NCBI RefSeq assembly: GCF_014202425.1
Contig: NZ_JACHGT010000002.1
Location: 124,001-188,000, forward strand
From: Phytomonospora endophytica
GTDB lineage: Bacteria > Actinomycetota > Actinomycetes > Mycobacteriales > Micromonosporaceae
Direction: 5' to 3'
Length of the DNA stretch: 64,000 bases
Shown: positions 1-64,000 of the stretch, piece by piece
Position numbering within the stretch: position 1 is the first letter of the stretch
How the letters are laid out: each line of letters opens with the position of its first letter
Translations under genes and position numbers: made by a program
The notes under the pieces: model-generated
Database searches by the model: none
Told to the model about the DNA's origin: nothing
The model's input: only the letters and a program-made list of their open reading frames with translations

Positions 1-3000
1 GCGCTGTCCGGACCGGCCTATGTGGAGTTCAACCTCGCGGACATCTTCGAGGGCGAACTGGTCGCGGACTTCGTGCTGCTGTACCGGCTGCTGCACGCGA
101 CCCGGTTCCGGACTGAAGGGGATGCGCCGGCCTCGACGTGTGTTCTGGAGACCTGGCGCGGGGAGGCGATCCGCACGGGAGTGCGGGCCCTGGACCAGTT
201 GCGGGACGGGGTCGAGACGGCGATCCAGACCCTGGGGACAGGGTTCCTCGCCCATCGTGCGAACAAGTTGGACCCAGACGACACCAGGCTCGACAAGGAC
301 GAGTTCCACCACGCGGTGCTGAGGTTGACCTACCGACTGCTGTTCTGGTTCGTCGCGGAGGAGCGGGGGGTTCTGCACACCGAGGACACCGATTCCGCCG
401 TGCTGGAACGGTACCGGGAGTACTTCTCCAGTGCCCGACTGCGGAGCCACGCCCGGAAACGGCGCGGGAGCAGGCACGTGGACCTGTTCCAGGGGGTGCG
501 GTTCGTCCTCGACGGACTCGGTGATGAGGAAGGGCTGGAGACACTCGGGCTGCCGGGGCTCGGCGGGATCTTCGACCGGACCGAGGGCGACCGGCTGCTC
601 ATCGGGAAAGAACTCTCCAACGAAGCGCTGCTGGCTGCCGTGCGATCCCTGGCGGCGGTGTACGACAAGGGTGCGCGGAGATGGCGGGCGATCGACTACC
701 GGCACCTGGACGCCGAGGAACTGGGGTCGGTCTACGAGTCGCTGCTGGAGCGGGTGCCGCAGTTCGTGCCAGGTGAGCGGCGGTTTGTGCTGGAGACTCT
801 GGCGGGGAACGAGCGGAAGACGACGGGGTCGTACTACACGCCGTCCTCGCTGATCGAAAAGCTTCTGGATACGACGCTCGACCCGGTGATCGACGCGGCG
901 GAGAAGAAAGGCGGGGACGACCGGAAGGCGATCATCCGGGAGCTCCTGAGCCTGAAGGTCTGCGACCCGGCATGCGGGTCGGGGCATTTCCTAGTGGCGT
1001 CGGCGCGGCGGATCGCGAAGCGGGTGGCGTCGGTGAGGCATGAGACGCCGGAGCCGACGCTTGAGGAGACGCGGGAGGCACTGCGGGAGGTCATCGGGCG
1101 GTGCATCTACGGGGTCGACCTGAACCCGATGGCGGTGGAGCTGGCGAAGGTGGCGCTGTGGATGGAAGCCATGGTGCCGGGGATGCCGCTGGGGTTCCTG
1201 GACGCGCATGTGAAGCGAGGGAACGCACTGATCGGGGCTTACCCGAAGCTGATGAATGAGGGAATCCCGGACGATGCATGGACCGCGATCGAGGGGGATG
1301 ACAAGGCCGTCGCGCGGGAGCTGAAGAGAGACAACCGGAAGCAACGGGCATCGGGGCAGATCGGCCTCTTCGGAATCGGGGCTGCGAGCGCAGACGCTTC
1401 GAACACTGGAATCGCGGCCGAACTGCTGAAGATCACCCAGGCTCCGGCACGAGACCTCAGGGCGGTACACGCCCAAGAGGCCGACTATCGGATATGGAAA
1501 GCTTCGCAGGAAGTCGCCAAGAGGCGGCTCCTCGCAGACACATGGTGCGCAGCCTTCTTCTGGCCGAAGCAGGACGACGGGATGTATGCACCGACGGAAC
1601 AGCGGTACCGGGAACTTGCGGCGGACATTAAGTTGCCGATGGACACCGAGGCGGAGGTCCGTCGGCTCGCGGAGGAATACGCGTTCTTCCATTGGCATCT
1701 GGAGTTCCCGGAGGTGTTCGAGGTACCTGACCATGGGCTCGGGGCCGAAGAACAGACGGGGTGGACTGGGGGGTTCTCAGCGGTGGTGGGGAACCCGCCG
1801 TGGGAACGAATCAAGCTTCAGGAGCAGGAGTTCTTCTCCCAGCGGCACGCGGAGATCGCCGAGGCACCGAATGCGGCCGCCCGCAAGCGGATGATCGCAA
1901 CACTGTCCGAGACCAACTCAACGCTCTACCAGGAGTTCGAGAGAGCGAAGCGGGAAGCGTCGGGACAGTCGCACTTCACGAAGGCCTCGAAGCGATTCCC
2001 ACTGACTGGCACCGGAGACATCAACACCTACAGCGTTTTCACCGAAACCGATCGGGCCCTGACAGGCCATCATGGCCGAACTGGGGTCATTGTCCCGACC
2101 GGGATCGCGACTGACGCAACAACACAGCATTTCTTCAAAGATCTCGTCACGACCGGTTCGTTGGTCGCAGTGCACGGCTTCGAGAACGAATCGCTGATCT
2201 TCCCTGAGGTGCACCATGCCTTCAAGTTCTGTCTTCTAGTCACGGCTGGGGGTGGTCTACGCGAACCTGAAGCAGAGTTTGTCTTCTACGCGCGCAGCAC
2301 GTCCGAGCTTGACGATGCCGATCGGACCTTCAATCTTAGCCCTGACGAGATCACCCTCCTTAATCCAAACACCGGCACGTGCCCTGTGTTCCGCAGCCGC
2401 CGCGACGCCGACCTAGCCCTTGAAATCTACGAACCACCTCGCACCGTGCTGATTCGAGACGGGGTACAGAACAGCAATCCCTGGCAGCTTGACTTCCAGA
2501 CTCGCTTGATCCATATGGCCGAGGACTCGGAACTCTTCTTCGATGCAGATAACGCCACACGGATTCCTGTATACGAAGCAAAGATGATGCACCATTTTGA
2601 TCATCGCTGGGCCACTTATGATGACGGCACCATTCGCGACCTTGGATCAGCCGAGAAACAGTCGCCTTCAACAGCGGCCATACCTCGATACTGGGTGTCC
2701 TCAACCGAGGTCACTTCCCGGCTCACAGACAAAGGCTGGAATCAGCAATGGCTCCTCGGATGGCGCGATATTACACTTCCCACAAACGAGCGGACAGCGA
2801 TCAGCTGCATCCTGCCACCGTCGGCGGCATCACACACAATCCCGATAATGTTCCCGTTGCTGGATCCACCGACCGCTGGCGTCGCACTCACCGGGATCAT
2901 GAACTCGTTCATCCTGGACTACTGCACTAGGATCAAGCTCGGCGGCACCCACCTACAGCTGTTTACCCTCAAGCAACTACCATTCCTGAGCCCTGAAGTC

Positions 3001-3408
3001 GTCAAGCCGCATCTGTCGTTCATTACTGCCCGAGTGTTGGAACTTACCTACACCACCTATGACATGGCCCCGTTCGCGCGAGACGTTGGCGACGACGGCC
3101 CGCCCTTCGTCTGGAATGACGACCGCCGCTTCGTCATCCGAGCAGAGCTGGATGCACTCTTCTTCCACCTCTACGGGATCACTCGCGAAGACGTGGACTA
3201 CATCATGGAAACCTTCCCCATCGTCAAGCGGAAGGACATCGCCGCGCACGGCACCTTTCGCACGAAGGACTACATCCTCAAGTACTACGACCAGATGGCG
3301 GCGGCCGGCGTCTCGACCACCGTCCCACCTGTCGACGGGGAGAACTTCACCTCCGAACTCACCCCTCCTCCGGGCCACGGACCTCGCCATCCGGCGGAGG
3401 AGGGGTAG
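1..3408 (+). CDS. Eco57I/PglX-like adenine-specific DNA methylase, 5' end outside window
   Basis: The product is a large N6-adenine DNA methyltransferase. It has SAM motif I (DPACGSGHF, about residue 313 counted from the GTG at 22) and catalytic motif IV (NPPW, about residue 591). A long helical N-terminus precedes them, and a divergent C-terminal third probably recognises target DNA. The frame is open to base 1 and the GTG at 22 has no ribosome site, so the true start lies upstream. Over 1,130 residues are visible, as in type IIG enzymes and the PglX/DrmMI methylases of BREX and DISARM. The partner genes that would decide between these are outside the window. Codon use changes inside the gene: the stretch around 2200-3100 is visibly more A/T-rich. 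A QIGLFG stretch near residue 453 resembles a sliding-clamp motif. No nuclease motif was recognised. Confidence 0.9.
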   Translation, partial: ALSGPAYVEFNLADIFEGELVADFVLLYRLLHATRFRTEGDAPASTCVLETWRGEAIRTGVRALDQLRDGVETAIQTLGTGFLAHRANKLDPDDTRLDKDEFHHAVLRLTYRLLFWFVAEERGVLHTEDTDSAVLERYREYFSSARLRSHARKRRGSRHVDLFQGVRFVLDGLGDEEGLETLGLPGLGGIFDRTEGDRLLIGKELSNEALLAAVRSLAAVYDKGARRWRAIDYRHLDAEELGSVYESLLERVPQFVPGERRFVLETLAGNERKTTGSYYTPSSLIEKLLDTTLDPVIDAAEKKGGDDRKAIIRELLSLKVCDPACGSGHFLVASARRIAKRVASVRHETPEPTLEETREALREVIGRCIYGVDLNPMAVELAKVALWMEAMVPGMPLGFLDAHVKRGNALIGAYPKLMNEGIPDDAWTAIEGDDKAVARELKRDNRKQRASGQIGLFGIGAASADASNTGIAAELLKITQAPARDLRAVHAQEADYRIWKASQEVAKRRLLADTWCAAFFWPKQDDGMYAPTEQRYRELAADIKLPMDTEAEVRRLAEEYAFFHWHLEFPEVFEVPDHGLGAEEQTGWTGGFSAVVGNPPWERIKLQEQEFFSQRHAEIAEAPNAAARKRMIATLSETNSTLYQEFERAKREASGQSHFTKASKRFPLTGTGDINTYSVFTETDRALTGHHGRTGVIVPTGIATDATTQHFFKDLVTTGSLVAVHGFENESLIFPEVHHAFKFCLLVTAGGGLREPEAEFVFYARSTSELDDADRTFNLSPDEITLLNPNTGTCPVFRSRRDADLALEIYEPPRTVLIRDGVQNSNPWQLDFQTRLIHMAEDSELFFDADNATRIPVYEAKMMHHFDHRWATYDDGTIRDLGSAEKQSPSTAAIPRYWVSSTEVTSRLTDKGWNQQWLLGWRDITLPTNERTAISCILPPSAASHTIPIMFPLLDPPTAGVALTGIMNSFILDYCTRIKLGGTHLQLFTLKQLPFLSPEVVKPHLSFITARVLELTYTTYDMAPFARDVGDDGPPFVWNDDRRFVIRAELDALFFHLYGITREDVDYIMETFPIVKRKDIAAHGTFRTKDYILKYYDQMAAAGVSTTVPPVDGENFTSELTPPPGHGPRHPAEEG
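3361..3406. terminator. Inverted repeat at the methylase 3' end
   Basis: A perfect 12-bp inverted repeat (3361-3372 with 3395-3406, 22-nt loop) covers the last codons and touches the stop codon of the methylase gene. The next gene converges from the other strand 20 bp away, so a bidirectional terminator is likely. There is no T-run. Confidence 0.55.
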
Positions 3409-3427
3409 CAGCTGCGGGGTCACTCGG

Positions 3428-3613
3428 TCAGCTCCATCGGGAGCACTCCTTCCAGTCCTTTCGGACGAGGTACTGGACGCAGCTTTTCTTCCACATCCGG
3501 TGTCGTCCGGTCTTGTGGGGGTTGAGGAACGCAACCAGGCGCAGTGCGACCGCGTAGGCGAGGCTCCAGAGGTCCGCGTCGGCGTCCAGGTGGCGGATCA
3601 CCAAGGCAGTCAT
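3428..3613 (-). CDS. Small hypothetical protein, third gene of a coupled trio
   Basis: This 61-residue protein starts at the ATG at 3613, which overlaps the stop of the gene before it as ATGA. A longer frame extends upstream, but the overlap argues for this start. The N-terminal half is helical and partly hydrophobic (residues 14-30, with LWSLAYAVALRLVAFL); the C-terminal half is basic and has two Cys and three Trp. No family was recognised. The coupling suggests it works with the two genes before it. Confidence 0.55.
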   Translation of the reverse strand: MTALVIRHLDADADLWSLAYAVALRLVAFLNPHKTGRHRMWKKSCVQYLVRKDWKECSRWS

Positions 3614-3864
3614 GATTGCGGCAGGTCCGTCGTCGGGTGCGGCGTGCCGGTGTTCCTGTGCAGCAGGTCGTCCCAGTGGAACCAGGACGGGCACGGCCAC
3701 AGGTGGCAGCACAACCTGCACTCGCGGTCGCCGATGGACGTCGGCGTGTGCCGCCACCACCAGTGGAGCTGGATGCTCCATAGTTCGGGCCGGTTCGCCG
3801 ACGGCGGGGGTTCGGGCGGCGGCGGGCGAAGAAGGTTGAAAGTCGGGTACGGCGGGTGACTCAT
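3610..3864 (-). CDS. Small CRxC-PCP-motif protein, second gene of a coupled trio
   Basis: The protein has 84 residues from the ATG at 3864, which overlaps the previous stop as ATGA. It has a proline-rich N-terminus, a Trp-rich core (HWWWRH) and CRLCCHLWPCPSW. The spacing CRxC-x4-PCP recurs in the gene directly upstream, suggesting a shared metal-binding element. Small proteins with a CRLC...WPC stretch are, from memory, common in actinomycetes near Scr1-type regulators. Function is unknown. A 143-residue version from 4041 is possible but overlaps the upstream gene heavily. Confidence 0.65.
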   Translation of the reverse strand: MSHPPYPTFNLLRPPPPEPPPSANRPELWSIQLHWWWRHTPTSIGDRECRLCCHLWPCPSWFHWDDLLHRNTGTPHPTTDLPQS

Positions 3865-4142
3865 CGTGCGACCCCTATCCGCTCGGGGTTCGCGGACCGG
3901 GCGGTGACGAACGCGGGCAGTCGCCCGCCGAGAATCGTCTCCGTCATCCAGGTCAGCCGAGCCCCCGCCGCGACGCGGCCCCGGACGGTTGTCGGGCACG
4001 GATAGCTCTGTAGGCAGCTCCGGCAGCGGCGAACCAGCCACGGGACCGGAAGGCCGAAGAACCAGGCCCAGCCGATACGGCGTTGCGGCACGTGCCAGGC
4101 CGCATGGTACGAAGGTAGGTACAGGCGAGTACCGCGATCCAT
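3861..4142 (-). CDS. Small CRxC-PCP-motif protein, first gene of a coupled trio
   Basis: This 93-residue protein starts at the ATG at 4142, with AGGAG eight bases upstream. It contains a hydrophobic, Trp-rich stretch (residues 24-36) followed by CRSCLQSYPCP. The last motif shares the CRxC-x4-PCP spacing with the next gene, whose start overlaps this stop. The trio 4142 to 3428 therefore looks like one transcript. It lies back-to-back with the XRE regulator gene at 4389, so that regulator may control it. Function unknown. Confidence 0.6.
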   Translation of the reverse strand: MDRGTRLYLPSYHAAWHVPQRRIGWAWFFGLPVPWLVRRCRSCLQSYPCPTTVRGRVAAGARLTWMTETILGGRLPAFVTARSANPERIGVAR

Positions 4143-4167
4143 CGATCGCTCCTCTCGTGTCTGTGGA

Positions 4168-4217
4168 GATCAGGGCGGGCCGACGGTTGTCTAGGCCTGA
4201 TACGGCCCGCCCTGATC
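4168..4217. repeat. Perfect 15-bp inverted repeat upstream of the small-gene trio
   Basis: Bases 4168-4182 are the exact reverse complement of 4203-4217, with a 20-nt loop. On the plus strand the right arm is followed by GTTTT, so it could terminate plus-strand transcription. On the minus strand it falls in the 5' leader of the gene starting at 4142, 26 bases before its ATG, where it could act as an attenuator or operator. Confidence 0.55.
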
Positions 4218-4320
4218 GTTTTCATCGCGTGATCCCTTGACACAGAGTGGATCCCGCCTGCCCAGTGGCACTGAGCTGCGACGATCACCACTGGCGACAG
4301 TGGACACGCTGAGTGTTACT

Positions 4321-4362
4321 GTTGCATGGGCAAGTCCGAAATGCAACTACTTGCTCTGCAAC
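4321..4362 (+). promoter_or_regulatory. Clustered TGCAAC motifs before the XRE gene
   Basis: Three copies of one hexamer lie just upstream of the regulator gene: GTTGCA at 4321 (inverted), and TGCAAC at 4342 and 4357 (direct, 15 bp apart). The pattern suggests an operator for the Scr1-like regulator or its promoter. Binding is inferred. Confidence 0.4.
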
Positions 4363-4388
4363 TGCCCAAAGAATCTTGAAAGGTCGCG

Positions 4389-5261
4389 ATGGGACGTCCG
4401 AAGAGCCGTGTACTTGGTCCGAGCTTGCGAAGCCAGTGGCTCGCCCTGACGCTCAAGGGATACCGGCTGGAAAACCAGCTCAGCATCGACGAGGTTGCCG
4501 ACTTCCTCGGCACCAGTTCATCGACCGTAAGCCGGATGGAGAACGCCCTCACACAGGTCCGGCGAGCCGATCTCAAGGAACTCCTTGACCACTACAACAT
4601 CTCCGATCCCGACACACGCGCCAAGCTGATCGAGCTCCGTGACATCGCTTGGCGCCGGGACTGGTGGGACGGCATGGTCGGCACGGGCCAGGAAACCACC
4701 TTCGCCGATTACGCCTGGCTGGAGTCCCGCGCGAAGAGCATTCGATCCTTCGAGGCGTTGGCGCTGTTCGGACTGTTCCAGACCCGCGCATACGCCGAAG
4801 CGGTCATTCGAGGTGCCGCCGTCGACGAGGATCGCGAGGAGAAGATCACGGAGTGGGTAGACCTCCGTCTCCGGCGACAAGAGATCCTCGACCACTCGGC
4901 ATCTCCCGAGCTGGACATGGTCATCGACGAATCCGCTCTCCACCGGCAGGTCGGCGGCCCTGAGGTCATGCGGGAGCAACTGATGCACCTGGCCGAACTG
5001 GCCCGGCGGGACCGCATCACGATCCGCGTCCTGCCCTTCGCCAACGCCGATCACGCGGCATACTGCGGCACCTTCACCTACTTCACGCTCGGCGAGCACT
5101 ACCCGGACGTCGCCTACGCCGAAACCGCCGTTACCCGGATGTTCGTGGAGGATCCGGTGAAGCTCGACCGTCTTCAAACGATATACGCTGACCTGGCCAG
5201 GGCGGCCCTGACGCCCTCGGAGTCCATCAAGCTCATCAGCAGCATCGCGGAAGGACTCTAG
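4389..5261 (+). CDS. Scr1-type XRE regulator (HTH + DUF5753)
   Basis: The 290-residue protein has an XRE helix-turn-helix at about residues 30-70 (IDEVADFLGTSSSTVSRMEN), then a DUF5753-type effector region from about residue 100 to the end. The DUF397 gene follows directly, the classic pairing of BldB/Scr1-like modules in filamentous actinomycetes. Such pairs have been described as regulator/antagonist systems linked to development or behaving like toxin-antitoxin pairs. The ATG at 4389 is preceded by GAAAGG. Likely targets are its own promoter and the divergent small-gene operon. Confidence 0.92.
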   Translation: MGRPKSRVLGPSLRSQWLALTLKGYRLENQLSIDEVADFLGTSSSTVSRMENALTQVRRADLKELLDHYNISDPDTRAKLIELRDIAWRRDWWDGMVGTGQETTFADYAWLESRAKSIRSFEALALFGLFQTRAYAEAVIRGAAVDEDREEKITEWVDLRLRRQEILDHSASPELDMVIDESALHRQVGGPEVMREQLMHLAELARRDRITIRVLPFANADHAAYCGTFTYFTLGEHYPDVAYAETAVTRMFVEDPVKLDRLQTIYADLARAALTPSESIKLISSIAEGL

Positions 5262-5465
5262 ATGACCACGCCCCACCCACGTCAACTGTGGCGTAAGAGC
5301 AGCTACAGCCCCAACGGAGACGGCAACTGCGTCGAGCTCGCCCCCACCTCCACCCTCGTCGCCGTCCGCGACACCAAGGACCGCACCGGCCCCGTCCTCA
5401 CCACCTCCCACGCCGAGTGGGCCGGCTTCGTCGGCGGCCTCAGACGAGGCGACTTCGACGCCTGA
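5262..5465 (+). CDS. DUF397 protein paired with the XRE regulator
   Basis: A 67-residue protein with family hallmarks: W-R-K-S-S-Y-S near the N-terminus, GNCVEL in the middle, VAVRDTKD, and a closing aromatic stretch (W-A-G-F). Its ATG follows the regulator's TAG with no gap, so the two are co-transcribed and probably translationally linked. DUF397 proteins are thought to bind their cognate Scr1-like regulator. A paralogue sits at 25634-25843 beside the second regulator. Confidence 0.9.
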   Translation: MTTPHPRQLWRKSSYSPNGDGNCVELAPTSTLVAVRDTKDRTGPVLTTSHAEWAGFVGGLRRGDFDA

Positions 5466-5469
5466 CCTC

Positions 5470-5499
5470 GTGCCCCGACCGCATCCGCCGTCGGGGCAC
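5470..5499 (+). terminator. Hairpin after the XRE/DUF397 pair
   Basis: A perfect 10-bp stem (5470-5479 with 5490-5499) with a 10-nt loop lies five bases after the DUF397 stop. It has no T-run, which is usual for actinobacterial terminators. Confidence 0.55.
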
Positions 5500-5515
5500 C
5501 TGCTTCCCTGGCCAC

Positions 5516-5779
5516 ATGCGGATGCGGTACGAACCCGACGAAGCCGAGCTCTACGAGGCCGCCAAAGACCTCCTCATCCGGCGCGGCCTCGCCTGGGCCG
5601 AAGCCCACGGCCTCCCCGCCGACGGCTTCGTTTGGTCGGCGGCCCTCGACTTCCGCCACGACTCCACCGACGGCCGACTCGGCCACTGGACCATCACCGA
5701 GGTCGGCCGCCTTCTACTCCATTACATCCCCAGCAACGTCACCTCCGAGGCCACTGCCCTCGCCGAGGCACCCGCCTAG
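5516..5779 (+). CDS. N-terminal fragment of a larger protein, ended by an in-frame TAG
   Basis: The 87-residue product begins at the ATG at 5516 (a second ATG lies at 5522) and ends at a TAG at 5777. The same frame continues past this TAG with protein-like sequence to 5912 and then to 7453. It is thus the first piece of what looks like a gene of about 645 codons. The fragment contains FVWSAALDFRHDSTDGRLGHWTI, which I remember as the start of longer actinomycete proteins of unknown function, so I judge it truncated. It could still be expressed as a small protein. Confidence 0.55.
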   Translation: MRMRYEPDEAELYEAAKDLLIRRGLAWAEAHGLPADGFVWSAALDFRHDSTDGRLGHWTITEVGRLLLHYIPSNVTSEATALAEAPA

Positions 5780-5914
5780 CTGAACACTCTTCTGTCCTAT
5801 CTGGACACTCACGGCCTCCTCGACCCCCGCGGCCACTCCCTGCCCGCGCTGCGCAAGGCGATCGAGGCCACCGCACCGACATACCGGGACCTCATCACGG
5901 ACCCTTTCACCTAG
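5780..5914 (+). pseudogene. Middle segment of the TAG-interrupted frame
   Basis: Between the two in-frame TAG codons (5777-5779 and 5912-5914) lie 44 sense codons with normal local codon use and good protein character (LSYLDTHGLLDPRG, then LRKAIEA). The frame is identical to that of the pieces before and after. There is no ATG or GTG to start translation here, only CTG/TTG-type codons. The segment is therefore probably lost coding sequence of one ancestral gene. Confidence 0.6.
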
Positions 5915-5935
5915 GGTCCCGCAAAGTTCTGGGCG

Positions 5936-7453
5936 ATGACCGCGCTCGCCAACGGCGTCGAACTCGATGACAACAACGCCATGGACGAGTTCATCCAGCG
6001 GGCCGGGGAGGGCCGCGTCCGCTACGACCAAGAACTCTTCGAGACGATCATGGGTCGCCACTTTCAGGAGGAGCAGACCGAGACCGGACGCGCCTTCGCC
6101 CAGCCCCCGGTCGCGCTCCCCGAGTCCGAGGCCCTCGCCGCTGCCGCCGCCACGAACCCCCTCGTCATCGCCCTCACCACCCTGGTCGACTGGGTCGGCC
6201 CCCAAGGCCGCGACCTCGTCCAGGTCGAGCACGTCCTACGGCTCCCCGAAGCTCGTGAGGCCGCCCGCCTGCTCAGCACTGGCGAAGCCGACCTCGACGT
6301 CCCCGACGCCACCGGCATGCCCAAGCTCAGCCTACTCATCGAGTGGGCCAAGAAGACCTGGATCATCCGCCAGTACAAGGGCCGCCTCGTCCAGGTCAAG
6401 AAAAACGCGGCCCTCTTGCGCGAACCCCTCGCCCTGTTCCGGAAGGCCGTGGACGACTTCGCCGAACTCGGCGAAGCCGTCTGCGTGTCGCCCTGGCCGG
6501 GAGAATCGCTCCACGACCTGTTCACCGAAGGCTTCGTCGTCCACATCCCCGACATCCTCAACTCCCTCTACGGCCTGCCCTCCCCCGCACCGGTGGCCAG
6601 GATGCGCGAACCGATCGTCTACGCCCTCTCCGAACGTTGGTGGACCGAGCCCGAAGGCCACGACGAGCAGTCAAAACAACTCCGCGCGGACATCGACCGC
6701 GGACTCGGCCGGGCATTCGACCTGCTCGCCGACTACGGCGTCCTCACCTCCGAACACGGGACAGCGGATCCCATGTACCTGGCCGACCTCACCGGGCCCA
6801 ACGCCGCGCAGTTTCCACCGCGAATGGTGAAGCGTCTGCGAAAGGAACTGACCGCGCCCACCCGTCTGATCCGGCTCACCGACCTCGGACATTGGGCGGT
6901 CCGCGAGCGCCTGCTCGCCGAAGGCCTCGACGTTCCCCTCATCGGCGAACTCGCCGACGTGACACCCGTCCAGCTCCTCGGGGTGATCGCCGACGGTCTC
7001 TATCCCGCACCCGACGCCTTCGCCGAGATCGACATCTGGCTCTCCCGCGCTGGCCGCTACGCCGGCGACCTGGTGGAAGCGATCAGGACCGTCCCGTTCC
7101 GGACCCGCCGTGCCGCGCTCCTGTCGGTGCTCGCCGACGCCCTCCCCAGCGGTGACGCACTCCTGCGCGACCTGCGCGACGATCCCGAACTCGCTCCGAC
7201 CGCGATACACCTGCTCACCGACCGAGGCGAACTCCACGAGGACGACCTGACCTTCGACGAGTCCGGCCTGATGCTCGCCGAGTCCTTCGCGCCGACCCTC
7301 GAACTCGAAGGCCCCGATGCCCTGCGCGACATGCTGTCGAGTGTGCATCCGCCGGACCTGCCAAAGGTCGTCGACCTGGTGGAGTCCTCGCGGCTCGACG
7401 CCGCCACCCGGGCCGAGATCGGCAAGGCGCTGGACGCCGTCCGCGCGGGTTGA
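5936..7453 (+). CDS. Hypothetical protein, C-terminal body of the TAG-interrupted frame
   Basis: The intact 505-residue frame from the ATG at 5936 continues the phase of 5516-5914. Codons between the second TAG and this ATG also read sensibly (GPAKFWA). The product is soluble and helical, with no signal peptide, no membrane segment and no recognised catalytic motif. Repeated stretches of the type ALRDML and LLSVLADAL suggest helical repeats. The ATG lacks a good ribosome site, which supports loss of the true start upstream. Family function is unknown to me. It may survive as a shortened protein or be a decaying remnant. Confidence 0.6.
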   Translation: MTALANGVELDDNNAMDEFIQRAGEGRVRYDQELFETIMGRHFQEEQTETGRAFAQPPVALPESEALAAAAATNPLVIALTTLVDWVGPQGRDLVQVEHVLRLPEAREAARLLSTGEADLDVPDATGMPKLSLLIEWAKKTWIIRQYKGRLVQVKKNAALLREPLALFRKAVDDFAELGEAVCVSPWPGESLHDLFTEGFVVHIPDILNSLYGLPSPAPVARMREPIVYALSERWWTEPEGHDEQSKQLRADIDRGLGRAFDLLADYGVLTSEHGTADPMYLADLTGPNAAQFPPRMVKRLRKELTAPTRLIRLTDLGHWAVRERLLAEGLDVPLIGELADVTPVQLLGVIADGLYPAPDAFAEIDIWLSRAGRYAGDLVEAIRTVPFRTRRAALLSVLADALPSGDALLRDLRDDPELAPTAIHLLTDRGELHEDDLTFDESGLMLAESFAPTLELEGPDALRDMLSSVHPPDLPKVVDLVESSRLDAATRAEIGKALDAVRAG

Positions 7454-7545
7454 CCGGCATCCTCGATTACGATGAGCCACCTTGTTGCAGCATCGCGCTA
7501 CCGTAGGTTCGGCCGTCCTGCCCTGCCTACGGAAACGGTTCAGCG

Positions 7546-7872
7546 ATGCATGACAGCGCTCGTCCCGAGCCCCTCGATGATCTGACCCTCGACCTCATCG
7601 ACGATCTCAGGTCCTCGGAGTTCCGTCCGAGCAAGGACGTGAAGACCACTGCCGAGCAGTTGTCCCAGGTCAGGTTCAGCGTCGACTCCGATGATCGGAT
7701 GGTACGGGTCCACATGACCGCGGGTGGAACGCTGACCGGCATCGAGTTCCGCAACAACGCGACCGGCAGACTCGGCGAGGCTGACCTCGCCCACATCGTC
7801 ACTGCCGCGATCCGGCAAGCCGAGAAGGTCGCATGCACGGCCGTCAAGACCGTTGCCGAGCAGAAGGACTGA
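7546..7872 (+). CDS. YbaB/EbfC-family protein of an ESX-like cassette
   Basis: This 108-residue protein has the YbaB/EbfC pattern: an alpha/beta core (VRVHMTAGGTLTGIEF) followed by a C-terminal helix (LAHIVTAAIRQAEKVA). In actinomycetes, divergent members are encoded beside WXG100/ESX-type genes, as here, where their role is unknown. It heads a tight five-gene run to 9682 and is followed six bases later by a second YbaB-like gene. The ribosome site is weak. A small inverted repeat (7501-7507 with 7526-7532) lies just upstream. Confidence 0.75.
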   Translation: MHDSARPEPLDDLTLDLIDDLRSSEFRPSKDVKTTAEQLSQVRFSVDSDDRMVRVHMTAGGTLTGIEFRNNATGRLGEADLAHIVTAAIRQAEKVACTAVKTVAEQKD

Positions 7873-7878
7873 CCGGCC

Positions 7879-8199
7879 ATGGCATCGACAATGCGCGAAC
7901 ACCACACCCAAGTCAACCGCGCGATCAACAGATTCCGAAGCACCTTGGCCGCCGCCAAACAGAAGGCGGCAAACGCCCGGGTCGGCGTCACATCGCCGGA
8001 CAAGACGGTACGGGTCGAGGTCGGCGGCGATCTACGAGTACGCGAGGTGTCCATCCGGCCGGGAGCCTTGCGCACCTGCGGCCCGACACAGCTCGGTCAA
8101 TCCATTGTGGACGCGTACAACCAGGCTGTCACCACGGTGCAGAGAGCGCAGTGGAAAGTCGTCGTCGACGCGTTCAAGCCCTCAGGCGAAGGAAAGTGA
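7879..8199 (+). CDS. Second YbaB/EbfC-like protein of the cassette
   Basis: The 106-residue product has a coiled N-terminal helix (residues 5-35) then a YbaB-like sheet (VRVEVGGDLRVREVSIRPGAL) and a final helix (LGQSIVDAYNQAVTTVQRA). It parallels the preceding gene but adds the N-terminal helix. The stop is followed at once by the GTG of the next gene. DNA binding or chaperoning of the neighbouring WXG100-like products is possible by family association only. Confidence 0.7.
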   Translation: MASTMREHHTQVNRAINRFRSTLAAAKQKAANARVGVTSPDKTVRVEVGGDLRVREVSIRPGALRTCGPTQLGQSIVDAYNQAVTTVQRAQWKVVVDAFKPSGEGK

Positions 8200-8517
8200 G
8201 TGACAGTGGAGGCTGATCTTTCCACCTTGACCTGGTTCCGCGACTTCTGCGACCGCACCAGAGCCGAAGTCCAGGCCATCCCCGATCAGGTCACCAGAGG
8301 GCTCCTCCCCATCGGCTCCTTCGGCGGCGCCGACGCTCCCTGGGCGCAGCAACTCATGGACAACTGGAACGCTGCCCTGTTGTGGCGAAAGAACGAGGCC
8401 AGCACGGTCGCGAAGGAACTTCAGTACCACGCCCAAGCCCTCGACCAGGTCGCCAAGGACTACCAGGACACAGACGACGCGGCCAACGAGACCATCGATC
8501 CCTACAGGCATTTCTAG
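8200..8517 (+). CDS. Small helical ESX-cassette protein
   Basis: The product has 105 residues from the GTG at 8200; an alternative GTG lies at 8206. It is almost wholly helical and acidic. It ends with a long amphipathic helix (VAKELQYHAQALDQVAKDYQDTD), as WXG100-superfamily partners do, although no WXG turn is present. Size and place between YbaB-like genes and the WXG-bearing gene at 8526 suggest a secretion partner. No catalytic residues were seen. Confidence 0.6.
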   Translation: MTVEADLSTLTWFRDFCDRTRAEVQAIPDQVTRGLLPIGSFGGADAPWAQQLMDNWNAALLWRKNEASTVAKELQYHAQALDQVAKDYQDTDDAANETIDPYRHF

Positions 8518-8525
8518 GAGGCGGA

Positions 8526-9341
8526 GTGAGCTACGGATCAGACCTGCGGGCGGTCGCCGACGCCTACGCCGACGACATAGAGACCGCCGACGACCTGGCG
8601 CGAACCTTCCTCGGCGCGCCCGACAGCCTGCCACTGCCAAGCGTGGTCATCCATGGGCTCGCCTCCGTGGACACCGAAGCGATGCGTGCACAGATCCTGG
8701 CGCTCCTCCCCGCCAAAGACAGCTACGGAACGATCACCTCTGAGAACTCCGAGGAGATCACGCTGATGAACCGGTGGCAGGGCGCCGGCGCAGACGCGTT
8801 CGGGCACCGCTGGCAAGCCCTCGCAACGTACGTCAACGGCGACTCCTCCGCCGCCGAGAACGTCAGCCTCGTCAGCCGGATCAACGCACATCGCGATCTG
8901 GCCATCGGCAGTGACGGCGTGAGCGGACTCGTCGGGGCCGTCGAGGCGTCCCAGTCCCAATGCGTGCAGTACATCCAGCAGAATCTCAAGGGCCTGCGCA
9001 CCATGTGGCACGATCAGCTCGACCTCTTCGGCGGCCTCCTCGGCGGTACCGTCGTGGGAGGTGGCGCAGGGGCCGCGATAGGCGCGCCTTTCGCCCTGGT
9101 GGGAGCGATTCCGGGCGCGATCATCGGCACGGCCGTCGGCGCGGTCGCGGGCTGCATCGCGGGCGTGATCCACAGTCAGAGCGCATGGACCGCCGAGATC
9201 GAGCGGATCAACCAGGGCACAACCGGAGTCGCCGGTCTGGACGACCCGTTCGCCTTCAATACAGCGAGCATCACCGAACTCCAGTTCACTCCCGGCTCGG
9301 TCAGCTCGACCGAGCTCTTCGCGCCCTGGAAGCCGGAATGA
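8526..9341 (+). CDS. WXG100-like protein with glycine-zipper membrane segment
   Basis: I choose the GTG at 8526, with AGGAGG five bases upstream, giving 271 residues. The first half is helical and includes NRWQGAGADAF, which fits the W-x-G turn of ESX/type VII proteins. Around residues 170-220 is a strongly glycine-rich hydrophobic stretch (GGLLGGTVVGGGAGAAIG and beyond) typical of glycine-zipper membrane-inserting segments. The C-terminus lacks an obvious toxin domain. The stop overlaps the next start as ATGA. It may be a type VII-exported effector or an envelope protein. No ESX ATPase is in the window. Confidence 0.65.
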   Translation: MSYGSDLRAVADAYADDIETADDLARTFLGAPDSLPLPSVVIHGLASVDTEAMRAQILALLPAKDSYGTITSENSEEITLMNRWQGAGADAFGHRWQALATYVNGDSSAAENVSLVSRINAHRDLAIGSDGVSGLVGAVEASQSQCVQYIQQNLKGLRTMWHDQLDLFGGLLGGTVVGGGAGAAIGAPFALVGAIPGAIIGTAVGAVAGCIAGVIHSQSAWTAEIERINQGTTGVAGLDDPFAFNTASITELQFTPGSVSSTELFAPWKPE

Positions 9342-9682
9342 TCCCATCCGAGACCCGTGCGGAGCTTGAAGCCGTACGCGCCAGCGGGCGCTACAGGTCA
9401 ATGATCCGATACTTCCGCGGCTTCTGGCTCAGCTTCATCATCGGCGTCCTTCTCGCTGTAGCCTCACTCGCCTATCCGCAGCCACATCGCCCCGAACTGA
9501 GCTATGCGATCCTGGCAGCCACCATCCTGCTCCTGCTCCTCACAGCCCTTCTCGGCCTGGTCAAGGGCAGGCCCACCAACGCATTCGTCACCGCCGCCGG
9601 CGGTGACGCTCGCGAGCGATCGCTGCGGATCTCATTGCTTAGAGAGGCCATCGTGAGGGATCTCCTCAAGAAGGCTCCGTAG
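9338..9682 (+). CDS. Two-helix membrane protein closing the ESX-like cassette
   Basis: The 114-residue protein starts at the ATG at 9338, overlapping the previous stop by four bases. It has two membrane helices (about residues 28-47 and 55-75) joined by a short loop, and a basic cytoplasmic C-terminal tail. Translational coupling to the glycine-zipper protein suggests a membrane partner or immunity-like role. Its last 51 bases overlap, tail to tail, the end of the methylase-like gene on the other strand. Confidence 0.65.
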   Translation: MIPSETRAELEAVRASGRYRSMIRYFRGFWLSFIIGVLLAVASLAYPQPHRPELSYAILAATILLLLLTALLGLVKGRPTNAFVTAAGGDARERSLRISLLREAIVRDLLKKAP

Positions 9683-12088
9683 CTCCTCCATCGACGCCCT
9701 CGCCGACTGCGCCGCTGCCCCCTTCTCGAACGGCACCCCGTCGAGTTCCAGCAGGCGGGGAACATCGGCGGCGGTGAGCAGCCCGTCGTTCGTCTCCCAT
9801 TCGGGTGAGACTCTCCCATTCGATCGCAGAACGCGGTACGCGTTCGGCACGTACACGGCCTCCCGCAAGACCGTGCCGATTGTCTGGGCGCCGCTCCCCA
9901 CCACATCTGCCAAGTCCTGGTAACTGACCCACTTCCCGCTCGGCAACCGCTCCAGCACGTGAATGACTGGCAGGTACTTCGTCGGCACCCCCGGGTCAAG
10001 ATCGAACAGCGCCCCCGAAAGCTCTTCGCGCAGTGCGGCCGTGGTCTCGGCCAGTCTGCGGTGGAGCGCGGTCTTCTCATCCAGTGCGCCGAGGATTCCC
10101 GCCACTCGTTGCTGCTCCTCCCAGGACGGAACGTCCACTGAGAGCATCCCCAGAACCGTCGGGTTGAGGGTCGCCACAGCCGAGCCGGAGTTGTTGCGCT
10201 TAATCCACTCCTGCACCGACGAGCGTCGCAGGAAATGCGCCAGGTACTCCGGGTCGACGTCGTCGGACTCGACCCGCAGCAGGAAACAGCCCGAACCCAT
10301 GACCCAGCCATGGTGTTCCGGCTTGGCGACGGCGACCCGCCCCAGGTCCCCGACGCGGGAGAACAGCAGGTCGCCTTTGCGCACCTGATAGGACCGAGCC
10401 TCCTCGGCGACCTTCCGGGACACCGCCCCGAGCGGACGTGCGGCGATTCGATTTCCGGCCAGGTCCCTCGGCGTCACCACCGGCACGGTTTCCAGCCCCG
10501 GCTGTATCAGCGTCAAACGGCGACCGGCCGGCCCCGACTTGATGAAGCAGATCTCACGCAGTTGAGTGGTCTCGCGCTGCCCTCTGATCGCCTTGGTCGC
10601 CTCGCCCAGACGCGCCAACATCCGGTCTTCGGTGGTCACCAGGTCATCGCGGAGTCGGTTCAGCTCCGCACGAAGGATCCCCGGCCCGGCCTCCGACAGG
10701 GTCGATTCCACGGAATCACCGAAGTGGACGCCCGGCAGCAGCAACCAGTCGGCAGCCCTGATCTCCGCAAGGGAAACCACGTCAGCGAAGCCGGCCCGGA
10801 ACGTCGGCGCGTCAACAAGCCATCCGAGGACCGTGGTGCTGATCTCGTCAATGTCCTCATCGGACAGCTCGTGCTGTGTGCGGGACACCGGGCGCCCCAT
10901 TTCTGAGGCGTCGATCAGCAACACGTCGCGGTCTTCCTCGACAGCACCCTTGGTCAGAAGCCACACCGCCACGGGCACGCCGGTCGTGGCGAACAGCTTC
11001 GCGGGCAAGGTGATGACCGCTTCGACGGCGCCCCGACTCAGCATCGTCGCTCGAATCTCCCGATCCCGCAGGCCCGCACTGAGCGAACTCACCGGCAGCA
11101 CGACCGCCGCGCGGGCACCCTCGACAAGCGCCGCCCAGGCGAGCTGGAGCCATGCGAAGTTGGCGTTCGATTCCGGTGGAATGCCAAAGGGCCACAGCCG
11201 CGCGGGGACACCACTGGGGGTCTTGGCGTTGAACGGCGGGTTGGCCATGACCGCATCCCACCCGTCATCGACCCCCAACAGCCACGAGGGGAACTCCTCG
11301 TAAGCGACCGTGAAGGTCCCGGCACCGATCCGCGTCAGCACACGGCCGACTTCGTCGGTCAGGAGAGGTGTCGACGCGAGCCCGGTGAACGAAGGGCGCG
11401 AGAAGCCGTCCGAGTCAGCCACACGGGCCACTTCAAGAGCCGTCGCGGGCGAATCCACACTAGGGTCGAGCACGTTTCGGATTCCTCGGCCCATGACCAG
11501 CCGGGCGAGCAATCGCGCCAACGATGGTGGCGTGGACACCTGGGAAGCCTTCGGATCGTCAAGGATGCCGCCCCGCCGAAGAATCGCGTCGTGAAGCTCA
11601 GCACGCCACAAGCCGTGCGGATCCTTGGCCGCATAACCGTTGACGAACCTGATGAGCAGCGAGCCGACTTCGTCGGTGGGCCACGGTACGTCCCCGGAGG
11701 TCTCCTCCATCCTGAACAGCAACAACTCCGCCAGCTCCTTCGGGTCGGAGCCCTCCCACAGCCGTTCGGCGTCCCGCCACAGCTGTTCCGCCCACTTGCG
11801 CGGGTCGGTCGCCGCCGCCTGCGGCGTGGCCTCGCGTCCGAGACCACGCCGCAGGCGGGAGCCGTAGGTCGCCCCCGGGAGCTCGCCGTGGGCGAGCCGG
11901 TTGCGGGGGATGCGCCGTCCGTCGAGCCAGGCGAGGACGTGGTCGAGCGGGTAATGCTCCTTCCCGCCGATCGGGCGCGATGGAGGAAAGTCCTCGTGCC
12001 GCGCCCGCCAATTGATCACCGCCGACGCGCTCACGTCCGCGTAGTACGCGATCTCGTCAGCGGTGATCAGGTCCTCGTCCGTACTCAC
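9632..12088 (-). CDS. HTH-N6 methylase-like-HsdS-ATL fusion with degenerate SAM motif
   Basis: An 818-residue multidomain protein from the GTG at 12088; a TTG at 12097 is the alternative, only three bases after an AAGGAG. An N-terminal HTH (about residues 8-55) leads into a type I-like N6-methylase fold with a good catalytic NPPF (about 283). The SAM motif I, normally DPxCGxG, reads DPSVDSP. A half HsdS-like recognition domain follows (about 510-690, with KGDLLFSRVGDLG). The C-terminal domain (about 713-765) resembles the DNA-binding part of O6-alkylguanine transferase/ATL proteins (VSYQDLA, RVLRSNGRVS) but lacks the reactive Cys. It is paralogous to the gene at 21653. It may bind but not methylate DNA. 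The transposase-like gene upstream is 16 bases away. Confidence 0.82.
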   Translation of the reverse strand: MSTDEDLITADEIAYYADVSASAVINWRARHEDFPPSRPIGGKEHYPLDHVLAWLDGRRIPRNRLAHGELPGATYGSRLRRGLGREATPQAAATDPRKWAEQLWRDAERLWEGSDPKELAELLLFRMEETSGDVPWPTDEVGSLLIRFVNGYAAKDPHGLWRAELHDAILRRGGILDDPKASQVSTPPSLARLLARLVMGRGIRNVLDPSVDSPATALEVARVADSDGFSRPSFTGLASTPLLTDEVGRVLTRIGAGTFTVAYEEFPSWLLGVDDGWDAVMANPPFNAKTPSGVPARLWPFGIPPESNANFAWLQLAWAALVEGARAAVVLPVSSLSAGLRDREIRATMLSRGAVEAVITLPAKLFATTGVPVAVWLLTKGAVEEDRDVLLIDASEMGRPVSRTQHELSDEDIDEISTTVLGWLVDAPTFRAGFADVVSLAEIRAADWLLLPGVHFGDSVESTLSEAGPGILRAELNRLRDDLVTTEDRMLARLGEATKAIRGQRETTQLREICFIKSGPAGRRLTLIQPGLETVPVVTPRDLAGNRIAARPLGAVSRKVAEEARSYQVRKGDLLFSRVGDLGRVAVAKPEHHGWVMGSGCFLLRVESDDVDPEYLAHFLRRSSVQEWIKRNNSGSAVATLNPTVLGMLSVDVPSWEEQQRVAGILGALDEKTALHRRLAETTAALREELSGALFDLDPGVPTKYLPVIHVLERLPSGKWVSYQDLADVVGSGAQTIGTVLREAVYVPNAYRVLRSNGRVSPEWETNDGLLTAADVPRLLELDGVPFEKGAAAQSARASMEELRSLLEEIPHDGLSKQ

Positions 12089-12104
12089 GGTGTGCAACTA
12101 CTCC

Positions 12105-12359
12105 TTATGCCGCGACGGCCAGGAGTGCCGACGTCGCGTGGCGGTGGGCCTCGCGCAGCCTGTCGTTATCGTTCAGCAACTCTTCCCGCTCGACCGCGGC
12201 CTCGTGCTTCTTGACCCAGGTTCGGATCGTCTCGGGCGCGGGCCCGAAAGCGGCGGCGATCGCCTTGATCGCCTGTGTCTCCGACGGGTAGTCGGTCCAC
12301 GTCTCGATGAAGGTCCGCACGGCCTGTCCGCGCAGTTCAGCGGTGTACTCCTTGGCCAC
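12105..12359 (-). CDS. Transposase OrfA-like HTH protein, solitary
   Basis: The 84-residue product has an IS3/IS911-type OrfA helix-turn-helix (AIAAAFGPAPETIRTWVKKHE) and the start of a leucine-zipper helix (REELLNDNDRLREA). OrfA proteins usually run to about 100 residues and are followed by a DDE-domain orfB. Here the C-terminus is short, no orfB follows and no terminal inverted repeats were found. The GTG start at 12359 has a strong AAGGAG seven bases upstream, and the methylase-like gene follows closely. It may be an IS remnant or a DNA-binding protein adopted by the island. Confidence 0.7.
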   Translation of the reverse strand: MAKEYTAELRGQAVRTFIETWTDYPSETQAIKAIAAAFGPAPETIRTWVKKHEAAVEREELLNDNDRLREAHRHATSALLAVAA

Positions 12360-12427
12360 TGGCCATCTCCTTACCTCTTCGCTGAGGTAGGCTGAGCGTG
12401 ATCAATGCATCCAGGTATGACCTGGAC

Positions 12428-12458
12428 GACGGCCCCGTTGCACCGGGGCCGTCTTTTT
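12428..12458 (+). terminator. Rho-independent terminator with T5 tail
   Basis: A perfect 10-bp GC-rich stem (12428-12437 with 12444-12453) with a 6-nt loop is followed by TTTTT at 12454-12458, the best classical terminator in the window. No plus-strand gene reads into it, so it may come from lost DNA. On the minus strand it is a hairpin in the leader of the unit starting at 12359. Confidence 0.75.
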
Positions 12459-12635
12459 GTCTCAGCTGCCCCCACGCTCCACTGTGGAGCGCTCCTCGTA
12501 CGGTAGCCCACTCGTGAGACATTTTCAACTCCGCGTCGCACACTGCTGCGACAGAACTGAAAACCGCTGCGAGTGCAGCCTCACCATCCAGACGCGGTAT
12601 GACCGCGCAGCACAAGTGGACTCCACATCCCAAAT

Positions 12636-12664
12636 ATATCAGGGATCAGTGTGAATACTGTCAA
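12636..12664 (-). promoter_or_regulatory. Promoter of the OrfA-like/methylase unit, element shared with the PIWI promoter
   Basis: On the minus strand TTGACA (12664-12659) is followed after 17 bases by TGATAT (12641-12636). The -35 and the first half of the spacer (TTGACAGTATTCACAC) match the PIWI-operon promoter at 21552 at all but two positions. The TGGG just upstream is also shared. The leader to the GTG at 12359 is about 270 bases long. Bases 12466-12635 otherwise show nothing I recognise. Confidence 0.65.
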
Positions 12665-12697
12665 CCCAGACCCACAGTAGACCGAGGTCACAGCGAA

Positions 12698-12731
12698 GCG
12701 GCCCCGGACGGTTCACACCGTCCCGGGCCGC
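12698..12731 (-). terminator. Terminator hairpin after the pPIWI-RE gene
   Basis: A 14-bp stem with one mismatch (12698-12711 with 12718-12731) and a 6-nt loop lies ten bases past the PIWI stop codon. There is no T-run. It separates the PIWI operon from the next promoter. Confidence 0.65.
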
Positions 12732-12740
12732 CGCTTGGAC

Positions 12741-15602
12741 TCAGCCCAAGTCCTCCAGTCCGAACAACCCCGGCTGCTCCGGCTCCTCCTCGGCCGGGGC
12801 GGTTTCCGCGTCCTCAGCCTCCTCGTCCGCACCCGACTGGGCGTAGTCACCAATGTCGGCGGCCAGCTTCAGCGCCAGCGGCCAAGCCAGCCCGATCCGG
12901 TACTCCGACACGAAGCGCTGCTGGTGGGTGAACACCGCCCAGTCGCGGGGGTTGTCCCCGGCCACCATTCCGAGCACCGCGATCTCGACCAACTCCGGGC
13001 GAGGCATCGTCTTCCCTGCCTGCGCGCGCACCGGCTTGCCCGCCGCCGAGACCGACTCGGTCAGCTTGCGCAGCGTCCGCTTGTGGGAGTTGAGGCGGTC
13101 GTTCTTCTCCGCAGTGCTGTAGAAGACGCGGTCCGAGGAGCTCTCGTGCCGCCACAAGCCCGACGAGTACCCCGCCTCGGTGATCCGCTTCGTCCGCTCG
13201 TCGAAGGTCTTCGGGTCCGGCGCCCACCACTGTGGAGTCTCCACCCGGTCGCTTCCGGAGTTGCGCAGCCTCACCACCCGAGCACGTGGGTTCAGCTTCG
13301 CTAGGGTCTTGGACACGCTGATCCCGTATCCGATCTGGTCGGCGAGCAGGCGGGGGTTCAAGATCCCGTCCCACCGCTGCCGGGCGTTGTTCGCCGACAC
13401 CAGCACCAGCAGCTGCCGGGTGCGCAGTTCCAGCAGGACGTCCTCGACGAAACGCCCAACGGTCTTCTTCTGCTCCCACGTGTTCGTGCCCGCCGGGAGT
13501 GGCTTGAGCTCGGTGACCTCGCGCAGGATGTCCGGGTACGGCCGCCACGGTCCGTCGGGGAGCTTCGCCATGATCCTGCGCTCACCCGGACGGATCAGCA
13601 CCGCCACCGGCGTAAAGGCCGGCCGGGTGCGGCCTGTCCGGTTGCGCTTGACGAGCCAGAAGGCGAGCTGTTCCAGATCCTTGGGGATCGCGTCCCCCAC
13701 GGTGTGCTCCGGAATGAAGCGCACTCCGACCGCGCGAAGGCCGTCCTCCCAGGCCGCCCGTGCCCGGTCCGGGAGACTGTCCACGTCCTCCTTCTCCCCG
13801 CTGGGCTTGCCGGTGATGCACTGGACGACGTACCCGGCACGACCGGCGCCCACACGGATCGCCTGCTTAGGGTCGGTCGTGATGGATCGGTTGCGCTCAC
13901 CGGCGTAGAAGTCCTTGTCAGGGAGCTCCACGACGAGCAGTTCGGCGTCCACGGCAAGTTCGGTGAGGTAGGCCCGCGTCCGCTCGGCCCGCTCCGCCTT
14001 CGCCTGCTCGTACTGCTTGCGGCCGTACGGGGTGTGACCGTCGATGAGCATCGGCTCGTCGAGGCCGCCAAGGCGGTCGGCGGTGATGCGGACGGCGACG
14101 GTCTCCGCGTCCAGATAGATCACCTGGCGGCCCAACGCGGCGTCCTCCTCGATGTGCACCTCGCTCACGTCCAGGCAGGAACGGGCGGCCTCGACGATCC
14201 GTTCGCGGACCTCCGGGGTCCGGTAGAGCAGGTGCACGGCGACCTCATCGCAATCGGTCGCGTGCGACAGCAGCTCCCGCCACGCGTTGACCGCCGTCTC
14301 AGCGTCGGCGGCAGCCTTCTGCTTGTTCTTGAGGTTCACCGCCTGCTTCTTCTCCGCGGCTTCCAGAGCCATCCGGTAGATCTCGCGCTCGGCGGGGTCA
14401 TCGGTTTCAGGAGGTGTGGGAGGAACGACCTCCGTAACGTTCTTCAGCACCTTCGGAACCTGGAACCGCGGTTTGAGCGCCCCCGGAACCAGCCGAAGCG
14501 GCTCGACTCGCCGATACTTCGGCTCAAGGAACGACGCGACCCACTCCATGATGTCCATGGTCTCGGTGGGCGAAATCCCGAGCTGGACGCCGTGGCGCCC
14601 GTGCGTGGTGTGGTGGACAACCCCCGCCGTCTTGATCCAGGAGTCCGGGTCGGCGCACAGCTTCGCCGGATCGGGCATCCCGGTCGTCCCGAGCTCGGCC
14701 AGCATCCCCGCCGGCTCCCCGTACGACCACACGATCTCGCCGTCCCTGCCCCGTCGCAAGGACACCCGCGACAAGCGCTCCGGTACCGGCGTGTCCTCGA
14801 TCCATGGGCTGTGCGGTTTGAGGTACACACCGATGCTCTTGCGGTCGGGAATGTGGATGCGCCCCTTGCTGGGGCTGCGCTTCCATCGCTTCAACCCCAC
14901 CCGGAGGTTCACCCTCGGCACGGGACTGAACGGCTCGGTGTGCAAGCGGATCCAGATGACCGCCGAGAAGTGGAAGCCACCGTGCTTGCTCGGCGGCCAG
15001 GAAACCAGCTCAGCCCCTTCGTCGGTAACGACCTGACGAAACGTGATCGCCTGCCCGCCCGGGTCGTACGGGTGCTCGGCCGACGCCGAGGCGATCGTGC
15101 GGGCAAGGGTGTCGGGCAGGAGCCAGAACAGGCGCTGATGTGGCCCGGCGGTCCCGCCGGCGGTGGGATTGTTCTCCCACAAGTCGACGACGGCCGGCTC
15201 CCACACGGCACTGCCGCCCACGTCGAGAACGCCGAACAGATCGCGCAGTTCCACCGGCTTGAGGTCGTATGAGGCGCCGAAGTATCGCATCCAGGCCGCG
15301 ACAAGCCTGGTCATCACGTTCTCCGGCAACGCGTTGCGGGCGTACAGCCACGGCTTGTCGAGGTCGTCGGCATTGGAGGCGACGTGCAGCACGTCGGGCA
15401 CGACCGCACTGATGACCCGGTTGAAGGCCCTGATCGGCAGATAGGCGCGGTCTTGCTTACGCCGGGCACGTGCGAGGGCCTCCAAGATCGCCGCCTTCCA
15501 TTCGCCGGGCAGCGTGAACACCTGCCAGCACTCGGTGTAGTCGGATTCGGAGGGATTCGGTTCGAAGGCGGACACGTGCAGCTCGTCGTATCCCATGGCC
15601 AT
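12741..15602 (-). CDS. Prokaryotic PIWI-RE protein (pPIWI-RE_X, MID/PIWI RNase H fold)
   Basis: The 953-residue protein matches the pPIWI-RE architecture: a long N-terminal X region (DUF3962-like, about residues 1-420), a middle domain, and a C-terminal PIWI/RNase H domain (about 640-920). In the latter VVRLRNSG...VETPQWW carries the Arg and Glu that, as I recall, gave the family its name. Family members are predicted nucleic-acid-guided immunity proteins acting with the helicase and nuclease encoded just upstream. The protein ends in an acidic linker and QPGLFGLEDLG, a sliding-clamp-like motif. GGAG lies six bases before the ATG at 15602 (second ATG at 15596). It is the last gene of the operon. 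Confidence 0.88.
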   Translation of the reverse strand: MAMGYDELHVSAFEPNPSESDYTECWQVFTLPGEWKAAILEALARARRKQDRAYLPIRAFNRVISAVVPDVLHVASNADDLDKPWLYARNALPENVMTRLVAAWMRYFGASYDLKPVELRDLFGVLDVGGSAVWEPAVVDLWENNPTAGGTAGPHQRLFWLLPDTLARTIASASAEHPYDPGGQAITFRQVVTDEGAELVSWPPSKHGGFHFSAVIWIRLHTEPFSPVPRVNLRVGLKRWKRSPSKGRIHIPDRKSIGVYLKPHSPWIEDTPVPERLSRVSLRRGRDGEIVWSYGEPAGMLAELGTTGMPDPAKLCADPDSWIKTAGVVHHTTHGRHGVQLGISPTETMDIMEWVASFLEPKYRRVEPLRLVPGALKPRFQVPKVLKNVTEVVPPTPPETDDPAEREIYRMALEAAEKKQAVNLKNKQKAAADAETAVNAWRELLSHATDCDEVAVHLLYRTPEVRERIVEAARSCLDVSEVHIEEDAALGRQVIYLDAETVAVRITADRLGGLDEPMLIDGHTPYGRKQYEQAKAERAERTRAYLTELAVDAELLVVELPDKDFYAGERNRSITTDPKQAIRVGAGRAGYVVQCITGKPSGEKEDVDSLPDRARAAWEDGLRAVGVRFIPEHTVGDAIPKDLEQLAFWLVKRNRTGRTRPAFTPVAVLIRPGERRIMAKLPDGPWRPYPDILREVTELKPLPAGTNTWEQKKTVGRFVEDVLLELRTRQLLVLVSANNARQRWDGILNPRLLADQIGYGISVSKTLAKLNPRARVVRLRNSGSDRVETPQWWAPDPKTFDERTKRITEAGYSSGLWRHESSSDRVFYSTAEKNDRLNSHKRTLRKLTESVSAAGKPVRAQAGKTMPRPELVEIAVLGMVAGDNPRDWAVFTHQQRFVSEYRIGLAWPLALKLAADIGDYAQSGADEEAEDAETAPAEEEPEQPGLFGLEDLG

Positions 15603-15614
15603 GGCGTTCTCCGG

Positions 15615-18600
15615 TCATTCGAGGGTGGACAAGGCCTCGTACAGCGGCCGGTACAGCTGGCGCACCAGCTCCCGGTCGCCGGCGGGCACGCTGGAGTGAT
15701 CGTCGAAGTAGGGCGTGAGAATGGCCCGCATGCTCACCAGGAGGCTCGTCTCCTCACTGTCGGCATCGGAGTCGTAGGCCTCCCTGGGGAAGAAGGCTGC
15801 GTCGGCAAAGACCACTCGCGTCGGCACGCCGCCGCGAACGGCGCGACCGATGACCTGCCAGATCGTCACCAGCTGGTCCCAGGTGAACGCCACGCGCTCG
15901 GCAGGACCGAGGTTCGACCATGCGAGCTTGCGGGCGAGCAGCCTCCCCCACTGGACCCGGGCTTGTTTGCGGAACTCACGCCCGGCGTCGTCGGGACTGC
16001 CCGCGGCGCGAGCGTCGGCGGCGAAGGCGCTGCCGGTGATCTTGCGCAGGGTCCAATCGTTGAGGGCATGGATCGCCAGATTGATGTCATCAGGACGCGG
16101 GTGAGGCCGGGCGAGGAACAGCACCGAGCCGATGGCGGCCTTCCCGTCGTCGAGAACGATGTTGTGGCCACGCTCGACGGCAAGCAGAGGCGCGATGAGG
16201 ATCTGCCCTTGTCCTTCCGGAAAGCGCGCCACGTCACCGCGCCGCAGGGTCAGCCAGCTGTGGTCGTTGTCGGCGTCGTCAGGGACGAGCTGGACGATCC
16301 GCTCGCGCCACTCCGGCAGCCCGCTGAGGTAGGCGGCGGCCTCCTGGGCCTCGACGTAGGAACCGACCAGAAGCAGGATTCGTTTGCGGTCCAGATCGTC
16401 GATCAGGCTCAGCTCGGCGTCCAACTTGGACTCACCGGCGCCGAGGCCGCCTGGGGGCACCGCGAGACTCTTCAGCATCGCCCGCAGGGCGGCCGGGCGG
16501 TTCTCCGGCCGCTGGCCGGACAGGCTGATGGCCTGTCCCCCACCCTCAGGACGCAGCGGCAGCTTCTCGAAGGTCGACGCGCTGATCGCCGACAGTTCCC
16601 GCTCGTTCGGCCGCAGCACCACCGTGACGGGGACGCCCAGGTGATACCTCGTCGACGTTCCCGCCCAGCTCGTCGCCGACATCAGCAGGACATGGGGCCC
16701 GGGACGCCCGTCGAGTGCGCAGAAGCCGTCGAGACGGCGCAACAACTGCCGCCCGAGTCCCTCGTAACGGAAGAACCGCAGCACACCCCCGGGCTCGCCG
16801 CGCTGTTCGTCGTGAATGAACTGGAAGCCGAGGATGTTGCCCATCGCCGCCTCGGCGAGGATCGGCTCGTAGTCGCGCGGGGGGTAGTGCGACAGGACGT
16901 TGGAGACGGGCTCCAGGTTGAGGATCGACTCCACGGCCCGCCACGACCAGGTGATGAAGTTGAGGCGGTTGTGCAGGGCGGCCAACAGGAGGGTGAACTC
17001 CAGACGAGTGACCTCGCCGGTATCGGCGGCGCGCTCGGGCCCCGCCAGTTCCTCCACGAGAGCGCGCAGACGTCGCGTGGTCTCGTCTGTGCGGCCAGAG
17101 GACAGGAGTTCGAGGGTGACATTCGAGAGCCGGTCGAGGATCTCTTGTTCACCCGGGGCCTCATCGGCGGCTTCACCTACCTGGACCGGGCGGTCGCGGT
17201 AGGCGCTCAAGACGCGGGCGGCGCGGCCGTCGGCCCCCTCACCCCAGTCGGCCAGCAACCGGTGGTGGAGTGTGAACGCGCTGAAGTACTCGATGCGGGC
17301 CCACTCGCGCAGACGCTCGTCCTTGAGGAGCAGCCCGAACACCCGGTTGGCGGCCAGGTTCGCGGTGCCGACGGCGTTGACCCAGTCCTCGACCAACCTG
17401 TTCGACAACTGTGCCCTGGCCAGCCGGACGAGTTCGCGGACGCCGTGGCTGGTGACCTCGTCCAGCCAGGAGTCACCGTGCCGTCCGTAGAGGGTCACGG
17501 CCGGGGCGAAGGCGATGTCGAAGGCCATCTGGACCCGGTCGGCCTCATCGACGATGATGACGTCGCAGCGGCGGGCCATGACCTCCAGGAAGCGGACTCG
17601 CTCGTCGATCTGGTGGGACGGGACACGGCTGTGCAGGGCGCTCGCGGGGTTGCCGACCCACACGTCGGCGTCGACCAGTTGCCGGGCGCCGCGCTGCCGT
17701 GGGCAGTCCGCCCACAGTGGACAGCCGAGTCGGGTTCCGGTGCGCGGATCGGCGTCGGCGTTGACCAGGCCGGTGCAAGGGGCGTCGTTGATCGGAAGCG
17801 GCCGTGCGCCCTCGAAGCCGCGTAGTGCGTCGGCGGGACAGGCGCTGGACAGGTAGTCGAACCCAGGGTGGTCATGGTGCAGCATCGTGGGTTCGCCCGC
17901 GGTGTGGCGTCGCCGGTGCAGGCGGTGGATGTGGCGTTCCCGCGTAGACCGACCGACGATCGGGGCCGTCGGCACGCCGACGCGCGAGAGACGGTCAGTG
18001 ATGTCGAGGGAGTCGGCGACGTCGGCGACGAGGATTCCGACCCGCAGCCCCAGACGGCGAACAAGGTAGAAGGCGAGGATGTCGCGAACGGTGCTCTTGC
18101 CCGCGCCGACCATGCCGACCAAGTGGACGAGCCCGGCAAGGGTGAACTCCCAGTCCCCGTCCTCCTGGAACACAGCGCCGGGATGCTCGCGCACCAAAGT
18201 CTCTACCCGGGCTAGCCGCCGAACCCAGGACCCGGGCCGGATCTCGGGGTCGGCCGCCTCGATCACGTCCATCTCGTGTGCACATGACAGCAGGTCGTCC
18301 TTGGTGACCGTGATCGGTTTCCCGCCGCCGCGAACCGGCGCGTTGAAGTCGTGGCGCTCGGCGGCTCGCAGCGGAAGGTCCTCGGTGAAGTGGACCGCAT
18401 GCTGCCGCTCACCGGCCCGGAACACGTACTCACCAACACCCGCAATTCTCAATGCCCCGGTCCGGTGCGGAGGGGCCGTGTCGAGCAGGTCCCGGTAGCC
18501 GGAGTGCCGTTCCCGGCTGGCGGGGTCTGTGTAAGGCGAGGGCCGCCCGGTGTCGTCGATCCGGAAGGTCCGGACACCGTCGGGGAGTCGCCCGTACCGG

Positions 18601-18890
18601 TCCAGGTTCTCCAGCCACGTCCGCCGGCGGACCGACTGGACATAGCAGCGCAGCCGGGACAGCCGTAGCAACGGGACCGGACCAAGCATGGGCTCGTAGG
18701 CACGGGCGTACGGATAGCCGGTCAGCAAGACCCAGGCGTCCTGGGCCGTCCAGTGCGGCAGGAGATCAACGAGAGCCGAGAGCACGAGTTCGGTGTCGAG
18801 ATACTCGGCGACAGCGAGTCCGGCACCACTCGGCCACCCCGGCCGCAGCTTTCTGGCCTCGCGCTCATGCCAGGACGAGGTGTCACGCAT
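15615..18890 (-). CDS. pPIWI-RE-associated DinG/XPD-type helicase
   Basis: This 1,091-residue SF2 helicase has family-specific N-terminal domains (about 1-240, the Y/Z-type regions of pPIWI-RE islands). The motor then shows Walker A GMVGAGKST at 259-267, DEAD at 448-451, a SAT motif (LMSATSW) and motif VI QVIGRAVRG at about 1012. Between Walker A and B lie Cys351, 372, 390 and 396, the right place and number for the iron-sulfur insert of XPD/DinG helicases. It probably unwinds DNA or R-loops for the PIWI protein. Its ATG overlaps the end of the nuclease gene by eight bases, and it ends 12 bases before the PIWI start. Confidence 0.88.
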   Translation of the reverse strand: MRDTSSWHEREARKLRPGWPSGAGLAVAEYLDTELVLSALVDLLPHWTAQDAWVLLTGYPYARAYEPMLGPVPLLRLSRLRCYVQSVRRRTWLENLDRYGRLPDGVRTFRIDDTGRPSPYTDPASRERHSGYRDLLDTAPPHRTGALRIAGVGEYVFRAGERQHAVHFTEDLPLRAAERHDFNAPVRGGGKPITVTKDDLLSCAHEMDVIEAADPEIRPGSWVRRLARVETLVREHPGAVFQEDGDWEFTLAGLVHLVGMVGAGKSTVRDILAFYLVRRLGLRVGILVADVADSLDITDRLSRVGVPTAPIVGRSTRERHIHRLHRRRHTAGEPTMLHHDHPGFDYLSSACPADALRGFEGARPLPINDAPCTGLVNADADPRTGTRLGCPLWADCPRQRGARQLVDADVWVGNPASALHSRVPSHQIDERVRFLEVMARRCDVIIVDEADRVQMAFDIAFAPAVTLYGRHGDSWLDEVTSHGVRELVRLARAQLSNRLVEDWVNAVGTANLAANRVFGLLLKDERLREWARIEYFSAFTLHHRLLADWGEGADGRAARVLSAYRDRPVQVGEAADEAPGEQEILDRLSNVTLELLSSGRTDETTRRLRALVEELAGPERAADTGEVTRLEFTLLLAALHNRLNFITWSWRAVESILNLEPVSNVLSHYPPRDYEPILAEAAMGNILGFQFIHDEQRGEPGGVLRFFRYEGLGRQLLRRLDGFCALDGRPGPHVLLMSATSWAGTSTRYHLGVPVTVVLRPNERELSAISASTFEKLPLRPEGGGQAISLSGQRPENRPAALRAMLKSLAVPPGGLGAGESKLDAELSLIDDLDRKRILLLVGSYVEAQEAAAYLSGLPEWRERIVQLVPDDADNDHSWLTLRRGDVARFPEGQGQILIAPLLAVERGHNIVLDDGKAAIGSVLFLARPHPRPDDINLAIHALNDWTLRKITGSAFAADARAAGSPDDAGREFRKQARVQWGRLLARKLAWSNLGPAERVAFTWDQLVTIWQVIGRAVRGGVPTRVVFADAAFFPREAYDSDADSEETSLLVSMRAILTPYFDDHSSVPAGDRELVRQLYRPLYEALSTLE

Positions 18891-19965
18891 GTCCCACCGC
18901 CGGCCGGGCAGCCGCCGAAGCGACGAGTTCTGTGACGCCGCACATGGTGAGCTCGGCGGCGACCTCGGGACGACAGTGGCGCCGGAACCGTTCGCGGTAG
19001 TCGATCCGGCCCGTTAGCCGGCGGTCGGGAACCACAAGGAAGAACCGGTTCCAGGCGGGCAAGCGCACCGGAGGTGGAAGGGTGCGTGCCAGGAGCCGAG
19101 CGTCGGCACGGTCTTTGGCGTCGATCGCCCACACGGTGCCGTCAGGGAAGGTGACCCGCACGTCGTATGCATCGAAGGCGGGCCACATCTCCACCGTAAG
19201 CCCGAGCCCGGTGAGAAGGCGTTCCAAGTCGATCTCGACGAGCCCGGGGCCGGTGATGAACAAGCGCATCGGGGCGGTCAGCTGGTGCGGGCGGCGGGCG
19301 GCGGACAGCGCGCTTCCGACGCGAGCGGCCCCACGGTCGCGGCAGCGGTCGAGCTCGCAGGCCCATCCGCCGGCTGCCGGGCGCAGGAGGCACCCGCACC
19401 CCGCACAGATCGCGAAGTCCCCGCTCGGCCCACGATGGGCCGCCGTAGCCGGCAGATACACCGACGGCAGGAGATCGGCCAGTAGGAAGAGCTCGAAATC
19501 ACCGAGCAGATCGTCCAGCTCGGCCCCGGTCAGCACCGGACGCTCAACGAGCAGCCTCCGGAACGCCACATAAGCGCCTGGATCCTCCGCTTCGCGGCAG
19601 CGGGTCAGCGCGGTCAGCATGATCTCGTTCTCGTGCCGCTCGGCGAGTGGGTCCGGGTAGGGCAGGTGCCATTCCCGACAGGCATCGGTCGGGGTGCGGG
19701 TGACCGGGTCGATGAGGAGTTCGGACAGATCCAGTCCGAGGCCCCACTCGGAGGGGGCCGCCGTGGCGGCGAGGCGTACGAGGGCGGGCACGCTCGCCGG
19801 TGGCTCCACTTTTGCCCGCAGGCAGGCGAGGACGAGCAGGTTGTACGCGCGTTGCACCTGGAGCGAGTACACGGGTTCTCCGGGGGCTTCGCGCTCGGAC
19901 AGGTCGACGAACGCGGAGGCCAAGAGGTGAAGCAGGTCGCGCTGGAGCGGCACTGGATCGCTCAT
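18883..19965 (-). CDS. PD-(D/E)XK nuclease of the pPIWI-RE island
   Basis: The 360-residue protein has a helical N-terminal domain. A Cys cluster follows (C187, C190, C192, C203, C208), which could form a zinc ribbon. The C-terminal restriction-endonuclease fold has DAYDVRV (Asp268) and AIDAK (Asp282, Lys284) as the likely D...DxK active site, and a WNRFFLVVPD strand. Size, motifs and position match the REase that accompanies PIWI-RE genes. The ATG overlaps the preceding stop as ATGA. It is predicted to cut invading DNA exposed by the helicase and PIWI partners. Confidence 0.82.
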   Translation of the reverse strand: MSDPVPLQRDLLHLLASAFVDLSEREAPGEPVYSLQVQRAYNLLVLACLRAKVEPPASVPALVRLAATAAPSEWGLGLDLSELLIDPVTRTPTDACREWHLPYPDPLAERHENEIMLTALTRCREAEDPGAYVAFRRLLVERPVLTGAELDDLLGDFELFLLADLLPSVYLPATAAHRGPSGDFAICAGCGCLLRPAAGGWACELDRCRDRGAARVGSALSAARRPHQLTAPMRLFITGPGLVEIDLERLLTGLGLTVEMWPAFDAYDVRVTFPDGTVWAIDAKDRADARLLARTLPPPVRLPAWNRFFLVVPDRRLTGRIDYRERFRRHCRPEVAAELTMCGVTELVASAAARPAVGHA

Positions 19966-21494
19966 GTGCCGCCCTCCGCCGCATCCGGACAGATCACCCG
20001 GTATTGACAGAAGGCGCAGGCCCGGCCGGGGGTCGGCGCGTCGGTGGGGTCGTGGTACCAGTCTTGGACGGCCGCGTGGACCACTTCCCGGGCACGACTG
20101 AGGACATCGGCGTCATCGACGGGTATCGGGTGCAAATCGCGTTCGTCGACGGTGATCTGTTCGAGTTCGATCCGTCGAACCCGGCGGCCGTCGATCCCCG
20201 CTCCGGCCAGCAAGACCGCGAGGGACAACTGCAACGCATCATGCGACTGAAGCGGGTCGCCGTTCCAGACCCGCTCCCGGGTCTTCAGTTCTCGCCACAC
20301 CCACGCGCCGTCCTCCTCGTAGAGGAGGTCGGCCTGTGCATGGACGACGACATCGGCGACCGGGTCATAGACCGTCACTGTGCGGTCCATCCGGGCCGCC
20401 CTCACCGACGGCCCGGCCAGCCAAGGGCAGCGGGGCAAGTGCTGCCGAAGCATCGCCGTGGCAACATCTGACGCGTCGGGCTCCAGTTCGTATCCGGCCC
20501 GAAACCACTCTGCCCGGCTAGCGGGAAGGTCAGCGGCAGTACAAGCCCTGGAGCTGCGATGCAGACCGTCGAGAACCGTGTCCACGGCACGGCCGATCAG
20601 TTCTCGCGTCCCTGGAGCCATGCCAGGAAGATTCCGGCGGTAGAGGTGATCCCGCCGGGGGCAGGCGCCGAAATTGCGGCCGTTGGTCGCCGACCAGGTA
20701 CGGCGGCCCTTGCCGTTCCCCTTAATACCGAGCAGCCCCGGAACCTTCGGAACCGCTGAGCAGTCGCCGATCAGAACGCAGCGGTCACAGTCGCCGCCGG
20801 GTCGCCGGATCAGCGGTTCAATGCGCAGCAGGCGGGACATGCGAGCGCCATGAGCGAGGTACTCCCGTTCCGTCTGCTCCGCTGAGCCTCGGTAGAGGAT
20901 CTCGAGGCGCCCGGTGTCGGCGTAATACTCGGCCACCTCCACCTGCGCGGGCATCCGGGGAATGTCCCGCGGCTGATGGGGCCGCTCGTACCAGGTGCCG
21001 TAAGGCGGAGGGGTTCCTGGGAAGCCCTGAGCGCCAAGGTAGGCGGTCGCGAGCACGCGTTCACGTGGATAGGGCGCACCACCAGCCCGGTACCGGGGTA
21101 GATAGACGCGCACGGCGTCGTAGTTCTCCGTGTAGGCCCAGAGTCCCCAGCCGTACAACTCCCGCCGTTCCAGCGGGACGTGAGCAACCTGTTCGAATCC
21201 GGTCAATCGGTACCCGTCGATGAACGGGTCGGGAAACCGCGCCACCGCCGAACAGAGCCAGCGTCGCTCGATCGGCCCCAGGGACCGGACGCGTCGCATC
21301 CGCTCGACCAGCTCCGGCGGCGTCTCGCCGTTGATGAATCGCTTCTTTACCGCAGTGTGGAGTTCGCCGATGAGCATCGGTTCACCGCTCTTCGGCAGTT
21401 GCGACTCCGGGCGGCGGCGCTGGTGCGCCGGGCAGGTCTCGGCGCCGAACTCGCGAGTGGACAGGCGCAACAGGTTCAGAGACTTCTCCGTCAT
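19962..21494 (-). CDS. Cas4/RecB-like nuclease with two cysteine sets, first gene of the PIWI operon
   Basis: The 510-residue protein ends in a RecB/Cas4-type nuclease: Asp389, E402-L-K404 and Gln422. A C-terminal C493-x2-C496-x5-C502 together with Cys21 near the N-terminus gives the four-Cys pattern of Cas4/AddB iron-sulfur nucleases. A second set sits mid-protein (C236-x2-C239-x5-C245 and C278). It is translationally coupled to the downstream nuclease gene and heads the operon. It is not one of the three genes of the published pPIWI-RE island as I know it. By Cas4 analogy it could process DNA ends or guides, but this is inference. Confidence 0.75.
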   Translation of the reverse strand: MTEKSLNLLRLSTREFGAETCPAHQRRRPESQLPKSGEPMLIGELHTAVKKRFINGETPPELVERMRRVRSLGPIERRWLCSAVARFPDPFIDGYRLTGFEQVAHVPLERRELYGWGLWAYTENYDAVRVYLPRYRAGGAPYPRERVLATAYLGAQGFPGTPPPYGTWYERPHQPRDIPRMPAQVEVAEYYADTGRLEILYRGSAEQTEREYLAHGARMSRLLRIEPLIRRPGGDCDRCVLIGDCSAVPKVPGLLGIKGNGKGRRTWSATNGRNFGACPRRDHLYRRNLPGMAPGTRELIGRAVDTVLDGLHRSSRACTAADLPASRAEWFRAGYELEPDASDVATAMLRQHLPRCPWLAGPSVRAARMDRTVTVYDPVADVVVHAQADLLYEEDGAWVWRELKTRERVWNGDPLQSHDALQLSLAVLLAGAGIDGRRVRRIELEQITVDERDLHPIPVDDADVLSRAREVVHAAVQDWYHDPTDAPTPGRACAFCQYRVICPDAAEGGT

Positions 21495-21503
21495 TCGACC
21501 CCC

Positions 21504-21552
21504 TTGACTGGAAGTACAGGAGACAGTACACAGACTGTGTGAATATCGTCAA
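21504..21552. promoter_or_regulatory. Overlapping divergent promoters with palindromic operator
   Basis: On the minus strand TTGACG (21552-21547), 18 bases, then TACTGT (21528-21523) drives the PIWI operon. On the plus strand TTGACT (21504-21509), 17 bases, then TACACA (21527-21532) can serve the methylase-like gene at 21653. Their -10 regions overlap, so the two probably exclude each other. A 13-bp palindrome, ACACAGACTGTGT (21528-21540), sits in the minus-strand spacer and is a likely operator. Confidence 0.6.
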
Positions 21553-21652
21553 CCCATGTGGTTATGATCGTCATACCCTCCCGGTAGAACCATGGGGACT
21601 TGATCGATGACCTAGGATTTCGCCAGCATCGAGAGGTCGGGAGGCCGCACAT

Positions 21653-23701
21653 ATGGACGCCGTCGAAGCCAGTTCGGCCGACATCGCGCGCCTCGCGAAC
21701 GTCCGTCCCACGGCCGTCAGCAACTGGCGCAAGCGTCACGCCGACTTTCCACGTCCCATTGGAGGCACGGAGTCCAGTCCTCGCTTCGACCTCGACGAGG
21801 TTCTAGCGTGGTTGCGGGAGCAGGGAAAGGCAGTCGCCCTCCCAACAGAGCACGCACTGTTGCAGGCCGTCGCAGCCGCCGCCGAATACACCGGGGTCGC
21901 CGCCGCCCTCAACCACGCGGTTCTCACACTTCTGTACCCGCCGGCTCAGCCCGACCCCGGCGCCCCGGGCACACGACTGCTCGCAGACGTGTGTCAAGCT
22001 CGGCTCAGCTTCACCCAACAGCATCCTGGCCTGCTCTCGCTACCTGAACCCGCCCAGCTTCACACCAGCGAATACGCGGTCATCAGATCGGCGCTGGCGT
22101 TGGCCGACAGCCCTGATCCCAGAACCATCGCCGTCCGACTGATCGAGAAAACTCTGGGCCGCCGTACCGGCTCCCACACACCATCGGCGCCTCTCGCGCG
22201 ACTTCTTGTCGCGCTCGCCTCCGACGACGCGAACGCAATGCTCCTGGATCCGTCATGTGGCGTCGGCGAGGTCCTCCTGGCCGCCGTCGGCAATGCGAAA
22301 CGGCTAGCTGGACAAGTCGGCGATCCTGATGCCGCGCTATTGACCGCCCTGCGACTCACCCTCGCCGGGGCCGCACCATCCATGATGGACATTCATGCCG
22401 TCGACGCACTGCGACGGGAGGTCTTCGGCCCCCGGACGGCACGAGCCATCGCGACGGTCATACCCCCCAACGACCGCGACTGGGCCGCTGAAGGCGCCGG
22501 TGATCGCTTCACCTGGCCGCTAGGTACCCCGTCCAGCCGCGATTCCGAGCTGGCCTGGATACAGCGCACACTGGCGCATCTACGGCCAGAAGGCCACGCG
22601 GCAGTTCTACTCCCGGCGGGGGTGGCTTCACGACCCTCTGGCCGCGCCATTCGCCGTGAGCTTGTGCGAACGGCCGTTATCTCTGCTGTCATATCACTGC
22701 CGCGGGGTTCGGTCGAAGGATCCGCAGCGGCTCCACAGATCTGGATCCTTCAGGCACCGAGCACCGAGCACACCACCGCCCCCAGGCCGGTGCTCATGGT
22801 AGATCTCGCCGAGCGGTCACGACGCGATGGACCGGATTGGTCAGCGATCGAGACCGATGCGTTGGAGGCATGGAGGAGGTTCCAGGCAGACCCGGAGGAT
22901 CCGGCACTCACCGACCACCTCCGCACCGTTCCCGCCAAAGAACTTCTCGACGAACGAGTCGACTTCTCCCCGACCAGGTATCTCACCATCTCAACGTCGC
23001 AAAGATGGCCTGATGAAGCCCGCGATGCCGCCCGCAACGAACTGACCGCACTTCTGTCCGCCCTCAACGAAGGCCTAAGTGGCGACACGCGGTTGGGCCG
23101 CGCGGACCTCCGGTCGGCCGGTTCACGAGAACTCGGTGAACTCGAAGCCGATGACATCATCAGGATCCGGCGTCGGAAGCCCGGAGCCGCAACCACCAGC
23201 GGCCCGGGTGGGAAGGTGCTCCTCCCGGCTGACCTTTCGGATGCACAACCACCGACTTCGGTTTCTCAGATCGACGATCCGAACGCACCCGTCATCCGCC
23301 CTGGAGACGTCCTGGCAACGGTCACCACTTCCATGTTGCACGCCAGGCTCGCCACGGACGACGACCTGGGCGCTCACCTCGGACCGCATGTCGTGATCAT
23401 CCGCACCGACGCAGCGATCCTCGACCCCGGGTACCTGGCCGGGTACCTGGCCGGTGAGCCGGCCGACCGGCAAGTACGCCGAAGCCCCTCACATGGAATC
23501 CACGTTGCGGCGGACCTCCGCCGCATCCGAGTCCCTTTGCCCGAGATTGCAACGCAACGCGAGCTGGCGCTTCATTTTAGGGAACTCCAGCGTCTGTCCT
23601 GGCTTGCTGGAACTCTCGAACGCCGCATGCGAACGTACACCGACGCCACCCGTGACCGACTGCTGGCAGCTGGGACGACGGTCGCGGGGAAAGCGGGGTG
23701 A
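21653..23701 (+). CDS. HTH-N6 methylase-like-HsdS protein with lost NPPY motif
   Basis: The 682-residue protein starts at an ATG nine bases after GGGAGG. The N-terminal HTH (about 8-56) is paralogous to that of the 9632 gene (AVSNWRKRHADFP against AVINWRARHEDFP). SAM motif I is intact (LDPSCGVGE, 198-206). The catalytic motif, expected as NPPY/F, reads IPPN at 270-273, so the Asn needed for base flipping and catalysis is missing. The C-terminal part (about 500-680) is a half HsdS-like recognition domain with PGDVLATV and two closing helices. It is divergent from the PIWI operon and shares its control region. It may bind SAM and DNA but is unlikely to methylate alone. Confidence 0.82.
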   Translation: MDAVEASSADIARLANVRPTAVSNWRKRHADFPRPIGGTESSPRFDLDEVLAWLREQGKAVALPTEHALLQAVAAAAEYTGVAAALNHAVLTLLYPPAQPDPGAPGTRLLADVCQARLSFTQQHPGLLSLPEPAQLHTSEYAVIRSALALADSPDPRTIAVRLIEKTLGRRTGSHTPSAPLARLLVALASDDANAMLLDPSCGVGEVLLAAVGNAKRLAGQVGDPDAALLTALRLTLAGAAPSMMDIHAVDALRREVFGPRTARAIATVIPPNDRDWAAEGAGDRFTWPLGTPSSRDSELAWIQRTLAHLRPEGHAAVLLPAGVASRPSGRAIRRELVRTAVISAVISLPRGSVEGSAAAPQIWILQAPSTEHTTAPRPVLMVDLAERSRRDGPDWSAIETDALEAWRRFQADPEDPALTDHLRTVPAKELLDERVDFSPTRYLTISTSQRWPDEARDAARNELTALLSALNEGLSGDTRLGRADLRSAGSRELGELEADDIIRIRRRKPGAATTSGPGGKVLLPADLSDAQPPTSVSQIDDPNAPVIRPGDVLATVTTSMLHARLATDDDLGAHLGPHVVIIRTDAAILDPGYLAGYLAGEPADRQVRRSPSHGIHVAADLRRIRVPLPEIATQRELALHFRELQRLSWLAGTLERRMRTYTDATRDRLLAAGTTVAGKAG

Positions 23702-23742
23702 GCCAGCCGGCAGGCTGACTGACTGACCCCAGGCTGCCAGCT

Positions 23743-25476
23743 CTAGAACCGCGCCGGCTCCCGGTACTCCCCCCACTCCTCGCGCAGCACGTCGCAGATC
23801 TCGCCCAGGGTCGCCTCGGCGCGGACGGCGTCGAGCATCGCGGGGATCATGTTGGCGTCGGTGCGGGAGATCTCGACGAGGTGCTTGAGGGCGGCGTCGA
23901 CGGTGGCGGAGTCGCGCGCCGTCTTGCGGCCGGCGAGGATGCGGACCTGTTCGCGTTCGACCTCGTGGGAGACCCGCAGGATGTCAAGGTCGCGGGCGAC
24001 GGTCTCGGTGTGGCAGTTGACGCCGACGATGCGCTTCTCGCCGCGCTCCAGCCGCTGCTGGTAGACGAAGGCGGCCTCGGCGATCTCACCGGTGAACCAG
24101 CCGTCCTCGATGCCGCGCAGGATGCCGCTGGTGACGGGGCCGATCTCGTGCCCGCCGGCCGCCATCGCTTCGCGGGCGACGGTTCCGGCGTCCTCACCCT
24201 TCTCGCCGCCGAGGGAGAGGATCTTGCGGAAGATCGCCTCGGCCTCGGCCTCGATGCGGTCGGTGAGGGCTTCCAGGTACCACGAGCCGCCAAGGGGGTC
24301 GGCGACGTTGACGACGCCCGTCTCCTCCATCAGCACGGCCTGGGTCCGCAGCGCGACCTCGGCGCTCTCCTCGGTCGGCAGCGCGAGGGTCTCGTCCAAG
24401 GCGTTGGTGTGCAGGGAGTTCGTCCCGCCGAGGACGGCGGCGAGGGCTTCGACGGCGGTGCGCACGACGTTGTTGTACGGCTGCTGCGCCGTCAGCGACA
24501 CACCCGCGGTCTGCGTGTGGAACCGCATCCACTGCGCCTTCTCGCTGGTCGCTCCGTACACGTCGCGCAGCCAGCGCGCCCAGATGCGGCGGGCGGCGCG
24601 GAACTTCGCGATCTCCTCGAAGAAGTCGATGTGCGAGTCGAAGAAGAAGCTCAGACCCGGCGCGAAGACGTTGACGTCCAGCCCGCGCGACAGCCCCAGC
24701 TCGACGTAGCCGAAGCCGTCGGCGATGGTGAAGGCGAGCTCCTGCGCGGCGGTCGAGCCCGCTTCCCGGATGTGGTACCCGGAAACGGACAGGGGCTTGT
24801 ACCTGGGGATGTTCCCGGCGCAGTAGGCCATCAGGTCGCCGATGAGACGCAGGTGCGGCTCGGGCTCGAAGAGCCATTCCTTCTGGGCGATGTACTCCTT
24901 GAAGATGTCGGTCTGGAGGGTTCCGTCCAGTTTCGTGATGTCGGCGCCCTGCCGTTCGGCGGCGACGAGGTACATGCAGAAGACGGGGACGGCCGGACCG
25001 GAGATGGTCATCGACGTGGTGACGCCCTGCAGGTCGATGCCGTCGAACAGCACCTCCATGTCGGCGGCGGAGTCGATGGCGACGCCGCAGTGCCCGACCT
25101 CGCCGAGGGACTTGGCGTCATCGGAGTCGCGGCCCATGAGGGTCGGCATGTCGAAGGCGACCGACAGGCCGCCGCCGCCGGCCCGCAGCAGCATCTTGTA
25201 GCGCTCGTTGGTCTGGGTGGCGTTGCCGAAGCCGGAGAACTGCCGGATCGTCCACGCGCGGCCGCGGTAGCCGGTCGGGTAGAGACCACGGGTGTAGGGG
25301 AACTCGCCGGGCCAGCCGATCCTGTCCATGCGGGGGTCCTCGACGTCCCGCGGCGGTCCGTAGGCCGGTTCGAGTTCGAGCCCGGAAAGGGTGGTGAAGT
25401 CGGCGTCGCGCTTGCGCGCGGCGTCGTATCGCTCCTGCCAGCGGTCGCGACCTGCGGAGATGTCGGCGGAGTTCAC
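23743..25476 (-). CDS. icmA: Isobutyryl-CoA mutase large subunit
   Basis: The 577-residue acyl-CoA mutase barrel lacks the B12-binding domain, as expected for the large subunit of a split enzyme. Two residues set substrate choice in the family: methylmalonyl-CoA mutase has Tyr and Arg, isobutyryl-CoA mutase has Phe80 and Gln198. Here Phe80 ([11 protein letters not shown]) and Gln198 ([10 protein letters not shown]) match IcmA in identity and numbering. The enzyme interconverts isobutyryl- and n-butyryl-CoA with a small B12-binding subunit that is not in this window. MeaB, thiolase and epimerase genes lie 10 kb on. The GTG start at 25476 is preceded by a modest GGAA. The gene converges on the methylase-like gene 41 bases away. 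Confidence 0.9.
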
Positions 25477-25576
25477 GTGGGTTCCTTCCGGTACGGCTGC
25501 ACTGCCCAGCCCATCCTAGGTCGCCGACCTTAACGATCGCTAACGCGGCCGCGATCTCCCATGCCGGACACATGTA

Positions 25577-25613
25577 CGAAGCCGGCACCCCGTGGGCCGG
25601 GGTGCCGGCTTCG
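25577..25613 (-). terminator. Strong hairpin after the second DUF397 gene
   Basis: A perfect 16-bp stem (25577-25592 with 25598-25613) with a 5-nt loop lies 20 bases past the DUF397 stop and before icmA. It lacks a long T-run. Confidence 0.75.
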
Positions 25614-25633
25614 AAGAAGCTCGAACCATGGGG

Positions 25634-25843
25634 TCAGAGCTTCTTCAGGTCCCCACCATCGATCATGTTGAGCAGCCCGGCCCAGGTCTCCGTGGTCGCC
25701 TCCAGGACCGGTCCACCTCGGTCCTTGGAGTCACGTACGCCAATCACCGAATACGGTGCGGCGAACGCCACTTCGACACAGTTGCCGTTTCCCTGGCCGC
25801 TTTTACGTGCTTTGCGCCAGGTTAGGAACCTATAGCCGCCCAC
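25634..25843 (-). CDS. DUF397 protein, second copy
   Basis: This 69-residue protein has the family pattern W-R-K-A-R-K-S, GNCVEV, VIGVRDSKD, then W-A-G-L near the end. The GTG start at 25843 lies two bases past the regulator's TAA, with AGGAGGT upstream inside the regulator's 3' end. It is the partner of the XRE regulator at 25846 and a diverged paralogue of the gene at 5262. The N-terminus is five residues longer than typical (MGGYRFLT). Confidence 0.9.
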   Translation of the reverse strand: MGGYRFLTWRKARKSGQGNGNCVEVAFAAPYSVIGVRDSKDRGGPVLEATTETWAGLLNMIDGGDLKKL

Positions 25844-25845
25844 TG

Positions 25846-26715
25846 TTACCTCCTGTCAGTCAACCGCTGCGCGGTGCTACTGAGCAGCTTCTCACTGTCC
25901 TTTGTAGATAGCGAGGCCTCACGGAGACGTTCGTAATGAGCGAGGAGCGGGTTGACGTGCTCTGGGTCCGCGAGCAGTTCGTCGACCGCCGACATCTCCA
26001 CTGCGGCCACCACGGGATCTTCGGGGTCCGGGTAGGTGAAGATGGAATACGTCGACCAGGGCACCGAGTACCCCGGCACAGCGGCGTCCACGGGGAGAAT
26101 GCGGACGGTTATGCGGTCCGATTCCCTCATGGTGCGCAGCATGTGCTCCAGTTGCTCGGCCATGACCGGAGCGGGCGCCGACAGCCTGCGCAGCACGATC
26201 TCGTCGAGGATCACCTCGTAGGTCGTGCCGCCCGGCCGCTGGAGCATCCGCTGCCGCCCCGCGCGGCCCTCCCACACGAGCGGATTCACGCCGCCTCCCC
26301 CGGAGAGGAGTGCGGCCGTCTCGTCGCGTGATTCGAGGTAGGCACGGGTCTGGAGGAGTCCGGGAATGAAGTTCTGCTCATAGGCCCGGATGGTGGCCGC
26401 ACCGGCCTCCAGGTCGGCGTACATCGCCTGCCTGGTGCCCATCTGCTCGGCTATCCGGTGCCACCAGCCCTGATCGGCGGCGTCCCTGGCGATCGCGACG
26501 AGCTTGGTCCATTCGACACCGTCCACTTCGAAGGCGTCGAGAACCTTGATGATGTCGCCGACATCGGGACGAATGCGGCCGTTCTCCAGCCTGGAGAACT
26601 TCATGCGCGCCTGGCCGACCTTCCGCGCGAGTTGCTCGTGTGTGAGACCCGCTTTCTTCCGGAGGGCGCGCAACTCCATGCCGAGACGCATGCGTCGCAC
26701 CAAAGGACTGATCAT
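25846..26715 (-). CDS. Scr1-type XRE regulator (HTH + DUF5753), second copy
   Basis: The 289-residue regulator has an XRE helix-turn-helix (LTHEQLARKVGQARMKFSRLEN, about residues 24-46) and a DUF5753 region including FIPGLLQTRAYLES. It is transcribed with the DUF397 gene that follows. The 135 bases upstream, before the ABC exporter genes, hold no feature I recognise except the hairpin at 26833. It could act on its own promoter. I see no TGCAAC cluster like that of the first pair, which suggests separate operators. Confidence 0.92.
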   Translation of the reverse strand: MISPLVRRMRLGMELRALRKKAGLTHEQLARKVGQARMKFSRLENGRIRPDVGDIIKVLDAFEVDGVEWTKLVAIARDAADQGWWHRIAEQMGTRQAMYADLEAGAATIRAYEQNFIPGLLQTRAYLESRDETAALLSGGGGVNPLVWEGRAGRQRMLQRPGGTTYEVILDEIVLRRLSAPAPVMAEQLEHMLRTMRESDRITVRILPVDAAVPGYSVPWSTYSIFTYPDPEDPVVAAVEMSAVDELLADPEHVNPLLAHYERLREASLSTKDSEKLLSSTAQRLTDRR

Positions 26716-26832
26716 CCGCGATCACCACCACTGATCTGGGTGAACTGTGAGTACTGCCGCCGTTGCCGACCTTACGCCGCAGGTCAGGGAGGTCAACATG
26801 TGCGCACAGTCGCAAAGGCGACAGAAATGGTA

Positions 26833-26860
26833 AGGACGGTACGCTATGCGTCACCGTCCT
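26833..26860 (-). terminator. Weak terminator hairpin at the ABC operon end
   Basis: An 8-bp inverted repeat (26833-26840 with 26853-26860) spans the stop codon of the last ABC gene. Short T-groups follow on the minus strand. It probably ends the exporter operon, but the 12-nt loop makes it weak. Confidence 0.4.
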
Positions 26861-27516
26861 ATGTACTCGGCCGCACCGTCCACAAGGTGCAGTTGACGGT
26901 CACACGACGCCGCGGCGTCCGGGTCGTGCGTGGCGAACACCACCGCGGCACCACGCCAGGCCTCGGCGTGCAGGAGCTCCAGGACCTTCTCCCGGTTGGC
27001 CGCGTCGAGCTCACTGGTCACCTCGTCCGCCAACAGAACCGTACCTCGCATGGCGATCCCGCGGGCGATGGCGACCCGCTGCTGCTGTCCGCCGGACAGT
27101 TCCTCGACGAGCTGGTCGGCCTGACCGGTGAGGTCGAGGCGATCCAGCGCGGCGGCCGTGCGCTCGTCGGCGTCCACGGCCGGGCAACCCGTTACCAGCA
27201 GCGGGATCTGGATGTTCTCGTAGGCGGTGAGGCTGGCCGCGACGCCGTTGTCCTGCGGGATCAGCACGATCCCCTTGGCCACGGCGTCGTCGCGGTCGCC
27301 GACCGGGTTCCCGGCGAAGGTCACCGTCCCGCCCGCCGGGCGCATCAGGCCGGTGAGCGTCCACAGGAGACTCGTCTTCCCCGCGCCCGACGGGCCGGTC
27401 ACGGCCAGCACCAGGCCGGGTTCGGCCAGCAGGGAGATCCCGTCGAGGATCACGTGCTCCCCGGCGGTGACCCGCAGTTCCTCGGCGACGAGCGCGCCAC
27501 CGTCCACTGTGCTCAC
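26851..27516 (-). CDS. ABC transporter ATP-binding protein (LolD/MacB type)
   Basis: The 221-residue ATPase has Walker A GPSGAGKTS (about 39-47), a Q-loop (IPQDNG), the signature LSGGQQQR and Walker B VLLADE. This subfamily powers FtsX-type permeases that export lipids, peptides or drugs rather than import solutes. It is the third gene of a coupled operon (31480 to 26851), its GTG overlapping the previous stop as GTGA. The substrate is not evident. It pairs with the ATPase at 27513, giving one large permease two different ATPases. Confidence 0.9.
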   Translation of the reverse strand: MSTVDGGALVAEELRVTAGEHVILDGISLLAEPGLVLAVTGPSGAGKTSLLWTLTGLMRPAGGTVTFAGNPVGDRDDAVAKGIVLIPQDNGVAASLTAYENIQIPLLVTGCPAVDADERTAAALDRLDLTGQADQLVEELSGGQQQRVAIARGIAMRGTVLLADEVTSELDAANREKVLELLHAEAWRGAAVVFATHDPDAAASCDRQLHLVDGAAEYIGR

Positions 27517-28382
27517 TGCGGCCTCCCGGCGCCGATGGTGGGAACGAGCCGGATCGTGCCGTCGGGGGCCGCCTCGGCGCGCATCAGCGTCCCCGGCGGG
27601 TGCAGCCGCAGGATCTCCGGCGGCAGGTGCACCGAACCGTCCCGGCCGACGACGAGATAGTCCTCGCCGCGCCTGCCCTCGGAGCCGACCCGGCCGTCGC
27701 GGATCGTGACCGTACGGCCCATCCGCCCGCCGACGTCGGGGTCGTGGGTGACCACGACGACCGTGCGGCCGCTGCGGTGCACCGATTCCAGCGCGTCGAG
27801 GACCTCGTCGCGCGAGGCGGTGTCGAGCTGCGAGGTCGGCTCGTCGGCCAGCAGGAGCCCGGCTCCGTTGGCGGCGCCGACGGCCACCGCGAGACGCTGC
27901 CGCTCGCCCGGGGCGAGCGCCCTGGGCAGGCTCGCGGCGTGCGCGCGGCCGGGCAGGCCGACGAGTTCGAGCAGCTCGCGCGCCGAGGGCATGTCCTCGC
28001 GCCGGTCGCGCGGGACGCCGCCCTGAGCGAAACGGATGTTGTCCTCGGCGCTGAGGTAGGGCAGCAGGTTGCGCGACGCGCCCTGGAGGACGACGCCGAC
28101 ATCGCTCGCGCGCATCCGCTGCAGTTCAAGGGCTCCGGCCTTGGCGAGGTCGCGTTCGCCGACGCTGAGGCGGCCGGCGGCGGGGCGCAGCAGTCCGGCC
28201 ATGAGCGACAGCAGCGTGGACTTCCCCGATCCGGACGGGCCGACCAGTGCCACCGACTCGCCGGGTGTCACGTCGAGGTCCACACCGGACAGTGCGACGA
28301 CGTCGTAGCCGTCGAGCCGGTAGATGTAGACCAGTCCGCGGCAGGTGACGCCGATCGCGGGGTGGTTGAAGCTCGCGGTCAC
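27513..28382 (-). CDS. ABC transporter ATP-binding protein with C-terminal extension
   Basis: The 289-residue protein starts at the GTG at 28382, overlapping the permease stop. Walker A is GPSGSGKST. The signature region reads LAPGER, diverged from the usual LSGGQ, while Walker B (LLLADEPTSQ) is good. After the ATPase core an extra segment of about 60 residues (from VGSEGRRGEDYLVV to the end) contains strand-like repeats such as VGRDGSVHLPPE and may be regulatory. The unusual signature suggests it may act as the weaker partner of an asymmetric ATPase pair with the 26851 product. Confidence 0.88.
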   Translation of the reverse strand: MTASFNHPAIGVTCRGLVYIYRLDGYDVVALSGVDLDVTPGESVALVGPSGSGKSTLLSLMAGLLRPAAGRLSVGERDLAKAGALELQRMRASDVGVVLQGASRNLLPYLSAEDNIRFAQGGVPRDRREDMPSARELLELVGLPGRAHAASLPRALAPGERQRLAVAVGAANGAGLLLADEPTSQLDTASRDEVLDALESVHRSGRTVVVVTHDPDVGGRMGRTVTIRDGRVGSEGRRGEDYLVVGRDGSVHLPPEILRLHPPGTLMRAEAAPDGTIRLVPTIGAGRPQ

Positions 28383-31300
28383 TGTTCCCCCTCCCTCAGC
28401 CGAGCGGCGCGACCGTTGCGGCGCAGGGTCCCCACGGCGAACCAGACGGCGGCGGCGAAGCCGAGCAGCGCGACCGTCAGCGTCGCCGCCGGCCACGGCC
28501 CTCCGGCGTCGTAGACGGTCGGCAGCGCGTCGCCGCCCGCGCTCACCAGCGGCACCGTCGGCAGCATCAGCCACGCCCCGGCGAGCCCGGAGAGCAGGCC
28601 GAGGAGCAGGGGCACTCCGATGACGATCGTGTACTCGCGGGCGATGCTCGCGCGGATGACCCCGCGTCCGACGCCGGCGACCCGCAACGCGGCGACCTCA
28701 TAGCCGCGCGCCGCCGAGGCCGACTGCGCGGTGAACAGGACCGTTCCGACGGCCAGCAGGACCGCCGCGCCCCCGGCCAGCAGGTAGAGCCGCAGACCGA
28801 GCGCGGGGGCCTTGCGGCCCAATATCTCCAGGTGCGAGTCCACGTCGTCGTAGTCCACAACGGACACACCGTGGGCCGCGAGCCGGTCCACGATGTCCAG
28901 GGGCGCGTCGGCGTTGGCCCACACTTCGTAGGTCAGCGTGGAGATCCCGGCGACGGCGGCGCTCGAACCGGCCTGCATCGCGGTATAGGACAGGTCGGTC
29001 AGCAGTGCCCTCGTTCCACCGCGCGGCACTATCTTGTCGCTGCCGATGACGTGGAAGGGCTGCGGTCTGCCGTGCAGGCCGGGAAAGCTGAAGTCCACGG
29101 CGTAGGGATCATCGGCCGGGACCTCGCCCGACAGCATCGTCGGAAGGAACGCCGGGATGGCGGCGTGCTCGACGATCAGGTCGCGCGGGTCGCTCGAATC
29201 GGCCTGCAGCGTCAGGCCCCCGGCCGACGGCGAGACCCGCATGGTGATCTCCGGGGTGAGGTCCCAGGGCCGTCGCCACGCGCCCTCGGTGGTCAGGCTC
29301 GGCGTCAGATCGGTGTCCCCGTCGGTGAGCGAGCTGATCGACAGCTCGACCTCGAAGTCGTCGAAGGTCCCCGGGAAGCGGCTCACGCCGAGCCCGATCA
29401 GCTGGCATCCGGCCTCGCAGCCGGGCAGCTCGGCCCGGTAGCTCTTCTCGCCCTTCGTCAAGTCCCCCAGGCGGACCGTCTGCGGCTGGTCGCCGGGACT
29501 GGCCACCCGGGCGACCAGCTTCATGGGCCGGCCGACCTCCAGAGTGGACACGTTCGCGGTGACGGCCAGCGGCCCGCTCACCATCAGCGGGCCGGGGCCG
29601 GGAGGGTGCAGCGCGGCACCGGTCGCGGCGAGCCAGTCGCGGTCGTGGTCGCGCCACACCGCGACGTCGTCGAGCCGGTCGGACTGGACCGCGACGACGC
29701 CGACGACCCCGTCGCCGTAACGGACCTGGGTGCGCGCGACGCCCATGGCGAACGCGCCCTCGGGGTCGATCCGCGACACCGCGTCGATGAGCGCGGCCGG
29801 GTTCGCGGCGGTCACCTCGTACACCCGCTCGGCGCCGAGGGTGTCGCCGGCGGCCAGTTCGCGGTTGTGCTCCCCGATCTGCCAGGCGATCGAGGCGAAG
29901 GACAGCAGGGAGACCGCGACCGTGATCAGCACGATCACCTGCCGCATGGCCGGGCGCCGGGCGATCTGCGCCCAGGTCAGCAGCGAGGTCACCGCGCCGC
30001 GACCGCCCGATCGGGACATCCGCGCGCGGGCCAGCGCGGTCAGCGCCCGCGCGGCGACGATGCCGACCAGCAGCGCCAGCAGCGGCGGCGCGAGCAGCAC
30101 CAGCGTCGACGAACCGCCGCCGTCGGCCTCGCGGGCCTCATAGGCCTGGTACAGCGCGACGGCGCCGAGCGCGGCCAGCACGCCGTCGATGATCCCGATC
30201 CTCCAGCCGCGACGCGGCGGGACCCGCCGCAGCAGATCGAGGACGGGCAGCGAGAGCGTCCGCCACGCCCCGAAGGCGGCCGCCACGGCGGCTCCGGCGA
30301 GCGCGATCAGGGTGTAGCCGAAGACCTCACCGGGGACGCTGACGTGGGTGCCCTCGGCGAGCACGTAGACGGCGGTGACCTCGACGAGGCCGAGTCCGAG
30401 GAGGACGCCGACCGGTGCGGCGAGCACGATGAGGGTGAGCGCCTCGGCAAGTCCGAAGTAGATGGTGGCGGGCCGGCCGTAGCCGCGCAGTTTGGCCAAG
30501 GCGACCTCGGGTCCGCGGGCGGCGGAGAGGTTGGCGACGACCACGAAGAGGACGAACCAGCACAGCAGGATCAGCGGGACCGACACGATCGGCACCGACG
30601 CGGCGATGGCCTCGGTGTCGGTGGCGATGGTGCGGAAGGCGCCGGGCAGGCCGGTCTCCAGTCGGCGGTCCTCCAGCAGCAGCGCGGTGTCCCAGTCGCC
30701 GAGGTCGGTGAGCATGCCGTCGACCTCGGTCACCTGGACGCGGTCGGCGATCAGGGGGTATTCGAAGCGGCTGGTGACGGCGACGTTGGGGCCGCCGATG
30801 GCGCGGACGTCCTCGTCGGTGGAGACGAAGAGCGTGTCGAGGCGGGCGTTGCCCTTGTCGTCGTAGCCCTGTTCGAAGTAGAGGGTGCGGCCCCAGTAGG
30901 GCGTGGTCTCGGCGGGCGGCCGGTAGAGGCCGGTGACGACGAGGTCGGTGCCCCGCTCGCCGGGGAGTCCACTGTCGACGGTGATGGTCTCGCCGACCTC
31001 GACGCCCTGCCACACCGCGGAGCGCTCCGACAGCATGACCTCGCCGCGCGCGGCGGGGCAGGCCCCGGCGGCGAGGTCGAGGTGGTCGCAGACCTCGTCG
31101 CGGTAGGCGAGGCGGACGACGGGTTCGTCGGGGACGCCGCGCATCCGGGCCGAGCCGTCGGCGTCGGAGTCGACGGCGCCGATGGCGGAGCCGAGGACGT
31201 GGTCGAGGGCCGGGTAGGCGGCCAGGGACGCGTCGACGGCCTCGTGGGCCTGGCCGATCGGTGTATAGGCGGGCGATCCGGCGCTGCCTTCGGTACCGAC

Positions 31301-31480
31301 GACGACGCCCGCCGCGGCGGGTGTCAGCGCGCGCAGGCCGTCGGTGAGCATCGACTGCTGTGCCGCCGCCGTGTAGGCGGGCGCGAGCACGGCCGCGGCC
31401 ACGGCGACGACGGCCAGTCCCAGCACCACGGCCGAACGGCCGAAGCGATGTCGGATACCGGATGCGGTGACCCCGCCCAA
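28379..31480 (-). CDS. Large FtsX/MacB-type ABC permease
   Basis: I start at the TTG at 31480, which has GAGGTG upstream and places the hydrophobic N-terminal helix (SAVVLGLAVVAVAAAVLAPAY) near residues 13-33. The 56 residues upstream in the frame look non-coding. The protein of about 1,033 residues has two FtsX-like modules, with membrane helix groups at about 295-460 and 860-1020, separated by large extracellular domains (two half-repeats). This layout fits exporters of the duplicated-FtsX type. It is the first gene of the operon with the two ATPases. The substrate is unknown. Confidence 0.85.
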   Translation of the reverse strand: MGGVTASGIRHRFGRSAVVLGLAVVAVAAAVLAPAYTAAAQQSMLTDGLRALTPAAAGVVVGTEGSAGSPAYTPIGQAHEAVDASLAAYPALDHVLGSAIGAVDSDADGSARMRGVPDEPVVRLAYRDEVCDHLDLAAGACPAARGEVMLSERSAVWQGVEVGETITVDSGLPGERGTDLVVTGLYRPPAETTPYWGRTLYFEQGYDDKGNARLDTLFVSTDEDVRAIGGPNVAVTSRFEYPLIADRVQVTEVDGMLTDLGDWDTALLLEDRRLETGLPGAFRTIATDTEAIAASVPIVSVPLILLCWFVLFVVVANLSAARGPEVALAKLRGYGRPATIYFGLAEALTLIVLAAPVGVLLGLGLVEVTAVYVLAEGTHVSVPGEVFGYTLIALAGAAVAAAFGAWRTLSLPVLDLLRRVPPRRGWRIGIIDGVLAALGAVALYQAYEAREADGGGSSTLVLLAPPLLALLVGIVAARALTALARARMSRSGGRGAVTSLLTWAQIARRPAMRQVIVLITVAVSLLSFASIAWQIGEHNRELAAGDTLGAERVYEVTAANPAALIDAVSRIDPEGAFAMGVARTQVRYGDGVVGVVAVQSDRLDDVAVWRDHDRDWLAATGAALHPPGPGPLMVSGPLAVTANVSTLEVGRPMKLVARVASPGDQPQTVRLGDLTKGEKSYRAELPGCEAGCQLIGLGVSRFPGTFDDFEVELSISSLTDGDTDLTPSLTTEGAWRRPWDLTPEITMRVSPSAGGLTLQADSSDPRDLIVEHAAIPAFLPTMLSGEVPADDPYAVDFSFPGLHGRPQPFHVIGSDKIVPRGGTRALLTDLSYTAMQAGSSAAVAGISTLTYEVWANADAPLDIVDRLAAHGVSVVDYDDVDSHLEILGRKAPALGLRLYLLAGGAAVLLAVGTVLFTAQSASAARGYEVAALRVAGVGRGVIRASIAREYTIVIGVPLLLGLLSGLAGAWLMLPTVPLVSAGGDALPTVYDAGGPWPAATLTVALLGFAAAVWFAVGTLRRNGRAARLREGEQ

Positions 31481-31646
31481 CGCGCACCTCGTTCCCGGCC
31501 CTGGGCCGTCGGACTGCCTCTGCTTGGCCCCAAGATTCCGGCATCGGCGGCCCAATGGGCCGGTGTGTTTCCGATTTGTTGTGGAACGGCAACGCGTGCG
31601 AAACGCCCGGGCCGGGCCGTCGCGGGGTCGTGGGATGCTCCCGGCC

Positions 31647-32270
31647 ATGGGTTACGAGACGGAGTTCACCGGGTCGATGGCGGTGGTTCCGCCGCTCAAC
31701 GCCGCCGAGATCGCCTTCCTGGCACGGTTTTCGAACACGCGCCGGATGGATCGCGCGAAGGGTCCGTACTTTGTGGATGGATCCGGGCACGCCGGGCAGG
31801 GCCGGGATCCCGACATCCGCGACTTCAACAAGCCCTTCGAGGGTCAGCCGGGGCTGTGGTGCCGGTGGGAGGCGAGCGCCGACGGTTCGCGCATCGCCTG
31901 GAACGGCGCCGAGAAGTTCTACGACGCCGCCGAGTGGATGGCCTACCTGATCGACCACTTCCTCAAGCCGGGCGCGGTCGCGTCGGGGCCGGTGGAGGAG
32001 GCGTGGGTCCGCCCGGTGGGGTTCGCGGGGTTCACCTTCGACCACGTGGTCAACGGCCGGATCGGGGCCGAGGGCGAGGAGCCGGGCGATGTGTGGCGCA
32101 TCGAGGTGCGCGACAACGTCGCGTACGTGGTGTGCCGGGAGCCGCTCGACCCCGAAGGCGAGTGGGGCGGGCCGTGTGAGCACGCGGTGTGGCGTTTCGA
32201 GGGTGGGGCGTCGCGGCGGCTGAGCGGGGAGGACGCGGCGGGGTTCGATGAGGTGGAGGCGACGCCGTAG
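31647..32270 (+). CDS. Hypothetical protein
   Basis: The 207-residue soluble protein has many aromatic residues and a mixed alpha/beta look. It includes PGLWCRWEASADGSRIAWNG and a helix (AAEWMAYLIDHFLKPG) in the middle. A similar pattern occurs in small actinobacterial proteins of unknown function. There is no signal peptide, membrane helix or catalytic motif. The ATG at 31647 is 166 bases from the divergent permease start. The end is six bases from the converging MarR gene. Confidence 0.8.
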   Translation: MGYETEFTGSMAVVPPLNAAEIAFLARFSNTRRMDRAKGPYFVDGSGHAGQGRDPDIRDFNKPFEGQPGLWCRWEASADGSRIAWNGAEKFYDAAEWMAYLIDHFLKPGAVASGPVEEAWVRPVGFAGFTFDHVVNGRIGAEGEEPGDVWRIEVRDNVAYVVCREPLDPEGEWGGPCEHAVWRFEGGASRRLSGEDAAGFDEVEATP

Positions 32271-32276
32271 GACGGC

Positions 32277-32792
32277 CTACCCCGGCCGCTCGGGCGGCCA
32301 TGTCCCGCCTTCGCCCTCGTGCCCGACGAGGAAGTCCTCCATGGCCGCGCGCAGGTCGCCGAGGAGCTCGTCGAAGCGCGCGAGCAGCTCCGGCGGGTAG
32401 CCGGTGACGACCGCGTCGAGATGGCCGGCGAGGGGGCCGAAGAACTCGTCGGCGCGCCGCTGGCTCTCCGCGCTGCTGCGCAGCGTGACCACGCGCCTGT
32501 CGGCGTGTTCGCGGGTGCGGACGATGTGCCCGGCCTGTTCGAGGCGGTTGAGCAGCGCGGTCGTCGCTCCGGAGGACAGCGGGATGCGCTCGCTGAGGCG
32601 GGCCGGTGACAGCGGCAGCCCGCGCGTCTCGGCCGAGTAGATCTCCAGCAGCGCGACGGCGTCGGTCGCGTGCAGGCCGAGCCAGGCCGCGAAGCGGCGG
32701 CCGAACTCGTCGGAGACCCCGCCGAAGGCGCGCAGGCCCTCCATCAGGCGGTCGCGCCGTTCCGCGTGGTCTTCGGCTCCGGCTTCGCCCAT
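32277..32792 (-). CDS. MarR-family regulator
   Basis: The protein has 171 residues from the ATG at 32792. A longer version from 32870 would run through the likely promoter region and is less probable. It has the MarR winged helix: a dimerisation helix, then LPLSPARLSERIPLSSGATTALLNRLEQAG, then the wing TREHADRRVVTLR with its conserved DRR. It is divergent from the MFS efflux gene, the standard arrangement in which a MarR repressor senses a compound and releases the pump. Repeats at 32863-32889 are the likely operator. Confidence 0.9.
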   Translation of the reverse strand: MGEAGAEDHAERRDRLMEGLRAFGGVSDEFGRRFAAWLGLHATDAVALLEIYSAETRGLPLSPARLSERIPLSSGATTALLNRLEQAGHIVRTREHADRRVVTLRSSAESQRRADEFFGPLAGHLDAVVTGYPPELLARFDELLGDLRAAMEDFLVGHEGEGGTWPPERPG

Positions 32793-32834
32793 CGAGGTCC
32801 CGCCTCCCGGTCGTGTGATCTGTGTCGAATGACT

Positions 32835-32889
32835 TTGACAATCTATCGTCGCACAAACTACCTTCACCATGGAATTACTTCACCATGGA
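32835..32889 (+). promoter_or_regulatory. Promoter and direct-repeat operator of the MFS gene
   Basis: TTGACA (32835-32840) is followed after 18 bases by TACCTT (32859-32864). An 11-bp direct repeat, TTCACCATGGA, occurs at 32863-32873 and 32879-32889, overlapping the -10 and the leader. The second copy contains part of the GGAGG ribosome site. It is a candidate MarR binding site. Confidence 0.6.
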
Positions 32890-32898
32890 GGTTTATTG

Positions 32899-34521
32899 AT
32901 GTCCCCGCAATCCCCCGCCCGCAGGTGGCTGGGCCTGGTCGCCATCGCCCTGGGAGTCGCGCTGATCGTGGTCGACACCACGATCGTCAACGTCATCGTG
33001 CCGTCGATCATCGGCGACCTCGGCGTCGACTCGACCCAGGCGCAGTGGATCCAGGAGTCCTACGCGATCGTCTTCGCGGCCCTGCTGCTGCTCGTCGGCC
33101 GGTGCGCGGACATTCTCGGCGCCCGCCGCGTGTTCCTGGCCGGCGTCGTCGTCTTCGGCGCGACGAGCCTGCTGGCCGGACTGTCCCCCGACGGCGGCCT
33201 GCTCGTCCTCGCCCGCTTCCTCCAGGGCGCGGGCGCGGCGATGATCCTGCCGACCTCCCTGTCCCTGCTCAACGCGACATTCACCGGCAAGGCGCGCGGC
33301 CAGGCCTTCGCCGTGTGGGGCTCGACGATCGGCGCCGCGGCCGCGGTCGGGCCGCTGCTGGGCGGCTGGCTCTCCGAGCACGCGTCCTGGCGCTGGGCCT
33401 TCGGCATCAACATCCCGCTCGCCGTGCTCATCATCGTCGGCGGCCTGGCCTTCCTGTCGCCGTCGCCGAAGACTCGCGGACGCGTCGACACCCTCGGCGC
33501 CGTCCTGTCCGTCCTCGGGCTCGGCCTGCTGGCCTTCGGGCTCATCGAAGGGCGCACCTACGGCTGGCTCGGCAGCGAGGAGCCGCTGAAGCTGCCCGGC
33601 TTCACCTGGGACGGCGGAATCTCACCGGTACCGGTCGCGCTCGTCCTGGCCGCACTGGCCCTGACCGGCTTCGTCTGGCGGCAGATCCGGCTCACCCGGC
33701 GCCCCGACCCCGGCCGGGCGCTGATGGACGTCCGGCTGTTCTCGATCGGCTCGTTCCGCAACGGCAACATCGCCACCATGATCATCGGCCTCGGCGAGTT
33801 CGGGATCGTCGCGGTACTGCCGCTCTGGCTCCAGTTCACCCTCGACTACAGCGCGGTGCAGGCCGGGCTGGCGCTGCTGCCCGTGGCGATCGGCAGCTTC
33901 GTCGCCAGCGGGGCGAGTTTCGGCATGGCCGCCAAGGTCTCGCCCTTGGGCCTGCTGCGCATCGGGCTGGCCCTCGAAGTCGCCGGACTGGCCGGGCTGG
34001 CCGCCGTCGCGCGCACCGACAGTCCATGGTGGATGGTCGCGGCGATGCTGTTCCTGTACGGGATCGGGGTCGGCTTCGCCACCGCGCAGGTCACCAATGT
34101 CGTGCTCGCCGAGATCCCGGCAGGCAGCGCCGGGCAGGGCTCGGGGATTCAGAGCGCCTTCCGGCAACTCGGTTCCGCGCTGGGCATCGCGGTGCTCACC
34201 ACGATGTTCTTCACGACCCTGAGCGCCGGGCTGACCGACCGGCTCGACGCCGCCGGAATGCCGCCGGCACAGTCCGGGCCGATCGCCGACGCGGTCACCG
34301 ACAGCGCCGGAGCCGCCATCGCGCCACTCGCCGCCGACCCGGCGACCACCGGTGTCGCCGAAGCCGCCCGGGAGGCCATGACCGAAGGCATCACGCTCGG
34401 CGGGTACGTCGCCGCGGCCTTCGTGGTGGTCGGGCTGCTCGCCACGCTCCTCATCTCGGTGCGGCCGAGCGGGACGCGCGGCGGGCGAACGGCGGAGGAA
34501 CGCGAACCCGCACTGCCCTAG
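32899..34521 (+). CDS. MFS multidrug efflux transporter, 14-helix DHA2 (EmrB/QacA) type
   Basis: The 540-residue transporter begins at the ATG at 32899, eight bases after GGAGG. The first helix carries the DHA2 sequence VALIVVDTTIVNVIVPSI, followed by motif A-like RCADILGARRVF. About 14 membrane helices can be counted. A large extracellular loop near residues 450-490 precedes the final helix. It is expected to export drugs or a secreted metabolite by proton antiport. Control by the divergent MarR gene is likely. Confidence 0.9.
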   Translation: MSPQSPARRWLGLVAIALGVALIVVDTTIVNVIVPSIIGDLGVDSTQAQWIQESYAIVFAALLLLVGRCADILGARRVFLAGVVVFGATSLLAGLSPDGGLLVLARFLQGAGAAMILPTSLSLLNATFTGKARGQAFAVWGSTIGAAAAVGPLLGGWLSEHASWRWAFGINIPLAVLIIVGGLAFLSPSPKTRGRVDTLGAVLSVLGLGLLAFGLIEGRTYGWLGSEEPLKLPGFTWDGGISPVPVALVLAALALTGFVWRQIRLTRRPDPGRALMDVRLFSIGSFRNGNIATMIIGLGEFGIVAVLPLWLQFTLDYSAVQAGLALLPVAIGSFVASGASFGMAAKVSPLGLLRIGLALEVAGLAGLAAVARTDSPWWMVAAMLFLYGIGVGFATAQVTNVVLAEIPAGSAGQGSGIQSAFRQLGSALGIAVLTTMFFTTLSAGLTDRLDAAGMPPAQSGPIADAVTDSAGAAIAPLAADPATTGVAEAAREAMTEGITLGGYVAAAFVVVGLLATLLISVRPSGTRGGRTAEEREPALP

Positions 34522-34526
34522 GAGGC

Positions 34527-34558
34527 GCGTGGGCGGTGGCGTTCGCCGCCGCTCACGC
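34527..34558. terminator. Hairpin between converging MFS and meaB genes
   Basis: A 13-bp stem with two G-U pairs (34527-34539 with 34546-34558) and a 6-nt loop fills the short gap between the two convergent genes. It probably works in both directions. Confidence 0.65.
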
Positions 34559-34565
34559 CTTCCGG

Positions 34566-35492
34566 CTAGGCCTCGCCGAGCAGCCGGTCCGCGGCCGCGT
34601 ACGGGTCCAGCTCCCCGGTCGCCACCGCGCCCGCGAGTTCCTCGGTCACGTCGAGCTTCGCGCGCAGCAGGCCCAGCGCGATCGCGGTGATCTCCGCCGA
34701 GGCCCGCGCGGTCCGCCGCCGCTGTAGTTCGCCGTGCTCGTCGAGCCAGGAGTGATGCTTGTCGATCGCGTCGAGGAGCTCGTCGAGCCCTTCGGCCTTG
34801 TGCGCGACGGTCTTGACGATCGGCTGGCGCCATTCGTGCGGTTCGCGGGTGACCAGGGCCATCATCGAGCGGATGTCGCGCATGGTGTGGTCGGCGCCGT
34901 CGCGGTCGGCCTTGTTGATGACGAAGACGTCGGCGATCTCCAGGATGCCGGCCTTGACCGCCTGGATCCCGTCGCCCATGCCCGGTGCGAGCAGCACCAG
35001 GGTCGTGTCGGCGAGGCTGGCGATGTCGACCTCGGCCTGCCCCACGCCGACCGTCTCGACCAGGATCACGTCGCAGCCGACGCCGTCGAGGACGCGCACG
35101 GCCTGCGGTGTCGTCGCGGCGAGGCCGCCGAGGTGGCCGCGTGAGGACATCGACCGGATGTAGACGCCGGGGTCGAGCGCATGCTCCTGCATGCGGACCC
35201 GGTCGCCGAGGATCGCGCCGCCGGAGAAGGGACTCGACGGGTCGATGGCCAGGACCCCGACCCGCTTGCCCTCCTTGCGGTAGGCGCTGACCAGCGCCGT
35301 AGTCGTGGTGGACTTCCCGACGCCGGGCGAACCCGTCAGGCCGATGACCTGCGCGTTTCCCGCGTGGGGAGCGAGCGCCGAGGCGACCTCGCGGACGAGC
35401 GCACCGCCGTTCTCCACCACCGTGACGAGCCGGGCCACGGCGCGGTGGTCACCGCGCCGGGCCCGGTCGACGAGCTGGTCCACTTCGCTCAC
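34566..35492 (-). CDS. meaB: MeaB/ArgK-family G3E GTPase, acyl-CoA mutase chaperone
   Basis: The 308-residue GTPase has P-loop GSPGVGKST (about 54-62), the MeaB stretch [28 protein letters not shown] and NKAD for guanine recognition. Family members protect B12-dependent acyl-CoA mutases and gate cofactor loading. The client here is probably the isobutyryl- or methylmalonyl-CoA mutase. The GTG start overlaps the thiolase stop as GTGA, so the two are coupled. The epimerase gene beyond the thiolase, transcribed the other way, strengthens the methylmalonyl-CoA link. Confidence 0.93.
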
Positions 35493-36673
35493 GCTTTGGG
35501 GGCCTTCAGGATCAGGGCGTCACCCTGCCCGCCGCCACCGCACAGCGCGGCCGCGCCGACGCCGCCACCGGCGCGGCGGAGCTGGAGCGCCAGGGACAGT
35601 GCGAGACGGGCGCCGGAGGCGCCGATCGGGTGACCGAGGGCGATGGCGCCGCCCTGCGGGTTGACGACGGCCGGGTCGACACCGAGTTCGGCGGTCGACT
35701 GGAGGCCGACGGAGGCGAAGGCCTCGTTGATCTCGACGATCGACAGGTCGGCGGCGGTGATGCCCTCCTTGTCGAGGGCCTTCTTGATGGCGTTGGCGGG
35801 CTGCGAGTGCAGCGAGTTGTCGGGACCGGCGACCGAGCCGTGCGCGCCGATCTCGACGAGCCAGGTCAGGCCCAGTTCCTCGGCCTTGGCCTTCGACATG
35901 ACGACCACGGCGGCGGCGCCGTCGTTGATCGAGGAGGCGTTGCCGGCGGTGATCGTGCCGTCCTTGGTGAAGGAGGGACGCAGCCGGGACAGGACCTCGA
36001 CGGTCGTGTCGGCGCGGATGCCCTCGTCGGCGCGGACGACGATCGGGTCCCCCTTGCGCTGCGGGATCTCGACGGGGGTGATCTCGTCGTCGAAGAAGCC
36101 GTTCTTCTGGGCGGCGGCGGCGAGCTGGTGGCTGCGCGCGGCGAACTCGTCCTGCTCCGCGCGGCCGATGCCCAGGCGGGTGTTGTGGTGCTCGGTCGAC
36201 TCGCCCATGGGGATGTTGTCGTAGGCGTCGGTGAGGCCGTCGAGAGCCATGTGGTCGGCGAGGGTCACGTCGCCGTACTTGTAGCCCTTGCGCTGGCCCT
36301 GGAGGAGGTGCGGGGCACCGGTCATCGACTCCATGCCGCCGGCGACGACGATCTCGACCTCACCGGCGCGGATCAGCTGGTCGGCGAGCGCGATGGCGTT
36401 GAGGCCCGACAGGCACACCTTGTTGATGCCGAGGGCGGGTACGTGCATGGGGATGCCGGCCTTGACGGCGGCCTGGCGGGCCGGGATCTGTCCCTGGCCG
36501 GCCTGGAGGACCTGTCCCATGATCACGTAGTCGACCTGCTCGGGCGCGACGCCGGCGCGTTCCAGCGCGGCCTTGATCGCGACGCCGCCGAGGGTGGTGG
36601 CGGGCAGGTCGGCGAAGGCGCCGAGCAGCCTGCCGATCGGGGTGCGTGCGCCGTGCACGATGACGTTGCTCAT
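35489..36673 (-). CDS. Acetyl-CoA C-acetyltransferase (thiolase)
   Basis: The 394-residue thiolase has the nucleophile Cys in [11 protein letters not shown] (about residue 88), the NEAFAS motif, the [14 protein letters not shown] His motif and a final Cys in CGGGGQG. Length and motifs fit biosynthetic acetyl-CoA acetyltransferases (AtoB/PhaA type), which join two acetyl-CoA to acetoacetyl-CoA. It heads a two-gene operon with meaB. Divergent from it is methylmalonyl-CoA epimerase, as I recall for the corresponding region of Streptomyces. The ATG at 36673 is clear. Confidence 0.93.
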
Positions 36674-36865
36674 TACGCCTCCGGTCTGGGGTGGTGCGGA
36701 GTGGACGCCGTGGCCGGGGTCGCCGGCCTCTGGGCCAGACTATCCGCGTGATCGGCCCGCTCCACGCCGGGAGCGTGGTTCTCACCACGTCGTCACAGCC
36801 GCACAACGGCCACTTCCACATTACTCACCGGTAGGCTCCGCGCAACGGAGCGAAGGAGGCGTCAC

Positions 36866-37297
36866 ATGGCAACGCTCACCCCCGTCGGGCTGCTGCGGAT
36901 CGATCACGTCGGCATCGCCGTGGCCGATCTGGACGAGGCCGTGGCCTTCTACGAGGGCACGTTCGGCGCGACGTGCGTGCACACCGAGGAGAACGCCGAG
37001 CAGGGCGTTCGCGAGGCCATGCTGCGCATCGGTGAGGGGGATTCCATGATCCAGCTCCTGGCGCCGCTGTCGCCGGACTCGACGATCGGGAAGTTCATCG
37101 CCAAGCGCGGCCCGGGCATGCAGCAGCTGGCCTACACGGTCGCCGACATCGACGCGGCCTGCGCGGGCCTGCGTGAACGTGGCGTTCGTCTCATCTACGA
37201 CGAGCCGCGCCGGGGCACCTCGAACTCGCGCGTGAACTTCGTGCACCCGGCCGACGCGGGGGGCGTTCTGGTGGAGCTGGTACAACCGGCTACGTGA
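36866..37297 (+). CDS. mce: Methylmalonyl-CoA epimerase
   Basis: The 143-residue vicinal-oxygen-chelate protein begins LRIDHVGIAVADLDEAV and has metal ligands expected in RIDHVG (His), MQQLAY and the final GVLVELVQ (Glu). It interconverts (R)- and (S)-methylmalonyl-CoA between mutase and carboxylase. AAGGAGG precedes the ATG and a -10-like TAGGCT sits at 36832-36837. The stop overlaps the GTG of the next gene, so it leads a three-gene operon ending with the phosphopantetheinyl transferase. Confidence 0.92.
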   Translation: MATLTPVGLLRIDHVGIAVADLDEAVAFYEGTFGATCVHTEENAEQGVREAMLRIGEGDSMIQLLAPLSPDSTIGKFIAKRGPGMQQLAYTVADIDAACAGLRERGVRLIYDEPRRGTSNSRVNFVHPADAGGVLVELVQPAT

Positions 37298-38301
37298 CGC
37301 ATACGAGGGGGACCGCCGTCCTGCGCGGCGTGGACGGCGACCGGGACGTGACCGACCGGCTGCTGCTGCGGACGGTTCCGGGCGCGGTCGACTACCTGTT
37401 CGAGGACCTGCGGGCGCTGCCGGGGGCGGTGGTGGTCGCGCGGCGGCCGGACGGGCTGGTCGTGGACTGGTCGGGCCCGCTGCGGGAACTGGCCTCGATC
37501 CGCTACTTCGCGACCTGCGCGGTCGTGCTCGACGACGTCGACGCGCGCGTTTCGGCGCCCGGCGGTGCCGTGTCGGCGCTGACGGGGCCCGTGCGGTTCC
37601 GGGTCGCGCCGGTCGGCGAGGAGCGCTGGGAGCTGCGCGACCGGCTCGTCGAGAAGTACGGGTGGGTGAACGATTCGGGCGACTGGGCGGTCAACATCGA
37701 CCACGACCAGGGGTTGATCGCCGAACTCGGGCCGCTGTTCTATCCGCGCCGCTTCGGCGAGCTGACGCGCGCGCCGGCCTCGACCAACCCGGTCGTCGCG
37801 GCCGTGATGGTGCGGCTGGCCAAGATCGAGCCCGGCCAGGTCGTCCTCGACCCGTGCTGCGGCGCCGGGACGCTGCTGGTCACGGCGGGTCAGATGGCCG
37901 ACCCGGGCGTGCTGCTCGGCGGGGACCTGCGCGACCGCTGGGCGATGGCCTCGCAGGAGAACCTCGCGGCCCGTCGCGTGCCGGGCCTGGCGCTGATGGC
38001 CGACGCGACGATGCTCCCGCTGCCCGACGCGAGCGTCGACCGGGTCGTGGCGAACCTCCCCTTCGGCAAGCGGATCGGTTCGCACGCCGACAACCAGCGC
38101 CTCTACCCGCTGATGCTGCGGGAACTGCGGCGGGTCCTGCGCCCGAAAGGCCGGGCGGTGCTGCTGACCGAGGACAAGCGGCTGTTCACCCAGTCGGTGC
38201 AGCGCACGCACGGGCTGCGGGTCGTCAAGGAGATCGAGTTCACGCGTCCCGGCGCGCACCCCTCGGCCTACGTGGTGACGTCGCGGCGGTCGGGCCGGTG
38301 A
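37294..38301 (+). CDS. TRM11/RlmL-like RNA methyltransferase
   Basis: The 335-residue protein has a THUMP-like N-terminal half (about 1-150) and a Rossmann methyltransferase with motif I DPCCGAGTLL and motif IV NLPFG. This combination is typical of N2-guanosine RNA methyltransferases (TRM11/TRM14/RlmL group). tRNA is the likeliest substrate. The GTG start and TGA stop both overlap neighbours by four bases, tying it to mce and the phosphopantetheinyl transferase. That pairing has no evident functional logic. Confidence 0.82.
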   Translation: MTHTRGTAVLRGVDGDRDVTDRLLLRTVPGAVDYLFEDLRALPGAVVVARRPDGLVVDWSGPLRELASIRYFATCAVVLDDVDARVSAPGGAVSALTGPVRFRVAPVGEERWELRDRLVEKYGWVNDSGDWAVNIDHDQGLIAELGPLFYPRRFGELTRAPASTNPVVAAVMVRLAKIEPGQVVLDPCCGAGTLLVTAGQMADPGVLLGGDLRDRWAMASQENLAARRVPGLALMADATMLPLPDASVDRVVANLPFGKRIGSHADNQRLYPLMLRELRRVLRPKGRAVLLTEDKRLFTQSVQRTHGLRVVKEIEFTRPGAHPSAYVVTSRRSGR

Positions 38302-38885
38302 TCGTGCGGTGGGCGGTCGCGGGGCCGGTCACCGCCGACCTCGCCTTCACCGCGCTGGAGCGGGAGAAGGCCGCCCGCTTCCGTTTCGGCGCCGACCGGC
38401 TCGCCTACCTCGCCGCGCACGCCCTGGTCCGCGAGTGCGCGGCCGAGCTTCTCGGGGTGCCCGCGAGCGGGCTGGTGCTGGGGCAGCGCTGCCCGGACTG
38501 TCGCAAAGACGACCACGGGCGGCCCTTCATCGAAGGACACGACGGCGTGCACGTGTCGCTGTCGCACACGCGCGGCTTCGTCGCGGCGGCGGCGTCGCGG
38601 ACGCCGGTCGGAGTCGACATCGAAGGCGTCGGCTCCGCGGTTCCCGACGAGGTGCTCGCCCCGGCAGAGCGCGCGGCGGGGCCGCTGCTGCGGCTGCATC
38701 GCTGGGTGCTCAAGGAATCGCTGATCAAGGTCGGCGCCACGCGGCTGGACGAGCTGGCCTCCGTGGACCTCTCGGTGGTCACCGGCGAGGGCGGCTTCGC
38801 CTGGCGCGGCTGGGATCTGCGGACCGAAGCGGTCGCGGGCGAGGCGGCGGTGCTGGGGGTGGCGGGGGAGCCGCGCCGAACGTGA
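38298..38885 (+). CDS. Sfp-type 4'-phosphopantetheinyl transferase
   Basis: The 195-residue enzyme has the Sfp-type motifs: VSLSHT, VGVDIEG (metal-binding Asp) and WVLKESLIK. It transfers phosphopantetheine from CoA to the Ser of carrier proteins. The siderophore operon begins 200 bases downstream and has two such sites (the aryl carrier domain of DhbB and the PCP of the NRPS), so these are the likely substrates. It is coupled to the genes before it rather than to the iron-controlled operon, so it may be made at all times. Confidence 0.9.
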   Translation: MIVRWAVAGPVTADLAFTALEREKAARFRFGADRLAYLAAHALVRECAAELLGVPASGLVLGQRCPDCRKDDHGRPFIEGHDGVHVSLSHTRGFVAAAASRTPVGVDIEGVGSAVPDEVLAPAERAAGPLLRLHRWVLKESLIKVGATRLDELASVDLSVVTGEGGFAWRGWDLRTEAVAGEAAVLGVAGEPRRT

Positions 38886-39045
38886 ATCGCCCCAGGGGCC
38901 TCCCGGCCTCCGCCCTAATTTCGACCGTAGCGCGAGCTCAGGCAAGGGTGGCGAACATGAACGCCACTCCCTGTGGATAACCGAGCGCCTGTGGACGATG
39001 CTCCCCATTCACTTTGTCGCGACCCTCTTTCACATCGTGACTTTT

Positions 39046-39062
39046 TTAGGCTAGCCTAACCT
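39046..39062 (+). promoter_or_regulatory. DmdR/IdeR-type iron box
   Basis: TTAGGCTAGCCTAACCT, whose first 14 bases form a perfect palindrome, matches the actinobacterial iron-box consensus (TTAGGTTAGSCTAACCTAA) at nearly all positions. It lies 25 bases before the dhbA start. Iron-loaded DmdR/IdeR should bind here and shut off the siderophore operon. Confidence 0.9.
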
Positions 39063-39086
39063 CAGTTTCAACTGGGGAGGTCAACC

Positions 39087-39821
39087 GTGGACACGCACGG
39101 CATCGCCGTGGTCACCGGAGTGGCGGGAGGGATCGGCGCCGCCGTCGCCGAGGCCCTCACCGCGAGCGGGCACGTCGTCGCCGGTCTCGACCGGAGCAAG
39201 CCCGAACCCGACATCGCCTGGTACGACACCGATGTCACCGACACGCGGGCCGTCGACACCGCCGTGGCCGCCGTCGAGGACGAGATCGGGCCGATCTCGC
39301 TGCTGGTCAGCGTCGCCGGGATCCTGCGCACCGGCCCGGCCCTCGAACTGTCCGATGAGGACTGGGCGGATCTGTTCGCCGTCAACGCCACCGGCGTCAT
39401 GCACCTCTCGCGGGCCGTCGCCCGGCACATGGTCCCCCGCCGCCGGGGCGCCATCGTGACCGTCGGCTCGAACGCCGCCGGGGTCCCGCGTGCGGGGATG
39501 GCCGCCTACGCCGCCAGCAAGGCCGCCGCCGCGCACTACACCCGTTGCCTGGGACTGGAACTGGCCACCCACGGCATCCGCTGCAACATCGTCTCCCCCG
39601 GCTCGACCGACACCCCGATGCAGCGCGCGCTGTGGACGGAGGACCGCGGGCCCGACGCCGTCATCGCCGGAGACCCCGCCGCCTTCAAGGTCGGCATCCC
39701 CCTCGGCCGGATCGCCGACCCGGAGGACATCGCCGAGGCCGTGTGCTTCCTGGCCTCCGACGCCGCACGGCACATCACCATGCAGGACCTCTACGTCGAC
39801 GGCGGCGCGACCCTCCGCTGA
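39087..39821 (+). CDS. dhbA: 2,3-dihydro-2,3-dihydroxybenzoate dehydrogenase
   Basis: The 244-residue short-chain dehydrogenase has the NAD site [14 protein letters not shown] and the YxxxK active site (YAASKAAA) after the Ser/Asn of TVGSNAAG. In a dhb/ent cluster it oxidises 2,3-dihydro-2,3-dihydroxybenzoate to 2,3-dihydroxybenzoate. The GTG start at 39087 has GGGGAGG eight bases upstream. It is the first gene behind the iron box and 38 bases before dhbC. Confidence 0.9.
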
Positions 39822-39859
39822 CGGCGCCGACCCCCATCCCCTCAGCAGAGGAACGCCGC

Positions 39860-41035
39860 ATGACCATGCCCCGAACCGATCTCCTCGACGCCTACCGGCC
39901 GGGACGCTCCTTCCTGTACAGCACCGCCGAACGCGCCCTGCTGGCCACCGGGGCGACCGTCACCCTCCCCGGTCGCGGACCGCACGCCGCCCGCCGCGCC
40001 GCCGCCGTCCTCGACGCGCTCGGCGATGACGCGCACGGCCGCCGTTCGCTGCTGGTCGGCGCGATCCCCTTCGACGACGACGCCCCCGCCCGGCTGGTGA
40101 TCCCCGAGTCCCACACCTGGGGCGAACCGGTCACCGGCTCGCCGCCGCACCGAACGGGCGTGCGCGAACTGCGGGCCGAACCACCCGAGGACGACTACCT
40201 CGCGTCCGTCCACACCGCACTGTCCCTCATGGACGGTGGCGATCTCGACAAGGCCGTGCTCGCGCGCTCCCTCGTGCTGCGCCCCAACGCACCCGTCGAC
40301 GTGCCCGCGCTCGTGCGCGGTCTCGCCGGAGGCGACCCGCGCGGACACACCTTCGCCGTGCCGCTGCCCGGACGGCGCACCCTCGTCGGCGCCAGTCCCG
40401 AACTGCTCGTCCGCCGGCGCGGCGGCGTCGTCACCGCCCATCCGCTCGCCGGATCCCGTCCCCGCACGGGAGACCCGGTCCGCGACGCCGTCGCCACCGC
40501 CGAACTCCTGGCCTGCGACAAGGACCGCCGCGAACACGCCTTCGTGGTCGACGCGATCGCCACGGCCCTGGCCCCGTACTGCGCGAGCGTCGACGCACCC
40601 CCGACACCCACCGTGACCACGACCGGCGCCATGCTGCACCTCGGCACGCTCATCACCGCCGAACTGCGCGACGAACGCGTCTCGGCCCTCGAACTGGCCT
40701 GCGCCCTGCATCCGACGCCCGCCGTCTGCGGCACGCCGACCGCCCCCGCCCGCGAGCTGATCGGCCGCGTCGAAGGCTTCGAACGCGGCTTCTACGCCGG
40801 AATGGTCGGCTGGACCGACGGCTCCGGCGACGGCGAGTGGGCCGTGGCGATCCGCTGCGCCGAAGTCGACGGCGACCGGCTGCGGCTCTACGCGGGCGCC
40901 GGAATCGTGCCGGGATCACAACCGAGGGCGGAGCTCGCCGAGACCTCGGCGAAGTTCCGCACACTGCTGGGAGCGCTCGGAGTCGAGACCGGAACGGAGG
41001 CCGCCGATGTCGCACGGATTCACCGCGTGGCCTGA
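39860..41035 (+). CDS. dhbC: Isochorismate synthase
   Basis: The 391-residue chorismate-utilising enzyme has the family sequence [12 protein letters not shown], a conserved [13 protein letters not shown] helix and [10 protein letters not shown] near the C-terminus. It makes isochorismate from chorismate, the first committed step to 2,3-dihydroxybenzoate. The lack of a pyruvate-lyase partner and the cluster context favour isochorismate rather than salicylate synthesis. The ATG at 39860 has GAGG eight bases upstream. The 3' end overlaps dhbE by 29 bases. Confidence 0.93.
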
Positions 41036-42596
41036 GGAGTTCGCCTCCCGCTACCGCGAACGCGGCTACTGGACCGGCGAGGCCTTCCCCGCGCTGCTCG
41101 ACCGTGTCGCGGCAGAACACGGTGCACGGGAGGCCGTGGTCGGCACCGGACTCGACGGTTCACCGCTGCGGCTGACCTACACGGAGCTGCGGGATCGCGC
41201 GCTGCGACTGGCCTCGGCGCTGCACGGGCTCGGGATCGGCGCGGGTGAGCGGGTCGTCGTGCAGTGCGGCAACCACCCCGAGTTCGCCGTGGTGGTCTTC
41301 GCGCTGTTCCGGATCGGCGCGGTCCCGGTGTTCGCGCTTCCCGCCCACCGGCACGCCGAGATCGGGCACTTCCTGGCCGCCTCGGGCGCCGTGGCGTACC
41401 TCCACGCCGACGAGGAGAACGCCGCCGCCGTCGCCGGGCGGGTGCCGCACGTCCGCGACATCGCCTCGCTGGCCGGGCTGCCCCCGGGCGGGCCGCTGCC
41501 CGAGCCGCCCGCGGCCTCCGCGGTCGCGCTGTTCCAGTTGTCCGGCGGGAGCACCGGACTGCCGAAGCTGATCCCCCGGACCCACGACGACTACGCCTAC
41601 AGCGTCCGCGCGAGCGCGGAGATCTGCGGGCTGTCGCCGGAGACGGTGTACCTGTGCGTGCTGCCCGCCGCGCACAACTTCGCGTTGTCCTCGCCGGGGA
41701 TCCTGGGCGTCCTGCACGCCGGCGGGACGGTCGTCCTCGCACCCGACGGCAGTCCCGACACGGCCTTCCCGCTCATCGCCGCCGAGCGCGTGACCATGGC
41801 GGCGCTGGTGCCGCCGCTGGCGCAGGTATGGCTGCGGGCCGCTCCGGCGTCGGACGCCGATCTGTCCACTCTGGACCTCGTGCAGGTCGGCGGGGCCCGG
41901 CTGGCTCCCCCGGTCGCCGAACGGATCACGCCCGGGCTGGGCGCGCGGCTCCAGCAGGTCTTCGGGATGGCCGAGGGCCTGGTCTGCTACACCCGTGACG
42001 AGGATCCGCGAGAGCTGGTGCACACCACCCAGGGCAGGCCGATCTGCGACGCCGACGACGAGGTCCGCGTGGTCGACGACGCCGACCGTGACGTGCCGCC
42101 GGGCACGGAAGGGCATCTGCTGACGCGTGGCCCGTACACCATTCGCGGATATTGGTCACCCCGGTACGGCGACGCCGATGCCCACAACCGCGCCGCCTTC
42201 ACCGCCGACGGGTTCTACCGGACCGGGGACCTGGTGCGCCGCACCGAGAGCGGGCACCTGGTCGTGACCGGCCGGGCCAAGGACCAGATCAACCGAGGCG
42301 GGGAGAAGATCGCCGCCGCCGAGGTCGAGCAGGTGCTCCTGGCCCACGAGGCCGTCGCCGACGCCGCCGTGGTGTCGATCCCCGACGAACATCTCGGGGA
42401 GCGCTCCTGCGCCTACGTCGTCGCCCGGGAAGCCGCGCCGGTCAAGGGAAGCGCGCTGCGCGCGCACGTCCGCCGGGCGGGCCTGGCGGCGTTCAAGATC
42501 CCCGACAAGGTCGTGTTCGTCGCGGCCCTGCCCCGCACCGCCGTGGGCAAGGTCGACAAGAAGGCCCTCCGTGACCGCCACCGAAAGGACAGCTGA
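41007..42596 (+). CDS. dhbE: 2,3-dihydroxybenzoate-AMP ligase
   Basis: This 529-residue stand-alone adenylation enzyme starts with [18 protein letters not shown], typical of EntE/DhbE. It has the P-loop-like [14 protein letters not shown], the aryl-acid pocket HNFALSSPG, and a C-terminal Lys in [11 protein letters not shown]. It activates 2,3-dihydroxybenzoate and loads it on the aryl carrier domain of DhbB. The overlap with dhbC and the TGATG junction to dhbB show tight coupling. Confidence 0.94.
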
Positions 42597-43405
42597 TGCC
42601 CATCCCCCGGATCGCCCCGTACCCGCTGCCGGGAGCCGATTCCCTGCCGCCGAACCGGGTGGACTGGCGCTTCGTGCCGGAGCGGGCGGTGCTGCTCGTC
42701 CACGACATGCAGCGCTATTTCCTGGACTTCTACGACGGCGAGTTCACCTCGCTGTACGAGGGTGTGGCGCGCCTGCGGAAACTCGGGATCCCGGCGGTCT
42801 ACACCGCGCAGACGGCTCCGCAGGATCCGGTCTCGCGCGGGCTGCTGACCGACATGTGGGGACCGGGGATCGCCGACCGGGCCGAGATCGTGGCGGCCGT
42901 GGCCCCCGCGGCGGGCGAGCCGGTGCTGGAGAAGCACCGCTACTCCGCCTTCGTGCGTTCGGATCTCGCCGAGCGCATGGCCGCGATGGGACGTGATCAG
43001 CTCGTCCTGTGCGGGGTCTACGCGCACATCGGGATCCTGCACACCGCGCTCGACGCCTTCGCACGCGACATCAAGCCCTTCGTCGTCGCCGACGCCACCG
43101 CCGACTTCGGTCGCGAACAGCACGACCGGGCGCTGTCCCTGGTGGCCTCGACGTGCGGGCGGGTGGTGACCGTCGCCGGCCTGTCCTCGCCGGGCATCAC
43201 CCTCGCCGAGGTGCGCGCCGAGGTCGCCGCGCTGCTGGACGAACCGGTCGACGACGACGAGAGCCTCATCGACGCCGGTCTCGACTCGATCCGGGTGATG
43301 ACGCTGGTGGAGAGCTGGAAGGCGCGCGGCCTGTCGGTCGGCTTCGCCGACCTCGCCGAGGATCCGACCATCGAGGGCTTCCACCGGGTGCTGGTGAACG
43401 CATGA
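42596..43405 (+). CDS. dhbB: Isochorismatase with aryl carrier domain
   Basis: The 269-residue bifunctional protein has an isochorismatase domain at residues 1-205 (LLVHDMQRYFLDFY with the catalytic Asp, and LCGVYAHIGIL). An aryl carrier domain follows (about 210-269) with the phosphopantetheine Ser in GLDSIRV. It cleaves isochorismate to the dihydrodiol and then carries activated dihydroxybenzoate to the NRPS. The ATG at 42596 overlaps the dhbE stop. The stop overlaps the DAHP synthase start. Confidence 0.95.
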   Translation: MPIPRIAPYPLPGADSLPPNRVDWRFVPERAVLLVHDMQRYFLDFYDGEFTSLYEGVARLRKLGIPAVYTAQTAPQDPVSRGLLTDMWGPGIADRAEIVAAVAPAAGEPVLEKHRYSAFVRSDLAERMAAMGRDQLVLCGVYAHIGILHTALDAFARDIKPFVVADATADFGREQHDRALSLVASTCGRVVTVAGLSSPGITLAEVRAEVAALLDEPVDDDESLIDAGLDSIRVMTLVESWKARGLSVGFADLAEDPTIEGFHRVLVNA

Positions 43406-44481
43406 GCGACGCCGTCCTGCCCGGCCCCGAAGAGCTGCGGCACGCCGTTCCCCTCCCCGCGGCGACCGCCGGGCGCATCGCCGCGCAGCGGGCCGAGATC
43501 GCCGCCGTCCTCGACGGTGTCGACGACCGGCTCCTCGTCATCGCCGGACCGTGCTCGGCGCACGACCCACTGGCCACTGTGGACTACGCGCGTGCGCTGG
43601 CCGCTCTCGCCCACGCCTTCGACGGCGAGCTGTGCGTGGTCCTGCGCGCCTATCTGGAGAAACCGCGCACCCGCCTCGGCTGGCCCGGACTGCTGCTCGA
43701 CCCGGGCCTCGACGACTGGTGCGCGGGCCCGGCCGAGCGGATCACCCGGCCCGTCGCCGACGTGCGAGCCGGGCTGCCCGTCGGCCGGCGCCTCCTGGTC
43801 GAGCTCGCCGAACTCGGCCTGCCCCTCGCCTACGAGTTCGTGGAACCGATGCTCGCGCCCTACGTCGCCGATCTGGTGTCGTGGGCGGCGATCGGCGCAC
43901 GGACCGTGGAGAGCCCCACGCACCGGCGGCTCGCCTCGGCGCTGCCGATGCCCGTCGGCTGCAAGAACCGCGCCGACGGGGACGTGCGCGCGGCCGTGGA
44001 CGCGGTGACGGTGGCGGGCGCCGGGCACAGTGTCGTGGGTGTGGACGCCAAAGGCCGCGCGGCCGTCCGGCGCACGGGCGGCAACCCGTACGCCCACGTC
44101 GTGCTGCGCGGGGGCTCGCCGGGCACCAACTACGACGCCGGCTCGGTCGCCGAAGCGCTGCGGTTGCTGGAATCGGCCGGTCTGCCCCCACGTGTCGTCG
44201 TCGACGCCTCGCACGGCAACAGCGGCAAGGACCACACCCGGCAGCCGGGCGTGGCCGCCGCGCTCGCCGCGCAGGTCGCCGGCGGGCAGCGCGGGATCGT
44301 CGGCGTGATGCTGGAGTCCTTCATCCACGGCGGATGCCAGCCGCCGGGCGCCGACCTCGCCTACGGCGTCAGCGTCACCGACGCCTGCCTCGGCCTCGAC
44401 GACACCGCCACGGTCCTCGCCGGACTCGCCGAGGCCGTCTCGGCCCGGCGCGGGGCCAGCGAACTGGCGGTCACCCGGTGA
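43402..44481 (+). CDS. 3-deoxy-7-phosphoheptulonate (DAHP) synthase, class I type
   Basis: The 359-residue enzyme has the AroF/G/H motifs VIAGPCSAHDP, RAYLEKPRT, ESPTHR and DASHGNS. It makes DAHP from phosphoenolpyruvate and erythrose 4-phosphate, the entry to the shikimate pathway. Its place in the operon, overlapping genes on both sides by four bases, shows that a dedicated copy boosts chorismate for 2,3-dihydroxybenzoate under iron starvation. Such a copy may escape normal aromatic feedback control, but this cannot be judged from sequence. Confidence 0.92.
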   Translation: MSDAVLPGPEELRHAVPLPAATAGRIAAQRAEIAAVLDGVDDRLLVIAGPCSAHDPLATVDYARALAALAHAFDGELCVVLRAYLEKPRTRLGWPGLLLDPGLDDWCAGPAERITRPVADVRAGLPVGRRLLVELAELGLPLAYEFVEPMLAPYVADLVSWAAIGARTVESPTHRRLASALPMPVGCKNRADGDVRAAVDAVTVAGAGHSVVGVDAKGRAAVRRTGGNPYAHVVLRGGSPGTNYDAGSVAEALRLLESAGLPPRVVVDASHGNSGKDHTRQPGVAAALAAQVAGGQRGIVGVMLESFIHGGCQPPGADLAYGVSVTDACLGLDDTATVLAGLAEAVSARRGASELAVTR

Positions 44482-47400
44482 GGGCGACCCAGGCCCAGCT
44501 CGGGATCCTCACCGGGCAGCGCCTCGACCCGGCCAGCCCCGCCTACGCCACCGCCGAGGTCGTCGAACTCCGCGACGCCGACGCCGGGCGTCTCTCCGGG
44601 GCGATCGCCGCGACCGTCGCGCGCACCGAGGCACTGCACTGCCGCTTCGAAGGCGACCGGCAGCGGATCGGCACGGCCCCACCGGGATGGTCTCCGTCCA
44701 TCGTGGACCTCGGCGGCACCGCCGACCCGTGGCCCCTGCTGCGCGCGCACATCGACGCCGACCTCGCCGTGCCGATGGACCCGGCGACCGGGCCGCTGTT
44801 CGCCCACACGCTCTACCTCGCCGGTGAACGCGTGTACTGGTACCAGCGCGTCCACCACGTCGCCCTCGACGGCTACGGCTACGTGCTCTTCGCGCGGGCC
44901 GTCGCCGAGCACTACAACGGCGGGAAGACGCCCGGCTTCGCTCCGCTGGCCGACCTGGTCTCCGCCGACACCGCCTACCAGGCCGCGGAACGCCGTGAAC
45001 GCGACCGGGAGTACTGGACCGGTGCGCTCGCCGACCGCGAACCCGTGCGCGGTCTGGCCGACGGCGTGGCACCGCCGTCGTACACCAACATCCGCGTCAC
45101 CGCGACGGTCACCGGCGCCGCGAAGTCCAGACTGGACGAAGCGGGTCCCGCATGGCCGCACGTGGCGCTCGCGGCGGTCGCCGCCCACACCCACCGCGTC
45201 ACCGGATCCCGCGAGGTGACGCTCGGACTGCCGGTCGCCAACCGTCTCGGCACACCGGCCGCCCGCGTCCCCGCGATGGTCATGAACATCGTGCCGGTGC
45301 CCCTCACCGTCGACCCGGCGGCCGGTCTCGGCGCCCTGGTCACCGGAGTCGCCGCGCGGCTCAGGGAATCCCGGCGGCACCAGCACTACCGCTACGAGCA
45401 CCTCCGCCGCGACCTCGGTCTCCTCGGCGGGAACAAGCGGATGTGGGGGCCGGTGGTCAACATCATCCCCTTCACCGAGGACCTGCGCTTCGGCGACGAT
45501 CTCGCCGTCACCCACGCGATCACGGCCGGGCCCGTCGACGACCTGTCGGTGACCATGCGCGGGCCCGCCGAGCTCGTGGTCGAGGCCAACCCCGCCCTCT
45601 ACACGCCCGCGGAGCTGCGGGCGCACGCCGACGGGATCCTGGAACGACTGGCGGACAACGGAACCGTCGGGGAGTGGAGCGAGCTGCCGGGCACGCCCGC
45701 GCCGGAGATCAGGCCGGTGCTGGAGCGGATCCGCGCGCACGCCGACGCCGACCCCGACCGGATCGCGATCGTCGACGGCGACAACGAGGTCTCCTACGGC
45801 GCGCTGTGGAAGATGGCCGGGATGAACGCCGACAACCTCGCGCGCAAGGGCGTCGGCGAAGGCGATCTCGTCGGCCTCGCCTGGCCGCGCGGGCACGGCG
45901 CCGTGAGCGTCATGCTCGCCGCGTTGCGGTCGAACGCGGCCTTCCTGCCCCTCGACGCCGACGGCCCCGCCGAACGCAACGGCGCCATCCTCGCCGAGGC
46001 CCGTCCCCGCGTCGTCGTCGGAGGGCGACTCGTCGGCGAGCCCGCTCCCCCGGCACGGGACGAGCCCGCCTACGTCATCTACACCTCGGGTTCGACGGGC
46101 CGTCCCAACGGCGTCCGCGTCGGCCGCGCGGCCCTCGACTTCTTCGTCTCGGCCGCCCTCGACCGCTACGGGATCACCGCCGACGACCGCGTCCTCCAGT
46201 TCGCGCCGCTGCACTTCGACGCCGCCGTCGAGGAGATCTTCACGACCCTCGCCGCGGGGGCGACCCTCGTCGTCCGCGACGACTCGGCGCTGGAATCGCT
46301 GGCGGCGTTCACCGCCTTCGCCGGGGCACAAGGGATCACGGTCCTCGACCTGCCCACGGCCTACTGGCACGAGCTGGCCTACGCCCTCCACACCGGCACG
46401 GCACGGCTCCCGCCGAGCGTTCGCACCGTCATCATCGGCGGTGAGGCCGCGCTGCCCGAGCGGGTCGCGCAGTGGTTCGCGGCGGCCGGTGACGGCGTGC
46501 GGCTGATCAACACCTACGGCCCGACCGAGGCGACCGTGGTCGCGCTCGCCGCCGATCTGTCCGAAGAGGACGGTCGTTCAGAGTACGTCCCGATCGGGCG
46601 TCCGCTCCCGGGTGTCGTCGCCGTGCGGGGTCCAGGGGACGAGCTTCACCTCGGCGGACCCGGGCTCGCCCTCGGATACCTGGAGCAGCTCGAACTCACC
46701 GGGGCGCGGTTCATAGGGGTAGGAGAGCGACGTCTGTACCGCAGCGGCGACCGTGTACGTGTACACGATCGAACCGGTGGCCTCGCCTACATCGGGCGCG
46801 TCGACGACGAACTCAAGATCTCCGGACACCGCATCCACCCCACCGAGGTCGAAGGAGCCTTGCTCGCACATCCGAGGGTACGTGAGGTCGCGGTCATCGC
46901 GCGGTCCTCGCACGGCCGTTCCCGGCTCATCGCCTACGTGGCCGCCGACGCGCCCGTGGAGGAGCTGCGCGAGCACGCCGCCACCCGGCTGACCGGCCCG
47001 GCCGTACCGCAGGTGGTGATGCTGGATCGCCTGCCGCGCACCGGAACCGGCAAGATCGACCGCCGCGCGCTGTCCCGGCTGGCCGACCCGGCCGCAGCGG
47101 AGGTCGCGGGCACGCCGGAAGAGAAGCTGGTCGCCGCCGCCTGGTCGGAGGTGCTCGGGCGCCCGGTTGGCGATCCGGGCGCCGACTTCTTCACGCTCGG
47201 CGGGCAGTCGCTGCAGGCCGTCGCGGTCGCGAGCAGGCTCTCGGCGGCCCTCGGCCGGACGGTACCGGCGACGCTGCTCTTCCAGCACCCCACCGTCTCC
47301 GGTCTCGCGGCGGCGCTGTCCGCGCCCGGCGCGGGCCCCGCCGCCGACACCATGCTCGCCGACGCCGAAGCACCGCTCCCCCACCCCGCGCCGACGGCCG

Positions 47401-48386
47401 TCGGCGACCGCGTCCTGCTCACCGGCGCCACCGGCTTCGTCGGCGCGCACCTGCTGGCCGAACTGTGCGGTGAGGACACCGAGATCTGGTGCACGGTAAG
47501 GGGTTCGGCCGAGCGGCTGACCGCGACCGCCGCGGCCTACGGGCTCCCCGACCCGGCGAAACGCGTCACGCCGGTCCCGATCGACCTCGGCACGGGCGAA
47601 ACACTCCCCGAGCTCGCCTTCACCCGGATCTGGCACGCGGCGGCGACCGTCAGCCTCACCCGCGGCTACGCGTCCATGCGGGCGGCGAACGTCGAGGCCA
47701 CCCGCCGGATCCTCGACCTGGCCTGCCGCAGAGGTTCGGCGGTGCACCACGTGTCGACCGTCGCCGTCGGCGCCGGGCTCGCCGAGCTGCCCGAGGACTT
47801 CGTGCCCGCCCACGGCGGGCTGCGCGACGGCTACCAGCGCGGCAAGTGGGCCGCCGAACGGCTCGCGGCCCGGGCGGCCGCGGCGGGCCTGCCGGTGACC
47901 GTCTACCGGCTCGGCCGGGTCACCGGCCCGATCGCGCGCCCTCACGTCAATCCCGCCGATCTGGTGTGGCGGCTGGTGCGGGCCGGGCTGGCCGTCGGGT
48001 CGCTGCCGGACCTGGACGTCGACGAGCCGTGGACGCCCGTCGACTGGGTCGCCGAAGCGGCGGTGTGGACGGCGGCGACCGGCCGGACCGGCGTGGTCAA
48101 CCTCGTCGCCGAGACGCCGACCTCCTTGCGCGAAGTGTGGCGCTGGATCGCCGAGGAGCGCGGGCTCTCCGTCGAGCCGCTGCCGGTCTGGCGGGAGCGC
48201 GTGGTGGCCTGCGGCGACCCCGAACACCTGGCCACGGCCGCGTTCTTCGCGACCCACGGAGGCGGCGGCCGGGCACCGGTCATCCACAGTGGACCACTGC
48301 CGGTGTCGGCGCCGGCAGTCGGCCGGGCCGTCGTGCTGGGCTATCTGTCGGCGCTCACCAGCGATGGTGGACCTGCGGGCGGATGA
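44478..48386 (+). CDS. NRPS with C-A-PCP-reductase, myxochelin synthetase-like (MxcG type)
   Basis: The 1,302-residue synthetase has one module. The condensation domain (about 1-410) carries HHVALDG at about 127. The adenylation domain (about 415-860) has YTSGSTGRPNGV and NTYGPTEATV. The PCP has LGGQSL at about 907. The C-terminal thioester reductase begins TGATGFVGAH at about 981 and has a YQRGK active-site pattern. The pocket residues I read by hand are D-A-E-D-I-G-T-V-V-K; the acidic E and D suit a basic side chain such as lysine. No thioesterase is present, so release is reductive, giving an aldehyde or alcohol. It is the last gene of the operon; its GTG overlaps the DAHP synthase stop. 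Confidence 0.92.
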   Translation: MRATQAQLGILTGQRLDPASPAYATAEVVELRDADAGRLSGAIAATVARTEALHCRFEGDRQRIGTAPPGWSPSIVDLGGTADPWPLLRAHIDADLAVPMDPATGPLFAHTLYLAGERVYWYQRVHHVALDGYGYVLFARAVAEHYNGGKTPGFAPLADLVSADTAYQAAERRERDREYWTGALADREPVRGLADGVAPPSYTNIRVTATVTGAAKSRLDEAGPAWPHVALAAVAAHTHRVTGSREVTLGLPVANRLGTPAARVPAMVMNIVPVPLTVDPAAGLGALVTGVAARLRESRRHQHYRYEHLRRDLGLLGGNKRMWGPVVNIIPFTEDLRFGDDLAVTHAITAGPVDDLSVTMRGPAELVVEANPALYTPAELRAHADGILERLADNGTVGEWSELPGTPAPEIRPVLERIRAHADADPDRIAIVDGDNEVSYGALWKMAGMNADNLARKGVGEGDLVGLAWPRGHGAVSVMLAALRSNAAFLPLDADGPAERNGAILAEARPRVVVGGRLVGEPAPPARDEPAYVIYTSGSTGRPNGVRVGRAALDFFVSAALDRYGITADDRVLQFAPLHFDAAVEEIFTTLAAGATLVVRDDSALESLAAFTAFAGAQGITVLDLPTAYWHELAYALHTGTARLPPSVRTVIIGGEAALPERVAQWFAAAGDGVRLINTYGPTEATVVALAADLSEEDGRSEYVPIGRPLPGVVAVRGPGDELHLGGPGLALGYLEQLELTGARFIGVGERRLYRSGDRVRVHDRTGGLAYIGRVDDELKISGHRIHPTEVEGALLAHPRVREVAVIARSSHGRSRLIAYVAADAPVEELREHAATRLTGPAVPQVVMLDRLPRTGTGKIDRRALSRLADPAAAEVAGTPEEKLVAAAWSEVLGRPVGDPGADFFTLGGQSLQAVAVASRLSAALGRTVPATLLFQHPTVSGLAAALSAPGAGPAADTMLADAEAPLPHPAPTAVGDRVLLTGATGFVGAHLLAELCGEDTEIWCTVRGSAERLTATAAAYGLPDPAKRVTPVPIDLGTGETLPELAFTRIWHAAATVSLTRGYASMRAANVEATRRILDLACRRGSAVHHVSTVAVGAGLAELPEDFVPAHGGLRDGYQRGKWAAERLAARAAAAGLPVTVYRLGRVTGPIARPHVNPADLVWRLVRAGLAVGSLPDLDVDEPWTPVDWVAEAAVWTAATGRTGVVNLVAETPTSLREVWRWIAEERGLSVEPLPVWRERVVACGDPEHLATAAFFATHGGGGRAPVIHSGPLPVSAPAVGRAVVLGYLSALTSDGGPAGG

Positions 48387-49326
48387 GCTCGTCGTAGATC
48401 GCGCGCACGGCCTCGTGGGTCTCCTCGCTCAAGGGCGCGTCCGTTGCGGCGGCGGCGTTCGCGGTGGCCTGTTCGGGGTTGCGCGCGCCCGGGATGACCA
48501 CGCTGACACCCGGCTGGTCGAGGATCCAGCGCAGCGCGAAACGCGCCATCGTCATGCCCTCGGGGAGCAGCTCGCGGATGCGTTCGACGGCGGTCAGCCC
48601 GGTGGCGTAGTCAACGCCGGAGAAGGTCTCACCGACGTCGAAGGCCGCACCGTGCCGGTTGAAGTTGCGGTGGTCGTCGGCGGCGAAGTCCGTTGCCGCC
48701 GTGAGCTTCCCCGACAGCAGGCCGCTGGCCAGCGGGACCCGCGCGATGACGGCGACCCCGGCCTCCCGCGCGGCGGGCAGGACCTCTTCGAGGGGCTTGT
48801 GCCGGAAGGCGTTGAGGATGATCTGGACGGAGGCGACGTTCGGCCGCGCGATCGCGGTCAGCGCCTCGGCGCAGGTCTCGACGCTGACGCCGTAGGCGGC
48901 GAGGCGTTCCTCGTCGACGAGGGTGTCGAGCGCGTCGAAGACCGCGTCGGTGGCGTAGACCGGCGTCGGCGGGCAGTGCAGCTGCACCAGGTCGACGGTG
49001 TCGACGCCGAGGTTGGCGCGCGAGCGGTCGTTCCAGGCCCGGAAATTGTCCAATGTGTACGCCCCGGGCGTCTGCTCGACCCGGCGGCCCATCTTCGTGG
49101 CGACCGTCAGACCATCGGTCTCGGCGAGCAGTTCGCCGACGAGTCTCTCGCTGCGGCCGTCGCCGTAGACGTCGGCGGTGTCGATGAAGGTCGTGCCGGC
49201 CGCGACCGCCGCCCGGAGCGTGCCGAGCGCGGTGTCGGCGGGGACGTCGCCCCAGGAACCGCCGATCTGCCAGGCTCCGAAGCCGACCTGCGGGGTGGAG
49301 GAGACGAACGGGCTGCTTCGCGGCAT
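48355..49326 (-). CDS. Aldo/keto reductase family oxidoreductase
   Basis: The 323-residue reductase starts at the ATG at 49326. It has the barrel motifs FIDTADVYGDGRSERLVGE (catalytic Asp and Tyr), VATKMG, LGVDTVDLVQLHCPP and the NADPH-binding VSVVIPGARNPEQ near the C-terminus. Substrate is unknown. It converges on the NRPS gene and overlaps its last 32 bases. That closeness is probably accidental, although an aldehyde-reducing role after reductive release cannot be excluded. Confidence 0.9.
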   Translation of the reverse strand: MPRSSPFVSSTPQVGFGAWQIGGSWGDVPADTALGTLRAAVAAGTTFIDTADVYGDGRSERLVGELLAETDGLTVATKMGRRVEQTPGAYTLDNFRAWNDRSRANLGVDTVDLVQLHCPPTPVYATDAVFDALDTLVDEERLAAYGVSVETCAEALTAIARPNVASVQIILNAFRHKPLEEVLPAAREAGVAVIARVPLASGLLSGKLTAATDFAADDHRNFNRHGAAFDVGETFSGVDYATGLTAVERIRELLPEGMTMARFALRWILDQPGVSVVIPGARNPEQATANAAAATDAPLSEETHEAVRAIYDELIRPQVHHRW

Positions 49327-49416
49327 GCGTCGATCGTAGGGCCCTCGTCGATCGAGGTCTGGCGCCGGGCCCGCGACCCTATGTAGAGTGTCTGCACAGT
49401 CCCGCGAGGAGGTTCC

Positions 49417-50337
49417 GTGCTGAACACCTTCACCGCCAAGGCCGAGACACCCCATCCCGACGCGCTCCTCCGCCGAGACCTGCTCACCTGCCTGGTGCTC
49501 GCCGTCGGCGCGGGCGCGCTCCTGGGTGCGATGATCGGCTCGCGCGTCGCCGGCACCGACGAACCGCTGCCGGACCGGCCCGAGGTGCTCGCGATCGCGC
49601 GCCTCGTCTGGGACGAGCGGGAACCCGACGAGTCCTGGGTCCTGGAGTCCACGCCGGAGGAACTCCGGGCCGGCCAGGTCGAACACGAGGACGTCATGGG
49701 GATCCCGGGCTGGGCGCAGGTCCTGTTCGGCGACGCCACGATGGACAACACCACCGCCGTCATCTGGCCCGACCGGCCCGGCTGGGTCGAACCCACCGAG
49801 GAGCCCTACGGCTACCCGGAGACGCCGGAGGACAACGCCCGGCGGCTCGACGAGGCCGAGGCGGCGCTCACCGCCGCCGGATGGAACGTCAGCCGCCCCT
49901 ACGACTCCATGGTGCAGGGCCGCCGGGGAACCCTCGTGGTGAACTTCTGGGCGCCCGGTGAGGGACGCACCCCCGACCTGGACATCGCCCGCGTGCCGCC
50001 CGCCGCGCACGCGTGGCTCATGGGGATCGGCGCGCTCCTGGGCGGCGCCGCCGGAATCGCCGCGATGGCCGCCTTCGCGCGGCACCGGCGCCGCCACCCG
50101 CCTGTCCCCTGGACCGGGCTCGCCGTCCTCGGACTCGCCCTCATCGGCGTCAACGTCGCCATCGCCTTGATGCTGCTGTTCTTCTCGGTGGCCGACAGCC
50201 TGCATTTCGACGAACCGCTGTGGAGAAGCGCGCGCTTCATCCCCTTCGGGTTCACGCTGAATCTCGCACTGCTGTTCATCGCGATCAGCGTGTTCGCCCT
50301 GTGGCGGCAGCGCCGCCGGGCCCGCCGCGCGGCCTGA
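49417..50337 (+). CDS. Four-helix membrane protein of unknown function
   Basis: The 306-residue protein begins at the GTG at 49417 (AGGAGG upstream). It has one membrane helix near residues 23-45, an external domain of about 150 acidic, Pro- and Trp-rich residues, then three more helices (about 200-220, 227-250, 270-292) and a basic Arg-rich tail. The external domain has no motif I recognise. Its own short promoter region lies at 49327-49416, divergent from the reductase gene. Confidence 0.8.
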   Translation: MLNTFTAKAETPHPDALLRRDLLTCLVLAVGAGALLGAMIGSRVAGTDEPLPDRPEVLAIARLVWDEREPDESWVLESTPEELRAGQVEHEDVMGIPGWAQVLFGDATMDNTTAVIWPDRPGWVEPTEEPYGYPETPEDNARRLDEAEAALTAAGWNVSRPYDSMVQGRRGTLVVNFWAPGEGRTPDLDIARVPPAAHAWLMGIGALLGGAAGIAAMAAFARHRRRHPPVPWTGLAVLGLALIGVNVAIALMLLFFSVADSLHFDEPLWRSARFIPFGFTLNLALLFIAISVFALWRQRRRARRAA

Positions 50338-50380
50338 CCCGCCCGAAAGCGGTCGGCGGAAACCCACGGGGGCCGCTAAC

Positions 50381-51274
50381 GTGTCCGATGTGGACTCCCC
50401 CGACGCCGTCATCGCCCGCCTGGCCGCCGCGCCCTTGGCGCACACCGAGCAGCTCATCGTCCTCCGGGACGGCGAGGTGCTGGCCGAGCACTCGTTCCAC
50501 GGCGGCGATCCCGACGAGCCGGCCGCCGTCAAGTCGGTGACCAAGTCGGTGCTCGCCACGGTCGCGCTGCTCGCCGTCGCCGACGGTGTCCTCGATCTGG
50601 ACGACACCCTCGGCCGGCTCCTCGGATCCCGTGTGCCCGGCCATCGTCGCGACGTCACCGTCCGGCACCTGCTGACCATGACCGGCGGCTCGGAACCGGC
50701 GCTGGACCTGCGCGGACTCGAACCGGCGAACTGGCTCGATCATCTACTCGCGCTGCCGCGGATCGCGCCGCCCGGAACCGTCTTCGCCTACGACAACGCC
50801 GCCGTGCACGTACTCGCCGGAGCCCTGCGCACGGTCGTCGGCGACATCGACGCCTTCGCGGCGGAACGGATCCTCGCACCCGCCGGGATCACCCGCTGGA
50901 ACTGGCCCCGGGACCCCGAAGGCGTCAACTGGGGCGGCGCCGGACTGGAGCTGTCGGCCAAGAGCCTGGCCGCGCTCGGCGAGCTGTGGCGCACCGACCG
51001 GCTCGGCCTCGGCACACTGCTGTCCGAGGCCACCGGGGAGCGCGTCCGGCCAGGCGGCGGCGATCCGCGAGGGTTCGGGTACCTGTTCTGGGTCGACGTG
51101 TACGCCGCTTCGCCCGTCTTCCTGGCCAGCGGCTTCGGCGGACAGAAGGTCTGCGTGGCAAGGGATCTCGGCGTGACCGTCGTACTCACCGGCGATGTGG
51201 AGCGGCTGTCGCCCGACGGCGGCGACAACGGCGATGTCCTGCCCGGCCTGGTGGCGTGGGCGGCGAAGCGCTAG
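50381..51274 (+). CDS. Beta-lactamase-fold serine hydrolase
   Basis: The 297-residue protein has the class C/PBP-like SxxK motif (SVTK, about residue 51), a second motif YDNAAVHVL (Y-x-N, about 127) and a late GFGGQK region. Without a signal peptide it is probably cytoplasmic, as are many esterase-like family members, so a role in antibiotic resistance is doubtful. The GTG start at 50381 lies 43 bases after the membrane-protein gene. The 3' end overlaps phoU by four bases, tail to tail. Confidence 0.88.
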   Translation: MSDVDSPDAVIARLAAAPLAHTEQLIVLRDGEVLAEHSFHGGDPDEPAAVKSVTKSVLATVALLAVADGVLDLDDTLGRLLGSRVPGHRRDVTVRHLLTMTGGSEPALDLRGLEPANWLDHLLALPRIAPPGTVFAYDNAAVHVLAGALRTVVGDIDAFAAERILAPAGITRWNWPRDPEGVNWGGAGLELSAKSLAALGELWRTDRLGLGTLLSEATGERVRPGGGDPRGFGYLFWVDVYAASPVFLASGFGGQKVCVARDLGVTVVLTGDVERLSPDGGDNGDVLPGLVAWAAKR

Positions 51275-51927
51275 TCCCGCAGCTGCACGTCTCCGGTCAC
51301 CAGGTACACGACCTGGTGGGCGATGTTGACGGCGTGGTCGGAGTAGCGCTCGTAGAAACGTCCCAGGAGCGTGAAGTCCACCGCCGCCTCGACGCCGTAA
51401 GGCCAGTCGGAGAACAGTTTGGCGAACATCCGCTTGCGCAGCGCGTCCATCTCGTCGTCGTCGAGGGACAGCTGGGTCGCGTCGAGCTGGTCGCGCGTGC
51501 CGAGGATCTGGGTCATCTTCGTGGCCATCCGCACGGCCACTTCGGCCAGCTGCGTGAACATCGGCGCCGCCTCGGCCGGAACGGCCGCCCCGGGCGCCCG
51601 CAGCAGGGTGATCTTGGCGACGTGCTTCGCCAGGTCCCCCATGCGTTCCAGGTCCCCGGTGATGCGGATCGCGGCGAGCATGAAGCGCAGGTCCCCGGCC
51701 ATCGGCGGGCGGATCGTCATCAGCTCGGCGACCTGGTCGTCGACGGTGTTGCGCTGCTGATTGACGCTCGCGTCGGCCTCGATGATCTGCCGCGCGAGCT
51801 CCGCGTCGGCGGTGAGCAGGGCCCGGCTGGCGCGGCCCATCATGTCGGTGACCGTCCGCGCCATGACGACGAGACCGGCGTCGAGTTCCGCCAGCCTGTC
51901 GTGGAAATCGTCCCTGACCATCGTCAT
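51271..51927 (-). CDS. phoU: PhoU phosphate-signalling protein
   Basis: The 218-residue all-helical protein has two PhoU repeats, each with the metal-binding acidic pattern (MGRASRALLTADAELARQI in the first, MGDLAKHVAKI and YSDHAVNIAHQV in the second). PhoU links the Pst transporter to the PhoR/PhoP two-component system and restrains it when phosphate is plentiful. Here it lies 6 kb from the pstSCAB operon and is transcribed alone. A single GTTCACC upstream is not enough to call a PHO box. Confidence 0.95.
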   Translation of the reverse strand: MTMVRDDFHDRLAELDAGLVVMARTVTDMMGRASRALLTADAELARQIIEADASVNQQRNTVDDQVAELMTIRPPMAGDLRFMLAAIRITGDLERMGDLAKHVAKITLLRAPGAAVPAEAAPMFTQLAEVAVRMATKMTQILGTRDQLDATQLSLDDDEMDALRKRMFAKLFSDWPYGVEAAVDFTLLGRFYERYSDHAVNIAHQVVYLVTGDVQLRD

Positions 51928-52033
51928 CAGTCTAAGTGTTCACCTTCGCGCGCGGGGAGGCCGTGTCGATCTACACGTCACACGCCGGTCATGAACCCCG
52001 CGTTACGTAGGATTGCCGCGTAGGGAGCGTGCG

Positions 52034-54739
52034 ATGGTCAGATCAGTGCAGGGAACGACCGCGACGGTCACCAGGCCGCACGTCCACGCCGCCGTCCGGC
52101 GTGGACTCGCCGAGACCGGCGCGGTGCTGCTCGTCGGCCCGGCGGGCAGCGGCAAGAGCACGATCCTGGCCTCCCTCGGCGAACCCGGCGAGCGCGTGCT
52201 GCGGCTGAGCCCGGCCGCGCGCGACGCCGAGGTCGCCTACGCGACCGTCACCGAATTACTCTCCGCCGTGCCCGGCGCCGCCGTCGAGGCCCTCGCTCTC
52301 CCACGACGCTCGGCCGTGCGGGTGCTGCTGCGGCAGGAACCGGACGGCGGGATCGACCACCTCGCGGTCCGGCTGGCGGTGACCGAGCTGCTGTCGGCCG
52401 GTGGGCGGGCTCTGCTGCTGCTCGACAACGCCGCCAACGTCGACGCCGAGAGCGCCGACGTCCTCGACTACGCCCGCCAGCACGCCCCCGCCGGTGGGGT
52501 GTGGCTCGTCGCCGCACGCCGCGACGCCGACGACGTCGCGGTGCCGGGCGCGGCCGAGATCGCCGTCCCCCCTTGGGATCTCGACGAGATCGCCGCGCTG
52601 CTGACCGGGCACGGCATCCCGACCCGCCTGACCGGGCGGGTGTTCCGGGCGTGCGGCGGCAATCCGCAGCTCGCGGTCCGGCTCGGCGGCGCGATCGGGG
52701 GGTGGGGGCGCGGAAACGCGCCCCTGCCGATACCCGAGACGGCCCGAAGACCCATCCGGGCGCAGCTCGCCTCCCTCTCCGCGAGCGCGCGCCAGACGCT
52801 TCTGCACGTGGCCCTCGCCGAGCGGCCGAGCCTGTCGCTGCTCACCCGCGCGGGCCGTCCCGGCGCGCGCGAGGACCTGGCGGAGACCACCGAGGCCGGG
52901 CTGACCTCGGTGCACGCCGACGGGAGCGTCGGTCTGAGTTCGGGCGCGGTCGGCGACACCGTGCGGGAGGCGGCCGCGTCGGCCGAACTGTCGGCGGCGC
53001 ACGCCGCGCTGGCGTCGGTCGCCGGCGACCCGGTGACCGCCGTGTGGCACCGCGCGCACCTGGCGACGGCGCCTTCGCACGAGCTGGCCGCCGCACTGGA
53101 CGCGGCGGCCGAGACGGTGCGGGGCCGTGGCGCGCGCGGCCGGTCGGCGGCGATGTCGTTCCTGGCCGCCGAACACACGCCCGGCACCGACCAGGCCGGG
53201 ATGCAGCGCCGTTTCGTGATGGCCGCCGCCGACGCCGGGCTCGCCGGGGACCTCGACCTGACCCGCCGCGCGGCGGCCGTGATCCTCGACCGCGCCACGG
53301 ATCCGGCCGTGCGCGTCAACGTGCTGACCGCCGTCGTCGAATGCGCCGGGCAGGCCCTCGACAGCATCGACGACGTGTTCGCCGACCTCACCGAGGCCGC
53401 CGCCGAGGACCCGGGCCTCATGGCCGTCGCGCGGCTGTGGATCGCCTGGCGCTACTACATCTGCGAAGGCGACAGCCACCGCGCGCTCCAGGAGGCGACC
53501 GCCGCGCGTCGCCTCGCCGCCGAAGGCGGCAACACCGAGGCCGAGATCGAGGCGCTGACCATCGCCGCCCGCCTCTCCCGTGCCCTCGGGCGGCCCGAGG
53601 CAGACGAACTGCTCGACCGGGCCCGCGCCCTCGACCCCGACGTCACCGTCTGCGCCGTCCGGGGTTCGGCGCAGTTCATCGGATCCCGCCACGCGCTCTT
53701 CGACGACGAGGTCGACACCGCCCGCCGCGACCTCCTCGCCCTGCTGCCGCAGGCGCAGCGCCGGGGCGACATCAAGGACCTCAGCGACCTCTACCGCACC
53801 CTCGCCGAGGTCGAGTTGCGCGCCGGCCGCTGCGGCCTCGCCCTGGACTACATCCGTGAGGCCACCGAACGCCTCACCGACACCGACACCTCGACGGCGA
53901 CCGTCTGGTACGTCGTCGCGCTCGCCGAGACCGCCGGAGGGGACCTGGCCCGGGCCGCCAGCTTCGCCCGCCAGGGCCTGCGGTCGGCCCACGAGGACCA
54001 CGACGTGCTGTTCACCTCGCGCTGCCTGTACGCGCTCGGGCGGGTCCAGCTGTTCACCGGCGAGACCGCGGCGGCCGCGCAGACCCTGCGGGAGGTCCGG
54101 GCCTTCGAGACCGCCTTCGACATCGCCGATCCGTCGATCCTCCAGTGGCATCGGGAACTGGCCGAGGCCCTGGCCGCCGGTGGGGAACTCGCCGAAGCGG
54201 CCGCCCTCATCGCCGACGCCCGCAAGGCCGCCGAGACCTTTCGACGCGCCAACATCGTGCCCGGCCTCGACCACGCCGAGGCCGCGTGTCTGCTGGAAAG
54301 CGGCGACCCCTCGGGAGCGGCGGAGTTGTTCGCGCGCGCCCGCGAGCGTTTCGCCTTCCTCGGGCTGCCTTTGGAGGAAGGCCGCACGCTGCTGTCGCTG
54401 GCCCGGCTGGAACGCCGACGGCGAAGGCGGGCCGCGGCCCGCGCGGTCCTCGGCGAGGCGACGGCGCTGTTCACCCAATGCGGTGCGCTGCCCTGGATCG
54501 CTCTGGCGGCCGCGGAACGCGCCCGGCTCGACCACAGTGGACCGTCGTCCGACGCCGCACTCACCGAGGCCGAGTCGCGGCTCGCCGCGCTCGTCGCCGC
54601 CGGTGCGACCAACACCGAGGCCGCCGCGCAGCTGTTCATCAGCGTGAAGACGGTCGAGGCGACGCTGACGCGCGTGTACCGGAAACTCGGGCTGCGTTCG
54701 CGGGCTCAGCTGGCGGCGAGGCTCGGCGAGCGGAAGTAG
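52034..54739 (+). CDS. Large LuxR-family regulator with AAA/NB-ARC-like ATPase (LAL type)
   Basis: The 901-residue regulator starts at the ATG at 52034, behind GGGAG; a TTG at 52013 is less likely. It has Walker A GPAGSGKST (about 35-43), a Walker B-like ALLLLDNA, a long helical TPR-like middle (about 350-830) and a C-terminal LuxR HTH (TNTEAAAQLFISVKTVEATLTRVYRKLG). Such LAL regulators control catabolic or secondary-metabolite genes in actinomycetes. The target is unclear. It is divergent from phoU and followed by a DoxX gene 101 bases away. Confidence 0.9.
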   Translation: MVRSVQGTTATVTRPHVHAAVRRGLAETGAVLLVGPAGSGKSTILASLGEPGERVLRLSPAARDAEVAYATVTELLSAVPGAAVEALALPRRSAVRVLLRQEPDGGIDHLAVRLAVTELLSAGGRALLLLDNAANVDAESADVLDYARQHAPAGGVWLVAARRDADDVAVPGAAEIAVPPWDLDEIAALLTGHGIPTRLTGRVFRACGGNPQLAVRLGGAIGGWGRGNAPLPIPETARRPIRAQLASLSASARQTLLHVALAERPSLSLLTRAGRPGAREDLAETTEAGLTSVHADGSVGLSSGAVGDTVREAAASAELSAAHAALASVAGDPVTAVWHRAHLATAPSHELAAALDAAAETVRGRGARGRSAAMSFLAAEHTPGTDQAGMQRRFVMAAADAGLAGDLDLTRRAAAVILDRATDPAVRVNVLTAVVECAGQALDSIDDVFADLTEAAAEDPGLMAVARLWIAWRYYICEGDSHRALQEATAARRLAAEGGNTEAEIEALTIAARLSRALGRPEADELLDRARALDPDVTVCAVRGSAQFIGSRHALFDDEVDTARRDLLALLPQAQRRGDIKDLSDLYRTLAEVELRAGRCGLALDYIREATERLTDTDTSTATVWYVVALAETAGGDLARAASFARQGLRSAHEDHDVLFTSRCLYALGRVQLFTGETAAAAQTLREVRAFETAFDIADPSILQWHRELAEALAAGGELAEAAALIADARKAAETFRRANIVPGLDHAEAACLLESGDPSGAAELFARARERFAFLGLPLEEGRTLLSLARLERRRRRRAAARAVLGEATALFTQCGALPWIALAAAERARLDHSGPSSDAALTEAESRLAALVAAGATNTEAAAQLFISVKTVEATLTRVYRKLGLRSRAQLAARLGERK

Positions 54740-54840
54740 GCGGGACATGGCGCTCGTCACGTGGCGGCGTCGCGATGTCACCGGCGGCCGGGCCGTCTCG
54801 TCTCGGGTGTCGACGCATTCGCGCACACCTTGGAGACCCC

Positions 54841-55224
54841 ATGAACATCGCACTGTGGATCGCCGCCGGAGTCCTCGCCGCGGTCCTGCTGTCCAGCGGC
54901 CTTCTCAAGCTGGTCACCCCGCACGCGAAGATGGCGGCGAGCAGGTCCGGGGAATGGGCCGGGGCCGTCGCTCCCGGCGCGGTCAAGGCCCTCGGCGCCG
55001 TCGAGGTCCTCGGCGCGATCGGCCTGATCCTGCCCGCCCTGCTCGACATCGCGCCGGTGCTGGTTCCCGTCGCGGCCGTCGGTGCGGCGCTGCTGCTCAT
55101 CGGCGCGATGGTCCTGCACCTGCGCCGCCGCGAGACCGTCCCGGCCTTCGCGACGCTGCTCTATCTCGCGGTCGCGCTCTTCGTGGCCTGGGGCCGCTTC
55201 GGACCGGAGTCGTTCACGGGCTGA
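54841..55224 (+). CDS. DoxX-family membrane protein
   Basis: The 127-residue protein has four membrane helices (about 5-22, 46-68, 72-90, 100-118) and the DoxX-like pattern SSGLLKL, then ALGAVEVLGAIGLILP. Such proteins are linked to membrane redox chemistry, but their exact activity is not settled. It may belong to a unit with the preceding regulator, though a gap of about 100 bases lies between them. Confidence 0.85.
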   Translation: MNIALWIAAGVLAAVLLSSGLLKLVTPHAKMAASRSGEWAGAVAPGAVKALGAVEVLGAIGLILPALLDIAPVLVPVAAVGAALLLIGAMVLHLRRRETVPAFATLLYLAVALFVAWGRFGPESFTG

Positions 55225-55291
55225 CCGCGCGGTCCCACCTGATCGGTCGCGAGTACCCGCGTGGACGTCGCGCTGTGACAGGATTCCCGGC

Positions 55292-55813
55292 ATGCAGTAC
55301 GACGAGACCAACGAGGGCGTCACGTTCATCAGGGACGATCACGCCCAGTTCTTCTACACGATCCCCGACGGCTGGCACCGGGTCGCCGCCGAAGACGGCG
55401 GCACCGGCCCGACCAGCTCGATCGCGAGCACCGAGGCCGACGATCCCGACGAGGAGCGCAAGGCCTCGGTTCTGGCCGGGGTGATGCGCGAGATCCCGTC
55501 GGGCGACGACCTTGAGAAAGGCGCCCTGATGCTGGCGAAAGGCTGGGCCCAGCTGTCCGACTCGCGCTCCAACGCGGTCTTCGCGGAGGAGACCTCGCGG
55601 GCCTTCACCCTCGACGGGCATCCGGCCGCGACGGCCGCGCTGCGCGCCGACTTCCCCGAGAGCGACACCGGTTCGCTGTACCTGCGGATGACGGTCGTCG
55701 AGGTCGTCGAGGGCTACTACTCCTACCTCGCCGGGACCGCCCACCCCGAGGCAGCCGACCTGCGCGCGGCCGTCGACGGCGTCCACCGCGACCTGATCGT
55801 CGTCATGGCCTGA
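55292..55813 (+). CDS. Hypothetical protein
   Basis: The 173-residue acidic protein starts at the ATG at 55292. It has an alpha/beta pattern reminiscent of small lipid/steroid-binding or Mog1-like folds: FFYTIPDGWHRV near the N-terminus, a helix (DLEKGALMLAKGWAQL), then LYLRMTVVEVVEGYYSYLAG. No signal peptide or catalytic residues were seen. The pattern resembles the LpqN/Mog1 group of actinobacterial proteins, with low certainty. Confidence 0.8.
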   Translation: MQYDETNEGVTFIRDDHAQFFYTIPDGWHRVAAEDGGTGPTSSIASTEADDPDEERKASVLAGVMREIPSGDDLEKGALMLAKGWAQLSDSRSNAVFAEETSRAFTLDGHPAATAALRADFPESDTGSLYLRMTVVEVVEGYYSYLAGTAHPEAADLRAAVDGVHRDLIVVMA

Positions 55814-55866
55814 AGCGCCCACCGGGGGGCCGGTACCCGGCATCCGACTCCCCACGACACGAACGA

Positions 55867-55899
55867 ATGCCCCGCGACCCCTCTCCGGTCGCGGGGCAT
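55867..55899. terminator. Perfect hairpin between convergent genes
   Basis: A perfect 13-bp stem (55867-55879 with 55887-55899) with a 7-nt loop lies between the hypothetical gene and the protease gene that converges on it. It has no T-run and is likely bidirectional. The rest of 55814-56048 shows nothing I recognise. Confidence 0.75.
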
Positions 55900-56048
55900 C
55901 CGGTCCTCCCAGACCCGCTCGGTCGCCATCCTCCGTCGGCCGATGCCCCTCGGCCGGGGAGTTCGTGCGGGTCGTGTGCGGCAGCCCGCCTGCCGCCGCT
56001 GGTACCGGAGAACGTCCGGGAGTCCACACCGAACGTCCTCCGGGGCCA

Positions 56049-57863
56049 CTAACTCAAGGTCGCCGTCTTGCTGATCGAGTGCGTCGCGCCTTGATCGTCG
56101 GTCACCGTCAGGGTGATGACGAAGCTCCCGGCCCGCGTGTAGCGGTGGCTGGGGGCCACGCCCGTGCCGGTCGTCCCGTCGCCGAAGGTCCAGGTGTACG
56201 AGGCGATCGAGCCGTCGGCGTCACTGGAGGCCGAGGCGTCCAGGTAGCAGATGTAGCCGTAGTAGGTGCCGTAGAAGTAGCACTGGCCGGTGAAGGACGC
56301 GACCGGCGGCGTGTTGCCGCCACCGGTCCCGACGGTCAGCGCGTAGGTCGCGGTCCGCGCGACCTCGCCGGTTCCCTTGACGGTCACCGTGTACGAGCCC
56401 TGCGCCGTGGAGGCGCCGACGTTCAGCGTCAGCGTCGAGGACGCACCGCTGGTCACCGTCGAGGGACTGAAGGACGCCGTGACACCCGAGGGCAGACCGG
56501 TGGCCGAGAGGGCCACGTTCTGCGCGCTGCCGTTGGTCGTCTGCGTCGCGACGGTCGTGGTCACCGACGCACCGGGCTGCGCGTTGCCCGACGCCGGGCT
56601 CAGCGAGAGGGCGAAGTCGTTGTCGCCCGGGGGATCCCCGCCGCCGATGAAGCCGGTGTAGAGCAGCACGTTCGGCGATCCCGAGCCGGGCGAGGTCACC
56701 TTGTTCTTGGATCCGTTGTTCACCAGCGCGTCGCGGACCTGCGCCGGTGTCGCCGACGGGTTCGCGCCCAGGTACAGCGCGGCCGCTCCGGCCACGTGCG
56801 GGGCCGCCATCGACGTGCCGCTCATGGTCTGCGAACCGCCGCTGTTGGAGGTCGAGACGATGTTGGTGCCCGGAGCGAAGATGTCCAGGCAGGAACCGTA
56901 GTTGCTGAAGGTGCTGCGCGAGTCGTTGTTCGCGGTCGCGCCGACCGTGATCGCCTCGGGAACCCGTGCCGGGGTGAAGTTGCAGGCGTTGGTGTTGTCG
57001 TTGCCCGCGGCCAGCGAGTACTGGACACCGGCGGCAATGGAGCGCTTGACGGCGTTCTCCAGGGTGCTGTTGGTGCCCGAGCCGCCGAGGCTCATGTTGA
57101 CCACGGCCGGTTTCGCGGCGTTCGCGGTCACCCAGTCGATGCCCGAGACGATGCCGTCCCAGGCGCCCGAGCCCTGGCAGTCCAAAACGCGGACGGACAC
57201 GAGCTTGGCCTTCTTGGCCAGACCGTAGGTGGTGCTGCCGATCGTGCCGGCGACGTGCGTGCCGTGGCCCTGGCAGTCGGCGGCGTCGTTGTCGTTGTCC
57301 ACATAGTCCGGACCACTGACCGCGCGGCCACCGAAGTCACCGTGACTGAAACGGATGCCGGTGTCCAGGACGTAGACGGTCACGCCCTGGCCACCGGTGT
57401 CGGGGTAGCCGTACTTCTGGTTCAGCGGCAGGTCGGTCTGGTCGACGCGGTCCTGCCCCCAGCTCGGCGGGTTCGTCTGCTCGCCGGCGATGCGCGCCAT
57501 GCGAACGGGTTCGACGTAGGAGACCGCGGGGTTCGCCGCCAGCCGCTTCGCCTCACCCTCGGACATCTCGACCGAGAAGCCCTTGATCGTCGCGTGATAG
57601 GTGTAACGGACGGTCCCTCCGTACCGGGTGGCCAGACCGTCCGCTGTGGACTCGACGGCGGCCGCGCCGGGGTCGGCGGCACCGTCCTTGAGCACGACCA
57701 TGTACCGGTCGGCGATGACGTCGGGTCCACCCGCGTTGCGGATCTCGCCGCTCGCGTCGGCGGCGGCCGCCGCCATCCCGTACGAGCCGAGCAGCAACGC
57801 CGCGGTGGATACGGCGAGAACGCCGGCCCGGGCCGCGCTCCTGCCTAAGATGTGGGGCTTCAT
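56049..57863 (-). CDS. Secreted subtilisin-like serine protease (S8) with PKD domain
   Basis: The 604-residue preproprotein starts at the ATG at 57863 behind GAAGGGAAG. It has a signal peptide (about 1-34, LAVSTAALLLGSYGM), an inhibitor-I9 propeptide (about 50-120, including MVVLKDGA) and a proteinase K-like catalytic domain with Asp167 (VLDTG), His200 (CQGHGTHVAG) and Ser351 (GTSMAAPH). A linker with an immunoglobulin-like domain (about 425-505) and a C-terminal PKD domain (about 515-604, with YTWTFGDGT and VTDDQG) follow. It is probably an extracellular protease for polymer-bound protein. No cell-wall anchor was seen. Confidence 0.94.
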   Translation of the reverse strand: MKPHILGRSAARAGVLAVSTAALLLGSYGMAAAAADASGEIRNAGGPDVIADRYMVVLKDGAADPGAAAVESTADGLATRYGGTVRYTYHATIKGFSVEMSEGEAKRLAANPAVSYVEPVRMARIAGEQTNPPSWGQDRVDQTDLPLNQKYGYPDTGGQGVTVYVLDTGIRFSHGDFGGRAVSGPDYVDNDNDAADCQGHGTHVAGTIGSTTYGLAKKAKLVSVRVLDCQGSGAWDGIVSGIDWVTANAAKPAVVNMSLGGSGTNSTLENAVKRSIAAGVQYSLAAGNDNTNACNFTPARVPEAITVGATANNDSRSTFSNYGSCLDIFAPGTNIVSTSNSGGSQTMSGTSMAAPHVAGAAALYLGANPSATPAQVRDALVNNGSKNKVTSPGSGSPNVLLYTGFIGGGDPPGDNDFALSLSPASGNAQPGASVTTTVATQTTNGSAQNVALSATGLPSGVTASFSPSTVTSGASSTLTLNVGASTAQGSYTVTVKGTGEVARTATYALTVGTGGGNTPPVASFTGQCYFYGTYYGYICYLDASASSDADGSIASYTWTFGDGTTGTGVAPSHRYTRAGSFVITLTVTDDQGATHSISKTATLS

Positions 57864-58022
57864 GGACTTCCCTTCGGGCTGGCCGGAGGGCACGTGGCCC
57901 TGGCCGGTCTGTCATACGGGGACACCACGACGCTATTGATCGCCACCGGGGCCGGGCTATTGGGGAAAACCCTTGCGGGACAAGTCGAGGGGGTGGGGGT
58001 GGGCCGTCGGGCAACACGTGGA

Positions 58023-58060
58023 ACGGCGCCGGGCGGAGCCTTCGCTCCACCCGGCGCCGT
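58023..58060 (-). terminator. Terminator of the pst operon
   Basis: A 17-bp stem with one mismatch (58023-58039 with 58044-58060) and a 4-nt loop lies 21 bases past the pstB stop. It is one of the strongest hairpins in the window. No T-run. Confidence 0.8.
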
Positions 58061-58080
58061 CCGCCGAAAGGTTCCGCCCG

Positions 58081-58857
58081 TTAACCGAAGCGGCCCGTGA
58101 TGTAGTCCTCGGTCCGCTTCTCACCGGGGTTGGTGAAGATCTTCTGCGTCTCGTCGTACTCCACGAGACGGCCGGGGTCGCCGGTCTTCTCCAGGGAGAA
58201 GAACGCCGTCCGGTCCGAGACACGGGCGGCCTGCTGCATGTTGTGGGTGACGATGACGATCGTGTAGCTGTCCTTCAGCTCACCGATCAGGTCCTCGATC
58301 GCCAGCGTCGAGATCGGGTCGAGCGCCGAGCAGGGCTCGTCCATGAGCACGACCTGCGGCTCGACGGCGATGGCCCGCGCGATGCACAGGCGCTGCTGCT
58401 GACCGCCCGACAGCCCGGCGCCGGGCTTGTCGAGGCGGTCCTTGACCTCTTCCCAGAGGTTGGCGCCGCGGAGGGCCTTCTCGGCCGCGACCTGAAGCTC
58501 GCCCTTCCTCCGCACGCCGACCAGCTTCAGCCCGGCGACGACGTTGTCGAAGATCGACATCGTCGGGAACGGGTTGGGGCGCTGGAAGACCATCCCGATC
58601 ATGCGGCGCACGGCCGTCACATCCACGTCCTTGTCGTAGATGTTCTGTCCGTCGACACTGATCGTGCCCTCGACGCGCCCGTTTGGGATGACCTCGTGCA
58701 TCCGGTTGATCGACCGCAGGAAGGTCGACTTGCCGCAGCCCGAGGGGCCGATCAGCGCGGTCACCGACTTGCGCTCGATGACCATGTTGACGCCCTCGAT
58801 CGCTTTGAACGAGCCGTAGTAAGCGGTGACGTTGTCCGCTTCGATGCGCTTGGCCAT
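58081..58857 (-). CDS. pstB: Phosphate ABC transporter ATP-binding protein
   Basis: The 258-residue ATPase has Walker [10 protein letters not shown], the PstB-typical RSINRMHE after it, signature [14 protein letters not shown] and Walker B VLMDEP. It energises phosphate uptake through PstC and PstA. It is the last gene of the operon, 26 bases after pstA, with a strong terminator behind it. Length and motifs are standard. Confidence 0.96.
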
Positions 58858-58883
58858 AACCTGTCTTTCGTTCCTCTGGGATG

Positions 58884-59957
58884 TCAGCGGGTGAGCTTGC
58901 TGCGGCGGGCGACGAGCTTGGCGACGATCGTCAGCAGCAGCACCAGGGCCACCAGCGTGAGCGCCGCCGTCCAGGCCCGCGCCGGCGCGTACTGCGACGC
59001 CGTGCTCGCCTGGTCGTAGATGAACAGGGACAGCGAGGTCTGCTGGCCCGCGAAAGGGTTGCCGTTGATGGCGAAGGCGCCACCGGCGACGAGCATCACC
59101 GGCGCGGTCTCACCGGCGGCGCGCGCCACGGCGAGCATCACGCCGGTGACGATGCCGGGCAGCGCCGTCGGGATGACGACCTTGAGGATCGTGCGCCACT
59201 TCGGGACGCCGAGGGCGTAGGAGCCTTCGCGCAGGGACGTCGGGACGAGCCGCAGCATCTCCTCGGCGGAGCGCACGATCGTCGGGAGCATCAGCACCGA
59301 GAGGGCCAGCGCGGCCGCGAAGCCGGAGTAGGCCGGGCGCCCGTCGTTGAAGATCGGGCTGATCACCATGACCCAGAAGGCGAGCACGAAGAGGCCGGCC
59401 ACGATCGACGGGATGCCGGTCATGACGTCGACGAAGAACTGGATCCACTTGGCGAGCTTGCCGCGGCCGTACTCGACGACGTAGATCGCGCCGGCCAGGC
59501 CGAGCGGGACCGTGATGAGCACGGCGATCCCGACCTGTTCGAGGGTGCCGAGGATCGCGTGGTAGGCGCCGCCACCGGCGTTGAGGGCGGTGATGCCGTT
59601 CATCGAGCGGTAGAAGAAGTCGGCGTCGAACCGGTCGGCACCGCGCGAGATCGTCGTGAACGCCACCGACAGCAGCGGCAGGACGGCCAGCACGAAGGCC
59701 GAGCCGATCAGCGCCGAGGCCGCGCGGTTGCGGGCGGCGCGGCCGCCTTCGACGAAGGTCGCGATCGTGATCAGCGCGACGAAGTAGAGCAGGGCGGCGA
59801 CGATCGCGCCCATGACGGGCCCACCGTCGGCGGCGAAGGTGACGCCGCCGAGGCCGACCAGCAGCGCGCCGGCCGCGATCGCCCAGGGGGCGTACTTCGG
59901 CAGGCGCTTCGCCTTGAGCTGGACGGCCGTCGTGGTGGCCGCGGTCAGGGTGGTCAT
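58884..59957 (-). CDS. pstA: Phosphate ABC transporter permease PstA
   Basis: The 357-residue permease has about eight hydrophobic segments and the permease EAA loop ([26 protein letters not shown]). It is longer than the common 280-300 residues because of extra N-terminal helices (residues 25-110). Its ATG overlaps the stop of the small gene at 59954 as ATGA, not the stop of pstC. With PstC it forms the membrane channel. Confidence 0.94.
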
Positions 59958-60220
59958 ACCGCCGTCTCCATGTCTTCTTCGGTGAGGGGCCCGGCCGCGC
60001 CGGCCTTGCCCGACGGGCGCAGGGGCTTGGCGACGAGGACCGGCCAGCCCCCTTCGGCGCGTTCGGCGCGTTTGCGCACCTTGCGGGACTGGAAGTCCAC
60101 GTGGGTAACGGATCCGCTCATGGCGCCACCTCCCAGTGACCGACGTCCGGCAGCCCCCGGACGACTCCTTGCACCGGCCCGGGTACGGGCCGGACGCATG
60201 CCGAGCGTGGTGGTGGTCAT
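59954..60220 (-). CDS. Small hydrophilic protein wedged between pstC and pstA
   Basis: The frame of 88 codons starts at an ATG that overlaps the pstC stop as ATGA and ends in a TGA that overlaps the pstA start as ATGA. The double coupling argues for translation. An internal ATG at 60121 with GGAGGT seven bases upstream would give 55 residues (MSGSVTHVDFQSRKVRKRAE...). The product is basic at the N-terminus and in the middle and acidic at the end. It has no membrane helix. I know of no such gene in pst operons. It may be a regulatory peptide, or a coupling device without a function of its own. Confidence 0.5.
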   Translation of the reverse strand: MTTTTLGMRPARTRAGARSRPGAAGRRSLGGGAMSGSVTHVDFQSRKVRKRAERAEGGWPVLVAKPLRPSGKAGAAGPLTEEDMETAV

Positions 60221-61356
60221 GTCGTCGCCGCCGCGAGGAATCGCTTGCGGCGGCGGACGATGGCGCGCGCGGTCATGTTGACGATCAGCGTGATCGCGAA
60301 GAGGACGAGACCGCTGGCGATCAGGGCGCTGCGGCCCTGGTCGTTGGCCTCGCCGAAGGCGTTGGCGATGTTGGCCGCGATCGTGTTGCCACCCGGTTCG
60401 ACGACCGACCAGGAGATCACGAAACTCGATCCGAGCGTCATCGCCAGCGCGATGGTCTCGCCGAGCGCGCGGCCGAGGCCGAGCATCACCGAGGCGACGA
60501 TGCCGGGGCGGCCGTAGGGCAGGACCGCGGTGCGGATGACCTCCCACTTGGTGGCGCCCAGCGCCATCGCGGCCTCCTCGTGCTCGCGCGGGGTCTGCAT
60601 GAAGACCTCGCGGGACAGGGAGGTGACGATCGGCAGGATCATGATGGCCAGCACCAGCGAGCCCAGCAGGACCGAGTGCCCGAAGCGCCCGTCGCTGGCG
60701 AACAGCGGGAACCAGCCGAGGTACTTGTTCAGCCAGATGGAGAGGTCCTGCACCGGTACGGCGAAGAACTCCCGGCCCCACAGGCCGAAGACGACACTGG
60801 GCACGGCGGCGAGCAGGTCGATGGCGAAGCCGAGGATCGTGGCGACGCGGCGGTGCGCGTAGTGCGAGAGGTACAGGGCGATGCCCAGGGCGATCGGGAC
60901 GGCGACGAGCAGGGCGATCGCGGCCGACAGAATCGTGCCGAAGGCCAGCGACGCGATACCGAAGTGCGCGTCGTTCAGGGCGTTCGGGCTCCACTTGGTG
61001 AAGGTGAAGAAGTTCTCCTTGTTGGCGCTGAGCGCCGGGACCGCCTCGATGATGAGGAAGAGGGCGATCGCGGCGATGATCGCCAGGACCGCCGAACCGC
61101 CCACCGTGGTGAGGGACTTGAAATACGTCTCGCCGCCGTAGCGGCGCCGCTTGGGCAGGGGCTCCCCGACGTGTACCTCGCGGGGTTCCTCGGGCCGGGC
61201 CGGCGCGGGCCTGTCGGGCACCTCGACGGTCGGCAGGGCCGAGACGGTCTCGCCGGTGACGCCGCTGTGCCCAGCGGCCAGAGTGTTCCCTGGCCGCTGG
61301 GCGGGCATTACCGACGGTCCCGTCGCTGCGGGGCGAGTGATGTCACCGTCAGTCAT
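60217..61356 (-). CDS. pstC: Phosphate ABC transporter permease PstC
   Basis: The 379-residue permease starts at the ATG at 61356. It has a long Pro-rich cytoplasmic N-terminus (about 1-75) before the first helix (GGSAVLAIIAAIALFLIIEAV). About six helices follow, plus the EAA loop (HEEAAMALGATKWEVIRTAVLPYGRPGI). The N-terminal tail is longer than usual, which is common in actinomycetes. It is the second gene of the pst operon, 32 bases after pstS. Confidence 0.94.
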   Translation of the reverse strand: MTDGDITRPAATGPSVMPAQRPGNTLAAGHSGVTGETVSALPTVEVPDRPAPARPEEPREVHVGEPLPKRRRYGGETYFKSLTTVGGSAVLAIIAAIALFLIIEAVPALSANKENFFTFTKWSPNALNDAHFGIASLAFGTILSAAIALLVAVPIALGIALYLSHYAHRRVATILGFAIDLLAAVPSVVFGLWGREFFAVPVQDLSIWLNKYLGWFPLFASDGRFGHSVLLGSLVLAIMILPIVTSLSREVFMQTPREHEEAAMALGATKWEVIRTAVLPYGRPGIVASVMLGLGRALGETIALAMTLGSSFVISWSVVEPGGNTIAANIANAFGEANDQGRSALIASGLVLFAITLIVNMTARAIVRRRKRFLAAATT

Positions 61357-61388
61357 GTGTCTCAAATCCCGTGGGGTGAGCGGGTTGG

Positions 61389-62486
61389 TTAGGCGATCGT
61401 CTTCGCGAGGGTCTCGACCTTGGCGCGCAGCTCCTCGGGGAGCGGGGCGTAACCGATCTTGGTGAGCTCGGCCTGGCCCGCGGTGCTGGCGGTGTAGGTC
61501 AGGAAGGACTTGATGAGAGCGGCCTTGTCGCCGTTGCCGGCGGTGCAGACGATCTCGTAGGTCGCCAGGACGATCGGGTACGCGCCGGCTTCCTTGGTCT
61601 CGAAGTCGAGTTCGAGCTTGATGTCCTGGTCCGTGCCGACGGCCTTGGCACCGGTCAGGGCCTTGGAGGCCGACTCGGGGGTCAGCTCGACGAACTCGTC
61701 GGCGCCGTTGGCGACCTTGGCCTTGTTCAGGCCCAGGCTGTCGGCGTAGGAGAGCTCGACGTAGGTGATGGCACCCGCGGTGTCCTTGATCGCGCCCGCG
61801 ACGCCGTCGGAGCCCTTCTGGCCGACGCCACCGTCGAGCGGCCACTGCTTGGCGTGCTCGTTGGTCCAGATGTCGGGGGCGACGGTGTTGAGGTAGTTGG
61901 TGAAGTTGTCCGTCGTGCCCGACTCGTCGGAGCGGTGCACGGCCTGGATCGGGGTGCTCGGGAGCTTCGCGTCGGGGTTGTCGGCCTTGATGGCCGCGTC
62001 GTCCCACTTGGTGATCTTGTTGGCGAAGATGCCGGCGATCGTGGCGGGCTTCAGCTGGAGGTTGTCGACGCCCTCGACGTTGTAGGCGATCGCGACGGGG
62101 CCGACCACCATGGGCAGGTGGGCGGGAGCACCGCTGGCGCAGCGCTGCGTGGCGCCGGGCAGCTGGTCGTCCTTGAGGACCGAGTCGGAGCCCGCGAAGT
62201 CGGCCGTGCCGGCGATGAAGGCCTCGATGCCGGCGCCCGAACCCGAGGGGTTGTAGTTGATCGTCGACCCGGCGCACTTGGCCTGGTAGGCGGCGATCCA
62301 CGCCTCGATGGCGTTCTTCTGGGCGCTGGAGCCCTGGACGTTGAGCGTCCCCTGCGCGCAGTCGCCGGTCGGCGCCTGCGCCCCGTTGTTGCCCGCGCCG
62401 TCCGTGTTGTCCGAACCGCACGCCGCCATCGCGAGCGTGGCGGACACGACGAGGCCGGCGATCGCGCCGTGCCGAAGCAGCTTCAC
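61389..62486 (-). CDS. pstS: Phosphate-binding lipoprotein PstS
   Basis: I prefer the GTG at 62486, with AAGGGA nine bases upstream, over the ATG at 62513. It gives a compact lipoprotein signal (MKLLRHGAIAGLVVSATLAMAAC, lipobox Cys at 23) and 365 residues. The mature protein has the PBP fold with phosphate-binding stretches (VQGSSAQ, NPSGSGAGI, HRSDESGTTDNF). It captures phosphate at the membrane surface for PstCAB. A PHO box lies about 120 bases upstream. Confidence 0.95.
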   Translation of the reverse strand: MKLLRHGAIAGLVVSATLAMAACGSDNTDGAGNNGAQAPTGDCAQGTLNVQGSSAQKNAIEAWIAAYQAKCAGSTINYNPSGSGAGIEAFIAGTADFAGSDSVLKDDQLPGATQRCASGAPAHLPMVVGPVAIAYNVEGVDNLQLKPATIAGIFANKITKWDDAAIKADNPDAKLPSTPIQAVHRSDESGTTDNFTNYLNTVAPDIWTNEHAKQWPLDGGVGQKGSDGVAGAIKDTAGAITYVELSYADSLGLNKAKVANGADEFVELTPESASKALTGAKAVGTDQDIKLELDFETKEAGAYPIVLATYEIVCTAGNGDKAALIKSFLTYTASTAGQAELTKIGYAPLPEELRAKVETLAKTIA

Positions 62487-62606
62487 GTGAGTCGTTCCCT
62501 TCCAAGAACTCATCAGGCCGGACGACCCGTGGGGGACGAGTCCGGGGTTGACTTCATCAACCGATCCAGAAGCTAAGCGCGGCAGGTAGCGGGCGACCGG
62601 GCAGTT

Positions 62607-62624
62607 GGTGAACAGACGGTGAAC
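62607..62624 (-). promoter_or_regulatory. PHO box of the pst operon
   Basis: Two GTTCACC units read on the minus strand (62624-62618 and 62613-62607) are separated by four bases, the 11-bp period of PhoP boxes in Streptomyces and relatives. Phosphorylated PhoP should bind here and switch on pstS under phosphate starvation. The remaining bases from 62514 to 62755 hold the presumed promoter and nothing else I recognise. Confidence 0.88.
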
Positions 62625-62755
62625 AAGCCAGCATGCTGCTGATTTGTTACCTAAGCCCTCGCGATTCTGCGACTAAGATGCCGATTCGCCCCAATTCCGA
62701 TGACGACCGTTTACGCACCGAATAAGCGTTTCGGAGGGGGTTCGCGGCCCCTGCG

Positions 62756-63403
62756 CTACGACAGCCCGGACATCCGCAGCGTGATGTTGACGCGGCCCGA
62801 GAGGTCGAGATGCCCCGGCGCCGTGCCCGGCAGTGTGCGCGGGACTCCGTGGAAGGCGAGGCGTGACCGTCCGCCGAAGACGAACAGGTCGCCCGACTCC
62901 AGGAGCACTTCCGCCCACGGCCGGTTGCGGTTCTCGGTGCCGCCGAGGCGGAAGACGCAGGTGTCGCCGATGCTCAGCGACACCACCGGGGCCGGGCTGA
63001 TCTCTTCCTTGTCCTGGTGCATGCCGAGGCGGGCGGCGTGGTCGTAGTAGTTGACGACGGCGATGTCGGGCTCGTAGGCGGCGGCGAGCTTCGGGGCGCC
63101 GTAGGCGACGGCGACGGCATCGCGGCCGAGTTCGGCGAGCCAGGCGGGCAGGGCCTTGACGGGCGTGCCGTCGTGGGAGACGCGGGTGTAGCGGTACGGC
63201 GACCAGTACCAGCCGAGGCAGACGGTGCGGATCGACATCTTGCGGCCGCCCGACAGGACCGTCTGGCGCATACCGGCCGGGGGCCTTGACCACTCGCGCG
63301 CGGCGTCGAGGATCTCGCGCTGCCGGGCGGGCGCGAGCCAGTCGGGGACGTGGACCGCGCCGGGTGCGACCTCGGCGCGGGCGCGCGGAAGCGGGAGGGT
63401 CAC
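62756..63403 (-). CDS. AlkB-like 2-oxoglutarate/Fe(II) dioxygenase
   Basis: The protein has 215 residues from the GTG at 63403. It contains the iron ligands His and Asp of MHQDKEE and His of AFHGVPR, the 2-oxoglutarate Arg in GRVNITLRMSG, and the AlkB substrate-lid pattern YSPYRYTR/NYYDHAARLG. AlkB enzymes remove methyl groups from N1-methyladenine and N3-methylcytosine in DNA or RNA. It is shorter at the N-terminus than some homologues but otherwise complete. The 64-base gap to the divergent gene holds the shared promoter region. Confidence 0.9.
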   Translation of the reverse strand: MTLPLPRARAEVAPGAVHVPDWLAPARQREILDAAREWSRPPAGMRQTVLSGGRKMSIRTVCLGWYWSPYRYTRVSHDGTPVKALPAWLAELGRDAVAVAYGAPKLAAAYEPDIAVVNYYDHAARLGMHQDKEEISPAPVVSLSIGDTCVFRLGGTENRNRPWAEVLLESGDLFVFGGRSRLAFHGVPRTLPGTAPGHLDLSGRVNITLRMSGLS

Positions 63404-63467
63404 CCGTTCACTATCGCACGGGTGTTCGCACGGCGGTCGTGTCACACCGGGACGCGACGATCTTCCG

Positions 63468-64000
63468 ATGGACACGCACACCCGGCCGCTGCGCGACGAG
63501 GCCGACCTGAGGGCCCTCCTCGCGACGACCCTCGACCTCCTCGACCCCGCGAGCGGCGGGATCCCGTACCGACTCGTCGGAACGGCCGCGGCCCTGCTCC
63601 AGGGGGTCGTGCTCCCGGCGGGCGACATCGACGTCCTCTTCGCCGCCCGCGAAGGCGTGGACGCCTTCGCGGCCGCGTTCGCCGACCGGGAGGCCCGGCA
63701 GCCGCCGGTGTGGCTCCCCGAGGCCGGTCAGTACTTCGCCGAGTTCGTGCTGGACGGCGTGCGCGTCAGCGCGAGCACGGTCGAGCACCCGGACGGTTCC
63801 GTGTTCCTCGAATCCGGCGGCAAGGGGGCGTGGCGGCACTACGTGGACGTGCGATGCGGGAGCCGGGTGGTGCCTGCGGTGCGACTGGAGCTGCGGCTGG
63901 TGACCGAGCTGGTGCGCGACCGGCCCGACCGGCGGGCGCCGATCCTCGCGCACCTGGTGCGGCATGGCGCCGACGTGCCCCTGCTGGAGCGCGCGCTGGC
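63468..64000 (+). CDS. Nucleotidyltransferase-like protein, 3' end outside window
   Basis: The frame from the ATG at 63468 stays open to the window end (177 full codons). It shows the nucleotidyltransferase pattern G-T-A-A-A-L-L-Q-G...GDIDVLF, whose D-x-D fits the metal-binding site of minimal nucleotidyltransferases. Later residues (EFVLDGVRVSAST) would supply the third strand. The substrate is unknown. It is divergent from the AlkB-like gene. Confidence 0.7.
   Translation, partial: MDTHTRPLRDEADLRALLATTLDLLDPASGGIPYRLVGTAAALLQGVVLPAGDIDVLFAAREGVDAFAAAFADREARQPPVWLPEAGQYFAEFVLDGVRVSASTVEHPDGSVFLESGGKGAWRHYVDVRCGSRVVPAVRLELRLVTELVRDRPDRRAPILAHLVRHGADVPLLERAL

What the first reader, a model, noticed from the sequence alone, without database searches (positions are those of the whole stretch)
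12741..21494. Four-gene pPIWI-RE operon headed by a Cas4-like nuclease with two cysteine sets
Directly seen: four genes joined by ATGA or short overlaps encode a PIWI-RE protein, a DinG-type helicase with four Cys in the Fe-S position, a PD-(D/E)XK nuclease and, first, a Cas4/RecB-like nuclease with Cys21/493/496/502 plus a second set at 236/239/245/278. Burroughs, Iyer and Aravind described the other three as a PIWI-RE three-gene island. The Cas4-like gene suggests an added step such as processing DNA ends or loading guides, which would be a new variant of PIWI-based immunity.
Basis: partly seen in the sequence, partly recalled or inferred. Interest (0 to 1): 0.92.

Follow-up and report, generated by a model that had tools for sequence, protein, structure and literature searches.

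The report
PIWI-RE operon with tandem Cas4 nuclease
Some soil bacteria carry a likely anti-invader gene set built around a relative of the PIWI/Argonaute guide proteins; in one branch its first gene encodes a DNA-cutting enzyme made of two Cas4-like halves, one apparently dead and one apparently alive, which may take over cutting from a guide protein that has lost its own cutting residues.

Summary
Four same-strand genes (21494→12741) encode a Cas4-like nuclease, a Zn-ribbon REase, a DinG helicase and a pPIWI-RE protein. The Cas4-like gene is a fixed part of one actinobacterial branch. It is first in 79 of the 80 closest DinG-matched loci; in the 80th the contig ends inside or at the REase gene. 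It was not found in nine more distant triads. Cas4-positive loci form one tree branch, and the protein co-diverges with DinG (r 0.93).

Corrections: the eight cysteines are best read as two Cas4-type sets, 21/236/239/245 and 278/493/496/502. Both halves model as Cas4/AdnA-type folds; only the second keeps a PD-(D/E)XK site. By alignment the pPIWI-RE lacks its catalytic aspartates. The gene is not new to databases: PADLOC-DB 2.0 has a matching model, PprPDDEXK, beside PprRE, PprDinG and PprPIWI. I found no description in the papers I searched.

Best reading: a non-slicing PIWI marks invading DNA, DinG opens it, and Cas4-like enzyme and REase degrade it. Guide-making is a close rival. No function was tested.

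The parts
19962..21494 (-). Cas4-like nuclease, 510 aa, first gene of the operon; two tandem Cas4/AdnA-type domains
   Evidence: PF12705 4.7e-17 at residues 266-503; PADLOC PprPDDEXK 5.8e-59; AF2 model pLDDT 87.8, pTM 0.88
20727..21494 (-). N-terminal Cas4-like domain (residues 1-256), Cys21/236/239/245, no recognisable catalytic D or K: apparent pseudonuclease
   Evidence: AF2 of this part alone pLDDT 85.7, pTM 0.83; AdnA nuclease domain Z 13.2, 220 aligned, rmsd 4.1; ACE1 Z 10.8; positions facing D389/K404 are W116 (82 of 83 W) and residue 131 (R or W in 74 of 83)
19965..20717 (-). C-terminal Cas4-like domain (residues 260-510), Cys278/493/496/502
   Evidence: AdnA Z 15.5, 230 aligned; ACE1 Z 14.5, 230 aligned; Cas4 SSO0001 Z 12.4
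20283..20330 (-). PD-(D/E)XK core of the C-terminal domain: D389, E402, K404
   Evidence: D 83 of 83, E 83 of 83, K 82 of 83
18883..19965 (-). pPIWI_RE_Y + Zn ribbon + REase, 360 aa; D268, D282, K284 present
   Evidence: PF18156 5.2e-30, PF18154 7.2e-31; Cys187/190/203/208 each 83 of 83; all three acid/Lys residues in 75 of 83
15615..18890 (-). DinG-type helicase with N-terminal pPIWI_RE_Z domain, 1091 aa; Cys351/372/390/396
   Evidence: PF18155 5.5e-24; PprDinG 2.2e-221; G264 K265 S266, D448 E449 D451 and the four Cys each 83 of 83
12741..15602 (-). pPIWI-RE protein, 953 aa (X domain, MID, RNase H/PIWI); apparently catalytically inactive
   Evidence: PF13111, PF18157, PF13032; S736 in the column inferred to hold the second catalytic Asp; no D at 669-671
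21653..23701 (+). Divergent HTH + N6-methyltransferase-like gene; linked neighbour, membership in the system not proven; motif IV read as VIPP instead of (N/D/S)PP(F/Y/W)
   Evidence: PF02384 1e-20; P0005-type gene upstream of the operon in 42 of 83 loci; 31 of 43 such genes lack canonical motif IV
21495..21652 (.). 158-bp divergent intergenic stretch between the Cas4-like gene and the methyltransferase-like gene
   Evidence: read directly; no promoter search was made
9632..12097 (-). Second methyltransferase-like gene downstream (HTH + N6_Mtase + Methylase_S + DNA_binding_1); probably a separate neighbour; keeps NPPF but its motif I region reads DPSVDSPATA
   Evidence: PF02384 4.4e-38, PF01420 3.7e-13, PF01035 2.1e-06; motifs

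Best explanation
A branch-specific version of the pPIWI-RE defence operon in which target destruction is outsourced. Shown by sequence: the operon, the tandem Cas4-like architecture as a model, conservation and co-divergence. Inferred steps: (1) the pPIWI-RE protein, without its catalytic aspartates, binds a guide-target or R-loop hybrid on invading DNA and acts as a recogniser only; (2) DinG, with intact ATPase motifs and Fe-S cysteines, unwinds or tracks along that DNA; (3) the C-terminal Cas4-like domain degrades or trims the opened strand as a helicase-coupled Fe-S nuclease, in the way AdnA, AddB and Dna2 nuclease domains work beside a helicase, while the N-terminal Cas4-like domain, which keeps its own four cysteines but not the active site, clamps or feeds the DNA; (4) the REase cuts duplex DNA. 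The upstream methyltransferase-like and kinase genes, where present, are a regulatory or sensing layer.
For: Cas4-like gene first in 79 of 80 closest loci, the 80th untestable; one tree branch, SH-aLRT 100; distance correlation with DinG 0.929 over 82 loci, against 0.934 for REase and 0.953 for pPIWI-RE. Nuclease triad conserved 83/83, 83/83, 82/83 and ten cysteines 83/83. Both halves match the AdnA nuclease domain and the Argonaute-associated Cas4 protein ACE1. DinG motifs 83/83. REase triad complete in 75 of 83. No Cas4-positive pPIWI-RE row (0 of 83 aligned) has acids in both catalytic columns. Precedent that inactive pAgos come with separate nucleases more often than active ones: PMC6299218 (passages). 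Precedent for DinG/R-loop targeting: PMC3702460 (section 9).
Against: No function was tested, here or in any paper that I saw for this branch. No guide or RNA was found (no Rfam match in 8000-26000). The catalytic columns of pPIWI-RE are inferred by alignment without the PsPIWI-RE sequence in hand; 6 of 83 Cas4-positive rows keep D in the second column. The 80 loci are the best 80 of 304 relatives of this DinG, so more distant relatives are under-sampled. A related protein (four loci) sits without the triad nearby, beside an ImmA/IrrE-type gene, so the tandem Cas4-like protein can work without PIWI. The only pPIWI-RE protein studied, in Pseudomonas stutzeri, is an active nuclease and its loss changed ciprofloxacin survival and cell division, not phage resistance (PMC10991935, passages).
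Confidence: 0.4

Rival explanations
1. Guide-making: the Cas4-like enzyme trims DNA ends into short guides or hands fragments to pPIWI-RE, as Cas4 trims prespacers for Cas1-Cas2.
For: Cas4 folds from Cas4-Cas1-Cas2 complexes match the C half (7mi4 Z 12.6); ACE1, titled Argonaute-associated Cas4 family protein, matches both halves; Cas4 genes occur in pAgo operons (PMC6299218, passages); a Cas4-like nuclease and Argonaute both limit RSF1010 plasmids in Synechococcus (PMC10653904, passages); first place in the operon.
Against: Triads without the gene exist in cyanobacteria, Proteobacteria, Bacteroidota and some Actinobacteria, so guides can presumably be had without it; no guide has been seen; with an apparently inactive PIWI some other nuclease must still cut.
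Confidence: 0.27
2. Modification-dependent restriction: the divergent methyltransferase marks self DNA and the operon destroys unmarked DNA, a restriction-modification system with a PIWI part.
For: A P0005-type methyltransferase gene lies upstream in 42 of 83 Cas4-positive loci, against 8 N6_Mtase matches in the 8.35-Mb own genome, 4 of them in this window.
Against: About half of the loci lack it; 31 of 43 P0005-type genes, the window's included, lack the canonical motif IV, while 8 of the 9 ordinary HsdM-like genes of comparable length in the same loci, excluding two DPPV paralogues and fragments, keep NPPF or NPPY (the exception is an L049 gene with QLPY). The window's other methyltransferase keeps NPPF but not motif I. 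Loci are related, so counts are not independent.
Confidence: 0.1
3. DNA maintenance: the four proteins resolve R-loops or broken forks of the host, and defence is secondary.
For: P. stutzeri lacking PIWI-RE is more sensitive to ciprofloxacin and filaments (PMC10991935, passages); AdnA, AddB and Dna2 are repair nucleases.
Against: Patchy distribution (6 of 396 genomes of the phylum), occurrence on plasmids (23 records) and company of restriction, DISARM, LeoA-like and integrase genes are typical of defence genes.
Confidence: 0.13

Closest known systems
pPIWI-RE three-gene system (Burroughs, Iyer and Aravind 2013, PMC3702460; sections 7-9 and abstract read)
   Same: All three proteins with their X, Y, Z, MID, RNase H, Zn-ribbon and REase domains, in the order REase, DinG, pPIWI-RE.
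   Different: A Cas4-like gene precedes the REase; the paper puts the REase gene always first and names no Cas4-like partner. Its additional file was not seen.
PADLOC-DB 2.0.0 models PprPDDEXK, PprRE, PprDinG, PprPIWI
   Same: The four window proteins match these four models; PprPDDEXK matches 57 of 57 operon-linked Cas4-like proteins scanned, at E up to 1e-10.
   Different: The library gives names only: no description, no two-domain or active-site account, no system rule visible to me.
Argonaute-associated Cas4 family protein 1, ACE1 (PDB 9iac, 9iab)
   Same: Fold of each half; association with an Argonaute-family protein by title.
   Different: One nuclease domain of about 268 residues against two in tandem; its paper was not in the library, so only titles were seen.
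AdnA nuclease domain (PDB 7sjr, 9np6) and AddB, Dna2
   Same: Best structural match of both halves (Z 15.5 and 13.2); Fe-S nucleases that work beside a helicase (function recalled).
   Different: There the nuclease is fused to an SF1-type helicase; here it is a separate protein and the helicase is DinG (SF2).
PsPIWI-RE of Pseudomonas stutzeri (PMC10991935, passages)
   Same: pPIWI-RE family, next to a dinG gene.
   Different: Active RNA-guided DNA and DNA-guided RNA nuclease with D525 and D610; the window protein lacks acids at the inferred positions.
Cas4 with classical pAgos (PMC6299218, PMC10653904, passages)
   Same: A Cas4-like nuclease beside or acting with an Argonaute-family protein.
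   Different: Classical pAgo, no DinG, no pPIWI_RE REase in the passages seen.

Membership tests
pPIWI-RE three-gene system | pPIWI-RE protein with X, MID and RNase H domains | tested here: met
   PF13111, PF18157, PF13032 above their cut-offs
pPIWI-RE three-gene system | REase protein with helical Y domain and Zn ribbon | tested here: met
   PF18156, PF18154; four Cys 83 of 83
pPIWI-RE three-gene system | DinG helicase with Z domain and Cys-rich region | tested here: met
   PF18155, PprDinG, four Cys 83 of 83
pPIWI-RE three-gene system | Gene order REase, DinG, pPIWI-RE on one strand | tested here: met
   Window; 80 of 80 loci keep strand and order for the genes present
pPIWI-RE three-gene system | REase is the first gene of the operon | tested here: not met
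   Cas4-like gene lies before it with a 4-base overlap; hence filed as a variant, not a plain member
Conserved R and E of the pPIWI-RE family | Invariant Arg and Glu in the PIWI domain | tested here: inconclusive
   R778 and E873 present in the window and in 9 of 9 Cas4-negative rows; 75 and 76 of 83 in Cas4-positive rows; that these are the named residues is inferred
Catalytically active PIWI (DEDX) | Catalytic aspartates as D525 and D610 of PsPIWI-RE | tested here: not met
   No D at 669-671, S at 736; both present in 0 of 83 Cas4-branch rows; column assignment by alignment only
Cas4 (CRISPR adaptation nuclease) | PD-(D/E)XK nuclease fold and active site | tested here: met
   C half only: D389, E402, K404; fold match
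Cas4 (CRISPR adaptation nuclease) | Four-Cys Fe-S signature | tested here: met
   Two sets by sequence, 83 of 83 each Cys; cluster itself not testable
Cas4 (CRISPR adaptation nuclease) | Match to the cas4 equivalog model above its cut-off | tested here: not met
   TIGR00372 13.2 bits against 65; so Cas4-like, not Cas4
Cas4 (CRISPR adaptation nuclease) | cas1 and cas2 nearby | not tested
   No dedicated search; none among the window proteins scanned with Pfam, which do not cover the whole window
ACE1 (Argonaute-associated Cas4) | Same fold | tested here: met
   Z 14.5 (C half) and 10.8 (N half)
ACE1 (Argonaute-associated Cas4) | Sequence relationship closer than to other Cas4-like families | not tested
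   Only fold comparison was made; 8-12% identity in the alignments
Restriction-modification with self-marking methyltransferase | Intact methyltransferase motifs I and IV in the linked gene | tested here: not met
   P0005: motif I present, motif IV VIPP; P0006: NPPF present, motif I degenerate

The most novel reading that the evidence does not exclude
A guide-directed DNA-degrading machine of a new make: an inactive PIWI as loader, DinG as motor, and a two-headed Fe-S nuclease in which a dead Cas4 half holds the strand that the live half chews; with, in about half of the loci, a sensing layer made of a methyltransferase-like protein that has mostly lost its catalytic motif and reads rather than writes DNA, and in 36 of 80 loci a Ser/Thr kinase set divergently before the operon.
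Probability: 0.22. Interest if true: 0.85.

Novelty: new variant of a known kind. Interest (0 to 1): 0.6.

Why it matters
pPIWI-RE systems have had a published hypothesis since 2013 and, in the papers I could search, one studied protein. Finding a branch in which the PIWI has apparently lost its own active site while a two-domain Cas4-like nuclease is retained and co-diverges with the operon gives a sharp, mutagenesis-ready question: is the partner nuclease the executioner or the guide-maker? It would also tie Cas4-type nucleases, so far linked to CRISPR adaptation and to classical Argonautes, to a third guide-based context.

Tried and rejected

Cas4-like gene as a chance neighbour: rejected. 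Cas4-like gene as a general part of pPIWI-RE systems: rejected; no match at E up to 0.01 in nine triad loci (L012, L013, L015, L108-L113), and none of the 23 plasmid records with a DinG relative is among the 2 records with a Cas4-like relative.

Self-marking restriction-modification: weakened by degenerate motifs. RNA or CRISPR-type element near the operon: no Rfam match at gathering score in 8000-26000; CRISPR arrays were not searched for as such.

Papers: searches, 104 of an open-licence library without preprints. One search lists 13 papers with PIWI-RE or its DUF names; I opened two of them (PMC3702460, PMC10991935). Cas4 does not occur in the main text of PMC3702460 or PMC10991935; DinG and PIWI do not occur in PMC5704561 on Cas4 families; PIWI-RE and DinG do not occur in PMC6299218. 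PMC7641849 was a false lead (Piwi-related). The search for the MADS paper found nothing useful.

Rows dropped before counts: A3 uses 56 of 79 Cas4-like proteins (under 88% identity) plus the window's; the DinG tree uses 49 of 93 rows (near-copies over 72% identity dropped, all negatives kept), and its program warns of long branches among the negatives; the PIWI alignment dropped proteins of 400 aa or less; motif IV was counted on 43 P0005-type proteins of 58 methyltransferase-like rows. undercounts methyltransferases where the Cas4-like reading frame was called too long (L062, L083); one search recounts.
Full report
What is there. On the minus strand, 21494 to 12741, four genes follow one another with a 4-base overlap, an 8-base overlap and a 12-base gap. 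Pfam places the last three as the pPIWI-RE island: pPIWI_RE_Y plus REase, pPIWI_RE_Z on the helicase, and pPIWI_RE_X, MID and RNase H on the 953-residue protein. The first gene, 510 residues, matches PDDEXK_1 (4.7e-17, residues 266-503) and the PADLOC model PprPDDEXK (5.8e-59, residues 130-503); cas4 models match only weakly. PADLOC-DB 2.0 of 2023 names the other three PprRE, PprDinG and PprPIWI. The shared prefix suggests that its makers already treat the four as one system; the system rule was not visible to me.

How often the Cas4-like gene is there. A scan of 84,980 species genomes with a DinG alignment found 304 relatives and returned the best 80, all from Actinomycetota. A profile of the Cas4-like protein finds a homologue in 79 of the 80; in the other (L091) the contig begins at the REase reading frame, so the place cannot be seen. 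Strand and order are Cas4-like, REase, DinG, pPIWI-RE in 80 of 80 for the genes present; pPIWI-RE is missing only in L050, whose contig ends there. In a sample of 396 genomes of the phylum, 6 have a pPIWI-RE RNase H match and 3 have a PprPDDEXK match, all 3 among the 6 (both draws show the same handles). Nine triad loci from Actinobacteria (four), cyanobacteria (two), Azospirillum, Cupriavidus and Hymenobacter have no match at E up to 0.01 in the stretch fetched. Of plasmid records, 23 have a DinG relative and 2 a Cas4-like relative, none both.

One branch. In a tree of 49 DinG proteins (39 Cas4-positive, 9 negative, 1 unknown) the Cas4-positive rows and the unknown lie on one side of a branch with SH-aLRT 100, and the label needs one change; negatives have long branches, and the program warns of that. 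The 79 loci fall in at least eight named families, from Streptomycetaceae (42) to Nocardiaceae (1). Pairwise distances of the Cas4-like protein track those of DinG with r 0.929 over 82 loci, close to REase (0.934) and pPIWI-RE (0.953). The simplest reading is one gain followed by inheritance with the operon.

The Cas4-like protein is two domains. The AlphaFold2 model from 57 sequences has pLDDT 87.8 and pTM 0.88. Its C half (about 260-505) matches the AdnA nuclease domain (Z 15.5, 230 aligned, rmsd 4.6), ACE1, titled Argonaute-associated Cas4 family protein 1 (Z 14.5, 230 aligned, rmsd 4.1), and Cas4. The N half alone (1-256; pLDDT 85.7, pTM 0.83) matches the same folds: AdnA Z 13.2 with 220 aligned, ACE1 Z 10.8 with 219, AddB Z 10.3; Foldseek ranks ACE1 first at 1.4e-7. 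Profile-profile comparison of the halves aligns 202 columns, weakly (E 6e-4 for one comparison, probability 28%), with Cys21 on Cys278 and CxxCx5C on CxxCx5C. Over 83 operon-linked proteins all eight named cysteines, plus 318 and 356, are invariant; D389 and E402 are invariant and K404 is K in 82. In the N half the facing positions are W116 (82 of 83 W) and residue 131 (R 43, W 31), while residue 129, facing E402, is E in 73 and D in 7 but R in the window. The N half therefore looks like a Fe-S pseudonuclease. That both sets hold clusters is inferred.

State of the other parts. DinG: GKS and DE-D motif residues and four cysteines are invariant in 83 of 83. REase: D268, D282 and K284 are together in 75 of 83, the window included, and four Zn-ribbon cysteines in 83 of 83; the L020 reading frame is split, so its row is partial. 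pPIWI-RE: PsPIWI-RE needs D525 and D610 (PMC10991935, passages). In the column that I infer for D610 the window has S736; 6 of 83 rows of the branch have D there, and none has D at 669-671. I lacked the PsPIWI-RE sequence, so this is alignment inference. The 83 pPIWI-RE rows are 82 Cas4-positive loci and L091.

Neighbours. A P0005-type methyltransferase-like gene lies upstream in 42 of 83 loci, 15 of them directly divergent like the window's. Of 80 loci with 3 kb or more upstream, 36 have a Ser/Thr-kinase-like gene there (Pfam Pkinase in three that were scanned), 28 both, and 31 neither (a lower bound for methyltransferases). In the own genome there are 8 N6_Mtase matches, 4 of them in this window, and 33 Pkinase matches in 8.35 Mb, so both are more common here than by place alone; but the loci are related: on the tree the kinase needs only 2 changes and the methyltransferase 6 over 39 rows. 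Motif IV is canonical in 12 of 43 P0005-type proteins, against NPPF or NPPY in 8 of 9 ordinary HsdM-like rows of the same loci (same call; counted without the window's P0006, two DPPV paralogues and two fragments). The window's P0005 reads VIPP. The window has no kinase gene among those scanned.

A second context. Four homologues lie without the triad (L021, L022, L106, L107). They form their own branch (SH-aLRT 100) and keep all ten cysteines and D, E, K. All four have an ImmA/IrrE-type gene nearby, and three a match to one small protein of unknown function. The tandem Cas4-like protein is thus a portable part.

Mechanism. Shown: gene set, conservation, models. From known families: DinG-type helicases act on R-loops (PMC3702460, section 9); AdnA, AddB and Dna2 nucleases work beside helicases (recalled). 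Inferred: the PIWI recognises, DinG opens, the Cas4-like C domain degrades, the N domain holds, the REase cuts. I give this 0.40, guide-making 0.27, DNA maintenance 0.13, self-marking restriction 0.10, the rest for something else.

Novelty. It is a variant of the pPIWI-RE system, recorded as a model name in PADLOC-DB but, in the searches named in Tried and rejected, not described in the papers held. New here, as far as I saw: the two-domain reading, the single-branch origin, the apparently inactive PIWI of the branch, the mostly non-canonical methyltransferase neighbours, and the second context.

Noticed in passing
window 21653-23701 and L0xx upstream genes: Methyltransferase-like proteins next to the Cas4-positive operons mostly lack canonical motif IV (31 of 43; SPPT, HPPF, NPPS and others): possibly DNA readers rather than writers.
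   Followed up: partly
L010 14785-16335, L069 5629-7110, L075 6329-7258 and others: Ser/Thr kinase gene divergent from the Cas4-like gene in 36 of 80 loci with enough upstream sequence; the L069 kinase matches PADLOC PD-T4-6 and mad6 models.
   Followed up: partly
L021, L022, L106, L107: Tandem Cas4-like homologues outside pPIWI-RE operons, near an ImmA/IrrE-type gene and, in three of four, a small unknown protein: a possible separate system.
   Followed up: partly
L011, L023, L026, L028, L034, L037, L042 and relatives (17 loci): Conserved divergent genes upstream of the operon, with 291-, 372- and 503-aa products without Pfam or PADLOC match and a helicase-like 566-aa product.
   Followed up: partly
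L075 3432-6332 and five relatives (L077, L086, L088, L090, L092): A large same-strand gene upstream; the L075 product matches NB-ARC, BTAD and TPR models.
   Followed up: no
L045 461-6204; L048 5274-6887; L030 5362-6858: DISARM drmA/drmB-like genes, a LeoA-like gene and a phage-type integrase directly upstream of Cas4-positive operons: defence-island company.
   Followed up: no
window 1-3408: Eco57I-type methylase protein, cut by the window start (the open frame is 1587 aa).
   Followed up: no
window 9632-12097: HsdM-HsdS-like fusion with HTH and a DNA_binding_1 (alkyltransferase-type) tail; motif I degenerate, NPPF kept.
   Followed up: partly
P0001 residues Cys318 and Cys356: Two more invariant cysteines (83 of 83) outside both Cas4-type sets; role unknown.
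   Followed up: no
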